This document shows positions 1 through 59,903 of a stretch of DNA of 59,903 bases, piece by piece (the stretch's first letter is position 1; the number at the start of each line of letters is the position of its first letter). The notes below the pieces were generated by a model. That model searched no databases and had not been told where the DNA came from. It saw nothing but the letters and a program-made list of their open reading frames with translations. The position numbers were made by a program, and so were the translations under genes. The DNA is from an uncultured Campylobacterales bacterium (lineage in GTDB: Bacteria; Campylobacterota; Campylobacteria; Campylobacterales; CACVAW01), in the NCBI GenBank assembly GCA_902727925.1, contig CACVAW010000067.1:1-59903 (forward strand), given 5' to 3'.

Positions 1-458
1 ATTGACCTCAAAAGAATCACTTCGTACCTAGGTCGTACTACTGAAGTAAGATTTGAATTTCTATTAATATGTTGGAGTAAAAGACATCAAGATTTTATCA
101 AAGAAAAAACCTTCAATGATGAGCTTATTACTCCACTACTAAAATATAGAAAATAATTTTTTCTATGATACCCTAAAAATAGTACTCTTATGCCATTTAA
201 ATTGCTATATTTAATTGGTGCGGTAATAAAAAATGGACATATACACATCGTCAAACGAGATCTGCTTATAGAAGTTTACAAACATATTTACCTAACCTAT
301 TCACATACAAAAATTATCCTGATATTAAGATACCAACTACTACAAACTCTTTGGATGGTGGAGTGTTCTCTCCTATGAAATTATTGCTAAAAATTCATAG
401 AGGTATTAGTATTGATTTAAAGAAAATATTGATCCTCGATTATCTAGAAAATATGTGA
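1..458 (+). pseudogene. Degenerate zinc-finger (IS256-variant) transposase, C-terminal remnant
   Basis: Two pieces of one transposase are readable in different frames. Positions 1-156 give a segment ending in EKTFNDELITPLLKYRK before a stop. From about 234 to 458 a second frame reads WTYTHRQTRSAYRSL, then IPTTTNSLDGGVFSPMK and ends LILDYLENM. The tail around 'TTNSLDGGVFSPMK' followed by a 'KIHRGIS' motif is typical of the IS256-like 'variant Zn-binding' transposases common in Campylobacterota. The joins between the pieces are frameshifted and the 5' part lies outside the window, so this is a dead copy. The same class of element begins at the far right end of the window (59856). Confidence 0.7.
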
Positions 459-479
459 CTCTAGCAACCCGTTTTTTAC

Positions 480-794
480 TTTAACTCGAAAATACTCCAT
501 ACTATTACATCAGATAATGGCAAAGAATTTGCTTATCATAAACAAGTCTCTGATAATCTTCACACAAAGTTTTATTTCGCTAATCCATATCATTCTTGGG
601 AACGAGGTCTAAATGAACATACTAATGGTCTTATCCGTCAGTATATCCCTAAAAAATCTGAGTTCCATAATATTTCTAAGGAGCAAATAGTTACAATCGC
701 ACATAAATTAAATCACAGACCTAGAAAGTCTCTTGATTTTAAAACACCATTTGAAGTTTTTATGCACTCTTTTCAACAGAATTTAGTCGCATGA
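480..794 (+). pseudogene. IS30-family transposase, C-terminal fragment
   Basis: An open frame reads ILHTITSDNGKEFA, then ANPYHSWERGLNEHTNGLIR, and ends in a HRPRKSLDFKTPFEVF segment before a stop at 792-794. These are the second catalytic Asp region (T-S-D-N-G), the 'PYxSWERGxNExxNGLIRxY' block containing the catalytic Glu, and the conserved 'LNxRPRKxLxxxTPxE' tail of IS30 DDE transposases. Only about 105 of roughly 320 residues remain and no start codon or helix-turn-helix region precedes them. It abuts the other transposase relic, so this is a nested or serial insertion graveyard. Confidence 0.85.
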
Positions 795-836
795 TTTTAG
801 CTAAAAAATTGCACTTGCAAATCGAATTGGCGCAAT
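789..836 (+). repeat. IS30 right-end sequence (terminal region)
   Basis: The bases directly after the IS30 stop codon (TGATTTTAGCTAAAAAATTG, then CTTGCAAATCGAATTGGC) recur in diverged form at 51605-51650, downstream of the CRISPR array, where no transposase remains. The recurrence marks this stretch as the right end of the element. The left end and target-site duplication are not visible. From here to 1029 I see no gene. An imperfect hairpin at 991-1023 lies just beyond the tsf stop. Confidence 0.55.
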
Positions 837-1029
837 CAATAAATAATGCGATTTTTTTGTTTTCCATCTAGTATTCCTTTAGATTCCTTTTATATCTAAA
901 TATATAAAGGGTCTAATTATTCAAAGCTACGAGATGATATCATAAATAAGTGTTAAAGTGAGGAGTTTTGATTATATTGAAGTTAAGAGGACTATCTCCA
1001 CATCCAAGGGATATGAAGATAGTGAGTGT

Positions 1030-2070
1030 TTATCCTAATTGACTTGCAACTTCTGCTGCAAAATCTTCTTCTTTTTTCTCGATACCATCTCCAAGTTCAA
1101 ATCTAACATATTTTACTATTTCGATTGATGGGTCTGTATCTTTTATTGCTTGTTCTACTGTCTTTTTATCATCAATTACATAAGTTTGACTTAGTAGTGA
1201 ATGAGTAGAGTCAAGTTGTGTATTATCTTGAATAAATCTAGCTATTTGACCAGGAATGATTCTTTCCCAGATTGTTTCTGGTTTACCTTGAGCTTTAAGC
1301 TCTTCTTCCATAGCAGTTTTTGCACTTGCTATTACTTCATCACCAAGTTGTGATCTACTCACATACTCAGGTATTTTTTTAAGAGGTTTTCCAAGTCTAT
1401 GAAGTTCAATATTTTCTTTTTCTATATCTGCTATTATAGCTTTGTTTTCACTCTCAATGAACTCAGGATCAAGGTCTTTATAGCTAATAACTGATGGTTT
1501 CATAGCAGCTGCATGCATACCTATAGATTTAAGTAGTAAAAGTGTTTTTTCTTTTGCACTTTCATCACAAGTTGCTGCTAATAGAACACCAATTCTACCA
1601 TTACTATGAACATATCCATTAACTACTGTTGAAGATACGTTTGCTATTTTTCTAGGTACTAAGTTTTCACCTATTGTAGCTATTTTGTTATTTAGGTATT
1701 CTTCATAAGTTGTACCACTAAATGTACTTGCTCTTAGAACTTCTGAATCAGCTAAGTCATTTGCTTGTACATGATCAACTGTCTCTTTCACAAAGTCCAA
1801 GAAGTTTTCATTTTGGGCAACAAAATCCGTTTGAGAATTCATTTCTAGCATTGTAGCTTTAGTGAAGTCATCATTGATCTTAAGACTTATGATTCCCTCA
1901 GCTGCTACATTACCTGATTTTTTAGCAGCTTTTGCAAGACCTGATTCTCTTAAGAATAACATCGCTTTTTCGATATCACCATCACACTGGTTAAGAGCTT
2001 TTTTACAATCAAGCATACCTGCGCCTGATTTTTCTCTAAGTTCTTTTATAAGACTAGGAGCAACTGCCAT
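1030..2070 (-). CDS. tsf: Translation elongation factor Ts
   Basis: Cytoplasmic guanine-nucleotide exchange factor that recycles EF-Tu from GDP to GTP form during elongation. The N-terminal UBA-like helical domain ([20 protein letters not shown], residues 1-55) carries the family signature, and the TDFVAQN motif at 81-87 is the EF-Tu contact region. Two coiled/alpha-beta core domains follow. The length of 346 aa is normal for Campylobacterota, whose EF-Ts is longer than the 283 aa E. coli protein. The ATG overlaps the last base of rpsB, so the two are translationally coupled in the usual rpsB-tsf operon. Confidence 0.97.
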   Translation of the reverse strand: MAVAPSLIKELREKSGAGMLDCKKALNQCDGDIEKAMLFLRESGLAKAAKKSGNVAAEGIISLKINDDFTKATMLEMNSQTDFVAQNENFLDFVKETVDHVQANDLADSEVLRASTFSGTTYEEYLNNKIATIGENLVPRKIANVSSTVVNGYVHSNGRIGVLLAATCDESAKEKTLLLLKSIGMHAAAMKPSVISYKDLDPEFIESENKAIIADIEKENIELHRLGKPLKKIPEYVSRSQLGDEVIASAKTAMEEELKAQGKPETIWERIIPGQIARFIQDNTQLDSTHSLLSQTYVIDDKKTVEQAIKDTDPSIEIVKYVRFELGDGIEKKEEDFAAEVASQLG

Positions 2071-2837
2071 TAGTTAGCCTCCTGTGCTTCTTTTTCTGTA
2101 GTTTGAGCTACTTCTTCTTTAGCTACTTCTTTTTCGTCTTTTTCTTTTGAGTTTTCATCTCTTAGAGCTTTACCTTCACTTATCGCGTCTGATACTTCTC
2201 TACAGAATAGTTGAATTGCTCTTATAGCATCATCATTTCCTGGAATTGGAAAATCTACCATATCAGGATCACAGTTTGTATCTATTGGAGCAATTACTGG
2301 AATACCTAAGTTTCTAGCTTCTTGAATCGCAACATGTTCTTTTACTGTATCAACTACAAAGATCATATCAGGAAGATTTTTCATATCTCTTATACCACCG
2401 AAGTAGCTAGTTAATTTTTCTTTTTTTCTTCTTAATATTAATGCTTCTTTTTTTGTAAGAAGGTCAAGCTGACCAGCTTCATCCATTTTTTCTATGACGT
2501 CTAGTTTTTTGATTGATTTTTTGATTGTACCAAAGTTTGTAAGCATACCACCTAACCATCTATAGTTTACGTATGGCATATCACAATTTTTTGCAAAATT
2601 TTCTACTGCTTTTGAAGCTTGTTTTTTAGTACCAACAAATAGTATAGTTTTACCTTCAACAGAAGCGTCTCTTACTATATTGTATGTATATCTGAAATAT
2701 CTAAGTGTTTTTTGAAGATCAATAATATGAATATTTTTTCTATCTCCAAAGATATATTTTTTCATTTTTGGATTCCATCTTCTTGTTTGATGACCGAAGT
2801 GAACACCGCATTCTAGTAGGTCTTTCATAGCTACCAT
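2070..2837 (-). CDS. rpsB: 30S ribosomal protein S2
   Basis: Ribosomal protein S2 of the small subunit, needed for S1 docking and initiation. The start [20 protein letters not shown] and the block [12 protein letters not shown] are diagnostic, as are [17 protein letters not shown] and the [14 protein letters not shown] segment. The 255 aa protein ends in an acidic/lysine tail rich in Glu that is lineage-variable. It is first in the rpsB-tsf operon. The leader between the likely promoter (TATAAT near 2968) and the ATG is about 120 nt, compatible with the autoregulation by S2 known in other bacteria, but no conserved structure was confirmed here. Confidence 0.97.
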
Positions 2838-2962
2838 AATTTTCTCCTTGAGCTTTAGCTCTTATTTTGGTTTAATCTCCACATCCATTTATTTGAATTT
2901 ATAAATTAATATTAATTCAAACAACCATATTTTAGGATTGATGTGTACGAATTTGAGGCGCA

Positions 2963-2968
2963 ATTATA
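2963..2968 (-). promoter_or_regulatory. Probable -10 box of rpsB-tsf
   Basis: On the minus strand a perfect TATAAT (complement of 2963-2968) sits about 125 nt upstream of the rpsB ATG with AT-rich sequence before it. This fits sigma-70 promoters of Campylobacterota, which rely on the -10 element and a T-rich upstream region rather than a conserved -35. It is a sequence match only. Confidence 0.45.
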
Positions 2969-2995
2969 TACTAAATATGCTTATTTTTAACGCCT

Positions 2996-3006
2996 TGTGT
3001 TAGAAT
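2996..3006 (+). promoter_or_regulatory. Extended -10 promoter of uppS
   Basis: TTGTGTTAGAAT gives an extended -10 (TGt-TAGAAT, hexamer 3001-3006) about 27 nt upstream of the chosen uppS start, preceded by a T-rich run (TTATTTTTAA). This is the expected layout for the sigma-70 promoters of this lineage and diverges from the rpsB promoter. Confidence 0.5.
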
Positions 3007-3032
3007 ACTAGCAAATATTGAAGGTATATATA

Positions 3033-3710
3033 TTGAACCAACTCAAACATTTAGCAATTATCATGGATGGAAATGGTAGATGGGCCACAAATCAAAATAA
3101 ACTAAGAATAAGAGGTCACGAACAAGGCATCAAGACGGTTGAAAGTATAATGACCTATTGTGCTAGAGATACTGATATAGAAACTCTTACACTATATGCA
3201 TTTAGTACAGAAAACTGGAAAAGACCAAAGTTAGAAGTTGATTTTTTGATGATGTTACTAGATAAATATCTAAAAAGTAAGCTTAAAGTATATATGAACC
3301 ATAACATTAGATTTGAGACCATCGGAGACCTTTCAAAGTTCTCAAACAAGCTAAAAGAGCGAATAGAATTCACAAAAGAAATAACCAAAAATCATACTGG
3401 ACTAAAACAAGTTTTAGCAATAAATTATGGCGCAAAAGACGAAATAATAAGGTCGTTTAATAAACTTCTTGAAAGTTCACCTACAAGCATCACAGAAGAT
3501 GATCTTGATAATGTACTTGACATAAAAGACCCAGTTGATCTTATGATAAGAACAGGTGGAGAACATAGAATTTCGAACTTCTTATTGTGGCAGATAGCTT
3601 ATAGTGAGATACGCTTTACTGATACCCTTTGGCCTGAATTTGGTCCTGAAGAGTTATCTGACATAATCAAAAACTATACAATATCTAAAAGGAGATTTGG
3701 TGGACTTTAA
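3033..3710 (+). CDS. uppS: Undecaprenyl diphosphate synthase (cis-prenyltransferase)
   Basis: Adds isoprene units to farnesyl diphosphate to make the C55 carrier lipid for peptidoglycan and surface polysaccharides. The protein begins MNQLKHLAIIMDGNGRWA, with catalytic Asp12 in the MDGNGRW substrate-binding motif. FSTENWKRP and RTGGEHRISNFLLWQIAYSE are the other family signatures. I chose the TTG at 3033 because AAGG (3021-3024) lies 8 nt upstream and the family normally starts only a few residues before H-L-A-I-I-M-D-G. An in-frame TTG at 3018 would add five residues. It heads a co-directional run with the prepilin peptidase and permease genes, and its 3' end overlaps the next start. Confidence 0.95.
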   Translation: MNQLKHLAIIMDGNGRWATNQNKLRIRGHEQGIKTVESIMTYCARDTDIETLTLYAFSTENWKRPKLEVDFLMMLLDKYLKSKLKVYMNHNIRFETIGDLSKFSNKLKERIEFTKEITKNHTGLKQVLAINYGAKDEIIRSFNKLLESSPTSITEDDLDNVLDIKDPVDLMIRTGGEHRISNFLLWQIAYSEIRFTDTLWPEFGPEELSDIIKNYTISKRRFGGL

Positions 3711-4443
3711 CATTATTTTTGTTGCTTTATTTGGAGCTAGTTTTGGCTCTTTTATGAATGTATTAATATATAGGATACCAAACGGTGTAAGTATGCTTGA
3801 ACCATATTCAAGCTGTCCATCTTGTAAGAACAATCTAAAGTTCTATCATAATATCCCAATCCTTTCTTATATTTTTTTAAGAGCATCTTGTGGGTTTTGT
3901 AAATCTAAGATATCTTTTGTTTATCCACTTGTTGAACTTGCTGGTATTGTTCTTTTTTGTTTTTTGTATATAAAAACCGATGATTTTATGTCAACCCTAA
4001 TCATGGGTAATATGTTTTTATTATTACTTGGACTTTCTATAATTGATTTTAGATTCAAAGCTGTCCCTGATAGTATGAATTTACTTGCACTTCTTCTTGC
4101 CGTTTTTAGCTATGGTACAGAACTTTTGGTATTTAATTTAATTAATGCTTTACTTTTTATTGGTGGGTTTTGTCTACTTAGATTTATAGTGTCATATTTC
4201 AAGAAACAAGAATCTATGGGTGAAGCTGACATCATCATAGCTGGTACTATAGGAGCTGTTTTAGGTGTCAAGCTTGGTCTTGTAGCTATTGTATTATCAT
4301 CTGTATTAGCTCTAATTGCGTTTGTATTTGTGGCAAAAAAGGATTATGAACTACCTTATGTACCATTTCTTAGTTTAGCTATGCTTTTAGTATATATTTA
4401 TCAAAAACAGTTCTTGATACTTATTGAATATTTATACGCATAA
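3700..4443 (+). CDS. Prepilin peptidase (A24 family, PilD-like)
   Basis: Inner-membrane aspartic peptidase that cleaves and often N-methylates type IV prepilins or type II secretion pseudopilins. The N-terminal domain has FGASFGSFMNVLIYRIP and a zinc-type double CxxC (CPSC and CGFC). Catalytic aspartates lie in IDFRFKAVPD and in GEADI, where the usual GxGD motif reads GEAD. About seven hydrophobic segments follow. GTG at 3700 is preferred because GGAG at 3691 is correctly spaced, while the in-frame TTG at 3697 is too close. The order uppS - peptidase - permease matches Campylobacter. No pilin gene is nearby. Confidence 0.88.
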   Translation: MDFNIIFVALFGASFGSFMNVLIYRIPNGVSMLEPYSSCPSCKNNLKFYHNIPILSYIFLRASCGFCKSKISFVYPLVELAGIVLFCFLYIKTDDFMSTLIMGNMFLLLLGLSIIDFRFKAVPDSMNLLALLLAVFSYGTELLVFNLINALLFIGGFCLLRFIVSYFKKQESMGEADIIIAGTIGAVLGVKLGLVAIVLSSVLALIAFVFVAKKDYELPYVPFLSLAMLLVYIYQKQFLILIEYLYA

Positions 4444-4470
4444 ACACTTATTTAATAACTAGAAAAACAG

Positions 4471-5475
4471 ATGCCAACAGTTAATAATTATTTCAAACAA
4501 AATTTTTATGAATCTTTTTTTCCTATTTTTTTTAGTCTGTTTTTTTTAACATCTATTGTATTTTTTATTAAGATATCATCTATGACCTCTTTAATCAAGG
4601 TTAGTTTTACTGATCTTGGTACAATGTATCTCTTTTTGATACCTAAGATTTTACTATATACTCTTCCATTGTCATTTTTTATAGGTCTTACTCTTTGTGT
4701 TGCAAAGCTTTCAAAAGATAATGAATCTTTAGTTCTCTTTACTCTTGGTCTTAGTGCCAAGAAGTTTGCTAAGATATTTTTTAATATTGCTTTTATTTTT
4801 AGTTTTGTACTTCTTGTTAATAATCTATACCTTAAACCTACTACAAATATACTATACAAAAACTTCATTGCAAAGAAAAAACTGGATGCAAGGCTTAATA
4901 TAAAGGCCACAGAATTTGGACAAAAATTCGCAAACTGGCTTGTATTTGTAAATCAGACCAACAAAGATGAGTATCAAGATATAGTTATGTTTGACCAAAA
5001 AGAAGAAAGACTAATAACCTCAAAAAAAGCTTCCCTACAAAACAACTATAGCAATATCAACCTCGAACTAAACGACGGTAAAATATTTAGCAAAAAACAA
5101 AATGACTTTGAGCAAATCAACTTTGACAAGCTCAATATAAATACAAATGAATCAATAAGTGTGTCACTTCTTAATATCTCTAATTATTTTGAAAATCTAT
5201 TTACAAATGAAAAATATCTAGGCGATACAATATTTCATATACTTATGGGATTTCTTCCATTAGTTAGCTATTTGATTGCTATAAGTTTGGGTATGATTAA
5301 TTTTAGATATGAGAAGGGAAATATATATTTATATATGTTTGGATTTTTGATTTCGTTCTTTATTATTTCTAAGAACTTAAGTGAGAGTTTACTCTACCCT
5401 ACTCTTATTTTGATACCTTTTACTTATATTTTTTCTAAAATAATATATAAGTTCAAAGTATCAAATAAGTATTAA
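4471..5475 (+). CDS. LptF/LptG-family permease (YjgP/YjgQ)
   Basis: Predicted inner-membrane permease of the LPS-export ABC transporter, which pulls LPS out of the membrane toward LptA. The 334 aa protein has the family layout: three N-terminal membrane helices (residues about 15-35, 55-80, 100-120), a periplasmic domain of about 140 residues, and three C-terminal helices starting at FHILMGFLPLVSYLIAISLG. I cannot tell LptF from LptG by eye. It follows the peptidase by 27 nt and its end overlaps the convergent ttcA-like gene by 4 nt, leaving no room for a terminator. Confidence 0.78.
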   Translation: MPTVNNYFKQNFYESFFPIFFSLFFLTSIVFFIKISSMTSLIKVSFTDLGTMYLFLIPKILLYTLPLSFFIGLTLCVAKLSKDNESLVLFTLGLSAKKFAKIFFNIAFIFSFVLLVNNLYLKPTTNILYKNFIAKKKLDARLNIKATEFGQKFANWLVFVNQTNKDEYQDIVMFDQKEERLITSKKASLQNNYSNINLELNDGKIFSKKQNDFEQINFDKLNINTNESISVSLLNISNYFENLFTNEKYLGDTIFHILMGFLPLVSYLIAISLGMINFRYEKGNIYLYMFGFLISFFIISKNLSESLLYPTLILIPFTYIFSKIIYKFKVSNKY

Positions 5476-6221
5476 TTAGGCTCTACAAAAAAACTTTCTT
5501 GATGGATTTTTGTAAATGCTTTTTTCAAAGACACAAAAAGATCTTTGTTACTGCTTTCTAAAGTTGCTAAAAGTTCTTTAGCTTCTGCTCTTGCTCGTGG
5601 CATCTTTACATCAAACCTAAAAGCAGGACATGCCTCATCTCCAATAACAGGAAAGTCATTAAGCTTTGCACACTCTGCTAGTTGTCTTTCTCTTGCCATT
5701 ATGAGTGGTCTTATTACTTCTACCCCATTTTCAGCTGTATACACAGGAGGAAGCGAACGAAGAGACCCGTTATAAGTGAAATTCATAAAAAAGCTTTCTA
5801 CTGCGTCATCAAGGTGATGTCCAAGAGCAAGTTTATTGTATCCTTGTGCTAATGCAGTTCCATATAAAGCTCCTCTTCTCATACGAGAAAAAAAGCTACA
5901 AAAAGATGAGTTCTTACGAATCTTCTCGCCTGCAAGTTCAAAAGTTTTAGTTTGTATTACTTCATGTTCAATTCCGTATTTCTCACAATGCTTAGTTATA
6001 AAACTATAGTCTTCACCTGGCATACCATAATTCACAGTCACTGCTTTGATATGAAAATCAAAAGGTACAACTCTTTGAATATGTTTTAAGGTATGTGTAA
6101 GTGTAAATGAGTCTTTTCCACCACTAAGACCAACAAGTACTTTATCACCCTCTTTTATAAGCCCATAAGTTCCATTTGTCTTACCTGCAAGACTTAAAAT
6201 ACTTTTACTAATCTTTACCAA
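5472..6221 (-). CDS. TtcA-family tRNA 2-thiolation protein with incomplete iron-sulfur cysteines
   Basis: PP-loop ATPase of the TtcA family, which converts cytidine-32 of some tRNAs to 2-thiocytidine. The PP-loop SGGKDS lies at 33-38, and SRMRRGALYGTA and LALGHHLDDAVESFFMN are further family motifs. In E. coli TtcA the [4Fe-4S] cluster is held by three cysteines from two CxxC motifs. Here both motifs have lost the second cysteine (C108-S-F-F and C198-P-A-F), so only two candidate ligands remain. The 249 aa length is also short. Either the lineage uses another ligand or the activity differs. It overlaps mdh by 14 nt, so the two are probably co-transcribed. Confidence 0.82.
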   Translation of the reverse strand: MVKISKSILSLAGKTNGTYGLIKEGDKVLVGLSGGKDSFTLTHTLKHIQRVVPFDFHIKAVTVNYGMPGEDYSFITKHCEKYGIEHEVIQTKTFELAGEKIRKNSSFCSFFSRMRRGALYGTALAQGYNKLALGHHLDDAVESFFMNFTYNGSLRSLPPVYTAENGVEVIRPLIMARERQLAECAKLNDFPVIGDEACPAFRFDVKMPRARAEAKELLATLESSNKDLFVSLKKAFTKIHQESFFVEPN

Positions 6222-7128
6222 AAAAATCTCTTTGTAATACTTCTATTAGTTCTGTTACTTTTGAAATACTATGATCAAACCCTTGTTTTTCACTAGGAGT
6301 CAAATCAAGTTTTATCTCTTCACTAATACCGTTTTTACCAAGTTTTACAAGTACACCACTAACACTTTTGTACTCATTTAAATATATAGCTACTGGTAAA
6401 ACCTTGTTTTGATCTAATAGTATAGATTCAACCATAAGTGAAACACTCTTTGCTGGAGCATAGTAAGCTGATCCCGTCTTAAGAAGCTCAACTATTTGTT
6501 TACCACCATTTTGAGTAGAGCTCACTACCTTTGATATAATATCACTGTCTAGTACTTCATCAAGACTTCTACCGTCTACCGTGCACTTTGATATGATAGG
6601 TACCATAGAATCACCATGACCACCTAGTACTACACTTTTCACATCTTTTGCATTTGGTAACTCTTGCCTTACAAAATAATTCATTCTAGCACTATCAAGA
6701 ATCCCAGCCATACCCATCACTTTACTAGTATCAAAACCTGATACCTTAAGCGCAGTATAAACCATAGCGTCAAGTGGATTTGAAACTACTATTATTATAC
6801 TTTTAGGAGCGTGTTCTTTTATATTTTTAGTAACACTACTTACAATACCTGCATTTTTAAGTAGCAAATCATCTCTACTCATTCCAGGACGGCGAGGAAT
6901 ACCAGCAGTCACTACTACTATATCACTGTTTTTTATATCTTCATAATCACTTGAAAGCTTTATATTTACATAATTACCAAGTGTCGAAGCTTCTGATATA
7001 TCAAGAGCCATAGCATTTGTTTTGTCTTTATCTATATCGACAAGTACTATATCAACATTCAAATCAATCAAAGTAAAAGCTAATGTGCTACCTACATTAC
7101 CTGCACCAATTATTGATACTTTTTTCAT
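6208..7128 (-). CDS. mdh: Malate dehydrogenase
   Basis: NAD-dependent oxidation of malate to oxaloacetate in the TCA cycle. The Rossmann start IIGAGNVGST (residues 6-15) and D31 after it bind NAD. Substrate specificity is set by the loop GIPRRPGMSRDDLL, where Arg at the second position (R80) is the malate rather than lactate choice. The catalytic His is H171 in GGHGDSMVP. The length of 306 aa is slightly short of the 310-320 aa LDH-like MDH family. It shares a transcription unit with the ttcA-like gene, whose start lies inside its 3' end. Confidence 0.93.
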   Translation of the reverse strand: MKKVSIIGAGNVGSTLAFTLIDLNVDIVLVDIDKDKTNAMALDISEASTLGNYVNIKLSSDYEDIKNSDIVVVTAGIPRRPGMSRDDLLLKNAGIVSSVTKNIKEHAPKSIIIVVSNPLDAMVYTALKVSGFDTSKVMGMAGILDSARMNYFVRQELPNAKDVKSVVLGGHGDSMVPIISKCTVDGRSLDEVLDSDIISKVVSSTQNGGKQIVELLKTGSAYYAPAKSVSLMVESILLDQNKVLPVAIYLNEYKSVSGVLVKLGKNGISEEIKLDLTPSEKQGFDHSISKVTELIEVLQRDFFGKD

Positions 7129-7197
7129 TTTTATATCCTATCCATTTAATAAAATTCTTTTTGGAATTCTACCTTTTTTATATTCAAACTATAATCA

Positions 7198-7638
7198 TTA
7201 ATCTTTTTCATCTACTGTAACTTCAATTTTAAGTGCTCTTAAAGATATATTAATATCTACTATAAATATAATTAACGATAATATTAAAGAGACTAAACAA
7301 GCACTAAAGACAATAACTATCAAAAATAATGCTGTCAACTCAAATAAAGATATTATGAATAAACAAATTATCAAAAATGCAGCAAACAACAAACTAAAAG
7401 ATGCAAATATAATAGATAACCTAAGTATACTAGCCCTTTTAACAAAAATATCTAATTGATACTTACTCTTATGTCCACTATAGTTTTCGTTATGTATTAT
7501 TTGAGACAAACTTCTACACCTATCTATCACTCTAGCATATCTATTTGTCATAGATAATAACAATAACCCAACCCCTGAGATAACAATAACTGGTCCAATA
7601 GAAAGCTGAAGAACCAACATAATCTGTTCTAATGTCAT
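7198..7638 (-). CDS. DUF2721 family membrane protein
   Basis: A 146 aa integral membrane protein of unknown function. It begins MTLEQIMLVLQLSIGPVIVISGVGLLLLSMTNRYARVIDRCR, the signature of DUF2721: one N-terminal helix, a charged 'TNRYARVIDRxRxL' segment and then two long hydrophobic hairpins (about 75-98 and 102-128). It starts 13 nt after the dnaG stop on the same strand, so it is probably translated from the dnaG message. A 69-nt gap separates it from mdh. Confidence 0.8.
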   Translation of the reverse strand: MTLEQIMLVLQLSIGPVIVISGVGLLLLSMTNRYARVIDRCRSLSQIIHNENYSGHKSKYQLDIFVKRASILRLSIIFASFSLLFAAFLIICLFIISLFELTALFLIVIVFSACLVSLILSLIIFIVDINISLRALKIEVTVDEKD

Positions 7639-7651
7639 TTTTATTTCCTTT

Positions 7652-9277
7652 TTAATTTAATCTTTTATTTTGTAGATTAAATATTTTTGATTTTAATTTT
7701 TTAATTTCAAAACTTTTTTCTTTAAGTGAAAGTGAACTATCTCTGCTTAATCTTTGAAGCTTTGTATTATAACTCTTAAGTACCAATATATATAATTGAC
7801 TTTTAAACATGTTTTCATCAAGTTCTTTTATATCATCTCTAATCAATATTGAGTTCAAACCTGATAGCTCATTACTCAATATAAGTTCAAATTCATTTTT
7901 ATGAAAAGTGAAGAAATCACTATCAATTATATCAAGAGTATAATCAATCAAGTTTGAGTTTAGAAGAAGTGTTTTAATTAGGCTAAGTTCTGCAATATCT
8001 TCTTTTGTTGTTTGGGTATTGAAGTTTACTTTTGTAGCTGAGTTAGTTTTTATTAATCTTATGTCTACTTTGAGGATTGAAGCTACATATGGTTTGTATT
8101 CATCTTGTAGTATTGGTGAGAGTGTTCTTAGATACTTCATAGCTTCTACAAAAGCACTTTCTTTTAATGTTGGATTATTAATATCAAACTTTGAGACTAT
8201 GGTTTCAAGGACAAACTTCACAAGTGCTGTTGAATTATCAAACAAGCTTTGAAGCTCGTTAAGTTTATCTTCTCTTACCATGTCAGCGGGGTCTTTACCA
8301 TCACCAAAAAGTACAACTCCACCATTAATTCCATGAGATGAGAGTAGTGAAGAGGCTTTAAATGCCGCATTAATACCTGCATCATCACCATCATAAGCAA
8401 GTACTACAAAAGCATTTGATTTCTTGATAAGTGGTATATGATCATTTGTAAGAGCTGTACCTAGAGTTGCAACTGCATGATCAAATCCCACTTGATGAAG
8501 CATCACCACATCAAGATACCCTTCTGTTATTATTATTTTATTTCGTCTATAAATATTTTTTGAAGCTAGATTGTATCCATAGAGTAATCTTGATTTATTA
8601 AATACCTTGCTTTGAGGAGAGTTTATATATTTAGCTGGATGATCAGTAATAGTCCTACCACCAAACCCAACAATACGAGAACTGGGGCTTAGTATTGGAA
8701 ATGTTATTCGTTTTATAAATCTTGCATAAACTTCATTTTCACTACTAACAACTCCAAGCTCTTCAAGGTCATTCATCTGATAAAAATTATCTTTATAAAA
8801 CTGCATAGTTTTGCTCGACTCTGGAGCATATCCTATTTCAAACTTTTCGATAGATCTTGTTTTGATACCTCTTGATTTTAAATAATTCATCGCATCAGGA
8901 TTTGAGTGTAGTTGTGAAACGAAATAGTTATTAAGTGAGCTTAATATCCCCTCTTTTTTTTTATTGTCAATATTCGCTTTCTCATTACTATATGTAAGTG
9001 TAATGTTATATTCACTAGCAAGTTCTTCTAAGGCTTCAACATACCCTAAGTTCTCATATTCCATCACAAACTTAATACTATCCCCACCTTTAGTACAACC
9101 AAAGCAATGATATATCTGTTTAGATGGACTTACTACAAAGCTAGGTGACTTTTCGTCATGAAAAGGGCAACAAGCCTTAAAATTTGCACCATTTTTCTTA
9201 AGCTCTATTCTAGAAGAAACCACATCTATAATATCAAGTGAGTTTTTAAGAGTTTCTATACTAGATTGTTCGATCAA
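7652..9277 (-). CDS. dnaG: DNA primase
   Basis: Synthesises RNA primers at the replication fork. The CHC2 zinc-ribbon is at the N terminus (CCPFHDEKSPSF with H40, then YHCFGC, C58 and C61). The core has YAPESSK, the RFIKRITFPI segment and the TOPRIM metal-binding motifs ITEGYLDVV and AYDGDDAG. The C-terminal region, which normally binds DnaB, is divergent and AT-rich. At 541 aa it is a little shorter than E. coli DnaG (581 aa), as in other Campylobacterota. It is not in a macromolecular-synthesis operon with rpsU/rpoD. The nearest upstream sequence is the repeat cluster at 9318-9620. Confidence 0.96.
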   Translation of the reverse strand: MIEQSSIETLKNSLDIIDVVSSRIELKKNGANFKACCPFHDEKSPSFVVSPSKQIYHCFGCTKGGDSIKFVMEYENLGYVEALEELASEYNITLTYSNEKANIDNKKKEGILSSLNNYFVSQLHSNPDAMNYLKSRGIKTRSIEKFEIGYAPESSKTMQFYKDNFYQMNDLEELGVVSSENEVYARFIKRITFPILSPSSRIVGFGGRTITDHPAKYINSPQSKVFNKSRLLYGYNLASKNIYRRNKIIITEGYLDVVMLHQVGFDHAVATLGTALTNDHIPLIKKSNAFVVLAYDGDDAGINAAFKASSLLSSHGINGGVVLFGDGKDPADMVREDKLNELQSLFDNSTALVKFVLETIVSKFDINNPTLKESAFVEAMKYLRTLSPILQDEYKPYVASILKVDIRLIKTNSATKVNFNTQTTKEDIAELSLIKTLLLNSNLIDYTLDIIDSDFFTFHKNEFELILSNELSGLNSILIRDDIKELDENMFKSQLYILVLKSYNTKLQRLSRDSSLSLKEKSFEIKKLKSKIFNLQNKRLN

Positions 9278-9317
9278 TGGAGTTCCTCAAAATTAAAGTA
9301 ATACAAATATTGTTTAA

Positions 9318-9620
9318 ATTGTAAAAAAATTTGGTTTAGTTCTATTTTAAAGCCAAAATGAACCAAAGACTTTACAATATCAATTAGATTATAGAGTGTT
9401 TAGTTTAGTTTGTGCTTCAAAATAGGTTCAAGCTAAGGAGCATACTCAAAGTATATGCCGAAGTTTCAATCCTTTCCAAAGGTTAATATCTCTTAGATTG
9501 TAAAGTATTTGGTTTAGTTTGTGCTTCAAGCGAGATTCAAACTAAGAAGCATACTCAAAGTATGTGACGAAGTTTTAATCTCGCTTGGAGTGCAAAATGA
9601 GCCAAAGACTTTATAAGATA
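9318..9620. repeat. Cluster of long imperfect hairpin repeats
   Basis: This gene-free gap holds three related inverted-repeat units. The best unit runs 9497-9615: a left arm (ATTGTAAAGTATTTGG onward) pairs with a right arm ending CCAAAGACTTTATAA, with a perfect 11-bp inner stem (CAAGCGAGATT 9527-9537 with its complement 9577-9587). They flank a core containing GCATACTCAAAGTATGTGAC. A second unit (9390-9480) has the same left arm and core, with GCATACTCAAAGTATATGC, but a degraded right arm. A core-less unit lies at 9318-9378. The core recurs inverted at 42050-42080. Possible roles are a nonautonomous mobile repeat, an attenuator or an RNA stabiliser. Confidence 0.7.
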
Positions 9621-9628
9621 AGTGATAT

Positions 9629-10963
9629 TTAAGAGTTTCCTGTGGAATTGTAGTACTCATACGCATCCGTAGCCCCATCAATAAATGCTTCCATTACATA
9701 CTTATATTGATTGATCGAGTGTCTACTTTTTTCCATTTCTACTATTATTTCAGGGACAAAAACATTACCTTTAAAGTCAAGTAAAAATATATTTTCTTGA
9801 ATCTCTTTTTCCAATATTTTGTTAAATGACATTTTATTTTCTACCATTGAAAGATTTGAATCAAGAACTTGAAGAACTTTTATAAATTCATCTACTTTTT
9901 GCATTCTTTGTGAATAAATTAATTCAAAGTTGCTTGCAGTCATAGGGACAAGTCTATTTACAAAATCTTTTACTTCATGGTTATAAAAGTTAGATAAGTT
10001 ATTTAAATCTTCATCTATCTTTACAAGCTTATTTTCAAAAGTTTTTTTAGTACCAAATATAGTATTAAAAAGTATCTCTTTTATCTTTCTTTTATCTGTA
10101 TAATCTCTCCATGCAATATTTTTAAGAAGTAATAAGTCTGAATAGTTTACATAATCTCTTTGGTTTAAGTACGCTGCTGACTTTAATATATTGTGCATAG
10201 TAGTTACAAGTTTTCTATCACTAATTTGAATTCTGTCTTGAATTATCTTTTGTTTGATTGTTGAATAGATATCTACTATATTATCAGGAATTCTTACAAA
10301 CTCTTTTGAAAATATATCACACATTTCAAGATCTTTAAGACTTACTTTTGTTTTTATCTCTTTTGAGTGATCATAGTCTCCTGCGATAAGTCTTTTGTAG
10401 TTTTCAGGTTCCTTAATACGCTCAACATCATAACGGATAAGAAGTCTATCATCAAAAGGTTCTAGCGCATCATCAGTAGGAAATTCATTTGAAGCACCAA
10501 AAAGAGTAATAAGAGGAACTTTAAAAGTACCTTTGCCCCTCATAGTAAAAGTCCTATCATTTGAGGTGATACCAAGAAGTGCATTTAATATACTTGATTG
10601 ACCTTTAAACATTTCATCAAGCATAACAAAGTGGGAGTCTAGTACACTATTTTTATAGTTATATACAAGATTACCCTCAGCATCTGTTATCATTGTTCCA
10701 AAGATCTCTTCAGGTTTTGTTTGGTGCATTACAAGATAATCAAAATATTTTGCATCAGCAACTGCTTTAAGAATGATATTAATAATATATGTTTTACCAG
10801 TACCTGGTTTACCAATCAAAAATACATGACTTCTTGCAAATATGGAAAGAATAAGTAATTTTACAAGTTCATCTCTTTCTATAACTTTTGCACTTACTTC
10901 ATCAATAAGAGTCTGAACCTTTTGAGATAAAATACCTCTAATCTCTAAATCTTGTTTATCCAT
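9629..10963 (-). CDS. MoxR/RavA-type AAA+ ATPase
   Basis: Predicted chaperone-like AAA+ ATPase. Walker A is GKPGTGKT (51-58), Walker B is FVMLDEMFKG, and sensor/arginine-finger regions follow (FGASNEFPTDDALEPFDDRLLIRYDV). The 'NEFPTDDALEPFDDRLL' block and the helical C-terminal half are typical of the RavA branch of MoxR proteins. Such ATPases usually pair with a von Willebrand factor A protein (ViaA), but none lies beside it. Downstream is only the hairpin-repeat cluster. It overlaps the HIT gene by one base, so it is the last gene of the accB-accC-gyrA-HIT run. Confidence 0.82.
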   Translation of the reverse strand: MDKQDLEIRGILSQKVQTLIDEVSAKVIERDELVKLLILSIFARSHVFLIGKPGTGKTYIINIILKAVADAKYFDYLVMHQTKPEEIFGTMITDAEGNLVYNYKNSVLDSHFVMLDEMFKGQSSILNALLGITSNDRTFTMRGKGTFKVPLITLFGASNEFPTDDALEPFDDRLLIRYDVERIKEPENYKRLIAGDYDHSKEIKTKVSLKDLEMCDIFSKEFVRIPDNIVDIYSTIKQKIIQDRIQISDRKLVTTMHNILKSAAYLNQRDYVNYSDLLLLKNIAWRDYTDKRKIKEILFNTIFGTKKTFENKLVKIDEDLNNLSNFYNHEVKDFVNRLVPMTASNFELIYSQRMQKVDEFIKVLQVLDSNLSMVENKMSFNKILEKEIQENIFLLDFKGNVFVPEIIVEMEKSRHSINQYKYVMEAFIDGATDAYEYYNSTGNS

Positions 10964-11334
10964 TATGTACCTAAGCTTTCGTTTAATTTGTATTTTATAT
11001 TTTTTAAGAATTCATCTTCTAGTTCAATCTTTGTTGATTCTCTTTTCTTCTCACCCCACATAGGATTAGGAAAATGAGAATCATCAGTAAATCTGGCCAT
11101 AATATGAAAATGTACACGTGGTAAGATATTACCAAAAGAAGCTATATTAATTTTTTCAGGCTTATAAAAAGAAAGCAACTCTTTTTCTACTATATCAAGA
11201 ACTTCTAATATATCAGATTTTACATCTTTTGGACACTGGGAAAATTCTTTATAAGAATTATTTGTAAAAACGACAAGCCAAGGGATACTACTTGCCTCAT
11301 GTTTTACAAATATATTCTTATTTTTATATATCAT
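10963..11334 (-). CDS. HIT-family nucleotide hydrolase-like protein
   Basis: Small (123 aa) histidine-triad protein, a family that hydrolyses or transfers nucleoside phosphates such as Ap4A or AMP-lysine. The active-site segment reads PRVHFHIMARF, giving H-F-H with Met where the canonical third His would be. The tail HFPNPMWGEKK matches a proteobacterial subfamily ending in 'xWPxPxWG', so the variation is probably subfamily-wide rather than decay. It overlaps gyrA by 4 nt, which implies translational coupling. The substrate is unknown. Confidence 0.75.
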   Translation of the reverse strand: MIYKNKNIFVKHEASSIPWLVVFTNNSYKEFSQCPKDVKSDILEVLDIVEKELLSFYKPEKINIASFGNILPRVHFHIMARFTDDSHFPNPMWGEKKRESTKIELEDEFLKNIKYKLNESLGT

Positions 11335-13802
11335 ATCTCTTCTAATACGTCAGGTTCTACGTCTTCAGCCTTTGGACATTTTGATAGTGCTACAACTTTG
11401 TCTTTACCTTCAACTCTTACAACTATAACACCACTAGTATTTCTACCAGCTTGTCTGATATTTTGCATATCAGTTCTTATCATTTTACCAGTACTCGTAA
11501 GAAGCATTAAGTCTTTGTCATCTTCTACTATTACACAGCCTACCATATCAGCAGTCTTAGATGTAAGCTTCATTGCAATCACACCTTTACCTGCACGTGA
11601 TTGTAATCTGTATTCTCCCGCATCTGTTCTTTTACCTATACCTTTTTGACTAAGAGCAAGTATTTCTTGGTTATCGTCAACTAGTGTCACACCACCTACA
11701 ACTTCATCATCTTCATGTTTGAATTTAATAGCAGTCACACCTGTCCCTACTCTACCTATTTCTCTTGCATCTTCGACGTTAAATTTTATACACATACCTT
11801 TTTTCGTTACGACAAAAAGATTTTGTATATTCGGTGTTACAATTTCAGCATTTACAAGTTCATCATCTTCTCTTAGATTGATAGCTTTAACACCTACTGT
11901 TCTTATGTTTTTATATTCACTTAAGTTTGTTCTTTTTACTATTCCACGTTTTGTGAAGAATACTAATGATTTATGATTATCAAAATCATTTGTAGGGATT
12001 ATTGCCTTTATGCTTTCTCCAGCTGATAAGCTTATAAGATTAACTACTGCTTTACCTTTAGCCACTCTGCTTCCCTCAGGTATTTTGTATACTTTTAACC
12101 AATGCAATTGCCCTTTATTTGTAATAAACAACAATGTATCATGAGTATTTGCAATAAAGAAGTTTTCAATAAAGTCATCTTCATAAGTGGTAAGTGCAGT
12201 TTTACCTTTACCACCTCTATTTTGTTTTTCATATGAATCGAGTGGTACTCTTTTGATGTATCCATTATGAGTTATTGTTACAACCATAGACTCGTTTGGT
12301 ATAAGATCTTCTATATCAATTTCATCATAGTCATCTTCGATTACAGTTAATCTTGGAGTTGAATATTTTTCTTTTATTTCTACTAATTCTTCTTTTATTA
12401 ATTCGTTTAATAAATTTTCATCTTTTAGTATTGCTGTTAGTTCTTCTATTATTTTCATAAGTTCAAGTAATTCAGCTTCAAGTTTATCACGTTCAAGTCC
12501 TGTAAGCTTTCCTAATCTCATATCAAGAATTGCACCTGCTTGAATGTCACTCAAAGAGAATGTTTCTTTTAATGAAGCTTTTGCTGAACTTGTATCTGAA
12601 CTTGCTCTTATCATCTTTACTATTGCATCGATATTATCAACAGCAATTCGTAAACCTTCAAGTATATGAGCTCTTGCTTTTGATTTTTCAAGATCAAATA
12701 GTGTTCTTCTTATTACTACTGTTTTTCTATGTTTTAAGAATAGCTTAAGTAGCTCAATTAATGAAAATACTTTTGGTTCTTTATTTTCAATTGCTAATAA
12801 AAATATAGAAAATGTTATTTGTAGACTTGTAGATTTGTATAAGTTGTTAAGTATTATCTCACTCATTGCGTCGCGTTTAAGCTCAATTACTACTCTTATA
12901 CCATCTCTATCACTTTCATCTCTAACCTCAGATATACCTTCTATATGTTTATCTTTTACTAGGTTTGCTATTTGTTCAATGAGTCTTGATTTATTTACTT
13001 GATATGGTATTTCATCGATGACAATTACTTCTTTGTTTTTCATTGTCTCAATATGAGTTTTTGCACGAAGTTTTATTTTACCTCGTCCACTCTCATAAGC
13101 ATCAGTGATACCTTTTTTACCAAATATCGTTCCGCCTGTTGGGAAGTCTGGTCCAATTACATGTTCCATAATCTCTTCAAGACTTGTCTCAGGATTATCT
13201 ACTACAAGCAATAATGCCTCAACAAGTTCATCAAGTCTATGAGGAGGTACATTTGTAGCCATACCAACAGCTATACCATTTGAGCCATTAAGAAGTAATC
13301 CAGGAAGTTTTGTAGGTAATACTTCAGGTTCAAAACTACTATCATCATAAGTAGGCACAAAATCAACTGTTTCTTTTTCTAAATCTTTTAGATAATCCTC
13401 TGCTATTGGCATCATTCTAGCTTCTGTATATCTCATAGCTGCCGCGTTATCACCATCAATTGAGCCGAAGTTTCCTTGACCGTCAATTAGAGGCATTCTC
13501 ATAGAGAAATGCTGAGCTAATCTTACAAGAGCGTCATATACAGCAGTATCACCATGAGGATGATACTTACCTATAGTATCACCTACTATACGAGCAGACT
13601 TCTTATAAGATGCTTTTGAAGTGACTTTTAGATCATTCATAGCATATAGAACTCGTCTATGAACTGGTTTAAGACCATCTCTAGCATCAGGAAGAGCCCG
13701 ACCTACAATAACGCTCATAGAGTAATCAAGATAGCTTGATTTTATAGAGTCTTCTATGTTTATATCTGTTACATCTGAGGAAGATTCTAATAAGTTTGAC
13801 AT
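11331..13802 (-). CDS. gyrA: DNA gyrase subunit A
   Basis: Catalytic DNA-cleaving subunit of gyrase, which introduces negative supercoils with GyrB. The protein begins with SSYLDYSMSVIVGRALPDARDGLKPV. The catalytic tyrosine is Y125 in AAAMRYTEARM. The quinolone-determining region reads HPHGDTAVYD, with T86 and D90, the unmutated state in Campylobacter numbering. The GyrA-box (QNRGGKGK) and six beta-pinwheel repeats fill the C-terminal half. The 823 aa length is normal for the group. It follows accC by 5 nt and precedes the HIT gene with a 4-nt overlap. Confidence 0.97.
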   Translation of the reverse strand: MSNLLESSSDVTDINIEDSIKSSYLDYSMSVIVGRALPDARDGLKPVHRRVLYAMNDLKVTSKASYKKSARIVGDTIGKYHPHGDTAVYDALVRLAQHFSMRMPLIDGQGNFGSIDGDNAAAMRYTEARMMPIAEDYLKDLEKETVDFVPTYDDSSFEPEVLPTKLPGLLLNGSNGIAVGMATNVPPHRLDELVEALLLVVDNPETSLEEIMEHVIGPDFPTGGTIFGKKGITDAYESGRGKIKLRAKTHIETMKNKEVIVIDEIPYQVNKSRLIEQIANLVKDKHIEGISEVRDESDRDGIRVVIELKRDAMSEIILNNLYKSTSLQITFSIFLLAIENKEPKVFSLIELLKLFLKHRKTVVIRRTLFDLEKSKARAHILEGLRIAVDNIDAIVKMIRASSDTSSAKASLKETFSLSDIQAGAILDMRLGKLTGLERDKLEAELLELMKIIEELTAILKDENLLNELIKEELVEIKEKYSTPRLTVIEDDYDEIDIEDLIPNESMVVTITHNGYIKRVPLDSYEKQNRGGKGKTALTTYEDDFIENFFIANTHDTLLFITNKGQLHWLKVYKIPEGSRVAKGKAVVNLISLSAGESIKAIIPTNDFDNHKSLVFFTKRGIVKRTNLSEYKNIRTVGVKAINLREDDELVNAEIVTPNIQNLFVVTKKGMCIKFNVEDAREIGRVGTGVTAIKFKHEDDEVVGGVTLVDDNQEILALSQKGIGKRTDAGEYRLQSRAGKGVIAMKLTSKTADMVGCVIVEDDKDLMLLTSTGKMIRTDMQNIRQAGRNTSGVIVVRVEGKDKVVALSKCPKAEDVEPDVLEEI

Positions 13803-13807
13803 CTGTT

Positions 13808-15133
13808 TTATCCTAAATATTTTGTATCATAATTGTTAGTTATAAAATCTGGGTTTTTTAACATTTTTACATGAAAGGCTGCTGATGTTTTAATACCCTC
13901 TATCTGGAACTCATCAAGAGCGTTAAGCATCTTTGCAATTGCTTCGTCTCTTGTATCAGCCCATACTATTAGCTTTCCTATCATTGAATCATAATGAGGT
14001 GGTACAGAGTATCCCCCATATATATGAGAATCAAATCTCACGTCTTTACCACCAGGACTAACAAGTTTTGTTATTTTTCCTGGACTTGGCATGAATGTTT
14101 CTGGATCTTCTGCTGTTATTCTACACTCAAGTGAATGACCACGTAAAACTACACTTTTTTGCGAAAAGAGCTTTTCACCCTCAGCTACTCTAATCATCCA
14201 TTCAACTATATCAATACCACTTACCATTTCACTTACTGGATGTTCTACTTGAAGTCTTGTATTCATTTCCATAAAATAATAATCGTTATTTTTATCTACA
14301 AGAAATTCAAAAGTACCTACATTTTCATAATTAATTGCTTTAGTAGCTTTAACTGCTACATCAAGAAGACCTTGTCTAGCTTTTGCACTTAATATCACAG
14401 CAGGAGACTCTTCTATTAATTTTTGGTGACGTCTTTGCATTGAGCAATCTCTCTCACCTATATGACAAACATTTCCATGTGCATCAGCTATTACTTGTAC
14501 CTCTATATGTCTAGGATTTTGTATAAATTTTTCCATATACATAGACCCGTCACCAAATGCACTAGCTGCTTCGCTTTGCGCTGAAAGAAAGGCTGAAATC
14601 AGGTCTTCTTTTCGCTCAACCATTCTCATACCACGTCCACCGCCACCCGCACTTGCTTTTACAATTACAGGATATCCCATACTATTAGCAAGTTCAAGAG
14701 CTTCTTCAGGAGTATCAAGTATTCCATCGCTTCCAGGAATTACAGGAACACCTGCTTTTTTCATTATATCTTTTGCATTTGACTTGTCACTCATCATAGA
14801 CATAGTTTCACCACTTGGTCCTATGAATTTAATTTTGTGTTCTTCACAAATCTCAGCAAATCTCTGGTTCTCACTAAGAAATCCATATCCAGGAAATATC
14901 GCATCTGCTCCACTTATTTCAGCAGCTGATATGATAGCTGGAATATTCAAATAGCTATCAACTGATTTTGCACTACCTATACAGATAGATGCATCTGCAT
15001 AGCTTATATAACTAGCATCTTTGTCTGCACTTGAATACACAGCGATTGCACGTTTACCCATAGCTTTTATGCTTCTTATCGCACGAAGAGCTATCTCGCC
15101 TCTATTAGCGACTAAAACCGTTTCTATATTCAC
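13808..15133 (-). CDS. accC: Acetyl-CoA carboxylase, biotin carboxylase subunit
   Basis: ATP-dependent carboxylation of biotin on AccB, the first half-reaction of fatty-acid synthesis. The ATP-grasp fold is clear: VLVANRGEIALRAIRSIKAMG at the N terminus, the glycine-rich loop KASAGGGGRGMRMV, then the RHIEVQVIAD, HQKLIEESP and FMEMNTRLQVEHPVSEMV blocks carrying metal-binding Glu and catalytic Arg. The 441 aa length agrees with the family (about 447). Its ATG overlaps the last base of accB, so the pair is co-translated. Placement directly before gyrA means this operon links lipid synthesis with topology genes. Confidence 0.96.
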   Translation of the reverse strand: MNIETVLVANRGEIALRAIRSIKAMGKRAIAVYSSADKDASYISYADASICIGSAKSVDSYLNIPAIISAAEISGADAIFPGYGFLSENQRFAEICEEHKIKFIGPSGETMSMMSDKSNAKDIMKKAGVPVIPGSDGILDTPEEALELANSMGYPVIVKASAGGGGRGMRMVERKEDLISAFLSAQSEAASAFGDGSMYMEKFIQNPRHIEVQVIADAHGNVCHIGERDCSMQRRHQKLIEESPAVILSAKARQGLLDVAVKATKAINYENVGTFEFLVDKNNDYYFMEMNTRLQVEHPVSEMVSGIDIVEWMIRVAEGEKLFSQKSVVLRGHSLECRITAEDPETFMPSPGKITKLVSPGGKDVRFDSHIYGGYSVPPHYDSMIGKLIVWADTRDEAIAKMLNALDEFQIEGIKTSAAFHVKMLKNPDFITNNYDTKYLG

Positions 15134-15576
15134 TATATTTTCTCTACTTTGAATATTGGCATGTCAAACTCTATAGGATCACCATCTTTAACAAGTACGT
15201 CTACTATCTTACAAGAAAATTCACATTCAATTTCATTCATTATTTTCATAGCTTCAACAATACAAAGACCTTGACCACTACTAACTGTATCACCTACTTT
15301 TACAAAAGGAGCTGAATCTGGACTAGGTGCTGAGTAAAATGTTCCTACCATTGGAGACTTTATAAAATCTCCTGAAACCTCATTAGATATTACTGGTGTT
15401 GGAGCACTACTAACCTGATTTATTACTGGTGTTTCTTGTACTAATACAGGACTTGATACTACAGCTGAACTTGATTTTTTGAATTCTATTTCGAAATCTT
15501 CTCTTTTTATTCTGAGTTCACCTATACTACTATCATCAAATAACTTCATTAAGTTTTTTATTTCTTTGTTGTCCAT
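15133..15576 (-). CDS. accB: Acetyl-CoA carboxylase biotin carboxyl carrier protein
   Basis: Carries the biotin that shuttles carboxyl groups between AccC and the AccAD transferase. The N-terminal domain starts MDNKEIKNLMKLFDDSSIGE, followed by an Ala/Pro/Val-rich linker (about 36-68) and the lipoyl/biotinyl domain. Biotin is attached at K111 in EAMKIMNEI. FIKSPMVGTFYSAPSPDSAPFV is the canonical domain entry. At 147 aa it is of normal length. It is the first gene of the accB-accC-gyrA-HIT-MoxR unit, with GGGAG-type ribosome binding sequence before the ATG and a divergent promoter shared with dcd. Confidence 0.95.
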   Translation of the reverse strand: MDNKEIKNLMKLFDDSSIGELRIKREDFEIEFKKSSSAVVSSPVLVQETPVINQVSSAPTPVISNEVSGDFIKSPMVGTFYSAPSPDSAPFVKVGDTVSSGQGLCIVEAMKIMNEIECEFSCKIVDVLVKDGDPIEFDMPIFKVEKI

Positions 15577-15605
15577 TAAGAGGCTCCCTAAATATTATTA
15601 TTAAG

Positions 15606-15615
15606 GTTGTATAAT
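15606..15615 (+). promoter_or_regulatory. Promoter -10 of dcd
   Basis: GGTTGTATAAT places a perfect TATAAT (15610-15615) 27 nt upstream of the dcd ATG, with AAGG (15631-15634) as ribosome binding site. It lies in the divergent gap shared with accB. Confidence 0.55.
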
Positions 15616-15642
15616 ACTAAAATTTTTATTAAGGTATATATA

Positions 15643-16203
15643 ATGGGATTAAAATCTGATACTTGGATAAGAGAACAGTCGACAAAACACGATATGATAA
15701 ACCCTTTTTGCGAAAATCAAGTGGGCATTGATGTAGTAAGTTATGGACTAAGTAGCTATGGCTATGATATAAGAGTGGGAAATGAATTTAAAATCTTCAC
15801 AAACATAAATGCCACGATTATAGACCCCAAAAATTTTAATACAAATAATGTAGTAGAACATATCGGGGATGAGTGCATTGTACCTCCGAATTCATTTGCT
15901 CTAGCCTCTACAGTAGAATATTTCAAAATCCCAAGAGATGTACTAGCAATTTGTCTTGGTAAGAGTACTTATGCAAGATGTGGAATTATAGTAAATGTAA
16001 CTCCGTTTGAGCCTGAATTTGAGGGTCATATCACTATAGAGATATCAAATACAACTCCACTTCCAGCTAAAATATATGCAAATGAAGGAATAGCTCAAGT
16101 ACTCTTTTTACAAGGTGATGAAGCCTGTGAAACAAGTTATAAAGACAAAAAAGGCAAATACCAATCTCAAACCGGTATTACACTTCCAAGAATATTAAAA
16201 TAA
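15643..16203 (+). CDS. dcd: dCTP deaminase
   Basis: Deaminates dCTP to dUTP for thymidylate synthesis. The protein begins [12 protein letters not shown] and carries the trimeric dUTPase-like core: [36 protein letters not shown], then [21 protein letters not shown] with the catalytic Glu in the last block. The substrate-binding tail [12 protein letters not shown] closes the active site. I chose ATG at 15643 because AAGG is 8 nt upstream and the resulting 186 aa equals the family length. A TTG at 15607 would overlap the promoter. Confidence 0.95.
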
Positions 16204-16228
16204 AGAATCATCTGTTTTAAGGAATAAA

Positions 16229-18037
16229 ATGAATTCAATTAAAGAAATCTTTAAAAAGCTCTTTTCAAATCCAAGTTTTAAAATATACCTTAAAGCTAAT
16301 CTAATACTTAGTTTTCTAATATCACTACTTTTTTTGAATTTCCATGAATATACAAGCTTCTTTATATTCAGTCTTGTTATAGCTTCCATACTTTCAAGTA
16401 TTTGTATTCTTTACACTTTGATATATCTTTTATCTTTACCATTACTTTGGATGAAAAACTATTTAAACTATATTTTCATTCCTATATTTAGTATTATTCA
16501 GATGGGACTTTTGATTGATTTCTTCATATATAGGCTCTATGGAACTCATATAAATGCGATGATACTGAATATTATAATGAGTCCTGCATCTATGGACAGT
16601 ATACATCCTGGGTCTGCAACTATTTCATTGATGATACTTATTGCTGTAGCTATTGTATTATTTCAAATATTATTACTTAAATACAAACCAAATATATTGA
16701 ACAAAAAGATTTTATGGTTTTTATTAGTAGTTATCATAGTAGAAAAATTCTCTTATGGATTTGCTTCTTTGTACTCTAATAATAAGATATTAAGAAACTA
16801 CTCTATCATACCTTTATATCAACCTCTTACGTTCAATAGATTAGCAGCAAAACATTTCGGATTTGAACTTAAAAAGTCAGAAAACTGGATAGCCAAAAAC
16901 ATATATTACCCAAAATCAGAAATCAAACTTACAAAAGACCCAAAAACTCCAAATATATTTATATTTGTAATAGACGCATTAAGAGAATCAATCATAACAA
17001 AAGAAACATCTCCAAGTTTAATACAGATATCAAAAGACATGCATATATTCAAAAACCATATAAGTGGTGGAAACTCAACTCGTTTTGGGATATTCTCTAT
17101 ACTTTATGGGATTAATCCAACTTACTGGTTTAGTTTCTTACAAATGGGTCAAGAATCTCCAATATTTCCGCTATTAAAGAATCTAAACTATAATTTTTTA
17201 ATATCATCAAGTACAAGCTTAGCTTGGCCAGAATTTAGAAAAACAGCTTTTGTTAATGTTCAAGAAGATATTAAAGATAACTTTACAGGTAGTCCGTACC
17301 AAAAAGATGCACAAAACATAGAATACTTCATAAATTCTTTAGATGATTCTGATCCCATATTTGGATTTGTATTCTTAGATTCAACTCATGGGCCATATAG
17401 CTACCCAGAAGAATATACCAAATTTCAGCCTGACAATAGAGGTAGAATAAACTACCTAACTATAGACAAAGAAAAAGACGCACATATATTAAAAAATCAA
17501 TACAAAAATGCAACTTATTATGTAGATACACTCCTAGCAAAAGCTATAAATGAACTAAAAGAAAAAAATTTATACGAAAACTCTATTATCATAATAACAT
17601 CTGATCACGGAGAAGAGTTTAACGAATATGGCTCTTTTGGACACGACAGCTCTTTTAGTAAAGCTCAAACAAATGTACCATTACTAATAAAAATGCCTTT
17701 ACAAAAAGAACAAATAATTCATAACAAACTAACAAGCCATTTTGATTTGTTACCTTCAATATTGGAGTATATAGGTATAAGCAATAATACAAGTGATTAT
17801 TCAAATGGATTTAACTTATTTGATAAGAACTATGATAGAAAATCAGCTTTTGTTTCTAATTGGAACAAAAGTGCGATTATTACAAATGAACACACTCTTA
17901 TATTCTCAAACCTACCAAATCAAATATTCAAAAACGAAATAAGAGATACTGCTAATTATAAAATATCAGATATAAAAACTGACTTTTCACCTCTTATCTT
18001 AAAATCTATTCAAGATAATTCTAGGTTTAAAAAATAG
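16229..18037 (+). CDS. YejM/PbgA-like membrane protein with sulfatase-fold domain
   Basis: A 602 aa inner-membrane protein with about five N-terminal helices (residues 20-200) and a periplasmic alkaline-phosphatase/sulfatase-fold domain from about 235. Sulfatase landmarks are IFIFVIDALRES, the nucleophile-region motif GGNSTRFGIFSILYG, DSTHGPYSYP, ITSDHGEEF and FGHDSSF. The GGNSTRxGIFS block and the membrane layout (a DUF3413-like region) resemble YejM/PbgA, which senses or handles LPS in enterobacteria, rather than a sulphate-ester hydrolase. A phosphoethanolamine transferase is an alternative. AAGGA precedes the ATG, and dcd ends 25 nt upstream. Confidence 0.72.
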   Translation: MNSIKEIFKKLFSNPSFKIYLKANLILSFLISLLFLNFHEYTSFFIFSLVIASILSSICILYTLIYLLSLPLLWMKNYLNYIFIPIFSIIQMGLLIDFFIYRLYGTHINAMILNIIMSPASMDSIHPGSATISLMILIAVAIVLFQILLLKYKPNILNKKILWFLLVVIIVEKFSYGFASLYSNNKILRNYSIIPLYQPLTFNRLAAKHFGFELKKSENWIAKNIYYPKSEIKLTKDPKTPNIFIFVIDALRESIITKETSPSLIQISKDMHIFKNHISGGNSTRFGIFSILYGINPTYWFSFLQMGQESPIFPLLKNLNYNFLISSSTSLAWPEFRKTAFVNVQEDIKDNFTGSPYQKDAQNIEYFINSLDDSDPIFGFVFLDSTHGPYSYPEEYTKFQPDNRGRINYLTIDKEKDAHILKNQYKNATYYVDTLLAKAINELKEKNLYENSIIIITSDHGEEFNEYGSFGHDSSFSKAQTNVPLLIKMPLQKEQIIHNKLTSHFDLLPSILEYIGISNNTSDYSNGFNLFDKNYDRKSAFVSNWNKSAIITNEHTLIFSNLPNQIFKNEIRDTANYKISDIKTDFSPLILKSIQDNSRFKK

Positions 18038-18085
18038 CAAAAATATTAAGTAAGCGGTGATATTCTTCATTTAGTATTTTAAGTA

Positions 18086-18091
18086 TATAAT
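18086..18091 (+). promoter_or_regulatory. Promoter -10 of mrp
   Basis: A perfect TATAAT within AGTATATAATTCGG lies 24 nt upstream of the mrp ATG, with AAGGA between them. Upstream sequence is T-rich, as expected for sigma-70 promoters in this lineage. Confidence 0.5.
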
Positions 18092-18115
18092 TCGGTTAAA
18101 AATATAAGGATAATA

Positions 18116-19195
18116 ATGTATTCAAAAGAAGAAATTTTAGAAAAACTCTCATCTATTAAATACCCAGGCTTTGGAAAGTCTATAGTTGATTTTAAATTTG
18201 TAAAAGAAGCTATAAGTGACAATGAAGGTATAAAAATCACTATAGATATACCATCATCAAGCCAAGATATACAAAAAGAACTTGAAATAGGCATCCATGA
18301 TCTTTTTGAAGGTGAGAATTTAAAACTAAATATAAACACCCCAAAAATTGAAAAAGAAACTCCAAAACAACCAGAAAAGAAAAATATTGCACCAACTATC
18401 AAAAATTTTGTGATGGTAAGTAGTGGTAAAGGTGGAGTTGGTAAATCAACAACATCACTTAATCTTGCAATCGCACTAGCAAGCAATGGTAAAAAAGTAG
18501 GACTCTTAGATGCAGATATATATGGACCGAACATTCCACGGATGATGGCTCTTGAGGGAGTAAAACCTCAAATAGATAGCAATAAAAAAATAATCCCACT
18601 TGAAGCCTACGGTATCAAAATGGTATCAATGGGTTCACTCATAAAATCAGGTCAAGCTCTTATTTGGAGAGGTGCTATGGTTATGAAAGTAATCACTCAG
18701 CTCTTACGTGATATCAACTGGGGTGAGCTTGATATTCTTGTAATAGATATGCCACCAGGAACTGGAGATGCTCAACTAACACTAGCTCAAAGCGTACCTG
18801 TAACTCTTGGAATTTGTGTCACAACACCTCAGGTAGTTTCGCTTGATGATACCTCAAGAAGCCTAGATATGTTCAAAAAGCTAAATATCAATGTAGCAGG
18901 TATTGTTGAAAATATGAGTGGGTTTTTATGCCCTGATAATGGCAAAACTTACGATATCTTTGGAAGAGGAACAACAGACGAAATAGCCCAGATGTATAAG
19001 ACTGAAGTTCTTGCACATATTCCAATTGAAATAGATACTAGAATTGGTGGAGATGAGGGTAAACCTATAATGTATTTTAACCCTAGTTGCGCTTCATCAA
19101 AAGAGTATATCAAAATAGCAAATAGTGTAATTTCAAAATTAGAAGTTATAGAAAAAGACGGTGGCGTAGATAACGCTAGTATTCAACCATCATAA
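18116..19195 (+). CDS. mrp: Mrp/ApbC iron-sulfur cluster carrier ATPase
   Basis: P-loop ATPase of the Mrp/NBP35 family that binds and delivers iron-sulfur clusters. A MIP18/DUF59 domain occupies residues 1-75. The deviant Walker A motif SSGKGGVGKST lies at 102-112, followed by LLDADIYGPNIPRMM and VIDMPPGTGDAQLT. The usual C-terminal CxxC that bridges a cluster between two subunits reads CPDN here (ENMSGFLCPDNG), leaving one cysteine, so cluster chemistry may differ from Salmonella ApbC. The 359 aa length is normal. It ends just before a strong terminator at 19236. Confidence 0.9.
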   Translation: MYSKEEILEKLSSIKYPGFGKSIVDFKFVKEAISDNEGIKITIDIPSSSQDIQKELEIGIHDLFEGENLKLNINTPKIEKETPKQPEKKNIAPTIKNFVMVSSGKGGVGKSTTSLNLAIALASNGKKVGLLDADIYGPNIPRMMALEGVKPQIDSNKKIIPLEAYGIKMVSMGSLIKSGQALIWRGAMVMKVITQLLRDINWGELDILVIDMPPGTGDAQLTLAQSVPVTLGICVTTPQVVSLDDTSRSLDMFKKLNINVAGIVENMSGFLCPDNGKTYDIFGRGTTDEIAQMYKTEVLAHIPIEIDTRIGGDEGKPIMYFNPSCASSKEYIKIANSVISKLEVIEKDGGVDNASIQPS

Positions 19196-19235
19196 ATATA
19201 TATTTGGTGTAGACTAAGCCACATCAATTTAACTT

Positions 19236-19262
19236 AAGGCTAGAGATTTAAACTCTAGCCTT
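19236..19262. terminator. Bidirectional hairpin terminator between mrp and the tra-like operon
   Basis: AAGGCTAGAG (19236-19245) and CTCTAGCCTT (19253-19262) form a perfect 10-bp stem with a 7-nt loop, followed by TTTTAAA on the plus strand. It sits between two convergent genes, mrp and the last gene of the tra-like operon. Confidence 0.75.
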
Positions 19263-19274
19263 TTAAACCTCTAC

Positions 19275-20846
19275 TTAGAATTCTTTTCTAAGATCATTTA
19301 AAGCATCATTAATATCAGTAGTATCAATCTCAAACTGATCGCCAACAAGAGCTTGAAAATACTCCATAAATTCATCTAAGTCTAAACATTGCTGCTTAGC
19401 TTGATATGCAGTCATACGAGTAGTATACGTAGCGTCCCAAGGAAGAGCTGCTCCATCTGGTCCTGAGGTTCTATCTGCATCTGAACACGCACTAAAACTA
19501 ATCTCAGTAAATTCTTTCATCGATACATCAGTACAATGTGTCCAGCTTTTACCAAGTTGCGCTTTGATTTGAACCATAAGTGTTTTTGAGAGCATATCCC
19601 CATAACAACAATAGTTTTTTCTATAAAGCGGATCTACCCAAGGTAAGGCACCAAGAAAACCATTATCATCAACTTCAAATTCTCTAATAAAATGACACAT
19701 GTCAAAGTCCACTTCAAGCTTCTCCCTAAAAAGCTTTGTAGCTTCATAGGTACTAAGATGTCTCTGACCTTTTTCTGCAGCGTCTTGTTCATCATTACAA
19801 CTATCGATATTATTAATACTAGTTAATAAATCAATGGCTACTTTTAAAAGAAGTTTACTAAATGGATCTGTTGGTAGAAAATTAAGAGCAGTTTTTGCTA
19901 TATTTGCAGGACTACTTAAAGCTTCATCTTTTTTCTTAGGGTCTGTTGCGTCAAATATTCCCATAATACAAGGTATAGCCGTAATCGCAGCTCCTAATAC
20001 ACGTAAAGCTTGCATCGCATCTTTTGCTTGTTCCATAGCCTCTTCGGCAGCAGTTGCATCTACCTCAAGAGGAAGTTGTTTGTATTCTAACATATATGTT
20101 ACTATACCACTATCACGAGATAATTCTCTTATAGCTATAAATTTATTCCAATTATTATTAGCTGCTAACTCTTTCTCAAACTCTACAAACTCATCATCAG
20201 GCATAGTCAAAATCATCTCTTCAGTAGTAGCTTCATCACAAAATTCATCTACCGGGTCACACTCTGGGTCACCTTCATCAGTATAAGCAGCTGCTAGATT
20301 AAGTCCAGTAGCTGCAAGACATCCAACACTTCTTATACTCATATCACCTATAAATGATGGCAAATACTTACCGTCACCTAAAACATCTTTGACAAAACTT
20401 TCAGCATATGCATCAGTGCCAAAACTAAGTGCTAGTCCAGCTAAATAATATGGGTCTTTCATCCAATCTAAATTAATTTCTGTACCATATACACAAGTAC
20501 CTTTCCATCCACCAAAAAGAGAATTAAACTTATTAAGCATTCCTAATTTGGCAAATAAACTACCTATAGTATCTGAAAAATCATGTGTTTTGATAACTAC
20601 ATCATGGTTATCTGTAAGACCATGTGTCCTATTGGTATCTTCCCATCTTAGGCACTGACCTTGAACTGTATTTGTTGTATTACACTCAAAAACAATCTCT
20701 TTTTGAGTGAATATCAAGCTTCCACCAGTATCTCCTATAGGTTCAAATTCATTAATCTCTATAAGAGTACAAGTAGGAGGTACAACTATAGGCGCACTTA
20801 TAAGAGTCCCAAAAAACAGTAATAAAATTAAATACATTTTTTTCAT
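19275..20846 (-). CDS. TraN-like exported protein (last gene of tra-like operon)
   Basis: A 523 aa exported protein. Residues 1-18 form a signal peptide (MKKMYLILLLFFGTLISA). The C-terminal third resembles the end of F-type TraN, the outer-membrane mating-pair stabiliser: 'YRKNYCCYGDMLSKTLM..QIKAQLGKSW' matches the TraN pattern 'YCCFxSKLxRIIxEQGRxQLGxxW', and a Cys-containing 'FTEISFSACSD' follows. The N-terminal two thirds are unfamiliar, with an acidic Cys pair region (PECDPVDEFCDE) and a helical stretch at about 260-320. The assignment is moderate, based on motif and on position after traW-traU-trbC. It starts 10 nt after the 1469 aa gene. Confidence 0.55.
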   Translation of the reverse strand: MKKMYLILLLFFGTLISAPIVVPPTCTLIEINEFEPIGDTGGSLIFTQKEIVFECNTTNTVQGQCLRWEDTNRTHGLTDNHDVVIKTHDFSDTIGSLFAKLGMLNKFNSLFGGWKGTCVYGTEINLDWMKDPYYLAGLALSFGTDAYAESFVKDVLGDGKYLPSFIGDMSIRSVGCLAATGLNLAAAYTDEGDPECDPVDEFCDEATTEEMILTMPDDEFVEFEKELAANNNWNKFIAIRELSRDSGIVTYMLEYKQLPLEVDATAAEEAMEQAKDAMQALRVLGAAITAIPCIMGIFDATDPKKKDEALSSPANIAKTALNFLPTDPFSKLLLKVAIDLLTSINNIDSCNDEQDAAEKGQRHLSTYEATKLFREKLEVDFDMCHFIREFEVDDNGFLGALPWVDPLYRKNYCCYGDMLSKTLMVQIKAQLGKSWTHCTDVSMKEFTEISFSACSDADRTSGPDGAALPWDATYTTRMTAYQAKQQCLDLDEFMEYFQALVGDQFEIDTTDINDALNDLRKEF

Positions 20847-20856
20847 AATCCACTCC

Positions 20857-23800
20857 TTATGGCGCTGTTATTGTGCAGTTGTCATCTACATAACATTCAT
20901 AATCTCTATTTTCTTTAGCACCTAAATTTATCAAATATACTCTATTGGCATATGGTAGAGGCTTTTCAAGGTCAACTACAAAGCCTCTTGAAAAATTTGT
21001 TGGTCTTACTACTAGTTTTGTAGCTGAATGGCTTTCTACCCATGCATCATTACTTTTTGAGCAAGTATATCCCTCTGGCGTATTAACTTCATAATAAGCT
21101 CCACTTACTCCCCCACCCCATTCAAGAACTTTACTCGCTAAACAAGCTCCTGAATTAAGACTGGCCGAGCCAACACCACTTGCAATTGTAAATTTTCCAT
21201 CCCCATCTTCTGTACTTATAGGTGAAGTTCCAAACTGTACAACTGAAGAATAAGCTTGTCCAGAGCCAAGCTTTATAAAGTCACTTTGTAATACAATTTT
21301 ACTTGCTAAGAGGTTATTATATTTATCATAGGCTTTTACTTCAAAATCACCTTGATAAGGGACTACTATACTTACACTGTTTACGGCATCTACATAAGCA
21401 GTATTCAAAGGTTTATTTAAAGTAGATGTACCATTTACTTCATCTGTTTTTGTTTTTCTCCAAGTGAATTTATACCACTTACCTTTAGCTGGATAACCTA
21501 TCGAGCTTTTTTCAAGACGGTTCAGTGTAGAACTGACTGCTCCAGAACTATACCCATGAGCTTCTAATCTTTTTTTCTTGCTTTCAAGGTAGTTTGATAC
21601 TCTTTGATTGTAGTCTTTTTGTTTTAGTAGTCCGGTAGTATACTTAAACCTATCATACCAAACTACTCCAGCAGCTTTATCAATCAACCTTGAATCATAT
21701 TTATTTGAGATAAGTCTAGCTGGTATATCTTCCTTGATTTCCCAGTCATGACTAAAATTACCGTATTTTTTAGGTTTTGCAAAAAATATTATCAAAATAA
21801 CTACTACGGCTACTATAAAAGCAACCATCAACAAAGTAGAACCCAATGTAGCTAATAAATTCTGGAAATATGGTAAAAACGAACCAAAACTTCCATATCC
21901 AAAATAAGACATAGTAGCAGCTCCACCATAAAGAATAGAAAACAGTAATGCTGTAGCACCCAAAGGTGTACCAGCAAACTGAGTTAAATCTGCGACTAAT
22001 CCTTCAAAAAGAGGATTGTGAGGATCTACTGTATCAACTATATTTAAGCATAAAGCATCTAACTCAAATTTGGGATCTTCTTTTGGGACTTTATTCTTAC
22101 AATGTTGAGTTTTATGAGATGAGTCATAAGTATAGTCCATAGTTTTATTCACAGTACCAAAAGTTTCTATTGGAAATACTGTAACACCACCAATTTGAAC
22201 TTGATTATTAACAATTGGTTTAGCATGGAAGTTTGTAAAGTATCCAAATCCTCTTGTGGCATCTGCGTACTCTTGAATAGAATAAATATCTTTTGTACCA
22301 TCAATCTCAGTAGCAAAACTTCCAGATGCAGTTTTTATCGTCTTAACTGTAGGTGTAACTGTAGGAGCAACTACGGGGTCTACTGCTTCTTCTGCATCAG
22401 TATCAGCTGCTTTTAATATACACTTTCCAGTAGCACTATTAAAACTTTCAACATAAGAATCTATACAATGTGATGTCTGATTACATTCTAATTCGCTCAA
22501 AGGTACACTTATCTCTATTTCTATGTCTGAACCTACTTTTTTGACAGATTTAACCAAGTCATCACCAAGTATTCTCTCACTCATCATATAACACATACCT
22601 GCTGAAGGAAAACCACTTTCATCATAAACACCCATATGATGACGGCTATCACCAGCGTATTCTTGAGGTCTAAATTCATTTGTTTTTGCAAATGGTTCGT
22701 ATCTTCCTTCTAAACACTCTTCTTTAGTTTCTGCGCAAGTAGCTCTCCACGAAGTACATACTGTTGGACAATCTTCCTCATCATCAACAGCTGATGCTGA
22801 TGCAGTTTTAAAGCTTAAACCTCCAGCTATAGGCTGTTCTCTTGTTGCAGTACAAGTTCTTGTAAATTTATAACATGTATTTATAAGGCAATCTCCAGCC
22901 TCATCAAATAAAAAACATTTTGATTCAACACACCTCTCAGAATAAGCAGCGCATACTGTTTCTGTAGCAGTAACAACGCTGGTTGCATTACCACACACTT
23001 TCCCACGACTAGTACAATTGCTAACATAACGAGCACAGACTGTTTCAGAGGAATCACAAACTTTATTTTTCTTCACATCACAAGTTCTTCTATCATAATA
23101 TTTACCTAGTTCTGGATTACCATCAAGTATATACGTGCTTGGATCTTCTAACGTACAAGTACTATCGTTTATATCATGTTCAAAACTTTTTTTGAATGTT
23201 TGGCCTAATCCTATTTTTGAACTTTCTTTACAACCACCATTATTTGTAATAGCTAGAGTATAATCTTTCCCAAGTTCTGAAATCCCATCTGAGGGAATCC
23301 AACCCTGAAGCCCAGCTATATATTCTGTCTGTTCAGGTACAGTAGGATCTGAGTCTAATGAGTCATCGAAAAATGGTGCTAATCTCTTAAATCTCCAAAC
23401 ATCTCCATTACCAGCAAACTTTGGACACATAACATTTGCTGGATCATTTGTACCATTATCATCAACTTGACCTGTTTGAATTTGATCTAAATCCATACCG
23501 CACTCTTCCATTTTAGAAGATGAAGACACCATTAAGTAAGCTTGTGAAGAGCTTGTATTAGTATCTACATCTGTGCCATCTAAATACGCTTTTTTAATAA
23601 TAGTTTTGAAAAAACCATTATTATTATAATCAAACCTTGTTGATATTTCTGGTCTTGCTTCATATATATCATTAATTCTTACACACATAGGATCATCTTG
23701 ATATATATCATCTTCGGTGATAGCTGTATTTACGGTATAATCTTGTTTAGTTAGGGCAACTTGACAAGAAAGCTGTGTAGTATTTACTTCATCTATATTC

Positions 23801-25266
23801 TCATATTCTAAACATTGTCTTTTTGTTTCACTAAGATATTGTCCATCTACTTCTACTGTATATCCATTGTTACACGGCGCGCTTAATGCTTTAAGCCTAC
23901 CATCAGTTCCATATATTTCTGTATGGCCATATTGTCTTTCACAATAAGTTGCACTCTCACATGCTTGATATTGTGCATCATCACTTCTATCTGTGATAGC
24001 CAAGATACAAGCTTTAAGTCCTTCGCAATCTGATTCTTTTGCGCCAGCTTTTAGACTTCCACCTGAAGCATTTGCAGCATTACACTCTTTGGGATATACT
24101 AACACACTCTCAAATATTTCACATTGTGAAGCTGTAGGAGGATTCACTGGTGGACATTCATATACATGAGTTACGATTCCATCTTTTATTTTTTCTTTTA
24201 CTGCATTTCCATTCTCATCATATACATATCTATACTCATAAGGTTTTGCTGGAGTTAAGTCCATTTTAAGACTACAAGAATTTTTGATATATCCATCACA
24301 TTCATTGACTCTACAAGTTGCTTGTTGCATTTGATGATTACACTGTTCTGCTACGAGTCTGTCATAATAACTTTTACATTGAACAACTCTAGGTTTGTTA
24401 TCTTTATTCACCTCTTCAGTGTATGCAACATTTACTAACGAACAAACCCCTCTTTTTATAGGTACACTAAATTGTGAATAAGCCAGATAATCAAGATCAA
24501 AGATTTGACCATTTATCGCTATATTGTCAGATTCATTTTTGAATATTCTTTGGATTTTAAACCATGGAGCACATATTTTTTTAGGAGCTTTATAGTTAGG
24601 TGAATCTATTTCTATCAAACATCTTGCATTAGTATTAAGGTTTTCTCTTTTCCATCTATGTGTATTAGCTGGTTTTATAACTCCCAACTTATTACTATCA
24701 CAAGGTTCATAAGGATTTAAAAAGTTTTCATATTCTTGTGTTCGTCCAAAACTATTTTGATAATCACTACTACAGTCAGTTCTCGTATAACCTATCCAAC
24801 TATTGTACTTAAAAAAGTTATCATTACTAACTTTATTATTTTCTACACTATTTTCAGGAGTATAGACTGTACCGTGATATTTATTTGCTTCAGCTAGACA
24901 AGAAGAATAGGACATTGTATTAAGTGATATAGCATATGTTTTATCAGCTACTGTGATATTGTTTTCATAGTTAATTTCAAAAGATTTCCAATCACTTTCA
25001 CCTGTAGGATTAATTTCCATAAATTTACAATTATTTTCACTTTTGTCATATAGACCGTATCCACCAAAAATATGTTTGTCCCCATAACTTGAAAGATCTT
25101 TATCTTTAAATGCAGTCATAGAACTACGGTAAAGTGCCGGATCATAATACCCATAAGGAAGTTTTGTTGTTTTACTTCCATCTGTAAGATTAATATCAAC
25201 TCTACTAACTACATCTACACAAAACAAACAGCTAATAAACAACAATAAATAAATAATAACTCGCAT
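20857..25266 (-). CDS. Giant cysteine-rich exported protein in tra-like operon
   Basis: A 1469 aa protein I cannot assign to a family. A signal peptide (MRVIIYLLLFISCLFC) is followed by a region near residues 100-200 resembling a C-type-lectin-like fold (SSCLAEANKYHGTVY ... NSWIGYTRTDC). A long ectodomain with dozens of cysteines follows, many in CxxxxxxC ladders between about 720 and 860. Two hydrophobic segments (about 1098-1126 and 1136-1162) then precede a basic linker (FFAKPKKYGNF) and a Ser/Gly-rich C-terminal domain of about 300 residues. Position between TrbC and the TraN-like protein suggests a mating-pair or surface-contact role, perhaps an expanded TraN. This is inference. Confidence 0.5.
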   Translation of the reverse strand: MRVIIYLLLFISCLFCVDVVSRVDINLTDGSKTTKLPYGYYDPALYRSSMTAFKDKDLSSYGDKHIFGGYGLYDKSENNCKFMEINPTGESDWKSFEINYENNITVADKTYAISLNTMSYSSCLAEANKYHGTVYTPENSVENNKVSNDNFFKYNSWIGYTRTDCSSDYQNSFGRTQEYENFLNPYEPCDSNKLGVIKPANTHRWKRENLNTNARCLIEIDSPNYKAPKKICAPWFKIQRIFKNESDNIAINGQIFDLDYLAYSQFSVPIKRGVCSLVNVAYTEEVNKDNKPRVVQCKSYYDRLVAEQCNHQMQQATCRVNECDGYIKNSCSLKMDLTPAKPYEYRYVYDENGNAVKEKIKDGIVTHVYECPPVNPPTASQCEIFESVLVYPKECNAANASGGSLKAGAKESDCEGLKACILAITDRSDDAQYQACESATYCERQYGHTEIYGTDGRLKALSAPCNNGYTVEVDGQYLSETKRQCLEYENIDEVNTTQLSCQVALTKQDYTVNTAITEDDIYQDDPMCVRINDIYEARPEISTRFDYNNNGFFKTIIKKAYLDGTDVDTNTSSSQAYLMVSSSSKMEECGMDLDQIQTGQVDDNGTNDPANVMCPKFAGNGDVWRFKRLAPFFDDSLDSDPTVPEQTEYIAGLQGWIPSDGISELGKDYTLAITNNGGCKESSKIGLGQTFKKSFEHDINDSTCTLEDPSTYILDGNPELGKYYDRRTCDVKKNKVCDSSETVCARYVSNCTSRGKVCGNATSVVTATETVCAAYSERCVESKCFLFDEAGDCLINTCYKFTRTCTATREQPIAGGLSFKTASASAVDDEEDCPTVCTSWRATCAETKEECLEGRYEPFAKTNEFRPQEYAGDSRHHMGVYDESGFPSAGMCYMMSERILGDDLVKSVKKVGSDIEIEISVPLSELECNQTSHCIDSYVESFNSATGKCILKAADTDAEEAVDPVVAPTVTPTVKTIKTASGSFATEIDGTKDIYSIQEYADATRGFGYFTNFHAKPIVNNQVQIGGVTVFPIETFGTVNKTMDYTYDSSHKTQHCKNKVPKEDPKFELDALCLNIVDTVDPHNPLFEGLVADLTQFAGTPLGATALLFSILYGGAATMSYFGYGSFGSFLPYFQNLLATLGSTLLMVAFIVAVVVILIIFFAKPKKYGNFSHDWEIKEDIPARLISNKYDSRLIDKAAGVVWYDRFKYTTGLLKQKDYNQRVSNYLESKKKRLEAHGYSSGAVSSTLNRLEKSSIGYPAKGKWYKFTWRKTKTDEVNGTSTLNKPLNTAYVDAVNSVSIVVPYQGDFEVKAYDKYNNLLASKIVLQSDFIKLGSGQAYSSVVQFGTSPISTEDGDGKFTIASGVGSASLNSGACLASKVLEWGGGVSGAYYEVNTPEGYTCSKSNDAWVESHSATKLVVRPTNFSRGFVVDLEKPLPYANRVYLINLGAKENRDYECYVDDNCTITAP

Positions 25267-25277
25267 AATTTTACTCC

Positions 25278-27944
25278 TTAATCAATATCGGCGTCTTGCA
25301 AAAATATAAATATTATAGCTTCTTTACCCATCTCATCATACTCAGGTATAAATTCAGCTTGCATAGACATATTTGCAGGTTTGCCTTTTATAAACATCTT
25401 CACACTATCAACTCCAATTGCTCCATCACCATTAATACTAGATGCATAGTTATTTGGATACAAAGAATCAAATATAACAACTTTAGAATCCTCTTTAGTC
25501 TCTTCTACTTTATCTATTATCGCTTGATAAGAGAAATTAGCACTAGAATAAAAGCTATGTACTTTATATGAGTGAATAAACCCTTTTTTAGTCTGGTCTT
25601 CTGCTACGTTATAAAGTTTTTTGATATCTGTACCACTACGATCAAATTCTTGAGAGTTAAACAACACTCCAGGTATATTAACTAATGTAGATTGTATACT
25701 ATCACTAATTTTAATGCTTTCGTATGTTCTATTATTATCGAACTTGATGGTTTTAAAACTCGGAGCCGTATTACCAACTCCATAAGCTACATCAAAATCA
25801 TTCACACCGTCAAAAGTTCTGTAGTTAGCTCTTCTTTCGTGAGTTATATCGTACCATTTATATTGTCCCTGAGTAACATCATCTTCAAAAAAGCCTTTAT
25901 CATATTCTATTCTAGCTATTATCATCCAATCATTTGCGCCCATTCCTGTTTTTAGTAGATAGATTTTATCTATTAACATAGTACGTGGATCATCATTCCC
26001 AAAAACTATTCTATTATTAGTGATATGAAACATACCAGCTATTGGGTAATATCTAACTTCTACTTCTAAAACTGTATATAAATTAAAATCACCAGAACCA
26101 TAATCAAAAGAGTTTGGCTTTAAAAGCCAATCAAAACTAGTTGCTAGTTTTGATTTATTTGCACCATATGCATTTTGTGTTTTAAAAGTTTCTTTTATCG
26201 GTTTTTTACTTATATCAAAGGTTCCATCGTCAATCATATTTTTGTAAGCTATATCTTTCATTTCATCTATAAAAAGCTGCGTTTTGTCAGTTGGTTTACT
26301 CATTTCACCTATATAGTCAACTCTAGGACGATTAACTCCAGGTACTGCAGTACCTGTTCTTACCGTATATACTGCTTCATTGTTTTTATCCCAGATGATT
26401 TCATCGATAGGCATTTTGTCATCTCTAAAATACTCTTCACACAAGGTATCTGTACAAGCACCATTTGGTCCAAACTCTTGACTACATTCTACTGCAGGTT
26501 CAAGATAGCTTGCTGATAATGCCCCGTGTAAATGCGCATATGAAGGCTGACATTCTGCTCTTTGTGTACAAGCAGCTTGACATGAATAGTTACTAAGATA
26601 TCCTCCAGTTGCTGGATCTCTATGTCTACTTGAGAAATTCTCTGGCACACAAATATGTCTTACTATACTTTCAGGATCTCCTGAAAAACTTTGTCCAGAT
26701 GAGTTACCATCAAGAACTACTCCTGCTCCTGCTGTTTTTACAAAACCATCTTCACAATCATTCACACCAGGAGTAAAGAACTGAGTATCAGGACAAAACC
26801 AATAATACTTACCATCATAGCTAACTTTGTATTTAGTGAGTTTTAGCTTTGTATTATTGCTTTCAAGAGAACCAATTCGCCCAACATAATTTCGCAAATA
26901 GATATTTTTAAAGTCAAACGCCAAATGAGAAAAAGAGTCATCTATAAAAATAGTCTTTTTTAATGTTGCTGATTTGATATAAAGGTCATTATCTCTTGAG
27001 TAGTACTCTTCATCAGTTCCGGATTTACCTTTTGTTAATATGTCATATTTTATAAACATTGTTATATTATCATCAGCTAAAAGCTCAGCCATTTCATCAG
27101 TAGAAAAATCAAATTCCAATTCTATTTTATTTGTATACTGATTAGCTGAGAGTGGTATATCAACTCGGTTATTTATTACCTCAGTATTCACAGTCCTTTC
27201 ATCGTCAATTTTTAGTGTATTATCAGTCTTGATAGCTGTACAGTTTATGTCCTCAAAACATCTCTCTTCACACTCTCGCTTGGCTTTTTCAGGTATTGTT
27301 TTTACATCTCCACCTGTATGATAGGTCATATTTGGAAGTGGACAGATATAGCTATGATGAATTTCACGAGAAATTTGACAAACTATCCTACTACTATGTA
27401 CTATTTGTGATTCGAATTTTTGATACAAGTCTTCGTGTGAATCTAGAATTTGTACTGTTACATTGTCTCCACTTGCTACTGCGTCTGCAAGTACTCTATC
27501 TTTTGTCCATAGTTCCATATCCATAGGGTCTTTTTGATACGTTGGATTGTCACTTTTTAAGTCTTGTACTACGCCTACAGCTTTATCAATAAGTACAGGA
27601 TGAGCTTTTCCTACATATTTTGCTACCTCACCTGCTCTTGAAAAATTCATATCACGTGAAAATTCCCAGGTACCATTTTCGTCGATAGTTATATTTACAT
27701 CTGCTGCTGGTAATATTTTTTCTGCACTTATATATTGCCCAACATTAGGCTTAAGAAAAGTCCCATTTTCATCTCTTGATCTGTTGTTTTCAACTCTATA
27801 GAGAACAAAATGTTCATTTCCATCTGTTGTACCTGGCTCAAATTCAAAAGCCTGTGAAGGCACTGCTGTAGGATCAAAAGTAGCTGATGACAAAAATGCC
27901 ATTAAAAAGCTAATAATTATTAATTTAGTTTTCAATAAGTTCAA
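25278..27944 (-). CDS. Large exported protein of unknown function in tra-like operon
   Basis: An 888 aa protein with a signal peptide (MNLLKTKLIIISFLMAFLSSA) and no other membrane helix. No family is recognised. Visible features are two cysteine clusters (ECEERCFEDINCTA near 230, and a denser one around 460-510 including SCQAACTQRAEC and CSQEFGPNGACTDTLCEEYF), separated by beta-rich, Asp/Asn-rich sequence. The last 350 residues are almost Cys-free. The start overlaps trbC by 20 nt and the stop is 11 nt before the 1469 aa gene, so it belongs to the operon. The position is where F plasmids carry traN, so it may supply part of that function. Confidence 0.5.
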   Translation of the reverse strand: MNLLKTKLIIISFLMAFLSSATFDPTAVPSQAFEFEPGTTDGNEHFVLYRVENNRSRDENGTFLKPNVGQYISAEKILPAADVNITIDENGTWEFSRDMNFSRAGEVAKYVGKAHPVLIDKAVGVVQDLKSDNPTYQKDPMDMELWTKDRVLADAVASGDNVTVQILDSHEDLYQKFESQIVHSSRIVCQISREIHHSYICPLPNMTYHTGGDVKTIPEKAKRECEERCFEDINCTAIKTDNTLKIDDERTVNTEVINNRVDIPLSANQYTNKIELEFDFSTDEMAELLADDNITMFIKYDILTKGKSGTDEEYYSRDNDLYIKSATLKKTIFIDDSFSHLAFDFKNIYLRNYVGRIGSLESNNTKLKLTKYKVSYDGKYYWFCPDTQFFTPGVNDCEDGFVKTAGAGVVLDGNSSGQSFSGDPESIVRHICVPENFSSRHRDPATGGYLSNYSCQAACTQRAECQPSYAHLHGALSASYLEPAVECSQEFGPNGACTDTLCEEYFRDDKMPIDEIIWDKNNEAVYTVRTGTAVPGVNRPRVDYIGEMSKPTDKTQLFIDEMKDIAYKNMIDDGTFDISKKPIKETFKTQNAYGANKSKLATSFDWLLKPNSFDYGSGDFNLYTVLEVEVRYYPIAGMFHITNNRIVFGNDDPRTMLIDKIYLLKTGMGANDWMIIARIEYDKGFFEDDVTQGQYKWYDITHERRANYRTFDGVNDFDVAYGVGNTAPSFKTIKFDNNRTYESIKISDSIQSTLVNIPGVLFNSQEFDRSGTDIKKLYNVAEDQTKKGFIHSYKVHSFYSSANFSYQAIIDKVEETKEDSKVVIFDSLYPNNYASSINGDGAIGVDSVKMFIKGKPANMSMQAEFIPEYDEMGKEAIIFIFLQDADID

Positions 27945-28575
27945 AATAATACTCCTTCAGACTACTGTTATCCTCACCAATAAGCGAGAAAAAATAATCT
28001 AGTTTGATATCTCCACGAACCAAGTACTTGATTTCACAATCACTTGGATAGATACTTCTTTTGTTACACTGAGCAAATGCTAATGCTGGAGCTTTAGTAA
28101 TATTAAACTTCCTAAAAACATTAAAGTCAATTTTCATATAAAAATGTTCAAAAGAACCTGAATCATTCAAGTCTTCATTCATATATCTGTTTAGCTCTTT
28201 GATTTGGTCAATAGAATCCCCACTAATACCTTCATAAATATTACGGTACTCCAAATCTGGATATTTTGACTTTAATTTATTTACACTCGTTAGAGTATTT
28301 GATATATTTGCCAGAGGTACAGAAGCTGATACAAAATGAAATATAGTATCTACTAAAATAGGGTTTTTGAGTAACTCTACTTCTTTTTTATATGAATCAA
28401 CTAGCCATCTGTCTTTGGCTGGAAGTTGTTTTTCATACATATTAAGTACATGATCAGGTATTTGATATGTATTTGGTTTATTATATTTTGCAATAGCTGG
28501 TATATCATTAATAATAGCTTGCGCATCAAAAGAGTATAAAAACGATATTATCAATATAAAACATATTTTTTTCAT
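27925..28575 (-). CDS. TrbC-like F-type conjugation/pilus assembly protein
   Basis: A 216 aa protein with a signal peptide ending near residue 20 (FDAQA). The body has the thioredoxin-like TrbC_Ftype layout: LLKNPILVDTIFHFVSASVPLANISNTL, then a FNVFRKFNITKAPALAFAQC segment matching the family pattern of an 'F..F.I...PA' strand, and a beta-rich end (IKYLVRGDIKLDYFFSLI). In the F system TrbC is a periplasmic protein needed for pilus assembly and works with TraW. Here the gene starts 2 nt after traU, the same neighbour order as in F. No catalytic CxxC is present, as in other TrbC proteins. Confidence 0.72.
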   Translation of the reverse strand: MKKICFILIISFLYSFDAQAIINDIPAIAKYNKPNTYQIPDHVLNMYEKQLPAKDRWLVDSYKKEVELLKNPILVDTIFHFVSASVPLANISNTLTSVNKLKSKYPDLEYRNIYEGISGDSIDQIKELNRYMNEDLNDSGSFEHFYMKIDFNVFRKFNITKAPALAFAQCNKRSIYPSDCEIKYLVRGDIKLDYFFSLIGEDNSSLKEYYFELIEN

Positions 28576-28577
28576 AA

Positions 28578-29795
28578 TTATTCCTTAGCCCTTAGATATC
28601 CCTTGCCTGCTTTTGCCTGAGCACTATTACCTGCAGCTTGATATGCTCCAGCTACATAGTGTCTTCGCTGCCAAAGAAGTGCTGCTGTATCATTAGCTGT
28701 ACTACCATCATCTTTTGCTATCAAGTGGAAGTTATTAACACCAATTTCAAGCAATGAACTTATCCTAGGAGTAACCAACTGAAATACAAACTGTGTATGA
28801 ATATACCCAAAAGGACTTCTTAGTGGTCCACAAAGGACTTCTTTGTTCCATCCATTCATTATACTTTTCACAGTTTGTTTGAGAACTCCAAGTTTACCAT
28901 AAGTCCAAAATACCCAAGAAACCATATTAAGAAGACTCTCAGACCCTACATCACTTTGTACATGTGCACCCATAAGCTTAACCCCAATACATCCATTCAT
29001 CGGAAATATTGCATCAAGCACAGCCATATATCCACCACCATTATAAGATACACTACCTTCATCTGGACGAGGTACTTTACAAGCTGCTGAACCGTTACTA
29101 CACTGTTGTGATATATCAAGCGCTTCAGCTGCCAAGCAAGAAGCAAGTCCACCCACAAGAAGTATCTGAGGTACTAAAACAGCATACATTTCAGGATGCA
29201 TTACATGAAGCATAAACGAATTTTTAGATGTTGGGTCAAGTTCACTCAAGTATGGTGCCATATGTGGACCTGTAAGATCTTCAACAACTATAAATTCAGC
29301 TATTCTAGGAAAGGCTTTAAGAAACATAGCCATTATAGGGAATGGTATCATATGAAAGTTTGTAATCCTACCAGGGACTACATTGACACCAAACTTTATA
29401 AAATTAGCTTTTGACCCAAAGTCTAATCCGAATACTGCAATATTTAAAGGCTTTTGAACTATCTCTATAAGTCTTACAGGCTCTATTAATCCGGCTACTA
29501 AACCTACTAATCCTACATGAGTTTTACCATCTTTTAGAGCTTCCCAACCGCAACTAAAATTTATTCCTCTTACTTCAAGGGATTTTGCAAATGCATTCCA
29601 ATCTATAGTTTTAAATATCCTTTGAAGAAATGGTTTTTGAGCTAGAGGTACTTTACTAGATATCTCAGTAGGAATATTAGCTTCATAATCAACTGTCTCA
29701 AATGTCACATCAAGATCAACTCCTCCTACATTTATAGCACTAAGATAAGTATTAATTACAAATAAAAGAATTACTAACTTAAATATTTTTCTCAT
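28578..29795 (-). CDS. TraU-like F-type conjugation protein
   Basis: Exported 405 aa protein (signal peptide MRKIFKLVILLFVINTYLSA). The TraU signature is visible: CGWEALKDGK, GLIEPVRLIEIVQKPLNIAVFG, VNVVPGRITNFHMIPFPI, GCIGVKLMGAHVQSD and a C-terminal QFVFQLVTPRI. In the F plasmid TraU is a periplasmic protein required for efficient DNA transfer rather than pilus assembly. This copy is longer than F TraU (about 330 aa) and lacks several of the usual cysteines. It overlaps the traW-like gene by 4 nt. Confidence 0.8.
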   Translation of the reverse strand: MRKIFKLVILLFVINTYLSAINVGGVDLDVTFETVDYEANIPTEISSKVPLAQKPFLQRIFKTIDWNAFAKSLEVRGINFSCGWEALKDGKTHVGLVGLVAGLIEPVRLIEIVQKPLNIAVFGLDFGSKANFIKFGVNVVPGRITNFHMIPFPIMAMFLKAFPRIAEFIVVEDLTGPHMAPYLSELDPTSKNSFMLHVMHPEMYAVLVPQILLVGGLASCLAAEALDISQQCSNGSAACKVPRPDEGSVSYNGGGYMAVLDAIFPMNGCIGVKLMGAHVQSDVGSESLLNMVSWVFWTYGKLGVLKQTVKSIMNGWNKEVLCGPLRSPFGYIHTQFVFQLVTPRISSLLEIGVNNFHLIAKDDGSTANDTAALLWQRRHYVAGAYQAAGNSAQAKAGKGYLRAKE

Positions 29796-30427
29796 AGTAT
29801 ATCTCCTTTTACTCTTAGTTTTTGTTTTATTATATTCATATCTATAGTAGTATAGTCAAAATATTTGTCATATATCTTTACTTTTGTTGGAAGGACTTTT
29901 AGGTTAAATCTTTTTTTGTAGTTTTTGTCATATGGATATACTTCTTTCCCAGCAAAAAGTGGGTTTGGGTACATTTCTCTTATATCTGCGCCTGATATCA
30001 TATATATATCACAAGACCCAAGAGCTTTTATCGTAGGGTCAAGAAGAATTCTTTCCTTTGCATCTATAAAGCAAATTGTTTGAGACTGATTAAGTGGAAA
30101 ACTAGGATAGATCTTTTCGCCAGCTTTTTTTATGACTGGGCCATCCATTCTAGCTTTGAGATCATAATCTAGTATCACATAATTTTCTCTTGTGTATTTT
30201 TGAGTGATATTACTCTCAGGAAGATCTGAATTCTTAGTGAATGAATTTTCTATCATAGTTTTATAATTGTTGCGTAACTCTTTTTTGTCTAGTTTGTCAT
30301 AACCCTCTTTCATCATCTCTTTAAAGTTTTTTTCTTTTACTTCGTAAGTATTACCTACTGTACCAAAATCTTTAAAGCCAAATAAAAGTCCAAATATAAA
30401 ACAAAATAATATAGTAATACGAATCAT
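29792..30427 (-). CDS. TraW-like F-type conjugation protein
   Basis: First gene of the tra-like operon: 211 aa, signal peptide MIRITILFCFIFGLLFG. It matches the TraW family: DFGTVGNTYEVKEKNF near the N terminus corresponds to 'DLGVxGxTYPIxExD', QTICFIDAKER to the 'LLFIDGDD' strand, and KRFNLKVLPTKVKI to the terminal 'RFGIxxVPAxV' motif. TraW is a periplasmic protein for F-pilus assembly. Homology covers most of the length but is diverged. A divergent gene starts 131 nt upstream, and that gap must hold the operon promoter. Confidence 0.75.
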   Translation of the reverse strand: MIRITILFCFIFGLLFGFKDFGTVGNTYEVKEKNFKEMMKEGYDKLDKKELRNNYKTMIENSFTKNSDLPESNITQKYTRENYVILDYDLKARMDGPVIKKAGEKIYPSFPLNQSQTICFIDAKERILLDPTIKALGSCDIYMISGADIREMYPNPLFAGKEVYPYDKNYKKRFNLKVLPTKVKIYDKYFDYTTIDMNIIKQKLRVKGDIL

Positions 30428-30558
30428 AAATTTTCCTTTTTAGTCACAACATACCTACATATATAATATCAGATTTATACTTTAAATTTCCTTGATAGAG
30501 CCAACTCATAAAATTAAAAGATATAAATACTATAATTAAGACCAAAGGATATCAGATT

Positions 30559-31185
30559 ATGAAAAATATTGTTTTTTTAATTTTTTTAACTATTTTTTTA
30601 AGCGCAAATAATCAGGCTCTTAGAAATAAAATAACAAATGAAGTGTTTAAAGTCGATACCGACCAAATATTTAAAGAGCTTAGAGATGAAGTTGGAATAC
30701 AAAGATTTCAAGATGAATACAACATCATACGAAATGAACAAAACTTCAAAAAAGCACTTATAAACCTAAAGCAAACAGTCCTAGCAAAGCATCAAAGAAA
30801 CTTAAACAAAGATGCTCTAAGTATGCCAAACTTCAAAGATGCTTTAAAAAATCTTGAAGCTAGCTTAAAGGTAAGAGACTCTTTTATTACTTCACATTTA
30901 GCACTTAAGGCAATATATACAAGATACTGGATGAATGATATTGCTATCAACAAACAATACACTCTTCTCTTTGCTGAGTCTGCATATAATGCCAAGATAT
31001 GTAGTGGATACTTGTATTATGCTCTTATGACAAAAGAGATTACAAGAAGTATAGAAAAAAGCGTATCTATATATAAAGAAGGAACAAAAAACTGTAAAGA
31101 CAAATATATACAAAGAGAAATAGCCCTAAAGTATCACAAGTATAAATATATAGTAAAAAACAATATACCTCTATACACAAAATAA
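30559..31185 (+). CDS. Exported protein of unknown function
   Basis: A 208 aa protein with a signal peptide (MKNIVFLIFLTIFLSA) and a helical, Lys-rich body; no family is recognised. Segments such as NFKDALKNLEASLKVRDSFITSHLALKAIYTRYW look like helical tetratricopeptide-type hairpins, but repeat periodicity is not clear. A strong ribosome binding site (AAAGGA) precedes the ATG. Its TAA is immediately followed by the comM ATG, so the two are co-translated, and it diverges from the tra-like operon. Whether it serves that operon or comM is unknown. Confidence 0.6.
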   Translation: MKNIVFLIFLTIFLSANNQALRNKITNEVFKVDTDQIFKELRDEVGIQRFQDEYNIIRNEQNFKKALINLKQTVLAKHQRNLNKDALSMPNFKDALKNLEASLKVRDSFITSHLALKAIYTRYWMNDIAINKQYTLLFAESAYNAKICSGYLYYALMTKEITRSIEKSVSIYKEGTKNCKDKYIQREIALKYHKYKYIVKNNIPLYTK

Positions 31186-32691
31186 ATGAAAAAAATACTT
31201 TGTGCTTGTATAAATTCAAATGAGGCTATACCTATAGATGTAGAGTCTAGTTTTGTCAGGGGACTACCTAACTTCAGTATAGTAGGTCTTGGTGGTAACT
31301 CCATTCAAGAGTCCAAAGAAAGAGTTAAATCAGCACTTAGCTCACTAGAATTCAACTTCCCTGCACAAAAAGTCACTATCAACCTTTCTCCATCTGATAT
31401 CAAAAAAGAAGGTTCACATTTTGACCTTGCTATCGCTCTTGGTGTAGCTATGCAACAAGAAGACTTGGAGTTTAGAGATGATTTATGTATCTTAGGGGAG
31501 CTTGGACTTGATGGTAAGGTAAAAGATACAAATCTTATTTTTGCTATTGTTTTGTCTTTGTATCAAAAATGTAATATTACTAATTTTTTAGTCCCTAATG
31601 AGAGTATACATAAACTCAAGAATATTCCTAATATCAACCTTGTAGGTGTATCACATATACAAGAAGCTATAGATTTACTCAAAAACCAAAACAGTATTAA
31701 TTTTGAGACAAACGAGTCATTACAACATAGCTTCATATCAGTAGATAATAAAAAATATTACTATGAAGAGAATTTTACTCTTGATTTTGAAGATGTGATA
31801 TCTCAAAAAAGAGCTGTAAGAGCGTCTCTTATTGCAAGTGCAGGTATGCATAATATCATATATGAAGGAAGTCCAGGATGTGGTAAAAGCATGTGTGCAA
31901 AAAGACTAAGCTTCATAATGCCACCACTTAGTATTGAAGAGATACTAGAAAACGCAAAGACTAAAGCTCTTAATGGAGATGAACTTGACTTTAATCCAAT
32001 ACGACCCATAAGAACGCCTCACCATACATCTAGTAGACCAAGTATATTTGGAGGTGGTTCAACTTCATCAAAAATAGGAGAAATCGCCCTTGCTAATAAC
32101 GGAGTACTGTTTTTTGATGAACTACCACACTATGCAAAAACCATACTTGAAAGCTTAAGAGAACCTCTTGAAGACCATACAATGCTAATATCAAGAGTAC
32201 AAAGCAAAATCAAATATGATACAAAAATACTTTTTGTAGGAGCTTGTAACCCTTGTCCTTGTGGGAATCTTTTTAGTATTAAACAAATATGTAGATGTAA
32301 TGAGCTTGAAATTCAAAGATATCAAAACAAAATATCAGATGCCCTGCTTGATAGAGTAGACTTATATGTCAAAATGCAAGATCCCGATATGACACAAAAA
32401 AGTTCAATGACATCAAAAGAGATGCAAGCCCAAGTGATTACAGCCTTTATCAGACAAAAACAAAGAGGTCAAAAAGAGCTTAATGCAAAGCTACAAGATA
32501 GTGAGATAGCAAAGTTTTGTGTATTAACTCAATCTTTAGAAAATCTACTAAACAACGCTTTAGAAAAATTCGGTCTTAGCCTAAGAAGCAAAAACAAAAT
32601 CCTCAAAGTAGCAAGAACAATAGCAGACTTAGAAGACTCCGAGACTATACAAAAAACACATCTACTTGAAGCCATGAGCTACAAAAAATGA
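31186..32691 (+). CDS. comM: ComM/YifB-type Mg-chelatase-like AAA+ helicase
   Basis: ATPase of the YifB/ComM family. ComM is a hexameric helicase that promotes branch migration during natural transformation. The N-terminal Lon-like domain (VRGLPNFSIVGLGGNSIQESKERV, INLSPSDIKKEGSHFDLAIALG) leads to Walker A GSPGCGKSM, RTPHHTSSRPSIFGGG, Walker B VLFFDELPHY, and the Cys-containing CNPCPCGNL motif. The 501 aa length is normal. The ATG follows directly on the preceding stop codon, and the 3' end overlaps nnr by 4 nt. Confidence 0.92.
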   Translation: MKKILCACINSNEAIPIDVESSFVRGLPNFSIVGLGGNSIQESKERVKSALSSLEFNFPAQKVTINLSPSDIKKEGSHFDLAIALGVAMQQEDLEFRDDLCILGELGLDGKVKDTNLIFAIVLSLYQKCNITNFLVPNESIHKLKNIPNINLVGVSHIQEAIDLLKNQNSINFETNESLQHSFISVDNKKYYYEENFTLDFEDVISQKRAVRASLIASAGMHNIIYEGSPGCGKSMCAKRLSFIMPPLSIEEILENAKTKALNGDELDFNPIRPIRTPHHTSSRPSIFGGGSTSSKIGEIALANNGVLFFDELPHYAKTILESLREPLEDHTMLISRVQSKIKYDTKILFVGACNPCPCGNLFSIKQICRCNELEIQRYQNKISDALLDRVDLYVKMQDPDMTQKSSMTSKEMQAQVITAFIRQKQRGQKELNAKLQDSEIAKFCVLTQSLENLLNNALEKFGLSLRSKNKILKVARTIADLEDSETIQKTHLLEAMSYKK

Positions 32692-34076
32692 TAAACGTAT
32701 ACAGAGAAGTAAATACCCTAGATACAAGGTGTTATGAGAAGTTTGATTTAACTCCAGACTTGCTCATGGAGAACGCAATTAATGCTCTTAGTAATGAGAT
32801 ACAAAAACATAACCCTAAAGATATACTAATAATATCAGGAAGTGGGAATAATGGAGCTGACGGTATAGCACTAGCTAGAATGTTATACGCAAAACATAAT
32901 ATAGATCTATACCCTATACTTGAACCCAAATCAAAAATGGCAAAACTCCAATACAAAAGAGCTTTAGCTATAGGTTTAACTCCAATAACTAACCCAAAAA
33001 TTAATGAGTATGATTTGATAGTAGACTCTATATTTGGCTCAGGGCTATCATCTGCTATGCCTAAGAACATAATATCTCTTATCAATCAGATAAATGAGGC
33101 TAAAGCTATAAAGATAGCTTGTGACAGCCCTAGTGGTATAGACATAAATGGCAATATCAAAACAACTGCATTTAAAGCTGACACAACAATAACTATGGGA
33201 GCTATGAAAAAATCACTACTAAGTGATACGGCAAAAGACTATGTAGGCAAAATACAAATAGTAAATCTTGGTATAGACAAATCTATATACCAAACACAAA
33301 CAGATACCTTTTTACTTGAAAGCTCAGACCTAAAACTTCCAATTAGAAACTCCGAAAACACTCATAAAGGAACATTCGGTTTTGCAAGTATCTATAGCAA
33401 TAATGGAGCAGGAATTCTAAGTGCAAAAGCTTGTATTAATATGGGATGTGGCAAATGCAGTATCATAAGCAAAGAAAATCTAAATATCCCTGAATATATA
33501 CTACAAGAGGATACACTAAACAAAAATTCAAATGCTCTTTGTATAGGTATGGGACTTGGATTTGACTTCGATACTTCATCTCTTTTTGATATAGATATAC
33601 CTATACTTATTGATGCTGACTTATTTCACTATAAAGATCTATCAAAGCTTTTGGATAGCAAAGATAATCTAATCCTAACACCTCATCCAAAAGAGTTTTT
33701 AGCACTTCTAAAAAATACTAATCTTGGTAATTACAGTATAAAAGATTATCAAGAAAATAGATTTGAGTTATTAGAAAAATTTAGTAAAAAATACCCAGAT
33801 ATAGTGTTACTTCTAAAAGGTGCAAACACTGTTATCACATATAAGAACAAAACATATATCAACAACCAAGGCAATTCAATGTTAAGCTTTGCTGGAAGTG
33901 GAGATATACTTGCAGGTATTATAACCTCTCTTCTAGCTCAAACAAGATGCCTACTTGATGCGACTATAAACGGCTCTCTTATTCATGCAATGGGAGCAAA
34001 AAACTATTCAAAAAACAACTACTCTTTTGGTACACAAGATTTACTTAAAAGTATCAAAACGATACAAGTAATCTAA
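32688..34076 (+). CDS. nnr: Bifunctional NAD(P)H-hydrate epimerase / ADP-dependent dehydratase
   Basis: Repairs damaged NADHX/NADPHX. The N-terminal epimerase domain (about 1-210) has NALSNEI, SGSGNNGADGIALARML and DSIFGSGLSSAMP. The C-terminal dehydratase domain (about 225-462) has HKGTFGFASIYSNN, CIGMGLGFD, LTPHPKEF, LLLKGANTVI and the catalytic AGSGDILAGIITSLLAQ. The fused 462 aa protein agrees with the bacterial family (about 500 aa). It overlaps comM at its start and runs into the convergent gene downstream by 4 nt, so transcription from both sides meets without a gap. Confidence 0.93.
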   Translation: MINVYREVNTLDTRCYEKFDLTPDLLMENAINALSNEIQKHNPKDILIISGSGNNGADGIALARMLYAKHNIDLYPILEPKSKMAKLQYKRALAIGLTPITNPKINEYDLIVDSIFGSGLSSAMPKNIISLINQINEAKAIKIACDSPSGIDINGNIKTTAFKADTTITMGAMKKSLLSDTAKDYVGKIQIVNLGIDKSIYQTQTDTFLLESSDLKLPIRNSENTHKGTFGFASIYSNNGAGILSAKACINMGCGKCSIISKENLNIPEYILQEDTLNKNSNALCIGMGLGFDFDTSSLFDIDIPILIDADLFHYKDLSKLLDSKDNLILTPHPKEFLALLKNTNLGNYSIKDYQENRFELLEKFSKKYPDIVLLLKGANTVITYKNKTYINNQGNSMLSFAGSGDILAGIITSLLAQTRCLLDATINGSLIHAMGAKNYSKNNYSFGTQDLLKSIKTIQVI

Positions 34077-35290
34077 GGAGCAAGTTTCAAAAAGTCTTTC
34101 TTACGAATTCTATACATCCCTGTGTTATATTTGACTTTATTATCAACTATCTCTTCATCAAAGTCTCTTTCCTCACCACTAAACTTAGAATAAAAGTAAT
34201 CAACACCTATTAAACTAGAGTAATTAACCCAGTTGAACTTTATATCATTATTAAGTAATTTACTAATTCCCATTAAATTCTTACTTTTAAACTCTTGAAT
34301 AGAATTTGTTATTCTTATGTTGTATAAATCTTTTGCTTGTAATAGTTCAAAAATATTAGGATTATAAAGTGTTTGGATAGAGTATATTCTTGTGCTGTTA
34401 ATATCATAAAATTTCAGCTTCGAAATAATAGAACTACTTTTAACAAGTGGCGTATTTAACACAAAACTTGCTCTTTCAAAACTTCTAATATTCCTTCTAG
34501 TCACATAATCAAGATTTGAAGCTGTTTTATTTATCGTAATACTTTTTTTAAAATCAAATTTTTCTTTTAACTTACCTTCTATGTAGCTACCTTTACTTGA
34601 AGGATCATTTAGAAGTATACTTCTAGAATTTAAATTCTTTACTACCATATCTATATGCTCATCATAACTAATCCCACCTAATGTAAAATTAGGGCTTAAT
34701 GACATATTCCCATCAATACTAGCTGTTGGCATATAGACAAATGCTTTGTTGGAGTTTTGATTAAGTATAGGTATTACATTTCCTCTGAATGGAGCTATAA
34801 TATAGCTAAAGCCCTCTTCTTCAATTTTATTAATTTCTCTTTGTATATTTTGGAAGTTTGCATCAAAGGTATCAAAAATCTTAATCTCATAATCAATATT
34901 TTTAGTTATTAGATATGCACTAATAGAGTTATAAATACTATTTGTGTAATGTTTTATTAGCTTTGTAGGTGCAAGTATCGCTAATTTGAACACATCTTTA
35001 TTTACTTCTATATTATCCTCTATTAAAGAGTCTACCATAAATTCTAATTTTTTAATTTTTAGATGAGTTGTGAGCTTTTTATAATAAACATCAAGCTCTT
35101 CATAATAAGAGTATTTCTCTAAAAATGTAAAATATTTACCTTTTTTTAAAAGGTCCAATAAACAACTTTTATCACAATCATCAATACCAAGTGAAACTAT
35201 ATTTATATCTGGTGACAAAATATTTGACAATTTTCTTTGTTCAGCCAAACAAATAACACTAAGAAATAATAAACAAAACAATTTTTTCAA
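34073..35290 (-). CDS. Exported protein, possible periplasmic-binding/LpoA-like fold
   Basis: A 405 aa protein with a signal peptide (MKKLFCLLFLSVICLA). No family is certain. After a helical N-terminal part the sequence alternates strands and helices in the way of type-1 periplasmic-binding proteins: KLAILAPTKLIKHYTNSIYNSISAYL, then FSYIIAPFRGNVIPILNQ and KAFVYMPTASIDG. LppC/LpoA-type regulators of penicillin-binding proteins share this fold, which would fit the adjacent cell-wall peptidase gene. The evidence for that role is weak. It diverges from the csd6-like gene at 35419. Confidence 0.5.
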   Translation of the reverse strand: MKKLFCLLFLSVICLAEQRKLSNILSPDINIVSLGIDDCDKSCLLDLLKKGKYFTFLEKYSYYEELDVYYKKLTTHLKIKKLEFMVDSLIEDNIEVNKDVFKLAILAPTKLIKHYTNSIYNSISAYLITKNIDYEIKIFDTFDANFQNIQREINKIEEEGFSYIIAPFRGNVIPILNQNSNKAFVYMPTASIDGNMSLSPNFTLGGISYDEHIDMVVKNLNSRSILLNDPSSKGSYIEGKLKEKFDFKKSITINKTASNLDYVTRRNIRSFERASFVLNTPLVKSSSIISKLKFYDINSTRIYSIQTLYNPNIFELLQAKDLYNIRITNSIQEFKSKNLMGISKLLNNDIKFNWVNYSSLIGVDYFYSKFSGEERDFDEEIVDNKVKYNTGMYRIRKKDFLKLAP

Positions 35291-35367
35291 GAACTAACCT
35301 CTTTTATAAAAACTAACCTATCATTGTAGCTTGTGATTTTAACATTTTTCGATAAAATCGCAAACAT

Positions 35368-35403
35368 TATAATAGAGACCTTTATATTTATTTAAAAGTC
35401 TCT
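35368..35403 (+). promoter_or_regulatory. Promoter and leader hairpin of the csd6-like gene
   Basis: TATAAT at 35368-35373 is followed at once by an inverted repeat, AGAGACCTTT (35374-35383) with AAAAGTCTCT (35394-35403), which would form the 5' end of the transcript. AAGG and the first ATG lie just downstream. The leader hairpin could stabilise the mRNA. Confidence 0.4.
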
Positions 35404-35418
35404 CATACCAAAGGTCAA

Positions 35419-36402
35419 ATGTTTATGATTTCAAAAACTTTACTCTTAAGTCTATGTTGTGTATTTCTACAGGCTAATATCGCAACTTCTCAAGACCTCA
35501 CTCTTAATTTTGCACAAAATGGCTTGAAGTCCACCAAAAATATGTTTGAAAAAAACTTAAAAAGTGTATCTTTTTGGAATGACTTTCTAAAAGACAAGTT
35601 TGTAGACTATGGATATTACGAAAAACCAAAGACCTTACTCTTATCATCTAAAGACTCAAAAATCCTCTACCTCGTAGAAGTATCTCCCACTGAAATAAAT
35701 CTAATAAAAACTTTCGATACAATAATCGGAGGACTTGGGAACAAGGTAAAAGAAGGTGACCTTAAAACTCCAGTAGGAGTGTATGAAATAAATAAAAAAT
35801 TCATACCAAAAGATGGTTTTTATGGACCACTTGCATATGAAACAAGTTATCCAAACTTATATGATAGACTAGGTCTTAAAACAGGCTATGGTATTTGGAT
35901 ACATGGATATCCACTTGATGGAAGCAAAAGAGACCCTATGAGTAAAGGCTGTATAGTCCTAAAAAATAGTGAGCTAACTGATCTTGCTAAAAACATAAAA
36001 AATATAGACAACCTAAAACTAATAATATACGAAAAAGGTATGCCTAGAGTTGATAAAAATGATATTGAACTCATTCTTGCAAACCTATACTCTTGGAAAT
36101 ATGCATGGGAAGAAAATAATCTAGAAGAGTACCTAGACTACTATCATAAAGATTTTTTAAAAAGTGACAAAAAAAACCTAAAAGAATTCAAAAAATACAA
36201 AAAAAGAATCTTTGATAAAAAAGAGAATAAAACAATAAAAATAAGTGATATAAATATACTACCATACCCAAATCTTAAAAACCACAAAATGTTTAGAATA
36301 ACATTCCTTGAGGACTATAAAAGTGAAAGCTATAAATTTTATGGGATGAAAGAGCTTTATGTAAAGATTGATGATACTATGAAAATAATAGTTGAAAAGT
36401 AA
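35419..36402 (+). CDS. L,D-carboxypeptidase of the Csd6/Pgp2 type (YkuD fold)
   Basis: Periplasmic peptidoglycan tetra- to tripeptide trimming enzyme that sets helical cell shape in Helicobacter (Csd6) and Campylobacter (Pgp2). The catalytic block has H162 (IWIHGYPLDGSK) and C178 (MSKGCIVL). Ahead of it are about 60 residues typical of the Csd6 N-terminal domain. The C-terminal part, from about 220 (YSWKYAWEENNLEEYLDYYHKDF), is an NTF2-like domain, a fusion characteristic of Csd6. The 327 aa length matches Csd6 (330). Start choice between ATG 35419 and 35425 is open. The alr gene follows after 5 nt. Confidence 0.85.
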   Translation: MFMISKTLLLSLCCVFLQANIATSQDLTLNFAQNGLKSTKNMFEKNLKSVSFWNDFLKDKFVDYGYYEKPKTLLLSSKDSKILYLVEVSPTEINLIKTFDTIIGGLGNKVKEGDLKTPVGVYEINKKFIPKDGFYGPLAYETSYPNLYDRLGLKTGYGIWIHGYPLDGSKRDPMSKGCIVLKNSELTDLAKNIKNIDNLKLIIYEKGMPRVDKNDIELILANLYSWKYAWEENNLEEYLDYYHKDFLKSDKKNLKEFKKYKKRIFDKKENKTIKISDINILPYPNLKNHKMFRITFLEDYKSESYKFYGMKELYVKIDDTMKIIVEK

Positions 36403-36407
36403 ACTTT

Positions 36408-37412
36408 TTGGCACATATAGAATTATCTTCAAAAAACTATTTTCATAACCTAGATGTCATATCAAAACAAATAGGTAGTAAAGATAAACTTAGCGTTGTA
36501 CTAAAAGATAATGCCTATGGACATGGACTAGTACAAATAGCAAAGCTTTCATATCAGTATGGTATCAAAAAAGCCGTTGTACGATCAAGAGAAGAAGCTT
36601 TAGAAATAAAAGACCTGTTTGAAGAAATACTTATATTTAACCCAGCAAGCAATGAAGATGATGAGTTCATCTATAGTATAAACTCATCATTAGACTTAGA
36701 CTCAATAAAAGCCAAAAATATCGCTCTAAAAATAAACACTGGAATGAATAGAAACGGTATATCTTGTGATGAATTTGAAAAAATCATTAATATTATCATA
36801 AAGAAAAAACTGAACCTAAAATCAATATTCACACACTTTTCAGATGCAGACAGTAATAATAATAACTTTGAAACTCAGCTAAAAACTTGGCAAGAATTCA
36901 AACAAAAAGCAAGAAAACTATTAAAACAAAATAACATACAAAATGTAGCTTTTCACTCCCAAAACTCAGCTGCAACTTTTAGAGTGCATACAGATGATGA
37001 TATGGTTAGATGTGGTATTGCAATCTATGGATATTCAAACCCAAGTCTAAAACCAGTACTTAGTCTATATGCTAAAAAAACAAATGAAATCAATCTAAAA
37101 CAAAATGAAAGTGTCGGATACTCCTCAATATTTGTAGCATCCAAAAATATGACAATATCCACTTATGATATAGGGTATGCTGATGGAATTTTTAGGTTTG
37201 ATGGGTCACAAGATATTAAGACCGCAGATAATGAATCCTTTCTTGGGATTTGTTCGATGGACTATATTAGTGTAGAATCTACTGAAGATGAAATTTGTGT
37301 TTTTAATAATGCTGAATATTTAGCATCTAAGTTTAATACAATCTCTTATGAAGTTTTAGTAAAACTTTCACCAAACCTAACAAGAATAATAGAGACCTCT
37401 GAACAATTATAG
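36408..37412 (+). CDS. alr: Alanine racemase
   Basis: PLP enzyme that makes D-alanine for peptidoglycan. The PLP lysine is K33 in VVLKDNAYGHG. INTGMNRNGI, FTHFSDADS, VRCGIAIYGY, the catalytic tyrosine region (SVGYSSIFVA) and ICSMDYISVE are family signatures. The start is TTG at 36408 (MAHIELSSKNYFHNL), with only a weak ribosome binding site, so translation may be coupled to the csd6-like gene ending 6 nt upstream. At 334 aa it is a little shorter than the usual 340-360 residues. A strong hairpin overlaps its stop codon. Confidence 0.92.
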   Translation: MAHIELSSKNYFHNLDVISKQIGSKDKLSVVLKDNAYGHGLVQIAKLSYQYGIKKAVVRSREEALEIKDLFEEILIFNPASNEDDEFIYSINSSLDLDSIKAKNIALKINTGMNRNGISCDEFEKIINIIIKKKLNLKSIFTHFSDADSNNNNFETQLKTWQEFKQKARKLLKQNNIQNVAFHSQNSAATFRVHTDDDMVRCGIAIYGYSNPSLKPVLSLYAKKTNEINLKQNESVGYSSIFVASKNMTISTYDIGYADGIFRFDGSQDIKTADNESFLGICSMDYISVESTEDEICVFNNAEYLASKFNTISYEVLVKLSPNLTRIIETSEQL

Positions 37413-37426
37413 TGGTTCAGAGGTCT
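37391..37426. terminator. Strong hairpin over the alr stop codon
   Basis: GAGACCTCTGAAC (37391-37403) pairs perfectly with GTTCAGAGGTCTC (37414-37426), a 13-bp stem with a 10-nt loop. It straddles the alr stop and is followed by AAATAATA rather than a T-run, so it may be an RNA processing or stability element, or a weak terminator. The mtaB ribosome binding region follows 20 nt later. Confidence 0.5.
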
Positions 37427-37450
37427 CAAATAATATAAAAGAGTAATAAA

Positions 37451-38686
37451 ATGAAAAAAGTATATTTCAAAACATTTGGTTGCAGAACAAATATATATGA
37501 CACAGCACTAATGCAAAAACAACTCTCAGACTTCACTCAAGCAACTCATGAAAATGAAGCTGATATCATAGTAGTCGCGTCATGTACAGTGACAAACCAA
37601 GCAGATACAAGAGCAAGAAGCTACATAAACAAACACAATAAAACCAAAAAAGTAATACTCTCAGGATGTGGAGCAATATCACGCGGAGAAGAACTATATG
37701 ACAAAGGTCTTGTAGAGGGTGTTATAGGACACTCATACAAAGAAGATATCAATTCACTTCTTAAGCGTGAAAAAAAGTTCTTAAAACTTGGAGACCTCAA
37801 CTTCATAGACAAAACGATAGTAGACAAGTTTGAAACTGCACGAGCATTCATCAAAATCCAAGAAGGATGTAACTTCAATTGTAGCTACTGCATAATCCCA
37901 AGCGTAAGAGGTAAAGCAAGAAGTCAAGATGAGAACTTCATACTAGCCCAAATTGCAAACCTAGCTGAACTTGGATACGAAGAATTCATACTAACAGGCA
38001 CAAACATAGGAAGCTACGGCAAAGACACAGCTTCATCACTAGCAAAACTATTAAAAAAAATCTCTTATACAAAAGGTCTAAAAAGAATTCGTCTTGGAAG
38101 TATAGAACCTTCTCAAATAGATACTGAATTCAAAGAACTCTTAGGTGAACCTTGGCTAGAAAAGCATCTTCATATTGCACTTCAACATAGTAATGAAGAG
38201 ATGCTAAAAATAATGAGAAGAAGAAATCACCTTAAAAATGACCTTGAACTCTTTTACGAAATAGCAGACAAAGGATTTGCTCTTGGTACTGACTATATAG
38301 TAGGTCATCCAGGGGAGAGTGAAGAGCTATTTAATGATGGATACAAAAACTTGATTGATTTTCCACTTACTCATATTCATGCCTTTACATATAGTAAAAG
38401 AAGTGGTACTCACGCAGCAACTCTTAAAAACCAAGTCTCAAACAAAATAGCAAAACAAAGACTAGCACAAATCACAGACCTAGTAAATGAGAAAAATCAT
38501 GAGTTCAGAAAACAAAATAACCAAAACCTAGATATATTCATAGAAGAGAAAAAAAACGAAAAATTCCATGGATACGATCAATACTTCAATAAAATAATAC
38601 TAACAAGTAAAGATGACCTATTACACAAATGGGTTAGTCTTGATTCTAGCGAAGTGAAACCTGAGTGTAATTATGGTACAATCTAA
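37451..38686 (+). CDS. mtaB: tRNA t6A37 methylthiotransferase MtaB
   Basis: Radical-SAM enzyme that converts t6A to ms2t6A at position 37 of tRNAs reading ANN codons. The N-terminal UPF0004 domain has its three cluster cysteines (FKTFGCRTN, VVASCTVTNQAD, ILSGCGAI). The radical-SAM CxxxCxxC is CNFNCSYC (about 138-145), followed by TGTNIGSYGKD and RLGSIEPSQI. The C-terminal TRAM region is short. The 411 aa length fits MtaB (about 420), shorter than MiaB or RimO. It is 3 nt upstream of the FtsH paralogue, a pairing also seen in Helicobacter. Confidence 0.9.
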   Translation: MKKVYFKTFGCRTNIYDTALMQKQLSDFTQATHENEADIIVVASCTVTNQADTRARSYINKHNKTKKVILSGCGAISRGEELYDKGLVEGVIGHSYKEDINSLLKREKKFLKLGDLNFIDKTIVDKFETARAFIKIQEGCNFNCSYCIIPSVRGKARSQDENFILAQIANLAELGYEEFILTGTNIGSYGKDTASSLAKLLKKISYTKGLKRIRLGSIEPSQIDTEFKELLGEPWLEKHLHIALQHSNEEMLKIMRRRNHLKNDLELFYEIADKGFALGTDYIVGHPGESEELFNDGYKNLIDFPLTHIHAFTYSKRSGTHAATLKNQVSNKIAKQRLAQITDLVNEKNHEFRKQNNQNLDIFIEEKKNEKFHGYDQYFNKIILTSKDDLLHKWVSLDSSEVKPECNYGTI

Positions 38687-38688
38687 GA

Positions 38689-40290
38689 ATGTTTAATAAA
38701 AAGCTTATAATTACTGCTGTTAGTTTTGTCATACTACTTTCCCTAATTCTTTTTGGGATAATGCGAGATAATACAAAAAGCATAGACTTTTCTACCTATA
38801 CACAACTTTTACAAAATAATGAATTCAAAGAAGCTCTTATAGTAGATGAATATGTACTTCTTAAAACTGATACTGTAATGTACAAAGTAGACAAAGAACT
38901 AATAAATACAAATGACCTTTGGTCAAAAGTACCTATAAAATATATAAAACACAAAGAAAGTTTCCCTTGGATCTACTTGGCAATATTTGGTGTTCTTTTG
39001 TATTACATATATAGATACAAAAATAAGATTTATAAACACTCCCGTGAACTATCAAAAAATACAATTAACCAAATCACAAACACAAGCATAAAACCAATCA
39101 AAACAGATACAAAATTCCAAGATATCGCTGGTATTGATAATATAAAAGAAGAATTACTTGAAATTGTAGACTTCTTAAATAATCCAAATAAGTACAAAAA
39201 GTTCGGTGTCAAACTTCCTCGTGGTGTACTTTTTGTAGGACCTCCAGGAGTTGGTAAAACTATGCTAGCAAGTGCATTGGCAAATGAAGCAAATGTACCG
39301 TTTTATTATCAAAACGGTGCTTCTTTTGTACAAATATATGTAGGGATGGGAGCAAAAAGAGTAAAAGAACTATTTGAAACAGCAAACAAAAACTCCCCAG
39401 CTATAATCTTCATAGATGAAATAGATGCAGTAGGAAAAGCAAGAGGCGCAAATAGAAGTGACGAAAGAGAAGCTACACTAAACCAACTACTCACCCAAAT
39501 GGACGGCTTTGATAACAACTCTAAAGTCATAGTTGTAGCAGCGACAAACAACATAGGAAGTATCGACGAAGCACTTTTAAGACCAGGAAGATTTGATAGA
39601 AGAGTATTTGTTGAGCTTCCTAATTTAGAAGCAAGAACAGAGATATTAAAAATCTATCTTAATAACAAACCTAATGATATAAATGTATCAAACCTTGCTA
39701 GTCAAACCTCAGGCTTTAGTGGTGCAGGTCTTGCTACCCTTATAAATGAAGCTGGACTATTAGCTATCAAACAAGATGCAAAGATAATCACTGATGATAT
39801 AATAAATGAAGTAAAAGACAAAGTACTTCTTGGCAAAGTTCATATCCAAAACTACACAAAAAAAGAAAAAGAAATCCAAAGCGTATATCTAGGTGCAAAA
39901 GTCTTTTGTTTATGGCATTTTGGTTTTAAGTTCTCTAAGATATCTCTTTTTGAACAAAATCTATTTAAAAACGAATCAAAAATCAAATCAAAATCATATA
40001 TATCAAATAAAATCAAAGTACTTCTATCTGGAGCAATAGCTCAAAAAATGATTTTTGATGAGTACTATTCAAATACACAAAAAGACTATGAAGAAGCAAA
40101 AAAGCTAACTGCTGAGATACTTAATATTTACAATATGAAAGAAGACTTCAAAGATTCTAATGTACTTGAAACATTACAAAGCTTCCAAAAAGAAGTAAAA
40201 AGTCTAATTAAACAAAATAGACTTACAATAGAACAAATAGCATATATATTACAAAGACAAGAGTACATCTTATATGATGAAATACTTTAG
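38689..40290 (+). CDS. FtsH-like AAA+ protein lacking the protease zinc motif
   Basis: A 533 aa membrane protein. Two N-terminal helices (about 5-23 and 90-108) flank a short periplasmic domain. The AAA+ module is intact: GPPGVGKTML (Walker A, about 184), IIFIDEIDAVGKARG (Walker B), NQLLTQMDGF and the arginine-finger ALLRPGRFDRR. The M41 peptidase domain is degenerate: where FtsH has HEAGH the sequence reads YLGAKVF (about 400), so zinc cannot bind. It is therefore probably a chaperone or unfoldase, or a partner of the true FtsH encoded elsewhere. The position after mtaB matches an FtsH paralogue of Helicobacter, so it is an old lineage trait. Confidence 0.85.
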   Translation: MFNKKLIITAVSFVILLSLILFGIMRDNTKSIDFSTYTQLLQNNEFKEALIVDEYVLLKTDTVMYKVDKELINTNDLWSKVPIKYIKHKESFPWIYLAIFGVLLYYIYRYKNKIYKHSRELSKNTINQITNTSIKPIKTDTKFQDIAGIDNIKEELLEIVDFLNNPNKYKKFGVKLPRGVLFVGPPGVGKTMLASALANEANVPFYYQNGASFVQIYVGMGAKRVKELFETANKNSPAIIFIDEIDAVGKARGANRSDEREATLNQLLTQMDGFDNNSKVIVVAATNNIGSIDEALLRPGRFDRRVFVELPNLEARTEILKIYLNNKPNDINVSNLASQTSGFSGAGLATLINEAGLLAIKQDAKIITDDIINEVKDKVLLGKVHIQNYTKKEKEIQSVYLGAKVFCLWHFGFKFSKISLFEQNLFKNESKIKSKSYISNKIKVLLSGAIAQKMIFDEYYSNTQKDYEEAKKLTAEILNIYNMKEDFKDSNVLETLQSFQKEVKSLIKQNRLTIEQIAYILQRQEYILYDEIL

Positions 40291-40789
40291 TGGATTTGCT
40301 CTTGAAAATGAAAAAAAACTATTTTCAAGCTACCTAGATAATAATGAATTTAGCGTAGCTGGGTTTAGTTATGGAGCTATAAAAGCTTTTGAGTTTGCAT
40401 ATAGTTCTACTTCAAGATTAGACAAACTTATACTTATATCACCTGCATTTTTCGAGACTAAACAACAAAGATACAAAACACTGCAACTTCAAGCCTATAA
40501 ACAAAATAAAGACTTATATATAAAGTCATTTCTAAAAAACATTACCAAACCAAATGATTTTGATATGCAGAAATTTTTGTCTGATGACAATGATATATCC
40601 CAGCTTGAAAAGCTTCTCACATACAAATGGGATAAGCAAAAACTACGTGAGTTAATAGACAAAGGAACTCAAATAGAAGTTTATTTAGGCTCAGCTGATA
40701 AAATAATAGATCATCAAAATGCTTATAATATGTTTAAAAAATACGCAACTGTATACTACATAAAAGACGCATCTCATACATTAATATAG
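40274..40789 (+). CDS. bioV: Pimelyl-ACP methyl ester esterase BioV
   Basis: Alpha/beta-hydrolase that releases pimelyl-ACP from its methyl ester, closing early biotin synthesis. BioV replaces BioH in Helicobacter and relatives. The nucleophile is S32 in GFSYGA, the acid is probably the Asp in GSADKIIDH, and the catalytic His is in DASHTL near the C terminus. The compact 171 aa size and the start MMKYFSGF with ENEKKLF are characteristic. It overlaps the FtsH paralogue by 17 nt. The link to biotin-dependent accB/accC elsewhere in the window is functional rather than positional. Confidence 0.8.
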   Translation: MMKYFSGFALENEKKLFSSYLDNNEFSVAGFSYGAIKAFEFAYSSTSRLDKLILISPAFFETKQQRYKTLQLQAYKQNKDLYIKSFLKNITKPNDFDMQKFLSDDNDISQLEKLLTYKWDKQKLRELIDKGTQIEVYLGSADKIIDHQNAYNMFKKYATVYYIKDASHTLI

Positions 40790-40800
40790 AAAGTTTAACC

Positions 40801-41319
40801 ATGCAATACCTATTATCCAAACTAAAAGACGTACCAAACTTCCCAAAACCTGGAATAACATTCAAAGATATCACACCACTACTTTCAGATAAAAAAGCTT
40901 TTAAACAAGCTATAGAAATATTCTATGAAGAGTACAAGGACAAAAATATCGATTATATAATAGGGATTGAGAGTCGTGGGTTTATTCTTGGAGCTGCACT
41001 TGCACTCCAACTTAATGTTGGGTTTGTGCCAATAAGAAAAGTAGGCAAACTTCCCGCCGAAAAAATATCTTGTAAGTATGAGCTTGAATATGGATATGAT
41101 GAACTTGAAATGCATAAACATTCCTTTGAAATACAAAATCCAAATGTAGTATTAATAGATGACTTAATCGCAACTGGAGGAAGTGCCAATGCAAGTATCT
41201 CACTCATCAACAAACTTGGAGTAAATGAACTTTATACTGCCTTTTTAGTGAACTTAACATTCCTCAAAGGTACAGACAAACTAAATACTAACAAAATCTT
41301 CACTATACTGGATATATAA
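40801..41319 (+). CDS. apt: Adenine phosphoribosyltransferase
   Basis: Salvages adenine plus PRPP to [18 protein letters not shown] at the N terminus, [14 protein letters not shown], the [16 protein letters not shown] loop and the PRPP-binding motif [14 protein letters not shown] identify it. The 172 aa length is standard. It lies in a tight plus-strand run (csd6-like to hisIE), with 11 nt before it and 1 nt after it. Confidence 0.94.
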
Positions 41320-41320
41320 A

Positions 41321-42001
41321 ATGGATATAACAAAACAAATAAATTGGGACAAAATAACTCTAATCCCAACAATCGCACAAGATAGCAAAACAAATGAAGT
41401 ATTAATGCTAGCTTACATGAATGAAGAAGCACTTAAATTAACACTTCAAACCAATATAGCTCACTACTACTCAAGAAGCAAACAAAGAATTTGGAAAAAA
41501 GGTGAAACTAGTAAACATACACAAGAAGTAAAACAAATCTTCTTAGACTGTGATAATGACACCCTACTCCTAAAAGTAAAACAAAACGGAGTAGCTTGTC
41601 ATACAGGAAGACCAAACTGTTTTTTCCAAGAAATATCAAATAACAATATAAAAAATATATCAGAGGTAGTAACTAATACAGATGATGTATATGGTATAGT
41701 AGATACTGTATATCATATTATACAAGAACGCAAAAATAGTAATAACTCAAACTCTTATGTCTCGTCACTCTTTCAAAAAGGTGAAAATACAATCCTTAAA
41801 AAGATAGTAGAAGAAGCAGGTGAATTATGCTTTGCAATAAAAGACAATGACGAAAAAGAGATCATACTTGAAGCTACAGACCTACTTTTCCACTCTCTTG
41901 TTGCTCTGGGATATAAAAATATTTCACCTGACAGAATAAAACAAGAATTAAAAAGAAGATTTGGAGTAAGTGGAATAGAAGAGAAAAACAGTAGAAAATA
42001 A
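41321..42001 (+). CDS. hisIE: Bifunctional phosphoribosyl-AMP cyclohydrolase / phosphoribosyl-ATP pyrophosphatase
   Basis: Catalyses two steps of histidine biosynthesis. The HisI domain (about 1-110) has [29 protein letters not shown] and the metal-binding [11 protein letters not shown] and [12 protein letters not shown]. The HisE domain (about 125-226) has [21 protein letters not shown] and [13 protein letters not shown]. The fusion is common in proteobacteria, and 226 aa fits. It ends the long operon and is followed by the hairpin repeat at 42007. Confidence 0.95.
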
Positions 42002-42006
42002 ATATA

Positions 42007-42124
42007 TAGTAATTCTTTTGGCCAACTTCATCGTCAAAAACAAGTAAATCTTCGTCACATACTAATTGTATGCTCCTCAGATTGACTTATTTTTTCCTTG
42101 AACTAAACCAAAATTTATTACTAT
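42007..42124. repeat. Long hairpin repeat, inverted copy of the 9.5-kb family
   Basis: The arms TAGTAATTCTTTTGGCC (from 42007) and CCAAAATTTATTACTA (to 42124) pair around a core at 42050-42080 containing CTTCGTCACATAC and GTATGCTCCTCAG. That core is the reverse complement of the core at about 9538-9576, so this is the same family in opposite orientation. It lies between hisIE and prfB, where it could act as a transcript-end or spacer element. The rest of the gap, to 42231, holds only AT-rich repeats. Confidence 0.65.
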
Positions 42125-42189
42125 CTAATTTATTTTGATAAAATTAATTATAAATTATGAATGTTGAATTATAAATAATTGTAATCCTT

Positions 42190-42223
42190 AATTCATAACT
42201 CATAATTCATAACTCATAATTAG
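42190..42223 (+). repeat. Short tandem repeat before prfB
   Basis: A 14-bp unit (AATTCATAACTCAT) is repeated in tandem twice, and a third partial unit follows, immediately upstream of the prfB ribosome binding site AGGAAG. Copy number could vary between strains and shift the prfB leader. Confidence 0.5.
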
Positions 42224-42231
42224 GAAGACAA

Positions 42232-43326
42232 TTGGACGCATACGAATATACCGAACTAATAAAAGTACTAAAATCAAAGATAGCAAATATATCAGCTATA
42301 GTCAAACCTGATGAATTAAAATCCAAACTCAAAGACATTGAACTTCAAGAAGCAGAGCCATCATTTTGGGAAGACCCAAAAAATGCAGCAAAAGTACAAA
42401 AAGACAAAAACCAAAAACTAAGACTTCTAACAGCATTTAGCAAAGCTAATACGGCTCTAAACGATGCGTCTGAGCTATACCAAATGGCTCTAAGTGAAAA
42501 TGATGAAGATACAATAGAAGAACTTTTTTCTGATGCGCCTAGCCTAAATGAACATATAAAAGAACTTGAAATATCAATACTTCTTAGCAATGAAGAAGAC
42601 TCACTAAATGCTATCATATCTATTCACCCAGGAGCTGGAGGAACAGAATCTCAAGACTGGGCAGCGATGCTATACAGAATGTATCTCAAATGGGCAAAAG
42701 CAAAAGGCTTTAGCGTTGAAGAGCTAGATTATCAAGCTGGTGAAGAAGCTGGTATCAAAGATGTGAGTTTTAGAATCATAGGAGAAAATGCCTACGGTAT
42801 GCTAAAAGTTGAAAATGGTATTCACAGACTTGTAAGAATATCGCCTTTTGACTCAAATGCCAAAAGACATACATCATTCACATCTGTCATGGTATCACCC
42901 GAAGTAGATGATGATATAGATATAGTAATAGAAGATAGAGATATAAGAATAGATACATACAGAGCAAGTGGAGCTGGAGGTCAACATGTCAATAAAACAG
43001 ACTCAGCAATCAGAATAACACACATAGAAACAAACCTAGTAGTCCAATGCCAAAACGACCGTTCACAACACAAAAACAAAGCAAGTGCCATGAAAATGCT
43101 AAAGTCACGTCTATACGAACTTGAACTCGAAGCAAAACAAGCAGAAAAAGATGGTATAAGCAAAGATGAAATAGGATGGGGACATCAAATACGCTCATAT
43201 GTACTTGCACCATACAAACAAGTAAAAGACACAAGAAGTAATATAGCATACTCAAATGTAGACGCAATACTAGATGGAGACATCACAAAAGTCATGGAAG
43301 ACGCACTAGTATCCAAGCTAAAATAA
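42232..43326 (+). CDS. prfB: Peptide chain release factor 2
   Basis: Recognises UGA/UAA stop codons and triggers peptide release. The GGQ motif is in [15 protein letters not shown] (about 247-249), and the stop-codon tripeptide SPF lies in [15 protein letters not shown]. The start is TTG at 42232, with AGGAAG 5 nt upstream. The frame is open throughout (364 aa), so the programmed +1 frameshift that regulates prfB in E. coli is absent, as is usual in this lineage. The RhuM-Fic ATG overlaps the stop codon by one base. Confidence 0.96.
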
Positions 43327-44300
43327 TGAACAATATAATAATATACGAAAACGGAAATGTAGAATTAAAAACGACCGTTCAAGATGAGAGTGTTTGGCTA
43401 AGTCAAAAACAAATGGAATCCTTATTTGGTAGAGAAAGAAGTGTTATAACCAAACACATAAACAATGTATTCAAAGAAGGCGAATTAGAAAAATCTACAG
43501 TATGTGCAAATTTTGCACATACTGCAAAAGATAAAAAAACATATGATGTAAAACATTATAATTTAGATGTAATAATATCTGTAGGATACAGAGTAAAATC
43601 TAAACAAGGCACAAAGTTTAGACAATGGGCTACAACTATACTTAAAGATCATCTCATAAAAGGCTACACCCTAAACAAACAAAAGCTCGCATCCAAAAAA
43701 CTTGACGAACTAAACCAAACAATAAACTTCATAAAACAAAGTATCCAAAACAAAGAACTAAATACAAAAGAATCAAAAGGTTTCATCGAAATCATAAGCA
43801 ACTACGCAAAAAGTTGGGCTTTGCTACAAGGTTATGATGAAGGAAGTTTAATTGATGTATTAAAACAAGACAAAAAGAAGTTTATACTAGATTATGATGA
43901 AGCAAAACTAGCAATAAAAGAGTTTAAAACTATACTTATACAAAAAAACGAAGCTACAGAACTTTTCGGTAATGAAAAAGCAGATGAGCTAAAAGGACAT
44001 TTAAGAAGTATATATCAAACATTCGGAGGAATTGACTTATTACCTTCACTTGAATTAAAAGCTGCAAACCTACTATACTATGTAATAAAAGGACATCCAT
44101 TTAATGACGGAAACAAAAGAATAGGTGCATATCTATTCATACTATTTCTTTCAAAAAACAAATATTTATATAAACAAAATGGCGAACTAAAAATAAATGA
44201 TAATGCACTTACTACCATATCCCTTTTAGTAGCCTCATCCGATCCATCTCAAAAAGAAATAATAATAAAACTAATCACAAATATACTCTATGAAGAATAA
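43326..44300 (+). CDS. RhuM-Fic fusion protein
   Basis: Two modules. Residues 1-110 are a RhuM ('virulence protein') domain: WLSQKQMESLFGRERSVITKHINNVF, YDVKHYNLDVIISVGYRVKS and GTKFRQWATTILKDHLIKGY. The C-terminal Fic/Doc domain carries the full catalytic motif HPFNDGNKR at 257-265, which transfers AMP or another nucleotide or phosphate group to target proteins. Such fusions are mostly found on genomic islands next to restriction or toxin-antitoxin genes, and the RhuM part may bind DNA. It is wedged between prfB and truB and shares start/stop bases with prfB. No antitoxin is obvious. The target is unknown. Confidence 0.82.
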   Translation: MNNIIIYENGNVELKTTVQDESVWLSQKQMESLFGRERSVITKHINNVFKEGELEKSTVCANFAHTAKDKKTYDVKHYNLDVIISVGYRVKSKQGTKFRQWATTILKDHLIKGYTLNKQKLASKKLDELNQTINFIKQSIQNKELNTKESKGFIEIISNYAKSWALLQGYDEGSLIDVLKQDKKKFILDYDEAKLAIKEFKTILIQKNEATELFGNEKADELKGHLRSIYQTFGGIDLLPSLELKAANLLYYVIKGHPFNDGNKRIGAYLFILFLSKNKYLYKQNGELKINDNALTTISLLVASSDPSQKEIIIKLITNILYEE

Positions 44301-44302
44301 AA

Positions 44303-45121
44303 ATGAACAAACTATTTGTAACCAATAAACCAGCAGGACTATCATCAAACCAGTTTTTAAGCAGACTCAAAAGAAAATACGGAGTCAAAAAAGCAGGATT
44401 CTCAGGTACTCTTGATCCCTTTGCAAGAGGTTCACTCATAATCGCCTTTGGACAATACCCAAAACTATTCAGATTCCTAAAAAAATCACCTAAAGCTTAC
44501 AAAGCAACTCTATGGCTAGGAGCAACAAGCCCAACCCTTGATATAGAAAAAATAGACAATATAAAAGAAACTCCAAAACTAGACATTAAAACAATAAAAG
44601 AAACTCTAAACTCATTTTTAGGAGAACTTGAATACAGTTCACCAAAATATAGTGCCAAAAAACAAAATGGAATCCCCTACTACAAACTAGCTCGTACTGA
44701 CACAGAGTTCACACCCAAAACAATAAAAAGCCAAATCCAATATATAAAACTACTAAACTACACTCATCCCTTCATACATTTTGAAACTACAGTAAGCGAG
44801 GGAGCATACATAAGAAGTATAGGCACACTAATAGCCCAGAGGCTTGGAATAAGTGGAGTGCTAAGTAGCTTAGAACGAGTTAACGAGGGAGAGTTTTATT
44901 TTCAAGACGAAAAAGAACTAAAACCTATCAACTACCTAAACACAACACCAAATACTTATAATAGTGATACTAACAATATATTACTAGGGAAAAAACTCGA
45001 TATAAATGACTTTGAGATTCAAGAAGATGGATATTATCATTTGCTTATTGATAATCTTTTAAGTATCATTTCTATTAATGATGGTGAAGTAAAGTATGAG
45101 ATAAATAGGTTAGGGATTTAA
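44303..45121 (+). CDS. truB: tRNA pseudouridine(55) synthase
   Basis: Makes pseudouridine in the T-loop of tRNAs. The N-terminal VTNKPAGLSSNQF, then the catalytic GTLDPFARG (D38), FRFLKKSPKAYKATLWLG and SEGAYIRSIGT blocks are diagnostic. The 272 aa length is in range. It begins 2 nt after the RhuM-Fic stop, so the RhuM-Fic gene was inserted into, or grew inside, a prfB-truB transcript. No terminator precedes the reverse transcriptase gene 61 nt downstream. Confidence 0.94.
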   Translation: MNKLFVTNKPAGLSSNQFLSRLKRKYGVKKAGFSGTLDPFARGSLIIAFGQYPKLFRFLKKSPKAYKATLWLGATSPTLDIEKIDNIKETPKLDIKTIKETLNSFLGELEYSSPKYSAKKQNGIPYYKLARTDTEFTPKTIKSQIQYIKLLNYTHPFIHFETTVSEGAYIRSIGTLIAQRLGISGVLSSLERVNEGEFYFQDEKELKPINYLNTTPNTYNSDTNNILLGKKLDINDFEIQEDGYYHLLIDNLLSIISINDGEVKYEINRLGI

Positions 45122-45182
45122 ATAATCTGTAGTAAGTATATTTTAAAAATTGAAAGAGATATTTAAAACATGAAAATTAATT

Positions 45183-47315
45183 ATGAATAAAACATATGGT
45201 TGGGATAAATTTTTATCTTATGATAATTTTAAAGTAGCTTTTGATCGATTAAAAACTGCTCCAATGCATGAACATAAAAACTTATACCGAAATGAACTTA
45301 TTGCTTTTGAAATGTTTTTAGAAGAAAATCTATCAACTACCATTCAGTTACTCAAAGATGATGGCTATACAAACTTAAATCAAAAAGCATATAAGTTTTA
45401 TTTACCAAAACCAAAAGGTCTTGTTAGGCCAATTACCCACTTGTCATTTATAGATTTAATAGTATATCAGGCATTAGGTAATATAGTAGCAGAATCATTT
45501 AAAGATGTATTAAAACCTTATCAAAATAAAATGATTTTTGGTAATATATATAATGACGATAAAAATTCTAAAATATTCTTTTTTAAGCCTTGGAAATATA
45601 ATTGGAAAAATTTCCAAAAACTTTCAAAACAGTTTATTGACGATGAAGAATATAATTATATAGTTGAATTTGATATAGCTTCTTTTTATGACACAATTAA
45701 TCACAATGTTTTAAAGACAATTCTAGAAAAAAAGATAGATAAAAAAGTTGTTGATATTTTAATTTATATACTTAAATATAGTTCTGCAGACTTTTCAAGA
45801 CATCAAAATATCATTGCAAATGGAATTCCGCAAGGACCAATTGCTTCTGCTATCTTAGCGGAAGTGTTTCTAAATAATTTTTTTGACAATTTTTTTTCAA
45901 AACAAATGGGGAAAGATGAAATTAAGTATATAAGATATGCCGATGATATTAGAATATTTACAAAAGAAGAATATATAGGAAATAAATATATAACTATTTT
46001 AGACTTACTATGTAGGGATATAGGACTTATCCCACAATCATCAAAAATAGAAGTAAAAACTTGTCTAGACTCAAAAGAATTTATAGATAATAGTGTAAAT
46101 AAATTTTCTCAAATCCAAAAGTATTATAAAAAGAACAACACTCTACAAAGCAAAGAAAATAATAAAGCCATTAAAGAACTTATTTCTATGATAAATAATA
46201 AAAAAATAGATAAAACAAAGTTCGGATTTTTTATATACAAAGTGTCAAAAGATGATGACTTAAAAGATTTATTAATAAAAAATATAAGTGAATTATTTTT
46301 ATTTATTAACGCCGTATTATTTTACTTACACAAACATTATATAGATGATACAGAAGTTGTAACTGAACTATATGAAAAAATTATAAAAAATAAAAAAGTT
46401 TATTTAGATTATCCTAAATTCATTTTTCTAAAATTTTTCTCTAAAAAAATACAATTTGATACAGAAGTATATGAAAAAGATTTTCTAGAAACAAATCAAA
46501 ATAAATGGTGGTTATACAAAAAAGAAATTCTTTCTTGGATGTTATATCATAATGAGAAAGATAAAATCTTATCAATAGAAACAAATGATAAAAATGAACT
46601 ATTAGAACAATATATAATCAAAGCAAAATATGACATAACAACAGATCTCACTTTAAAAGAAGAATTTGAAAATACATTAATTAATAGTGACTATCTAGGA
46701 AATCAAATTCTAGGTGTTTATCTTAAATATCAAAGAGTTTTCTTTAAATATAAAAATAATATAAAAATAAATAAAACTATTAGTATGTATTCTCCATTTT
46801 ATAATAAAGTTATTAATAATAAAGATTTTAATTTTCTAAATACAGAATTAAAAAAATCACATAAAGACTTAACAAATAATGAGATATTTTTCAATGAAAA
46901 AATTTTTTATAAACAAAATGAAGCATATCAACTTTATAATTTATTTAAGATGATGCTATCAAGTAAAAATAATAATAACTATAAATCATTTATTGATACT
47001 CTAGACCAACTTAGTCATATTATTACAGAAAGAATTCTACTAATACAAAACAGTGATATAACACTGGGTAATTATGGAAGTGAACTTAAGAATAATACTT
47101 TTTTATCTGAAACATTTTTTACCTTATCCCAATCATTTAATAAAATACATAAAATACGGAATAACGAACTACATCCAAAAGATTTAAAAACTGGAGAATT
47201 TCATTCAAAAAAAGATGAGTATGATACTAAACAAAGTATTATAAATGAGTACTATAATGAATGGATAGAGGTAATAGTAGAAATTCTAAACTGGTATATA
47301 AATAAAATTAAATAA
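45183..47315 (+). CDS. Reverse transcriptase with C-terminal HEPN motif (AbiA-like defence protein)
   Basis: A 710 aa protein. The N-terminal half is a reverse transcriptase: FYLPKPKGLVRPITHLSFIDLIVYQAL (about 73-99), FDIASFYDTINHNVL with catalytic Asp (about 162), GIPQGPIASAILAEVFLNNF and the polymerase motif RYADDIRIF (about 251). The middle is helical. Near the C terminus K-I-R-N-N-E-L-H gives R659-x4-H664, an R-x4-6-H HEPN-type RNase motif in a helical domain. A reverse transcriptase followed by a HEPN domain is the architecture of AbiA, a phage abortive-infection protein. No group II intron domain and no retron RNA were found, so an AbiA-type role is inferred. It follows truB by 61 nt. 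Confidence 0.8.
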   Translation: MNKTYGWDKFLSYDNFKVAFDRLKTAPMHEHKNLYRNELIAFEMFLEENLSTTIQLLKDDGYTNLNQKAYKFYLPKPKGLVRPITHLSFIDLIVYQALGNIVAESFKDVLKPYQNKMIFGNIYNDDKNSKIFFFKPWKYNWKNFQKLSKQFIDDEEYNYIVEFDIASFYDTINHNVLKTILEKKIDKKVVDILIYILKYSSADFSRHQNIIANGIPQGPIASAILAEVFLNNFFDNFFSKQMGKDEIKYIRYADDIRIFTKEEYIGNKYITILDLLCRDIGLIPQSSKIEVKTCLDSKEFIDNSVNKFSQIQKYYKKNNTLQSKENNKAIKELISMINNKKIDKTKFGFFIYKVSKDDDLKDLLIKNISELFLFINAVLFYLHKHYIDDTEVVTELYEKIIKNKKVYLDYPKFIFLKFFSKKIQFDTEVYEKDFLETNQNKWWLYKKEILSWMLYHNEKDKILSIETNDKNELLEQYIIKAKYDITTDLTLKEEFENTLINSDYLGNQILGVYLKYQRVFFKYKNNIKINKTISMYSPFYNKVINNKDFNFLNTELKKSHKDLTNNEIFFNEKIFYKQNEAYQLYNLFKMMLSSKNNNNYKSFIDTLDQLSHIITERILLIQNSDITLGNYGSELKNNTFLSETFFTLSQSFNKIHKIRNNELHPKDLKTGEFHSKKDEYDTKQSIINEYYNEWIEVIVEILNWYINKIK

Positions 47316-47374
47316 AAAACTTGATTTTTTTGAAAATGAGGTGATAATTTGTACAAATTATTGTTAAGAATCTG

Positions 47375-47380
47375 TAGAAT
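47375..47380 (+). promoter_or_regulatory. Probable -10 of the second rhuM gene
   Basis: TAGAAT in CTGTAGAATTATC lies about 41 nt upstream of the ATG and downstream of the reverse transcriptase stop. It suggests independent expression of the rhuM - peptidase - cas genes. Sequence match only. Confidence 0.35.
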
Positions 47381-47420
47381 TATCCCCTAAACTATTCTAA
47401 CCCAAAGGAAATCATAAAAA

Positions 47421-48410
47421 ATGAATAACTCAAACATTTTAATTTATCAAACCCAAGATGGTCAAACAAATATTGAAACACGACTTGAAAATGAAACAGT
47501 TTGGTTATCACAAGAACAGATGTCAGAGCTTTTTCAAAAAAGCCGTTCAACTATAAATGAACATATAAAAAATATCTACAAAGAAAAAGAACTTGAAAAA
47601 CCGCTCACTATGAAGAAATTCGGAAATTCCGAATTTGCTAAAAAACCTACAAACCTTTACAATCTTGATGTCATCATATCAGTAGGATATAAAGTAAAAT
47701 CACTCCAAGGTACTAAGTTCCGTCAGTGGGCGACAACAAGACTCAAAGAATACATAGTAAAAGGTTTTACTATGAATGACGAGTTGCTTAAAATTGCTGG
47801 TGGTGGAAACTATTTTGAAGAGTTATTATCTCGTATTAGAGATATACGAAGTAGTGAAAAGATCTTTTGGAGAAAAGTACTTGATATATATGCTACAAGT
47901 ATAGATTATGATCCAAAAGCTGAAACTTCAATACTGTTTTTTCAAACTATCCAAAATAAAATGCATTGGGCAGTTCATGGTAATACCGCTGCAGAGATTA
48001 TATATAAAAGAGTAAATAGTAGTCAAAAAAATATGGGGCTTACAAATTTCAAAGGAGACAAACCTACAAAACAAGAAATAAGCATTGCAAAAAATTATCT
48101 AAAAGAAGATGAATTAAATCTTTTAAATCGTATGGTCACAGCATATATTGAGATAGCAGAAATCCAAGCTATGAACCAAACACCAATGTATATGGAAGAT
48201 TGGATTCAAAGGCTTGATGATTTTTTAAAAATGACAGGAAAAAATATACTAAAAAATTTTGGAAAAGTATCTCATGATAAAGCTATACAAAAAGCGAATA
48301 AAGAGTATCTAGAATATAAAAAAAAAACAAAAGATGAACTCTCTCGTATCGAAAAGGATTTTCTCAAACAAATAGACTCTACAGCCAAAATGCTAAAAAA
48401 TAAAAAATAG
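47421..48410 (+). CDS. RhuM family protein (stand-alone)
   Basis: A 329 aa protein of the RhuM family, first named in a Salmonella pathogenicity island; function unknown. The N-terminal 110 residues parallel the RhuM half of the protein at 43326: WLSQEQMSELFQKSRSTINEHIKNIY, YNLDVIISVGYKVKS and GTKFRQWATTRLKEYIVKGF. The C-terminal part is different: instead of Fic it has RIRDIRSSEKIFWRKVLDIYATSIDYDPKA, MHWAVHGNTAAEIIYKR and a long helical end, the classic RhuM C-terminal domain. Stand-alone RhuM genes are usually beside restriction-modification or defence genes, consistent with this island. Confidence 0.85.
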   Translation: MNNSNILIYQTQDGQTNIETRLENETVWLSQEQMSELFQKSRSTINEHIKNIYKEKELEKPLTMKKFGNSEFAKKPTNLYNLDVIISVGYKVKSLQGTKFRQWATTRLKEYIVKGFTMNDELLKIAGGGNYFEELLSRIRDIRSSEKIFWRKVLDIYATSIDYDPKAETSILFFQTIQNKMHWAVHGNTAAEIIYKRVNSSQKNMGLTNFKGDKPTKQEISIAKNYLKEDELNLLNRMVTAYIEIAEIQAMNQTPMYMEDWIQRLDDFLKMTGKNILKNFGKVSHDKAIQKANKEYLEYKKKTKDELSRIEKDFLKQIDSTAKMLKNKK

Positions 48411-48418
48411 AATCTATT

Positions 48419-49084
48419 TTGAAAAAACACTTCATAAAAAACACATGTGAAAGCATCAACTTAATGAATTACCAAATCATCCGTAAACCAATCAAAAACA
48501 TATACATAAGAGTAACTCTTAACGACATAATAGTATCAGCTCCCAAAAGAGCTAGTATGAGACTAATAAACAAAGTAGTACAAAATAAAAAAGAGTGGAT
48601 TGAAAAAAGAGTTCAAGAGATAAACCAACAAAATATTCTAAGTAAAAAAAATGCCTTTTATCTAGGACAAAAATATAACCTAGAGATAATAGCCTCAGAT
48701 GAAAACAAAGTTGGGCTAACTACCAATAATATGCAAGTATATGGCAATAAAGACTATCTTGAAAACTGGTATAAAAACGAAGCCAAAAAGATACTCCCAG
48801 ATATGCTAAAAAACATAAACTCCAAAACTCTAAACAAAGATATAAAATCTCTTAAAATACGAAAGATGAAAACAAGATGGGGAAGCTGTAACCATACAAA
48901 AAGATATATCAACCTCAACAGTGAACTAATAAAAAAGCCTACCCCAGCTATAGAGTATGTGATACTCCATGAATTAGCTCACTTGATACATCCAAATCAT
49001 AGCAAAGAGTTTTATTCCTGTATTGAAAGTTTTATGCCTGATTACAAGCAAAGAGAAAAATTACTAAGAAATAGCACTAAATAG
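48419..49084 (+). CDS. YgjP-like zinc metallopeptidase (DUF45/SprT-type)
   Basis: A 221 aa YgjP-family protein with the HELAHLIHPNHSKEF active site: two zinc histidines and catalytic Glu in HELAH, third ligand in the downstream NHS. RKMKTRWGSCNHTKRYINLNSEL is the second family block. The start is TTG at 48419. An ATG at 48464 (MNYQIIRKPIKNIYIRV) is a credible alternative that fits the family better. It begins 8 nt after the rhuM stop and ends 16 nt before the truncated cas1. In a complete type II-B locus cas9 would precede cas1, so this gene now sits where cas9 should be. Confidence 0.82.
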   Translation: MKKHFIKNTCESINLMNYQIIRKPIKNIYIRVTLNDIIVSAPKRASMRLINKVVQNKKEWIEKRVQEINQQNILSKKNAFYLGQKYNLEIIASDENKVGLTTNNMQVYGNKDYLENWYKNEAKKILPDMLKNINSKTLNKDIKSLKIRKMKTRWGSCNHTKRYINLNSELIKKPTPAIEYVILHELAHLIHPNHSKEFYSCIESFMPDYKQREKLLRNSTK

Positions 49085-49100
49085 AATAAAGACTATCCAA

Positions 49101-49937
49101 GTGTTATCTCGTGGTATATCTCTTTCAAGTGATTTGATAAATGCCTGTAGCCACAGAGGAATAAAGATATTTTTTAATACATTCAACTCCTTTAGTGCCT
49201 TACATACTCTATATGAGCATAAGTCTGTAACTATAAGAAAAAATCAATTTGAAGTTTGTGAAAACAACAATGGACTAGAACTAGCAAGACAACTAATCAT
49301 AGGAAAACTAAAAAACCAAAGAGCCACACTTCTATACTCAACTAGAACTATAAATAATGACTTAAAAAATCAGACTATAGAAGCCTTTGATATCCTCATA
49401 TCAAAACTAAAAAACAAAAAAGAACTATCAAGAGACTATATCATGGGAATTGAAGGGAAGTGTGCAAGTATATATTTTGAATTTCTCAAAAAGTCTTGTT
49501 TATTTCCACCTAGCTTTACAACAAGAACAAAAAGAAACTCCCAAGAAATAACAAACATAGCACTAAACTATGGATATACCATCCTTTTTAACTTCATCTA
49601 TAAATCAATTATTAACTCAGGACTTGAACCTTATTATGGTGTTCTACATAGTATAAGAAGTGCAAAACCATCACTAGTACTTGACATAATGGAAGAATAC
49701 AGAAGCTTCGTAGTTGATAGAAATATCATCAAATTAAGAAGTAGACTAGCAAATACAAAAGAATTTGATAAAATTAAAAAAAACATAGCTACAAATATAT
49801 TAAACACTCTATCAAAAAAATACAAATATAATCATAAAAAACTAACCCTTGAAAGTATCATCCAAAGACAAATATACAAAATATCAGGTTATATCTGTGA
49901 ACAAAACAAATATAAATCATATATATTCAGGTGGTAA
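49101..49937 (+). CDS. cas1: CRISPR integrase Cas1, N-terminally truncated
   Basis: Cas1 inserts new spacers together with Cas2. The catalytic residues are intact: E118 in MGIEGKCASIYF, H183 in PYYGVLHS, and D195 with neighbouring Glu in KPSLVLDIMEEYR. The protein begins at GISLSSDLINACSHRGIKIFF, which in full Cas1 proteins lies about 35-40 residues in, so the first beta-strand part of the N-terminal domain is missing. The frame is closed by a stop at 49065-49067, inside the upstream peptidase gene, and GTG at 49101 has a poor ribosome binding site. The protein may be misfolded or inactive. cas2 follows 1 nt after the stop. Confidence 0.85.
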   Translation: MLSRGISLSSDLINACSHRGIKIFFNTFNSFSALHTLYEHKSVTIRKNQFEVCENNNGLELARQLIIGKLKNQRATLLYSTRTINNDLKNQTIEAFDILISKLKNKKELSRDYIMGIEGKCASIYFEFLKKSCLFPPSFTTRTKRNSQEITNIALNYGYTILFNFIYKSIINSGLEPYYGVLHSIRSAKPSLVLDIMEEYRSFVVDRNIIKLRSRLANTKEFDKIKKNIATNILNTLSKKYKYNHKKLTLESIIQRQIYKISGYICEQNKYKSYIFRW

Positions 49938-49938
49938 C

Positions 49939-50226
49939 ATGTATACTCAAATAATAGTAAGCTATGACATAAGTAATACCAAAAATAGAAATAAATTCTT
50001 TGAAGAACTAAAAGATATAGGTCTTAAATCTATACAAAAGTCTGTAATGTGGGGATATATACTACCCAGCGAGAAGCGAATTATCAAAAATATATTTAAA
50101 AAATATTGTGAAATAAAAACTGACAAAGTCTTTATAGTAAATGCAACATTAGACAAAGACTTAAGTAACTCTTTTGGGTATGATGAAGATGACTTCAAAC
50201 ATCCTAATAGTTTTGAGATAATATGA
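49939..50226 (+). CDS. cas2: CRISPR-associated Cas2
   Basis: Small ferredoxin-fold partner of Cas1 in spacer integration. The protein starts MYTQIIVSYDISNTKNR, with the conserved Asp in the first strand (SYDIS). The 95 aa size is typical. I chose ATG 49939 because AGGTGG precedes it directly. A longer frame running back to 49849 only overlaps cas1. It overlaps cas4 by 4 nt. Confidence 0.9.
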   Translation: MYTQIIVSYDISNTKNRNKFFEELKDIGLKSIQKSVMWGYILPSEKRIIKNIFKKYCEIKTDKVFIVNATLDKDLSNSFGYDEDDFKHPNSFEII

Positions 50227-50792
50227 TACCAATTAATCTAATAAGACAATATAAATTTTGCCCAAGAATAGTATATTATAACTTACTCACAAATATAAAG
50301 CCTATATATCCAAGGCAAGTAAAACTAGGTCTTGACTATCATACTCTTCAAAACGAAATGATTAAAGCTAGAAAATTCAAAAAACTCAAAATAGAATTCA
50401 ATCAAATACTCAATGAAAAATATATAGAAAATTCAGAATTAAACATATGTGGGACAGTAGACTTAGCTTTTTTGTGTGAAGATGAGATAATTCCCGTTGA
50501 ATTTAAAGATATTGAATCTAAACCTAGCTATTCTCATATACTTCAACTTGTAGGTTATGGAATAACACTAGAAAAAAAATATAAAAAACCTTTTAAAATA
50601 GCTTTTATAATACATTCTAATAATATGAAATTTTTCAAAATCCAAATAACAGAAAAGCACAAAAATGATTTTTTTAATATATTAAAAAATATAAATCAAA
50701 TAATCAAAAATGATATACTACCCAAAAGTGACGCAAACGAAGCAAAATGTTTGCAATGTGAGTACCTCAACTACTGTGATGATAGATTTTAA
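50223..50792 (+). CDS. cas4: CRISPR-associated Cas4 nuclease
   Basis: RecB-like nuclease that selects and trims prespacers according to PAM. The protein begins MIPINLIRQYKFCPRIVYY with the first cluster cysteine. The nuclease motifs are CGTVDLAFL and IPVEFKD, and the remaining iron-sulfur cysteines lie in CLQCEYLNYC at the end. At 189 aa it is of normal Cas4 length. The order cas1-cas2-cas4 followed by tracrRNA and array is the type II-B arrangement (Francisella-like), in which cas9 should lie upstream of cas1. Nothing like cas9 is in this window. Confidence 0.88.
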   Translation: MIPINLIRQYKFCPRIVYYNLLTNIKPIYPRQVKLGLDYHTLQNEMIKARKFKKLKIEFNQILNEKYIENSELNICGTVDLAFLCEDEIIPVEFKDIESKPSYSHILQLVGYGITLEKKYKKPFKIAFIIHSNNMKFFKIQITEKHKNDFFNILKNINQIIKNDILPKSDANEAKCLQCEYLNYCDDRF

Positions 50793-50814
50793 AAGTTTTA
50801 CGGATGGGTATGGT

Positions 50815-50911
50815 AAAAACCAGTGACACCACTTCATTTGTATTTATCCGACGGTACTTTTAAACCTTTTATGATTTCAACCAGTGGTTGAGTTTAGTTA
50901 TAATTTGTTAG
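50815..50911 (-). ncRNA. Candidate tracrRNA
   Basis: Minus-strand RNA predicted from the array. Positions 50911 down to 50873 read as an anti-repeat in which 24 of the first 25 bases equal the CRISPR repeat (one change at the 18th base); the rest diverges so that it would pair with a bulge (CACTGG against TTAG). The tail contains ATCATAAAAGGTTTAAAAG, then a short hairpin (AGTG-GTGT-CACT) and a T5 run at 50819-50815, a plausible terminator. A -10 like TATAGT (complement of 50918-50923) lies just upstream. The size of about 97 nt agrees with known tracrRNAs. Arrangement and array orientation agree with type II-B. Confidence 0.7.
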
Positions 50912-51029
50912 TACTATACTATACCATTTTTTCCACAAATAACCAACTTTTTCTCTCTTTTTTATTTAACGAAAAAAATAAACTTTAAAAGCGACAATAC
51001 CTCCTATAAATAGGGGCTTTATTATTGCT

Positions 51030-51354
51030 CTAACAAATTATAACTAGACTCAACTTAGTTTGAAACTTGTATAAGTATTTTTTGATCAGTTGTTTTTACA
51101 ACTAACAAATTATAACTAGACTCAACTTAGTTTGAAACTGTAGAGTTCTTGATATTTTCATTCCTATCTTATTCTCTAACAAATTATAACTAGACTCAAC
51201 TTAGTTTGAAACCTTTTTGCCTCTTTTAAAAATGCTAACCACTAGGCTAACAAATTATAACTAGACTCAACTTAGTTTGAAACTTTGTTGAATCATTGCT
51301 AGTTCTGCTTGTGGGATCTAACAAATTATAACTAGACTCAACTTAGTTTGAAAC
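51030..51354 (-). CRISPR. CRISPR array, five repeats, type II-B-like
   Basis: Five identical 37-nt repeats (starting CTAAC and ending GAAAC on the plus strand) at 51030-51066, 51102-51138, 51176-51212, 51247-51283 and 51318-51354. They enclose four unique spacers of 35, 37, 34 and 34 nt. The repeat ends resemble the Francisella II-B repeat. By analogy with that system, and because the tracrRNA must pair with it, transcription runs on the minus strand from right to left, giving crRNA repeats beginning GTTTC. All repeats being identical argues that the array was active recently. Spacer origins cannot be judged here. Confidence 0.93.
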
Positions 51355-51424
51355 TGTTGTTCGCTCTATTGTTCCCGCTTGTTATATTATAGATATATTT
51401 GTATTATAATTTTTTACGATATTT
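51355..51424 (-). promoter_or_regulatory. CRISPR leader and array promoter
   Basis: AT-rich sequence on the side expected for the leader. On the minus strand TATAAT (complement of 51386-51391) is placed so that transcription would begin about 25 nt before the first repeat. The 30 bases next to the repeat could alternatively be a former spacer whose outer repeat is lost, but no repeat remnant is visible. Confidence 0.45.
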
Positions 51425-51556
51425 ATGAATGCTTTTAATATATTTGATGACATAGAATTAAACTTCTTTATAAATAAATTTCATAAGCAAATTATACCTA
51501 TCTTCCACTTTATATATAATAAACCCAATACAAACCATTTAATAAAATTTTGGTAA
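51425..51556 (+). CDS. Small ORF, 43 aa, uncertain
   Basis: ATG at 51425 opens a 43-codon frame (MNAFNIFDDIELNFF... ending HLIKFW). It has no ribosome binding site stronger than chance and matches nothing I know. It could be the start of a lost gene cut by the IS30 relic that follows, or random. Confidence 0.2.
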   Translation: MNAFNIFDDIELNFFINKFHKQIIPIFHFIYNKPNTNHLIKFW

Positions 51557-51599
51557 TGATAGGGCTCGTGTTGAGTCTCTATTCTCTCTTTTCGTGATA

Positions 51600-51652
51600 A
51601 TTTAGCAGTATGATTTTATCTAGTAAATCCACTTGTAATTCGAATTGGCATT
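51600..51652 (+). repeat. IS30 right-end relic beside the CRISPR array
   Basis: AATTTAGCAGTATGATTTTA and then CTTGTAATTCGAATTGGCAT parallel the end of the IS30 copy at 783-836 (including the final transposase codons and terminal region) in the same orientation, but diverged. The transposase body is missing, so this is an old scar left 250 nt beyond the array. From here to 51719 there is only a weak inverted repeat (AAGGTTG 51680 with CAACCTT 51699) that may end the peroxiredoxin transcript. Confidence 0.55.
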
Positions 51653-51719
51653 TTTAATACTGTACCTTACATAACATTTAAGGTTGATATATAAATAACA
51701 ACCTTTATATTCATCTTTT

Positions 51720-52436
51720 CTACTTCTTCTTTAATATTTTTTTAAGTATTACTTCTTTTGCTATTTTCTTTGTACAGAAAAACCAATCAAAACAACTCAC
51801 ATCTTCTTTGCCTTCCATTCTATCTTTAGCCACTCCACATGAACCTGCTGGTGGTACTATCACATCTTCGCCTACTTTCCAATCAGCTGGAGTTGCTACA
51901 CCAAACTCATCAGACGTTTGAAGTGCAATAAGAACACGGTAAAGCTCATCAAAGTTTCTACCTAGGCTAAGTGGATAATATATCATAGCTCTGATAATCC
52001 CTTTTGGATCAACAAAAAAGACTGCTCTTACAGCTTTTGTACTATCTTCATTTGGTTGAATCATACCGTATTGCTTAGCAACGCTCATCGTGATATCTTC
52101 TATTAAAGGAAACTTAACCTCAACGTCTTGCATACCGTTGTATTTAATCTTTTCTTTGATAGTTCTAAGCCATGCAATATGACTATAAAGTCCATCTACA
52201 GAAAGTCCTACAAGCTTACAATTTGCATTATCAAACTTATCTTCAAGAGAAGCGAAAGTCATAAATTCAGATGTACACACAGGAGTAAAGTCAGCTGGAT
52301 GACTAAATAGTATAGACCACTCTCCCGAATAATCTGATGGAAAGTTAACTTCACCTTGAGTACTGATTGCTTTAAATGCAGGTGCAGGATCTCCAATACG
52401 AGGCATTGAAATTATATTTTCACAAGTTTCTTGCAT
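51720..52436 (-). CDS. Peroxiredoxin (Prx6/AhpC-TSA type)
   Basis: Thiol peroxidase that reduces H2O2 and organic peroxides. The peroxidatic Cys is in HPADFTPVCTSEF, with the Pro and Thr of the PxxxTxxC motif. GDPAPAFKAISTQGEVNF and VRAVFFVDPKGIIRAMIYYP are family blocks. The long C-terminal arm (ADWKVGEDVIVPP ... SCFDWFFCTKK) with extra cysteines is typical of the Prx6-like subfamily found in anaerobes and archaea. The 238 aa length is slightly long because of an N-terminal extension and a Lys-rich tail. It follows the desulforubrerythrin gene by 12 nt as a peroxide-defence operon. Confidence 0.9.
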   Translation of the reverse strand: MQETCENIISMPRIGDPAPAFKAISTQGEVNFPSDYSGEWSILFSHPADFTPVCTSEFMTFASLEDKFDNANCKLVGLSVDGLYSHIAWLRTIKEKIKYNGMQDVEVKFPLIEDITMSVAKQYGMIQPNEDSTKAVRAVFFVDPKGIIRAMIYYPLSLGRNFDELYRVLIALQTSDEFGVATPADWKVGEDVIVPPAGSCGVAKDRMEGKEDVSCFDWFFCTKKIAKEVILKKILKKK

Positions 52437-52448
52437 GGCAGAGTCCTT

Positions 52449-53102
52449 TTATTTTTTAGAATTTAGTCTTGATTGATGTGACTGATCATGTTTACATACT
52501 GGACAAGTTTTAGGTGGTTTTTTACCACGATGTACATGTCCACATACATCACAAATCCACTCTTCTTCTTTATCATCACTTTCGAATTCCTTACCTGATT
52601 CTAATCTATTTTTTAGCTCTTTATACATATTTTCATGTTCTACTTCAATATCACCAATCATTGAAAGTAATCGTGAAAGCTCTTTATGCCCTTCTTCTTT
52701 TGCAATACTAGCAAAATCTGGATACATAGTAGTATTCTCATAGCTTTCTCCATCAATTGCTGCTTGAAGATTTTCTAGTGTATCGCCAAATTCTTTTCCC
52801 ATTACTATTTCATTGTATGCTTTAAACTCAAGTTTTGCATGCATCACTTCATTATTAGCTGCTCTTTGAAAATGTTCAGCTATATCTCCATAACCCTCTT
52901 TCTTTGCAACACTAGCAAAAAATTCATACTTATTTCTAGCCATTGATTCACCAGCAAAAGCTTTCATCAAGTTCACTGCTGTTAAACTTTTTGTTATCAT
53001 TTCCATTTTTTCGTTACAACAATGAAGCTCTCCACCACCTACATTTTGTACTTCTACTTCATTTCCACATTTATTACATTTATATGATTGATATTGTTTC
53101 AT
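52449..53102 (-). CDS. Desulforubrerythrin (Rrc-type)
   Basis: Non-haem iron peroxidase with three iron modules. The N-terminal desulforedoxin-like domain has KCNKCGNEVEV and HCCNEKM. The four-helix rubrerythrin domain (about 40-165) has the EExxH-type di-iron ligands in GESMARNKYEFFA, NNEVMHAKLEF and DIEVEHENMY. The C-terminal rubredoxin domain has CDVCGHVHRG and CPVCKHD. This triple architecture and the 217 aa length are those of C. jejuni Rrc/desulforubrerythrin, a strong lineage marker. It is first in a two-gene operon with the peroxiredoxin. Confidence 0.92.
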   Translation of the reverse strand: MKQYQSYKCNKCGNEVEVQNVGGGELHCCNEKMEMITKSLTAVNLMKAFAGESMARNKYEFFASVAKKEGYGDIAEHFQRAANNEVMHAKLEFKAYNEIVMGKEFGDTLENLQAAIDGESYENTTMYPDFASIAKEEGHKELSRLLSMIGDIEVEHENMYKELKNRLESGKEFESDDKEEEWICDVCGHVHRGKKPPKTCPVCKHDQSHQSRLNSKK

Positions 53103-53146
53103 TTTTATACCTTTAATTTCAAGATTAGTAATTGTACTAAATTTTG

Positions 53147-55627
53147 CTAATCTATTACTTTTTTAAGCAGTCTAAAAGGTGTTATTATCACTCTTTTTAA
53201 TATATTCACAGGTGCTTTTACACTATCTTTAAAGATTGAAGAGGATATCTCCGGATTAAATAAGTCGCCATCTACTTTTAAAGAAATTCCAAAATTCTCA
53301 TCGTCACCAAGCATTATATATCCAGCAATAGGAATATTACTTATGATATTTCCAAGACTATTTAAGAATGATATTTTTAAGTCTAGATTAATTTTTTGGG
53401 TATCTGTGTTTATAGTTCCAGATCCCTTTATATTCATACTTGCACCTTCAATATTTATACTACTTAGATAGACCATATTCCCTTTAATATTAGCAGATAT
53501 ATCTCCCTTTTTTGTTTTATATCCAGTTGAACTAAAATGTGGATTTGAGAATGTTACAAGTGATGGCACTGCATTTATAAATGCCATTATATTATTAATC
53601 AAAGTCAAATCTTTTATAGTACTGTTTTTAAAGTGAAAGTCCACATTAAAATAATCCTTCTTACCATCACCATATATCCAAAAGCTTCCGTTCTTAAAAG
53701 CCTCCTTACCTAATAAATCATTGATATACTCATCATTAAGATAACTACTTCTTAGTTTAAAGTCATCTTTTATTTTAAGATACATATTATTTGTTTTATA
53801 TGTCGTATTGACTTCTAAATCATTTGTACCTTCAAACTTAATATCTAATTTGTCTGCTTTTATACTAGATCTTTGATAACTAAAACTTGAATTTACAAAA
53901 TCTGCTTTAAACTTCTTCTTTTCTGTACTATTATCATTTGATTCCAAAATTCTTTTTAGATCAATATTTATATCTTTACCTGTAATATCTATAGCTTTTG
54001 GAGATATTTCTAAGTTTAAATTTTCTTTGATTTTAACTTTAAGAGTATCTTCTTCTAATGTTATATTTAAAGCTTCTTTCTTGAGTCCAATAATACCAAG
54101 ATTATCAACATCAGCTTTTATATCAAACCTTTTGAAGTCCATAGTCTTTATAATTAAATCAGAATTGTCAATCTCTAAAAACTGCAAAAGCTTAGACATG
54201 TCAAATATATTTTTTGTATTCTTTACACTTATAACTGTTTCTTTCTTTTTCTTAAATATAGTATTTAGTATAGGTATACCAATATCTATCCCATCATTTA
54301 AGTCTAAAGACAATCCAAAGTCCAAATTTTGTATTGAGATTATTTCTAATTGTTTATCCCCTAACTTCAAGAAGTTAAGTTTTGAAGAAAAATCTCCTTT
54401 TTTACTGCTTAGGTTTAAATCTCCATCATATATATCAATATCAAATATATCCTTGAACTTAATATTACTATTTTTGAAAGTAATAATTCCATCTTTAAAT
54501 CCCACATTAAGCTTTTTTGAGGTGATATATGTATCCAAAAAATCAAAACTATTAGCTACATGACTAGTGACATTACCACTATAAGAAACTTTGATAGGTT
54601 TAACAAAAGGTATATCAAGAGTGAGTTTTAAATTGATTTTTTCTTTTATATCTGAAATTGGTAATTTTATTTTATATGAGCTAAGTAGCTTTTGTATTGA
54701 TTTATCAAAATATGTAAAAGAATCAAACTTTATATTTATTCCGGCTTTTTTTGAAAATATATTATATATTTTGATTTCTGGACGTAATAATTTATGATCT
54801 TCATAATATCCATTTTCAGCAATGAAATAAAGTTTTGAATTTTTTAGTTCAAGCTTCATATCACGTACCTTAATAGGTGATATGTTTTTTTGAAAATATA
54901 TACTTACATCCTCGGCTTTTATTTTGGCTTGTAAAGTATCAAGATAAAAATCTTTTGTCTTAATATTGAATTTCCCAGATAGTTCTTCAAGCTTGTAAGA
55001 CTTGGCTTTTATTTTTTTGTATATCCAGTGAGTGATTTTCTTTTTAGCGCCTAAGCTTTCAATAAACTCCATCAAACTTACTATAGAGTCTGTTTTTTCA
55101 CTTGTAACCTTATAGCTTAATATATTATTTTTTAATGAAGATGTCACATTACCTTTTAGGTTATACATATCATAACTAAAGTCTAATTTTGAAGCATAAT
55201 CAAGCTTGATATTATCTATACTTATTTCGTGGTTTTTAATATAGGGTATCTCAATATCAATTTTGTTATCTTTATTTATTATCTTTAAACTTGTATTAAA
55301 GTCATTTATCATGAGCTTGTTTATATCTATAGTTTGTACATACTTTGAATATTTGTCAATTTTTTCTAATACTTCTAATATATCTAGCTTAGACTTTTTC
55401 TTAGCTTTTGGTTTTATATTTAATTCGTCGATTCTTAGCACTAATTTTTTATCATATTTAATATATAATCCAGATAAAGAAGTATCAAATGAACTAAAAC
55501 TTCTTATACTAAATCCTGTTTTAACAGATAAAACAAGAGCTAATAATAAGGAAATAATTATAAAAACACTAATTTTCATAATTGAAAATATATTTAAAAT
55601 AACTTTTTGTGTAAGTTTTATAATCAT
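53147..55627 (-). CDS. AsmA-like envelope protein (YhdP/TamB-type)
   Basis: A long (about 826 aa) protein anchored by one N-terminal helix (KISVFIIISLLLALVLSV), then beta-strand-rich sequence throughout, as in bridge-like lipid-transport proteins of the AsmA/YhdP/TamB group. The last 120 residues (INIEGASMNIKGSGTINTDTQKINLDLKISFL, then IPIAGYIMLGDDENFGISLKVDGDLFNPEI) are the AsmA-like C-terminal domain. The likely role is phospholipid movement to the outer membrane. The start is uncertain: ATG at 55648, 55627 or 55579. The first two would place its 5' end antisense to mltG. Confidence 0.75.
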   Translation of the reverse strand: MIIKLTQKVILNIFSIMKISVFIIISLLLALVLSVKTGFSIRSFSSFDTSLSGLYIKYDKKLVLRIDELNIKPKAKKKSKLDILEVLEKIDKYSKYVQTIDINKLMINDFNTSLKIINKDNKIDIEIPYIKNHEISIDNIKLDYASKLDFSYDMYNLKGNVTSSLKNNILSYKVTSEKTDSIVSLMEFIESLGAKKKITHWIYKKIKAKSYKLEELSGKFNIKTKDFYLDTLQAKIKAEDVSIYFQKNISPIKVRDMKLELKNSKLYFIAENGYYEDHKLLRPEIKIYNIFSKKAGINIKFDSFTYFDKSIQKLLSSYKIKLPISDIKEKINLKLTLDIPFVKPIKVSYSGNVTSHVANSFDFLDTYITSKKLNVGFKDGIITFKNSNIKFKDIFDIDIYDGDLNLSSKKGDFSSKLNFLKLGDKQLEIISIQNLDFGLSLDLNDGIDIGIPILNTIFKKKKETVISVKNTKNIFDMSKLLQFLEIDNSDLIIKTMDFKRFDIKADVDNLGIIGLKKEALNITLEEDTLKVKIKENLNLEISPKAIDITGKDINIDLKRILESNDNSTEKKKFKADFVNSSFSYQRSSIKADKLDIKFEGTNDLEVNTTYKTNNMYLKIKDDFKLRSSYLNDEYINDLLGKEAFKNGSFWIYGDGKKDYFNVDFHFKNSTIKDLTLINNIMAFINAVPSLVTFSNPHFSSTGYKTKKGDISANIKGNMVYLSSINIEGASMNIKGSGTINTDTQKINLDLKISFLNSLGNIISNIPIAGYIMLGDDENFGISLKVDGDLFNPEISSSIFKDSVKAPVNILKRVIITPFRLLKKVID

Positions 55628-56495
55628 ATTATATCTATCACTCCCCATAAAATTAAACAGTACAATCCTTGAAATCCCAAGAGGCTCTACTAAGAGTATT
55701 ATATCTCATTTACAACAAAAAAAGATTGATATATATAAAATAGACAAGTTTATATTAAGATTTTTTGGTCATATTCAAGCAGGTTTCATATCCTTTGAAA
55801 ATACCACTATATCAAGAGGAGACTTCTTATATAAGCTCACCCATGCAAAATCAGCAACAAGACAAATATCTTTACTACCAAGTGATAGTACATATATAGC
55901 CCTGGAAAAAATAGCAACTGAATTAAATCTATCTTTTGATAAACTCCACAACTACTATCTAAATAATGCTCCACTACAAGAGGGATGGCTAATAGCCCAA
56001 ACACATAACATACCAATGAATCTAAATGAAAAACAACTTGTTAACTATCTTCTTGACTATTCAAGTAATATACATGATAAATTTCTAAAAGACAATCAAA
56101 TAAATAAATTCGACAAATACTCCAAAATACTAACTATAGCTTCAATCATAGAAAAAGAAGCTGTACTAAAAAAAGAACAACCCATAATCTCAGCTGTCAT
56201 ACACAATAGATTAAAAAAGGGAATGAAACTACAAATGGACAGTACTATCAACACAGGTAAAAATACAAACAGATATGTAAGAGCCAAAGATCTAAGAGAA
56301 GATAACAGTGAATTTAACACCTACAAAAGAGTAGGCTTACCACCATATCCTATATCAATAGTCAGTCAAGACGCTATAAAAGCTGCTATAAACCCAGCTG
56401 ATGTAAGCTATTTGTATTTTGTATCAAATGACAACAAAAGCCATAAGTTCTCAAATACATACAAAGAGCATTTAAGTAAAATAAACAAAAGATAA
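55557..56495 (+). CDS. mltG: Endolytic murein transglycosylase MltG, non-canonical start
   Basis: Inner-membrane lytic transglycosylase that cuts nascent glycan strands and sets their length. One N-terminal helix (FKITFCVSFIIILYLSLPI) precedes the YceG fold: LEIPRGSTKSIISHL, PLQEGWLIAQTHNIP, the catalytic Glu in IASIIEKEAV, then SAVIHNRLKKGMKLQMDSTI and VGLPPYPISIVSQDAIKAAINP. No in-frame ATG, GTG or TTG exists near the helix. AAGGA at 55548-55552 precedes an ATT (55557), my tentative start. An upstream frame back to 55263 is only antisense to the AsmA-like gene. The 5' ends of the two divergent genes overlap. Confidence 0.82.
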   Translation: MIKTLIFIIENIFKITFCVSFIIILYLSLPIKLNSTILEIPRGSTKSIISHLQQKKIDIYKIDKFILRFFGHIQAGFISFENTTISRGDFLYKLTHAKSATRQISLLPSDSTYIALEKIATELNLSFDKLHNYYLNNAPLQEGWLIAQTHNIPMNLNEKQLVNYLLDYSSNIHDKFLKDNQINKFDKYSKILTIASIIEKEAVLKKEQPIISAVIHNRLKKGMKLQMDSTINTGKNTNRYVRAKDLREDNSEFNTYKRVGLPPYPISIVSQDAIKAAINPADVSYLYFVSNDNKSHKFSNTYKEHLSKINKR

Positions 56496-56516
56496 GTAGA
56501 GTATAGACTCTACTTA
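56493..56516. terminator. Bidirectional terminator between mltG and the monooxygenase gene
   Basis: TAAGTAGAGT (56493-56502) and ACTCTACTTA (56507-56516) form a perfect 10-bp stem with a 4-nt loop. It includes the mltG stop and touches the convergent gene's stop. T-rich sequence follows on the minus strand. Confidence 0.75.
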
Positions 56517-56801
56517 TTAACCAATTTTAGTTAGCTCATTAACTACAAAACTTGCTACCACATCTTCAGCTATTTTCATATATCTCACTAAATGATCAGT
56601 CTTCATATGATCTTGCCATAACTCCCTAGTCTCCCAATTCTCATAATATGTAAAAAATTCTGGATTTACATTGTCTTGATGAAGGTCATACTGAATACAA
56701 CCTTTTTCTTTTCTTGTAGGTTCTATTAATCTTAATAACTCTTCTTTTACCAGCTCAACTTTGTCTTTCTTGGCTTCTATTCTTGCAATTACTGTTAGCA
56801 T
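56517..56801 (-). CDS. Antibiotic-biosynthesis-monooxygenase (ABM) domain protein
   Basis: A 94 aa ferredoxin-like-fold protein of the ABM family (YgiN/quinol monooxygenase group). VIARIEAKKDKVELVKEELLRLIEPTRKEKGCIQYDLHQD and FFTYYENWETRELWQDHMKTDH are classic. Relatives oxidise quinols or, in the IsdG branch, degrade haem. Haem-degrader residues cannot be recognised with confidence. It is divergent from the HugZ-like gene 63 nt away, so the pair could share regulation. Confidence 0.8.
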   Translation of the reverse strand: MLTVIARIEAKKDKVELVKEELLRLIEPTRKEKGCIQYDLHQDNVNPEFFTYYENWETRELWQDHMKTDHLVRYMKIAEDVVASFVVNELTKIG

Positions 56802-56830
56802 TATTTTTCCTTTATCTATTTTAAAGTTAG

Positions 56831-56836
56831 TATAAT
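56831..56836 (+). promoter_or_regulatory. Promoter -10 of the HugZ-like gene
   Basis: TATAAT in TTAGTATAATGTC lies 28 nt upstream of the ATG, with AAAAGGA as ribosome binding site, inside the divergent gap shared with the ABM gene. Confidence 0.5.
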
Positions 56837-56864
56837 GTCTTATACTTCTTAAAAGGATTTAATA

Positions 56865-57395
56865 ATGACAAGAATAACTAAAGAAGATGCACAAAAAGAA
56901 TTACAAATATTTACAAAAAATATTCAATCTGTAAACTTATCTACTGTGAGTATTGATGGTGAACCATTTGCTAGTTATTCTCCATTTGTTGAAGATGAGA
57001 ATGGAAACTTCTATGTATTTATAAGTACAGCAGTACAACACTCGCACAATATGAGTGCCAATCCAAAAGCACATATACTTTTTATCGAAGATGAACATAA
57101 GACTGAACATATATATGCGAGAAGAAGACTCTACTTCAAAGCTACTGTAGATAGATTTGAAGAAAATGACAAAAGAGAAGAAAAAATACATCAACTCTTT
57201 ATTGATAGATTTGCTGACAAAGTATCATTCTTTTCTATGATGAAAGATTCAAGATTTTATAAACTAATTCCATCTGAAGGAAACTTCGTACTTGGATTTG
57301 GGGCAGCATTTAAAATAAGTGATGATAGAAAAATTCTAGACTTAAATGACAAAGGTCACTCAAAATCACACGAAGAAGGGCTCAAAAAAGGATAA
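56865..57395 (+). CDS. HugZ-like / pyridoxamine-phosphate-oxidase-fold protein
   Basis: A 176 aa split-barrel protein. NLSTVSIDGEPFASYSPFVED and NMSANPKAHILFIEDE are the flavin/haem-binding core. SRFYKLIPSEGNFVLGFGAAF matches the HugZ/ChuZ haem-oxygenase branch, and the C-terminal GHSKSHEEGLKKG carries histidines in the loop that binds haem iron in HugZ. It is shorter than HugZ (about 250 aa) because the N-terminal extension is missing, so haem degradation is likely but not sure. The ABM protein gene is divergent. Confidence 0.75.
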   Translation: MTRITKEDAQKELQIFTKNIQSVNLSTVSIDGEPFASYSPFVEDENGNFYVFISTAVQHSHNMSANPKAHILFIEDEHKTEHIYARRRLYFKATVDRFEENDKREEKIHQLFIDRFADKVSFFSMMKDSRFYKLIPSEGNFVLGFGAAFKISDDRKILDLNDKGHSKSHEEGLKKG

Positions 57396-57445
57396 AAACC
57401 TACTTATTAATCTACTTGCTATAAAATTCTAAAAAGGTAAAAATC

Positions 57446-57730
57446 TTGAAAAAAATATTCCAACTAACAGCAGAAAATAATAAACCAGAACGAGTAATAG
57501 AAAAAATAAAACATGACATCAAAAAATATGTAAAAAGAGAAAGAAACAAAAAAACTCCAGATGATGATCACTACTGGGAATTCGACTGTAAGTTTGGTAA
57601 GACTAAAGACTCTACTAAAGATGTAATTGTACCTGATATATCAGGTCTACTAGACATCGCAGCAAAAGAAGAATGGAAAGAATGCTATATACAAATACTA
57701 TCAAAACTAAAGCCAAGGGCTAAAAAATAA
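57446..57730 (+). CDS. DUF6172 family protein
   Basis: A 94 aa protein beginning (TTG start) MKKIFQLTAENNKPERVIEKIKHDIKKYVKRERNK, followed by YWEFDCKFG and LLDIAAKEEWKECYIQIL. This is the compact DUF6172 fold found widely in proteobacteria; function unknown. AAAAAGG precedes the start. It overlaps the next gene by one base, suggesting an operon ending with dbpA. The basic N-terminal helix and the link to an RNA helicase hint at nucleic-acid binding, which is inference. Confidence 0.7.
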   Translation: MKKIFQLTAENNKPERVIEKIKHDIKKYVKRERNKKTPDDDHYWEFDCKFGKTKDSTKDVIVPDISGLLDIAAKEEWKECYIQILSKLKPRAKK

Positions 57731-58200
57731 TGAACTTATCAAAACTAAGTATTGAAGAAAAAACAAACTATCAAAAAATACTACTCTCTTATATCAAAAA
57801 CTTTGAAAGTACAAACCATTTCTTGACATTCATTGAAGCTATAAGAAAAGAAGACAAGAACCCTGTACTAGCAACTGGACGTGAATTTCACTGTTTTGTA
57901 GGTAATATAACTTGGACAAAAGCAATATTTGCTGACAAGCTAGAAGTATTAAAAAATGCACAATCAACTACTCTAGACCAAAATCATAAAAGAACATTAA
58001 ATGCAATAAAGACGCTCACACCAATAAACTTCACAATGAAAATAAAAGACAAAAAAAAGAAATTTGAATTCAAAATATTTGATGTAGAAGAACAAGAAGC
58101 AAGTAATGAAAAAAAAGTTATCAAAATAACTCCTATATTTGATGTTCTTTTTCTTAGCTCTATTGCAGACATAAAAAGGATACTTAAACTTGAAGTTTAA
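57730..58200 (+). CDS. Hypothetical protein between DUF6172 and dbpA genes
   Basis: A 156 aa soluble protein with no recognised family. The N-terminal half is helical (KLSIEEKTNYQKILLSYIKNFES) and the C-terminal half alternates charged beta-strands (FTMKIKDKKKKFEFKIFDVEE, then KVIKITPIFDVLFL). It overlaps the preceding gene by one base and dbpA by 11, so all three are co-translated. Confidence 0.6.
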   Translation: MNLSKLSIEEKTNYQKILLSYIKNFESTNHFLTFIEAIRKEDKNPVLATGREFHCFVGNITWTKAIFADKLEVLKNAQSTTLDQNHKRTLNAIKTLTPINFTMKIKDKKKKFEFKIFDVEEQEASNEKKVIKITPIFDVLFLSSIADIKRILKLEV

Positions 58201-59545
58201 CTCTCTAAACATCTCAAATGAGATGAAAAAAAACCTTGACTCTTTGGGATATACTGAAATGACTCCAGTACAAGAGCAAACACTTCCACTAAGCCTAAAA
58301 AACAGAGATATAATAGCAAAAGCCAAAACAGGAAGCGGTAAAACTCTAAGCTTCGCCGTGCCTCTTCTAAATAACCTAAAAACATCACTTTTTAGAATCC
58401 AAGCTATGATACTATGTCCCACAAGAGAACTAGCAAACCAAGTAGCAAATGAACTCAAAAAAATAGCAAGATACCAACACAACATCAAGATAACAACTCT
58501 TTGTGGTGGTATGCCATACCGTCCACAAGTACACTCTTTGTCACATCAAGCACATATCATAGTAGGAACTCCAGGAAGAATACTAAAACACTTGGGTGAA
58601 AAATCATTTGACCCAAAAGATATAAACACTCTTGTCCTTGATGAAGCTGATAGAATGCTAGATATGGGATTCAACGAAGATATAAACAAAATAATAAACT
58701 TCATACCAAAAAATAGACAAACCCTACTCTTCTCAGCCACCTATCCCTCTGACATAAAAAACCTAGCAAAAAATATTCTAACAAACCCAACAACAATAGA
58801 GATAGAAGCTACTCAAGACAAAGTAAATATAAATCAAAAATTCTTCCAAGTACAAAACAAAGACAAAGTAAACACAATACTAAGAGTATTTGATACCATA
58901 AAGCCAGAATCTACAATAATATTTTGTAACACAAAAATAGACTGCGACAACCTAGCCGATGACCTTGAAGACAAGGGAGCTACGCTCTTAGTAATTCATA
59001 GCGACCTAGAACAACGCCAAAGAGAACAAACACTAGTACTCTTTGAAGCAAGAAGTTACCCTATACTAATAGCAACAGACGTAGCCTCACGTGGTCTTGA
59101 TATTGAAGATGTAGACCTAGTGATCAATTATGACTTAGCATTTGATACAGAAGTACATACTCATAGAATAGGAAGAACAGCAAGAGCTGGCAAAGGTGGA
59201 AATGCAATATCCTTTGTAACAGAAGATAGCCTACATATCTATGACGAACTTGAAAGCAAAGAAACACTAACATCCACAAAAGAACTAAATGAAAACGCAT
59301 ATATACCAACCTCTCTTTGGCAAAGTATATATATAAATGGTGGCAAAAAACAAAAAATAAGAACAGGAGATATACTCGGAGCTTTGACAGGTGATATTGG
59401 TCTTAATAAAGAGGATGTAGGTAAAATTACCATACAACCTATGTGCTCATACGTAGCTTTACGAAAAAATATAGCAAAAGCCACACATAAAAAACTAGAA
59501 CAAACAAGAATAAAAGGTAAATACTTCAAGGTATATATGAAGTAA
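58190..59545 (+). CDS. dbpA: ATP-dependent RNA helicase DbpA
   Basis: DEAD-box helicase that acts on 23S rRNA hairpin 92 in large-subunit assembly. The helicase motifs are in order: MTPVQEQ (Q motif), AKTGSGKT (I), PTRELANQ (Ia), TPGRIL (Ib), VLDEADRMLDMG (II), LFSATYP (III), ATDVASRGLDI (V) and HRIGRTARAG (VI). The C terminus (KIRTGDILGALTGDIGLNKEDVGKITI) is the DbpA RNA-binding domain, which separates it from RhlE or CshA. The start is TTG at 58190, with AAAAAGGA upstream. The 451 aa length fits DbpA (457). Confidence 0.92.
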   Translation: MKFNSLNISNEMKKNLDSLGYTEMTPVQEQTLPLSLKNRDIIAKAKTGSGKTLSFAVPLLNNLKTSLFRIQAMILCPTRELANQVANELKKIARYQHNIKITTLCGGMPYRPQVHSLSHQAHIIVGTPGRILKHLGEKSFDPKDINTLVLDEADRMLDMGFNEDINKIINFIPKNRQTLLFSATYPSDIKNLAKNILTNPTTIEIEATQDKVNINQKFFQVQNKDKVNTILRVFDTIKPESTIIFCNTKIDCDNLADDLEDKGATLLVIHSDLEQRQREQTLVLFEARSYPILIATDVASRGLDIEDVDLVINYDLAFDTEVHTHRIGRTARAGKGGNAISFVTEDSLHIYDELESKETLTSTKELNENAYIPTSLWQSIYINGGKKQKIRTGDILGALTGDIGLNKEDVGKITIQPMCSYVALRKNIAKATHKKLEQTRIKGKYFKVYMK

Positions 59546-59564
59546 CATTATAAAGGTTGTTAAT

Positions 59565-59785
59565 ATGAAAAATGTAGCAATAGTAGCAGGAACACATGGC
59601 AACGAAATAACAGGTGTAAAACTATTACAAACATATAAAAATAATTTGATACAAAGAAAAAACTTAAAAATCCACTTAGAATTTGCAAACCTAGAAGCCA
59701 TAAAAATACACTCATAGTATATAATGATCCAATAAATTTGAAACTAGCAAAATATGTACAAGACAACTGTGAAAATGTGACTTAA
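59565..59785 (+). pseudogene. Aspartoacylase-like gene fragment
   Basis: ATG at 59565 (after AAAGG) starts MKNVAIVAGTHGNEITGVKLL, the zinc-binding entry of the AspA/succinylglutamate-desuccinylase family, then IHLEFANLEAIKIHS and a stop at 59715-59717. In intact enzymes FAN is followed by 'xRAVEKxxRFIDxDLNR', so an internal deletion has occurred. A little further on DPINLKLAKYVQDNCENV resembles a later part of the same family, and homology ends at about 59785, just before the IS element. The gene is dead: deletion plus IS junction. Confidence 0.7.
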
Positions 59786-59855
59786 TTAAAGAAATGGGGG
59801 TTTAAAACTCTGGGTAAAGTATGGTATATTGGTAAGAAACTAAGGTATTTTTATA

Positions 59856-59903
59856 ATGGATTATAAAAAAGTTCTAAAAAGTGTCCAAGATGTGATAGTA
59901 AAG
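59856..59903 (+). mobile_element. Start of a zinc-finger IS transposase (partial, runs off window)
   Basis: ATG at 59856 reads MDYKKVLKKCPRCDSK to the window edge. The CPRC zinc-ribbon start is typical of 'variant Zn-binding' IS256-like transposases, the class whose 3' relic lies at 1-458. The bases between the aspartoacylase fragment and this ATG would contain the left terminal repeat. Only 16 codons are visible. Confidence 0.6.

What the first reader, a model, noticed from the sequence alone, without database searches (positions are those of the whole stretch)
19275..30427. Isolated traW-traU-trbC operon with three very large partner proteins
Six exported proteins are encoded head to tail with overlaps or gaps of at most 11 nt. 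The first three match F-type conjugation factors in F-plasmid order. The rest replace TraN with 888, 1469 and 523 aa proteins. No pilin, TraB/K/V channel, TraC ATPase, coupling protein or relaxase is here, and both flanks are core genes. This could be half of a chromosomal secretion or contact machine, or a repurposed periplasmic/outer-membrane subassembly.
Basis: partly seen in the sequence, partly recalled or inferred. Interest (0 to 1): 0.75.

Follow-up and report, generated by a model that had tools for sequence, protein, structure and literature searches.

The report
Scattered chromosomal F-type secretion machine
The six genes are one block of a nearly complete F-plasmid-type conjugation machine whose genes lie at four or more places among housekeeping genes of a bacterial genome, and whose main motor protein is fused to a domain that normally binds or degrades a bacterial signal molecule, which suggests an old mobile element turned into a resident, signal-controlled surface machine.

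Summary
The operon is real. TrbC passes Pfam's cut-off; TraW and TraU match more weakly but are tied to clear Tra proteins through relatives. The 523-aa protein is TraN-like at its C-terminus. All three large proteins have homologues in contiguous F-type systems of the same order.

C15 has pilin, TraL, TraE, TraK. C68 has TraB, TraV-like and a TraC fused to an EAL domain. C18 has TraF-like, TraH, DsbC-like and transglycosylase-like genes. Each block abuts housekeeping genes, some overlapping. The TraC-EAL fusion also occurs on Malaciobacter mytili plasmid pAMYT, on an unnamed relative's chromosome and in Sulfurimonas indica, so it marks a family. TraG and the family's own TraD were not found in this genome. 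Two allelic copies of the TraH block show purifying selection.

Best reading: a domesticated F-type pilus/contact machine whose TraC motor is gated by c-di-GMP through a degenerate, FimX-like EAL domain. Architecture is well supported; function is inferred. DNA uptake (as in H. pylori ComB) and helping mobilizable elements remain open rivals. New variant of a known kind.

The parts
29792..30427 (-). TraW-like exported protein, 211 aa
   Evidence: TIGR02743 TraW 1.4e-7; homologous to pAMYT 211-aa protein 1.7e-10
28578..29795 (-). TraU-like exported protein, 405 aa
   Evidence: PF06834 1.7e-4, below cut-off; homologous to G075 339-aa protein 1.5e-8, itself linked to pAMYT TraU, PF06834 2.2e-29
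27925..28575 (-). TrbC-like exported protein, 216 aa
   Evidence: PF09673 1.2e-10, above cut-off; only match in the genome
25278..27944 (-). 888-aa exported protein, conserved component of this T4SS family, function unknown
   Evidence: 1.2e-24 to the G170 protein; 22% identity over 713 aligned columns to pAMYT 778-aa protein, 5.9e-21; no Pfam match above cut-off
20857..25266 (-). 1469-aa cysteine-rich exported protein (54 Cys); both ends match the G170 691-aa protein and the N-terminal half of pAMYT's 1576-aa protein; about 720 extra residues in the middle with a hydrophobic stretch at 1134-1169
19275..20846 (-). 523-aa exported TraN-like protein (TraN C-terminal region)
   Evidence: PRK12355 TraN 4.1e-4 at residues 409-453; 7.3e-17 to G170 846-aa protein, which is TraN 5.7e-8
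30559..31185 (+). 208-aa exported protein, divergent from traW, ending directly before the comM-like gene that starts at 31186; homologues lie next to traW in pAMYT and G170
   Evidence: 6.4e-9 to pAMYT 195-aa protein; pAMYT and G170 homologues match each other 1.1e-15
9629..10963 (-). MoxR/RavA-like AAA+ ATPase, 444 aa; possible further piece of the system
   Evidence: bpMoxR 6.4e-43; 3.4e-78 to the MoxR after traD in G170; 28-32% identity to three element MoxRs. Not tested whether genomes without the T4SS also have it

Best explanation
The operon is one block of a dispersed, nearly complete F-type type IV secretion system that descends from a mobile element and is now resident in the chromosome. 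SHOWN by sequence: pilin, TraL, TraE, TraK; TraB, TraV-like, TraC-EAL; TraF-like, TraH, DsbC-like, transglycosylase-like; TraW, TraU, TrbC and TraN-like proteins lie in four blocks on four contigs of one genome, next to core genes. SHOWN: TraC carries a C-terminal EAL domain in 4 of 4 family TraC proteins read (the TraC of G075 was not looked for). SHOWN: the DD and first-Glu positions of the EAL motif are changed in all four. INFERRED: the EAL domain does not hydrolyse c-di-GMP but binds it, as FimX does, so that c-di-GMP directly switches the TraC motor. INFERRED: the machine extends an F-like filament or builds a contact channel; the TraN-like and the 888/1469-aa proteins act at the surface in contact with a partner cell or substrate. 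INFERRED: it no longer transfers its own DNA, since its genes are scattered and the family's TraD and TraG are not detected.
For: Own genome: TraC_F_IV 2.0e-29 on C68, TraH on C18 and C31, TraE 9.6e-16 on C15, TrbI/TraB on C68, the only one in the genome. Domains: TraC_F_IV 7.7e-28, P-loop_TraG 3.2e-23, EAL 1.9e-38 in one 1156-aa protein; VirB2 pilin 1.2e-8, TraL 9.3e-5, TraK_C 1.9e-13. Family: contiguous homologous clusters in G170 and G163 = Malaciobacter mytili pAMYT, a partial one in G075; TraC-EAL in Sulfurimonas indica. Two allelic copies of the TraH block: dN/dS 0.058 (TraF-like), 0.157 (TraH), 0.048 (TPR), 0.196 (81 codons of the transglycosylase-like gene) against 0.041 for mqnE (Fisher p 4e-30, 1e-27, 1e-8, 0.02 for the four). 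GC3 of eleven system genes 0.146-0.234 against 0.122-0.230 in ten flanking or core genes. EAL; FimX precedent: passages of PMC8389850.
Against: TraG was not detected (PF07916; G170 TraG), and passages of PMC7555446 say that N-terminal TraG mutations affect pilin polymerisation, so a pilus may not be built unless something substitutes. Motif loss does not prove loss of hydrolysis, and binding was not tested. The genome is a 69-contig draft, so genes may be missing and the true distances between blocks are unknown. Selection was measured for only one of the four blocks. No expression, filament or phenotype data exist. Three other coupling-protein- or VirB4-like ATPases and a relaxase exist in the genome, so DNA transfer cannot be excluded.
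Confidence: 0.5

Rival explanations
1. A DNA-uptake machine like Helicobacter pylori ComB: a chromosomal T4SS in separate operons, without coupling protein, whose pilin and VirB4-type motor pull DNA into the periplasm.
For: Same logic in the same phylum: passages of PMC7366825 state that the com genes form two operons plus genes elsewhere and lack VirD4. Here too the genes are dispersed and the family's TraD is not found. The 208-aa system gene runs into a comM-like gene.
Against: ComB as described there is VirB-like; here TraW, TraU, TrbC, TraH, TraF-like and a TraN-like protein are all retained, which in F serve filament dynamics and mating contact (passages of PMC7555446). ComEC and ComH were not searched for.
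Confidence: 0.17
2. A still-working conjugation machine kept on the chromosome, for which mobilizable elements in the same genome bring their own coupling protein and relaxase.
For: C27 has a relaxase (PF03432 8.9e-11), MobC and a VirD4-like protein; C55 a second VirD4-like protein. Only one VirB10/TraB-type protein was found in the genome, so no second T4SS was seen for them to use.
Against: Those coupling proteins are VirD4-like and 17-19% identical to the family's TraD; mobilizable plasmids commonly use a T4SS of another, absent plasmid (general knowledge). TraG not detected.
Confidence: 0.12
3. A contact-dependent effector-protein secretion system.
For: Chromosomal T4SSs have been turned to effector delivery elsewhere (general knowledge); the large surface proteins could bind target cells.
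Against: I recognised no effector or immunity gene in the blocks read; no cognate coupling protein found.
Confidence: 0.1
4. Relics of a broken-up conjugative element under decay, or a binning artefact.
For: TraG and TraD not found; draft genome of 69 contigs with 1.81% contamination.
Against: The ORFs of the four blocks are open; dN/dS 0.05-0.2 in the block with two alleles; all four contigs also carry housekeeping genes against the blocks; GC3 alike.
Confidence: 0.06

Closest known systems
F-type (MPF-F) conjugative T4SS, as in plasmid F
   Same: Pilin, TraL, E, K, B, V-like, C, W, U, TrbC, TraN-like, TraF-like, TraH and a DsbC-like protein; traW-traU-trbC in F order
   Different: Genes in at least four blocks among core genes; TraC fused to EAL; TraN split into 1469+523 aa; TraG and the family's TraD not detected; extra 888-, 240-, 208- and 175-aa conserved proteins
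Malaciobacter mytili plasmid pAMYT (NZ_CP031220) tra cluster
   Same: Homologues of nearly all components including TraC-EAL, the 208-aa and the large proteins
   Different: Contiguous on a plasmid; has TraD, TraG and a GGDEF-EAL protein; TraN-like protein in one piece of 1576 aa; MOB-suite calls it non-mobilizable
H. pylori ComB DNA-uptake T4SS
   Same: Chromosomal, in separate operons, no VirD4 (passages of PMC7366825)
   Different: ComB is VirB-like; here F-type with the filament and contact gene set and an EAL-fused motor
Archaeal Ced
   Same: Domesticated chromosomal conjugation machinery (abstract of PMC9905601)
   Different: Archaeal; no EAL-fused motor stated in the abstract
FimX-PilB control of type IV pili
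   Same: Degenerate EAL domain acting on a pilus-assembly ATPase; c-di-GMP bound, not hydrolysed (passages of PMC8389850)
   Different: FimX is a separate protein acting on PilB through PilZ; here the EAL domain is covalently part of a VirB4/TraC-type motor

Membership tests
F-type T4SS | TraC/VirB4 motor of the TraC_F_IV family | tested here: met
   PF11130 7.7e-28, cut-off passed
F-type T4SS | F-specific TraW, TraU, TraH, TraF, TrbC, TraN | tested here: met
   TrbC and TraH above cut-off; TraW, TraU, TraN weaker, supported through relatives; TraF only in the G075 homologue, 6e-4, below cut-off
F-type T4SS | TraK/TraV/TraB core, TraE, TraL, pilin | tested here: met
   TrbI 6.8e-23, TraK_C 1.9e-13, VirB2 pilin 1.2e-8, TraL 9.3e-5 just below cut-off, TraE 9.6e-16; TraV only by homology to the pAMYT lipoprotein
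F-type T4SS | TraG N-terminal region (TraG_N) | tested here: not met
   No match to PF07916 at E<=1 (the control E. coli rings) or to G170 TraG; absence from a draft genome
Self-transmissible conjugative element | Contiguous transfer region with cognate coupling protein and relaxase | tested here: not met
   Dispersed blocks; pAMYT TraD finds nothing. VirD4-like proteins and a relaxase exist on other contigs
c-di-GMP phosphodiesterase (active EAL) | Full EAL catalytic motif set | tested here: not met
   In 4 of 4 TraC-EAL proteins DD is DG or DN and the first Glu of the AExxE motif is lost; E, N, D, K, second E and QG kept. That these positions are catalytic is recalled
FimX-like c-di-GMP receptor | Binds c-di-GMP without hydrolysis | not testable with these tools
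   Only motif and homology evidence
ComB-like competence T4SS | Imports DNA together with ComH and ComEC | not tested

The most novel reading that the evidence does not exclude
A conjugation machine has become a core, scattered organ of the cell: an F-type pilus whose assembly motor carries its own c-di-GMP receptor, used for cell-cell contact or for exchange of chromosomal DNA between kin, with mobilizable elements able to plug in their own coupling proteins.
Probability: 0.3. Interest if true: 0.9.

Novelty: new variant of a known kind. Interest (0 to 1): 0.72.

Why it matters
The domesticated T4SSs I could compare are VirB-like (H. pylori ComB) or archaeal (Ced). A dispersed F-type system under selection would add another route. 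A TraC motor fused to an EAL domain would be a direct physical link between c-di-GMP and a conjugation-type motor, which can be tested with one purified protein. I found neither in the paper searches made here, which cover an open-licence library only.

Tried and rejected
Rejected: an ordinary integrated plasmid near the window (the rest of the 59,903-bp contig is mostly core genes). Rejected: a lone periplasmic subassembly (channel, pilin and motor genes exist in the genome). Rejected as the family's TraD: the proteins on C55, C27 and C43 (17.5-20.7% identity to the two TraD proteins compared).

Led nowhere: PHROGs; TraU against plasmids, no match; single-protein TraC scan of genome contigs; viral-contig scan; PDB searches with the TraN-like alignment and the 888-aa protein; structure of the 523-aa protein from a single sequence, mean pLDDT 34.5, not used; att-like repeats round the operon, none convincing; promoter and terminator scans, at shuffle level.

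Against my reading: the TraU search over the order found 2 of 398 genomes and the TraF-like search 4 of 398, so the system is rare and conservation of the dispersed layout could not be tested; the window's family has one held genome. The G170 TraG and pAMYT TraD searches had no positive-control genome. The MoxR gene was not tested for specificity.
Full report
OBSERVATION. The six minus-strand ORFs are as described. Gaps are at most 11 nt; the 888-aa ORF overlaps trbC by 20 nt if it starts at the TTG. Each starts with a hydrophobic segment. TrbC passes the Pfam cut-off (1.2e-10); TraU (1.7e-4) does not; TraW is seen by NCBIfam (1.4e-7). The 523-aa protein has a weak TraN match at residues 409-453 (4.1e-4). 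The window is the whole of contig C67 of a 1,504,492-bp, 69-contig genome, 99.19% complete and 1.81% contaminated.

THE OTHER HALF. Family searches of the same genome found TraH on C31 and C18, TraC on C68, TraE on C15 and a single TrbI/TraB, on C68. Reading the surroundings and scanning them with Pfam gives four blocks. A, C15: VirB2-type pilin, TraL, TraE, TraK and a 764-aa lipoprotein-like ORF, whose end overlaps topA by 4 nt. B, C68: after an addA-like gene, TraB, a 67-aa ORF, a TraV-like lipoprotein, a 155-aa coiled coil, TraC-EAL, then secA 25 nt on. C, C18: 360-aa TraF-like, TraH, a TPR-like protein, a transglycosylase-like protein, an SH3-domain lipoprotein, a DsbC-like protein and a 175-aa membrane protein that overlaps polA by 4 nt. 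D, the window: the 208-aa gene, which runs into a comM-like gene, and divergent from it TraW, TraU, TrbC and the 888-, 1469- and 523-aa proteins. Names of housekeeping genes are from my reading of the translations. That each block stands in the chromosome rests on these neighbours; the genome is not closed.

FAMILY. The TraF-like alignment finds 4 of 398 genomes of the order: G000, G075, G163 and G170. G163 contig C2 is Malaciobacter mytili plasmid pAMYT (170,445 bp; TraC-EAL 100% identical), which places the order as Campylobacterales. G163 and G170 carry the system as one cluster, in an order that broadly corresponds to the four blocks of G000; G075 carries a partial, rearranged cluster on a 17.6-kb contig. 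TraG_N is found in the G170 protein (2e-21) and TraD in the pAMYT protein (TraG-D_C 2.8e-10), and each has its counterpart in the other. In pAMYT the 1469- and 523-aa proteins correspond to one 1576-aa protein; in G170 to 691+846 aa; the window's 1469-aa protein has about 720 extra residues between its two matching ends. The G170 846-aa protein is TraN (5.7e-8). Among 72,556 plasmids, one record covers at least 80% of TraC-EAL (the search kept the best 5000 records), and one matches the TraF-like protein. A genome-contig scan with the TraC-EAL alignment gave one more, Sulfurimonas indica, where TraC-EAL, TraD, MoxR, topoisomerase and an EAL protein lie close together.

THE EAL DOMAIN. In G000, TraC residues 926-1152 match EAL at 1.9e-38. 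PDB relatives include PA0861, Lmo0131 and FimX. Aligned with the pAMYT GGDEF-EAL protein and the S. indica EAL protein, 4 of 4 TraC-EAL proteins keep E, N, D, K, the second E and QG, but have DG or DN for DD and lack the first Glu of the AExxE motif. That these positions are catalytic is recalled from the literature on EAL enzymes. The pattern fits a receptor rather than an enzyme; FimX, whose EAL binds but does not hydrolyse c-di-GMP and which acts on the PilB motor, is the precedent (passages of PMC8389850). Proteins with c-di-GMP-type domains also accompany the cluster in pAMYT and S. indica.

IS IT IN USE? C31 and C18 hold two alleles of block C with the same neighbour, mqnE. dN/dS is 0.058, 0.157, 0.048 and 0.196 for the four T4SS genes compared and 0.041 for mqnE (Fisher tests). 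GC3 of eleven system genes (0.146-0.234) is like that of ten flanking or core genes (0.122-0.230). So the genes look like old residents and, at least in block C, are under purifying selection.

WHAT IS MISSING. TraG was not found by profile or by the G170 protein, nor TraD by the pAMYT protein. A coupling-protein profile found other proteins: VirD4-like ones on C55 and C27, the latter with a relaxase and MobC, and a VirB4/TraD-like one on C43 beside RepM- and ParA-like genes. They look like parts of mobilizable or plasmid elements.

MECHANISM. The retained set is that of F filament extension and retraction and of mating contact (roles from passages of PMC7555446). The undetected set is that of DNA substrate delivery plus TraG. 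I therefore favour a filament or contact machine whose TraC motor is gated by c-di-GMP. The absence of TraG, whose N-terminal part affects pilin polymerisation in F, is the main difficulty. ComB-like uptake (passages of PMC7366825), helper conjugation and effector secretion remain possible.

NOVELTY. F-type T4SS is a known kind. New, as far as I can see, are the dispersal among core genes and the TraC-EAL fusion. Paper searches listed nothing on either; only the listings were seen, except for passages of PMC7555446, PMC8389850 and PMC7366825, a term search of PMC12857230 without hits, and the abstract and section list of PMC9905601.

Noticed in passing
window 51028-51369: Five copies of a repeat spaced 71-74 nt, CRISPR-array-like, downstream of Cas1/Cas2/Cas4-like ORFs (49101-50792, by eye); a reverse-transcriptase-like 710-aa ORF lies at 45183-47315.
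   Followed up: partly
window 20857-25266: The 1469-aa protein has about 720 residues (566-1284) absent from its G170 homologue, with a strongly hydrophobic stretch at 1134-1169, unusual inside an exported protein.
   Followed up: partly
L035 (G000 C14) 2-6181: Filamentous-phage-like genes (Zot family 1.1e-14), an exported 583-aa protein with low-complexity linkers and an integrase-like ORF; filamentous phages often use pili as receptors, so the F-like machine could be one.
   Followed up: partly
L034 (C27) and L033 (C55): Relaxase, MobC and VirD4-like coupling protein on C27, a second VirD4-like protein (70% identical) beside a DnaJ-domain protein on C55.
   Followed up: partly
L010 (C31) against L009 (C18): Two alleles of one locus in the bin; synonymous divergence varies from 0.11 (TPR gene) to 0.35 (TraF-like gene), which suggests recombination between strains.
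   Followed up: partly
L026 43060-43904 (pAMYT 108059-108903): TraK of pAMYT appears as two short ORFs, perhaps broken.
   Followed up: no
window 43326-44300 and 47421-48410: Two ORFs that look related by eye (RhuM/Fic-like) flank the reverse-transcriptase-like gene.
   Followed up: no

Follow-up and report, generated by a model that had tools for sequence, protein, structure and literature searches.

The CRISPR locus of an uncultured Campylobacterales bacterium raises the question of which effector it served, what became of that effector and what the remaining parts can still do. The window, a stretch of 59,903 nucleotides, takes up all of contig C67 in a metagenome-assembled genome (MAG) of 1.50 Mb (69 contigs, 99.2% complete). 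This genome is the sole representative of its family among the 399 genomes of the order used as the sample of relatives, and the related loci were taken from Campylobacterales MAGs. On the plus strand the genes run in the order RhuM-Fic protein, truB, UG19 reverse transcriptase, RhuM, YgjP, cas1, cas2 and cas4, followed by an anti-repeat and a CRISPR array. We consider the locus, with a probability of about 0.8, to be a recently decapitated, non-functional type II-B system adjoining or lying within a defence island that comprises the UG19 reverse transcriptase, RhuM and YgjP.

Identity of the cas genes and their complete relatives

Pfam, NCBIfam and PADLOC agreed on the identities of the three cas genes, confirming the cas1-cas2-cas4 assignment of the original prediction, which had been made from the window sequence alone. 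All three lie on the plus strand: a 5'-truncated cas1 at 49101–49937 (top PADLOC model Cas1_II, E = 9.1e-117, profile positions 44–317), and type II-B cas2 at 49939–50226 (Cas2_II, E = 4e-34) and cas4 at 50223–50792 (Cas4_II, E = 2.8e-62), both with intact frames. The identity of cas1 to five named relatives was 72–80%, and close relatives shared 71–80% identity with cas2 and 65–74% with cas4. With 65–80% identity to Cas9-bearing loci and these best PADLOC models, a cas1-cas2-cas4 set of the II-B lineage is present.

The gene order Cas9, cas1, cas2, cas4 recurs in eleven related loci, the closest of which have the tracrRNA and array downstream of cas4. The complete loci of the relatives were all II-B when examined for another CRISPR type. 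Four of the five named relatives have a single upstream Cas9 frame of 1335–1485 aa, and the Cas9 region of the fifth (L005) consists of two overlapping frames. The Cas9 of Arcobacter sp. CPC16 (L007) has a Csx12 alpha-helical lobe and an HNH domain by Pfam and matches solved Cas9 structures including FnCas9 (5b2o/5b2q), and on these grounds is of II-B type. This locus, L003–L006 and L021 share with the window the order and strand of cas1-cas2-cas4-tracrRNA-array; the window tracrRNA can be aligned with theirs over its whole length, and the L007 repeat differs from the window repeat at one base in 37. Upstream of a full-length cas1 these loci carry a Cas9 of ~1335–1485 aa, whereas the window has a junction with ygjP there. 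The L007 cas1 (5766–6600) is split by a frameshift while its cas9 is open, which is either real decay or an assembly error.

Absence of Cas9

No Cas9 was detected in the source genome at E ≤ 10, either with the profiles TIGR01865 and TIGR03031 or with the 1332-aa L007 Cas9 as query. A tblastn search of the window with nine related Cas9 proteins returned chance-level scraps only (E ~1 or worse), in agreement with the earlier observation that it holds no cas9-sized frame. In this order the csx12 profile has good sensitivity, with matches in 13 of the 399 genomes. Across the sample, a csx12-type Cas9 was found in all eight other genomes with a cas1 at E ≤ 1e-60, located 2–4 kb upstream of cas1 on the same strand. 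Seven of the 399 genomes gave strong matches (E < 1e-6) to the tracrRNA model described below; six carry Cas9, and the source genome is the sole exception. A Csx12-kind Cas9 in cis upstream of cas1, present in the relatives, is thus missing from the window, and none was detected in the rest of the genome. Because the complete relatives carry Csx12-type Cas9, there is hardly any doubt that the lost effector was a II-B Cas9.

The breakpoint in cas1

When the window was aligned with the 5' part of cas1 from six close relatives, a breakpoint emerged at 49067/49068, internal to one contig. Homology to the relatives begins abruptly at 49068 (GAAATAGCACTAAATAG), which is codon 31 of the complete gene and exactly the position at which the original prediction had started the locus. 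The sequence 5' of 49068 is entirely ygjP, a gene for a YgjP-like metallopeptidase (48419–49084, plus strand; Pfam PF01863, profile positions 1–206 of 207 matched), whose last five codons and stop (49084) fall on cas1 DNA. At the junction, cas9 is missing altogether, as are ~30 codons from the 5' end of cas1. Together with the order of the eleven related loci and the lack of a detectable Cas9 in the genome, this sharp breakpoint strongly supports the reading of a type II-B locus whose effector was lost.

An in-frame TAA at 49065–49067 precedes cas1, and the first in-frame start is a GTG at 49101 with no obvious Shine-Dalgarno sequence. The N-terminus of Cas1 lacks ~41 residues (the profile match starts at 44 of 317), and its residue 7 corresponds to residue 48 in an alignment with the Cas1 structure 4n06, which also shows the active-site E, H and D regions to be retained. 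The frames of Cas2 and Cas4 are intact, and the complete Cas1 that a functional adaptation module requires is lacking. The adaptation module is therefore damaged too, as Cas1 is truncated at its N-terminus. The proposal of an orphan adaptation module kept with crRNA and tracrRNA accordingly stands for the lost effector and for the intact-looking RNA parts, but not for adaptation, since cas1 is cut at its 5' end.

The tracrRNA and its upstream region

A tracrRNA was delimited on the minus strand at 50783–50911 from an alignment of 6–8 relatives and a consensus structure; it consists of the anti-repeat (50911–50877), a nexus (GGTTGAAATCAT) and a 3' hairpin that extends to the stop codon of cas4. 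The anti-repeat RNA candidate noted earlier proved sound: positions 50887–50911 pair with the repeat at 24 of 25 nt without gaps, and the gapped pairing of the tracrRNA with the full 37-nt repeat amounts to −35.2 kcal/mol. Among the seven loci compared, the best partner of every tracrRNA is the repeat of its own locus. The nexus and the 3' hairpin are conserved, and at 6 of the 18 consensus pairs one or more sequences have both partners changed. A covariance model (R1) built from nine loci matched the window at 50783–50939 with 134.8 bits, and no Rfam family was matched close to the locus at a threshold as loose as E ≤ 1. The conserved hairpin requires the sequence up to the cas4 stop; the fold of a shorter stretch (50805–50912) had no unusual stability (z = 0.44). 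Weak matches of the model in two further genomes (G340 and G091) had no adjoining repeats and were discarded.

Upstream of the tracrRNA, a conserved box (TTTGTGGAAAA) and a TATA-like element occupy 50917–50939 on the minus strand. The box (minus 50939–50929) is invariant in 9 of 9 loci, namely the window, L003–L007, L021, L022 and L024, despite varying repeats and spacing, and farther up it is preceded by a T-rich TTTTT(C/G) block. In one genome (G058, locus L023) there are two matches to the tracrRNA model, one beside cas4 and the other upstream of cas9 (raw positions 5717–5834, plus, and 11476–11609, minus), and a small array (4117–4302, with L023 taken in reversed orientation) lies away from cas4.

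The CRISPR array

The array occupies 51030–51354 on the minus strand. The sequence bears out the five identical 37-nt repeats reported earlier (51030–51066, 51102–51138, 51176–51212, 51247–51283 and 51318–51354), which read GTTTCAAACTAAGTTGAGTCTAGTTATAATTTGTTAG on the minus strand and enclose four spacers of 34–37 nt. The direction was assigned as in II-B systems, whose arrays are transcribed against the cas operon (PMC3936727). Every repeat carries a promoter-like TTCAAA-16-TATAAT on the minus strand, as in Campylobacter jejuni, where each repeat has its own promoter (PMC3656092). These promoter-like sequences and the tracrRNA structure fit, at the level of sequence, transcription of the array opposite to the cas operon, and by analogy the crRNAs and the tracrRNA are both predicted to be read from the minus strand. 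Judged from their sequences, the guide-RNA parts all look usable.

No second array with the same repeat was found in the source genome. Searches of the spacers against viral contigs for exact stretches of 21–33 nt gave no match, and nothing was found among plasmids. Phage matches to the spacers (91%, E = 0.03) extended into the repeat and were taken as chance.

A spacer resembling host rho

Spacer 2 (51139–51175, minus strand) resembles a segment of host rho (G000:C45:2608-2633, L041), with 24 matches in 26 nt (E = 7.2e-4), and its next-best match outside the locus has E = 0.06. Over 27 nt there are three mismatches, all at third codon positions of rho. The strand of crRNA2 is antisense to rho mRNA, and the duplex of −33.6 kcal/mol was the best of 4483 stretches scanned. 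Positions 1 and 3 of the spacer, next to the repeat, mismatch rho, which argues against self-cutting of rho by Cas9 in the present sequence. The match may also have arisen by chance, because the genome is AT-rich. Self-targeting has been proposed as a cause of CRISPR decay (PMC6882279), so a rho-like spacer could also have prompted the loss instead of pointing to a new function.

Origin and age of the loss

In the reading that we prefer, a rearrangement would have put ygjP, at the end of the defence island, inside cas1 and deleted cas9 in full together with ~30 codons of the cas1 5' end. Comparison with the complete relatives shows cas2, cas4, the tracrRNA and the array to be nearly untouched. 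The crRNAs would be expected to arise singly from the minus-strand promoters inside each repeat and then to form a duplex with the tracrRNA; lacking a Cas9 partner, they presumably cannot direct cleavage. A truncated Cas1 without its N-terminal strands appears unlikely to add spacers. Since there is no Cas9 to cut targets and the truncated Cas1 would add no spacer, the locus most likely gives no immunity.

In protein trees the branch lengths of the window were 0.139 for Cas1 (relatives of the clade, 0.09–0.29) and 0.237 for Cas4 (relatives, 0.12–0.29), neither of them longer than is seen in Cas9-bearing relatives; that of Cas2 (0.188) was mildly longer than those of the relatives (0.06–0.15). 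Neither cas2 nor cas4 has a frameshift, and the repeats are identical. With no sign of decay in what is left of the locus, the loss seems, on the scale of protein divergence and as far as these sequences indicate, to be recent. Continued selection is an alternative to recent loss, and the two would be separable only with close sister strains.

Alternative explanations

Of the other explanations, a chimeric assembly or strain mixture behind the junction, with a complete locus in the true genome, is improbable in our view. The assembly is metagenome-derived and the breakpoint lies between a foreign-looking island and cas1, as a chimera would have it, but no contig of the assembly holds the leftover piece that it predicts, one with cas9 and the cas1 5' end, and the ygjP match ends within one position of the profile end, as for a tolerated natural breakpoint. 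It is about equally improbable that a Cas9 exists in the organism on a plasmid or unbinned contig outside the MAG and acts in trans with the array and tracrRNA. In its favour, the tracrRNA is intact, as are the repeats to which it is co-adapted, plasmids are often missing from MAGs, and plasmids or islands may be missing from this assembly of 69 contigs. Against a Cas9 in trans, the MAG is 99.2% complete with no trace of Cas9, cas9 stands in cis beside cas1 in all relatives examined, and the source genome has only one array with this repeat. The original prediction had offered cas9 elsewhere in the genome as a second possibility and had called for a genome-wide search; the search found none, and the trans reading gained no positive support.

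An RNA-only or regulatory use of the leftover pair, also raised at the outset, gained no positive support beyond the weak resemblance of spacer 2 to rho. It would have the crRNA-tracrRNA pair kept for a role independent of Cas9, for example with crRNA2 pairing antisense to rho mRNA, or with a small-RNA function of the tracrRNA. The RNAs are preserved without an effector, spacer 2 offers a 24/26 match with an antisense crRNA strand and the best duplex of the scan, and there is a precedent in the type II-C scaRNA, which represses efeO with no detectable contribution of Cas9 (PMC13431127). Recent loss accounts for the preservation equally well, however, the rho match is within the reach of chance in an AT-rich genome, and crRNA stability requires Cas9 in the type II systems studied (PMC3656092). 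We therefore regard such a role as very unlikely, and its specific form, a Cas9-free regulatory system kept after the loss with crRNA2 acting on host rho mRNA, as more unlikely still. The loss of another class 2 effector such as Cas12l is scarcely credible. Cas12l loci share the gene order effector-cas1-cas2-cas4-array (PMC9724661), but the relatives with 72–80% identical Cas1, and L007 with its nearly identical repeats, carry Csx12-type Cas9. Cas12l loci have their tracrRNA between the effector and cas1 (PMC9724661), whereas in the window and its II-B relatives it is found between cas4 and the array. By the definition of type V-L (PMC9724661), no Cas12l-like frame of ~860 aa was found between ygjP and cas1.

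Comparison with known systems

Decayed type II loci are already known, and the window would be a new and unusually clean II-B example. Francisella novicida U112 (FnCas9) has a cas4-bearing type II-B locus, as does the window, and its array is read against the cas operon (PMC3936727), the direction predicted for the window too, but its system is complete whereas the window lacks Cas9. The II-C system of C. jejuni has a promoter within each repeat (PMC3656092), comparable to the promoter-like sequences in the window repeats. In strain RM1221, cas9 was lost naturally by a premature stop with the rest of the locus present (PMC3656092); there cas9 is a pseudogene in a II-C locus without cas4, whereas in the window it is wholly deleted along with the start of cas1. 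Among Mollicutes, 8 of 21 type II systems are inactivated, and one array with a predicted tracrRNA has no cas genes (PMC6882279); these degraded loci are II-A or II-C and belong to another phylum, in contrast to the II-B locus here. On the preferred reading, the window holds a natural class 2 locus caught just after effector loss, whose breakpoint can be placed to the base and set against complete relatives. Such a locus would allow the fate of crRNA, tracrRNA and adaptation after Cas9 loss to be tested, as well as whether defence islands displace CRISPR effectors. Taken alone, the locus shows no new mechanism.

The adjoining island

The reverse transcriptase of the UG19 (DRT) defence-associated group (45183–47315, plus strand; PADLOC RT_UG19, E = 1.1e-146; Pfam RVT_1) is part of the island now adjoining the CRISPR locus. 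Its gene has a very low G + C content (22%), and a C-terminal R-x4-H motif (RNNELH) is suggestive of a HEPN domain; no close relative was found among the 399 genomes of the order. The same island encodes a RhuM family protein (47421–48410, plus strand; Pfam PF13310, E = 5e-105), and a RhuM-Fic fusion protein (PADLOC candidate PDC-S23) is encoded at 43326–44300, between prfB and truB.

The gap between cas9 and cas1 seems to be a recurrent insertion site in the relatives, where it carries toxin-antitoxin-like genes: RhuM in L021 (raw 8385–9206, minus), a HepT-like and nucleotidyltransferase pair in L003 (8176–8878) and a nucleotidyltransferase-like frame in L006 (8582–8878). The window likewise has RhuM shortly upstream of cas1.
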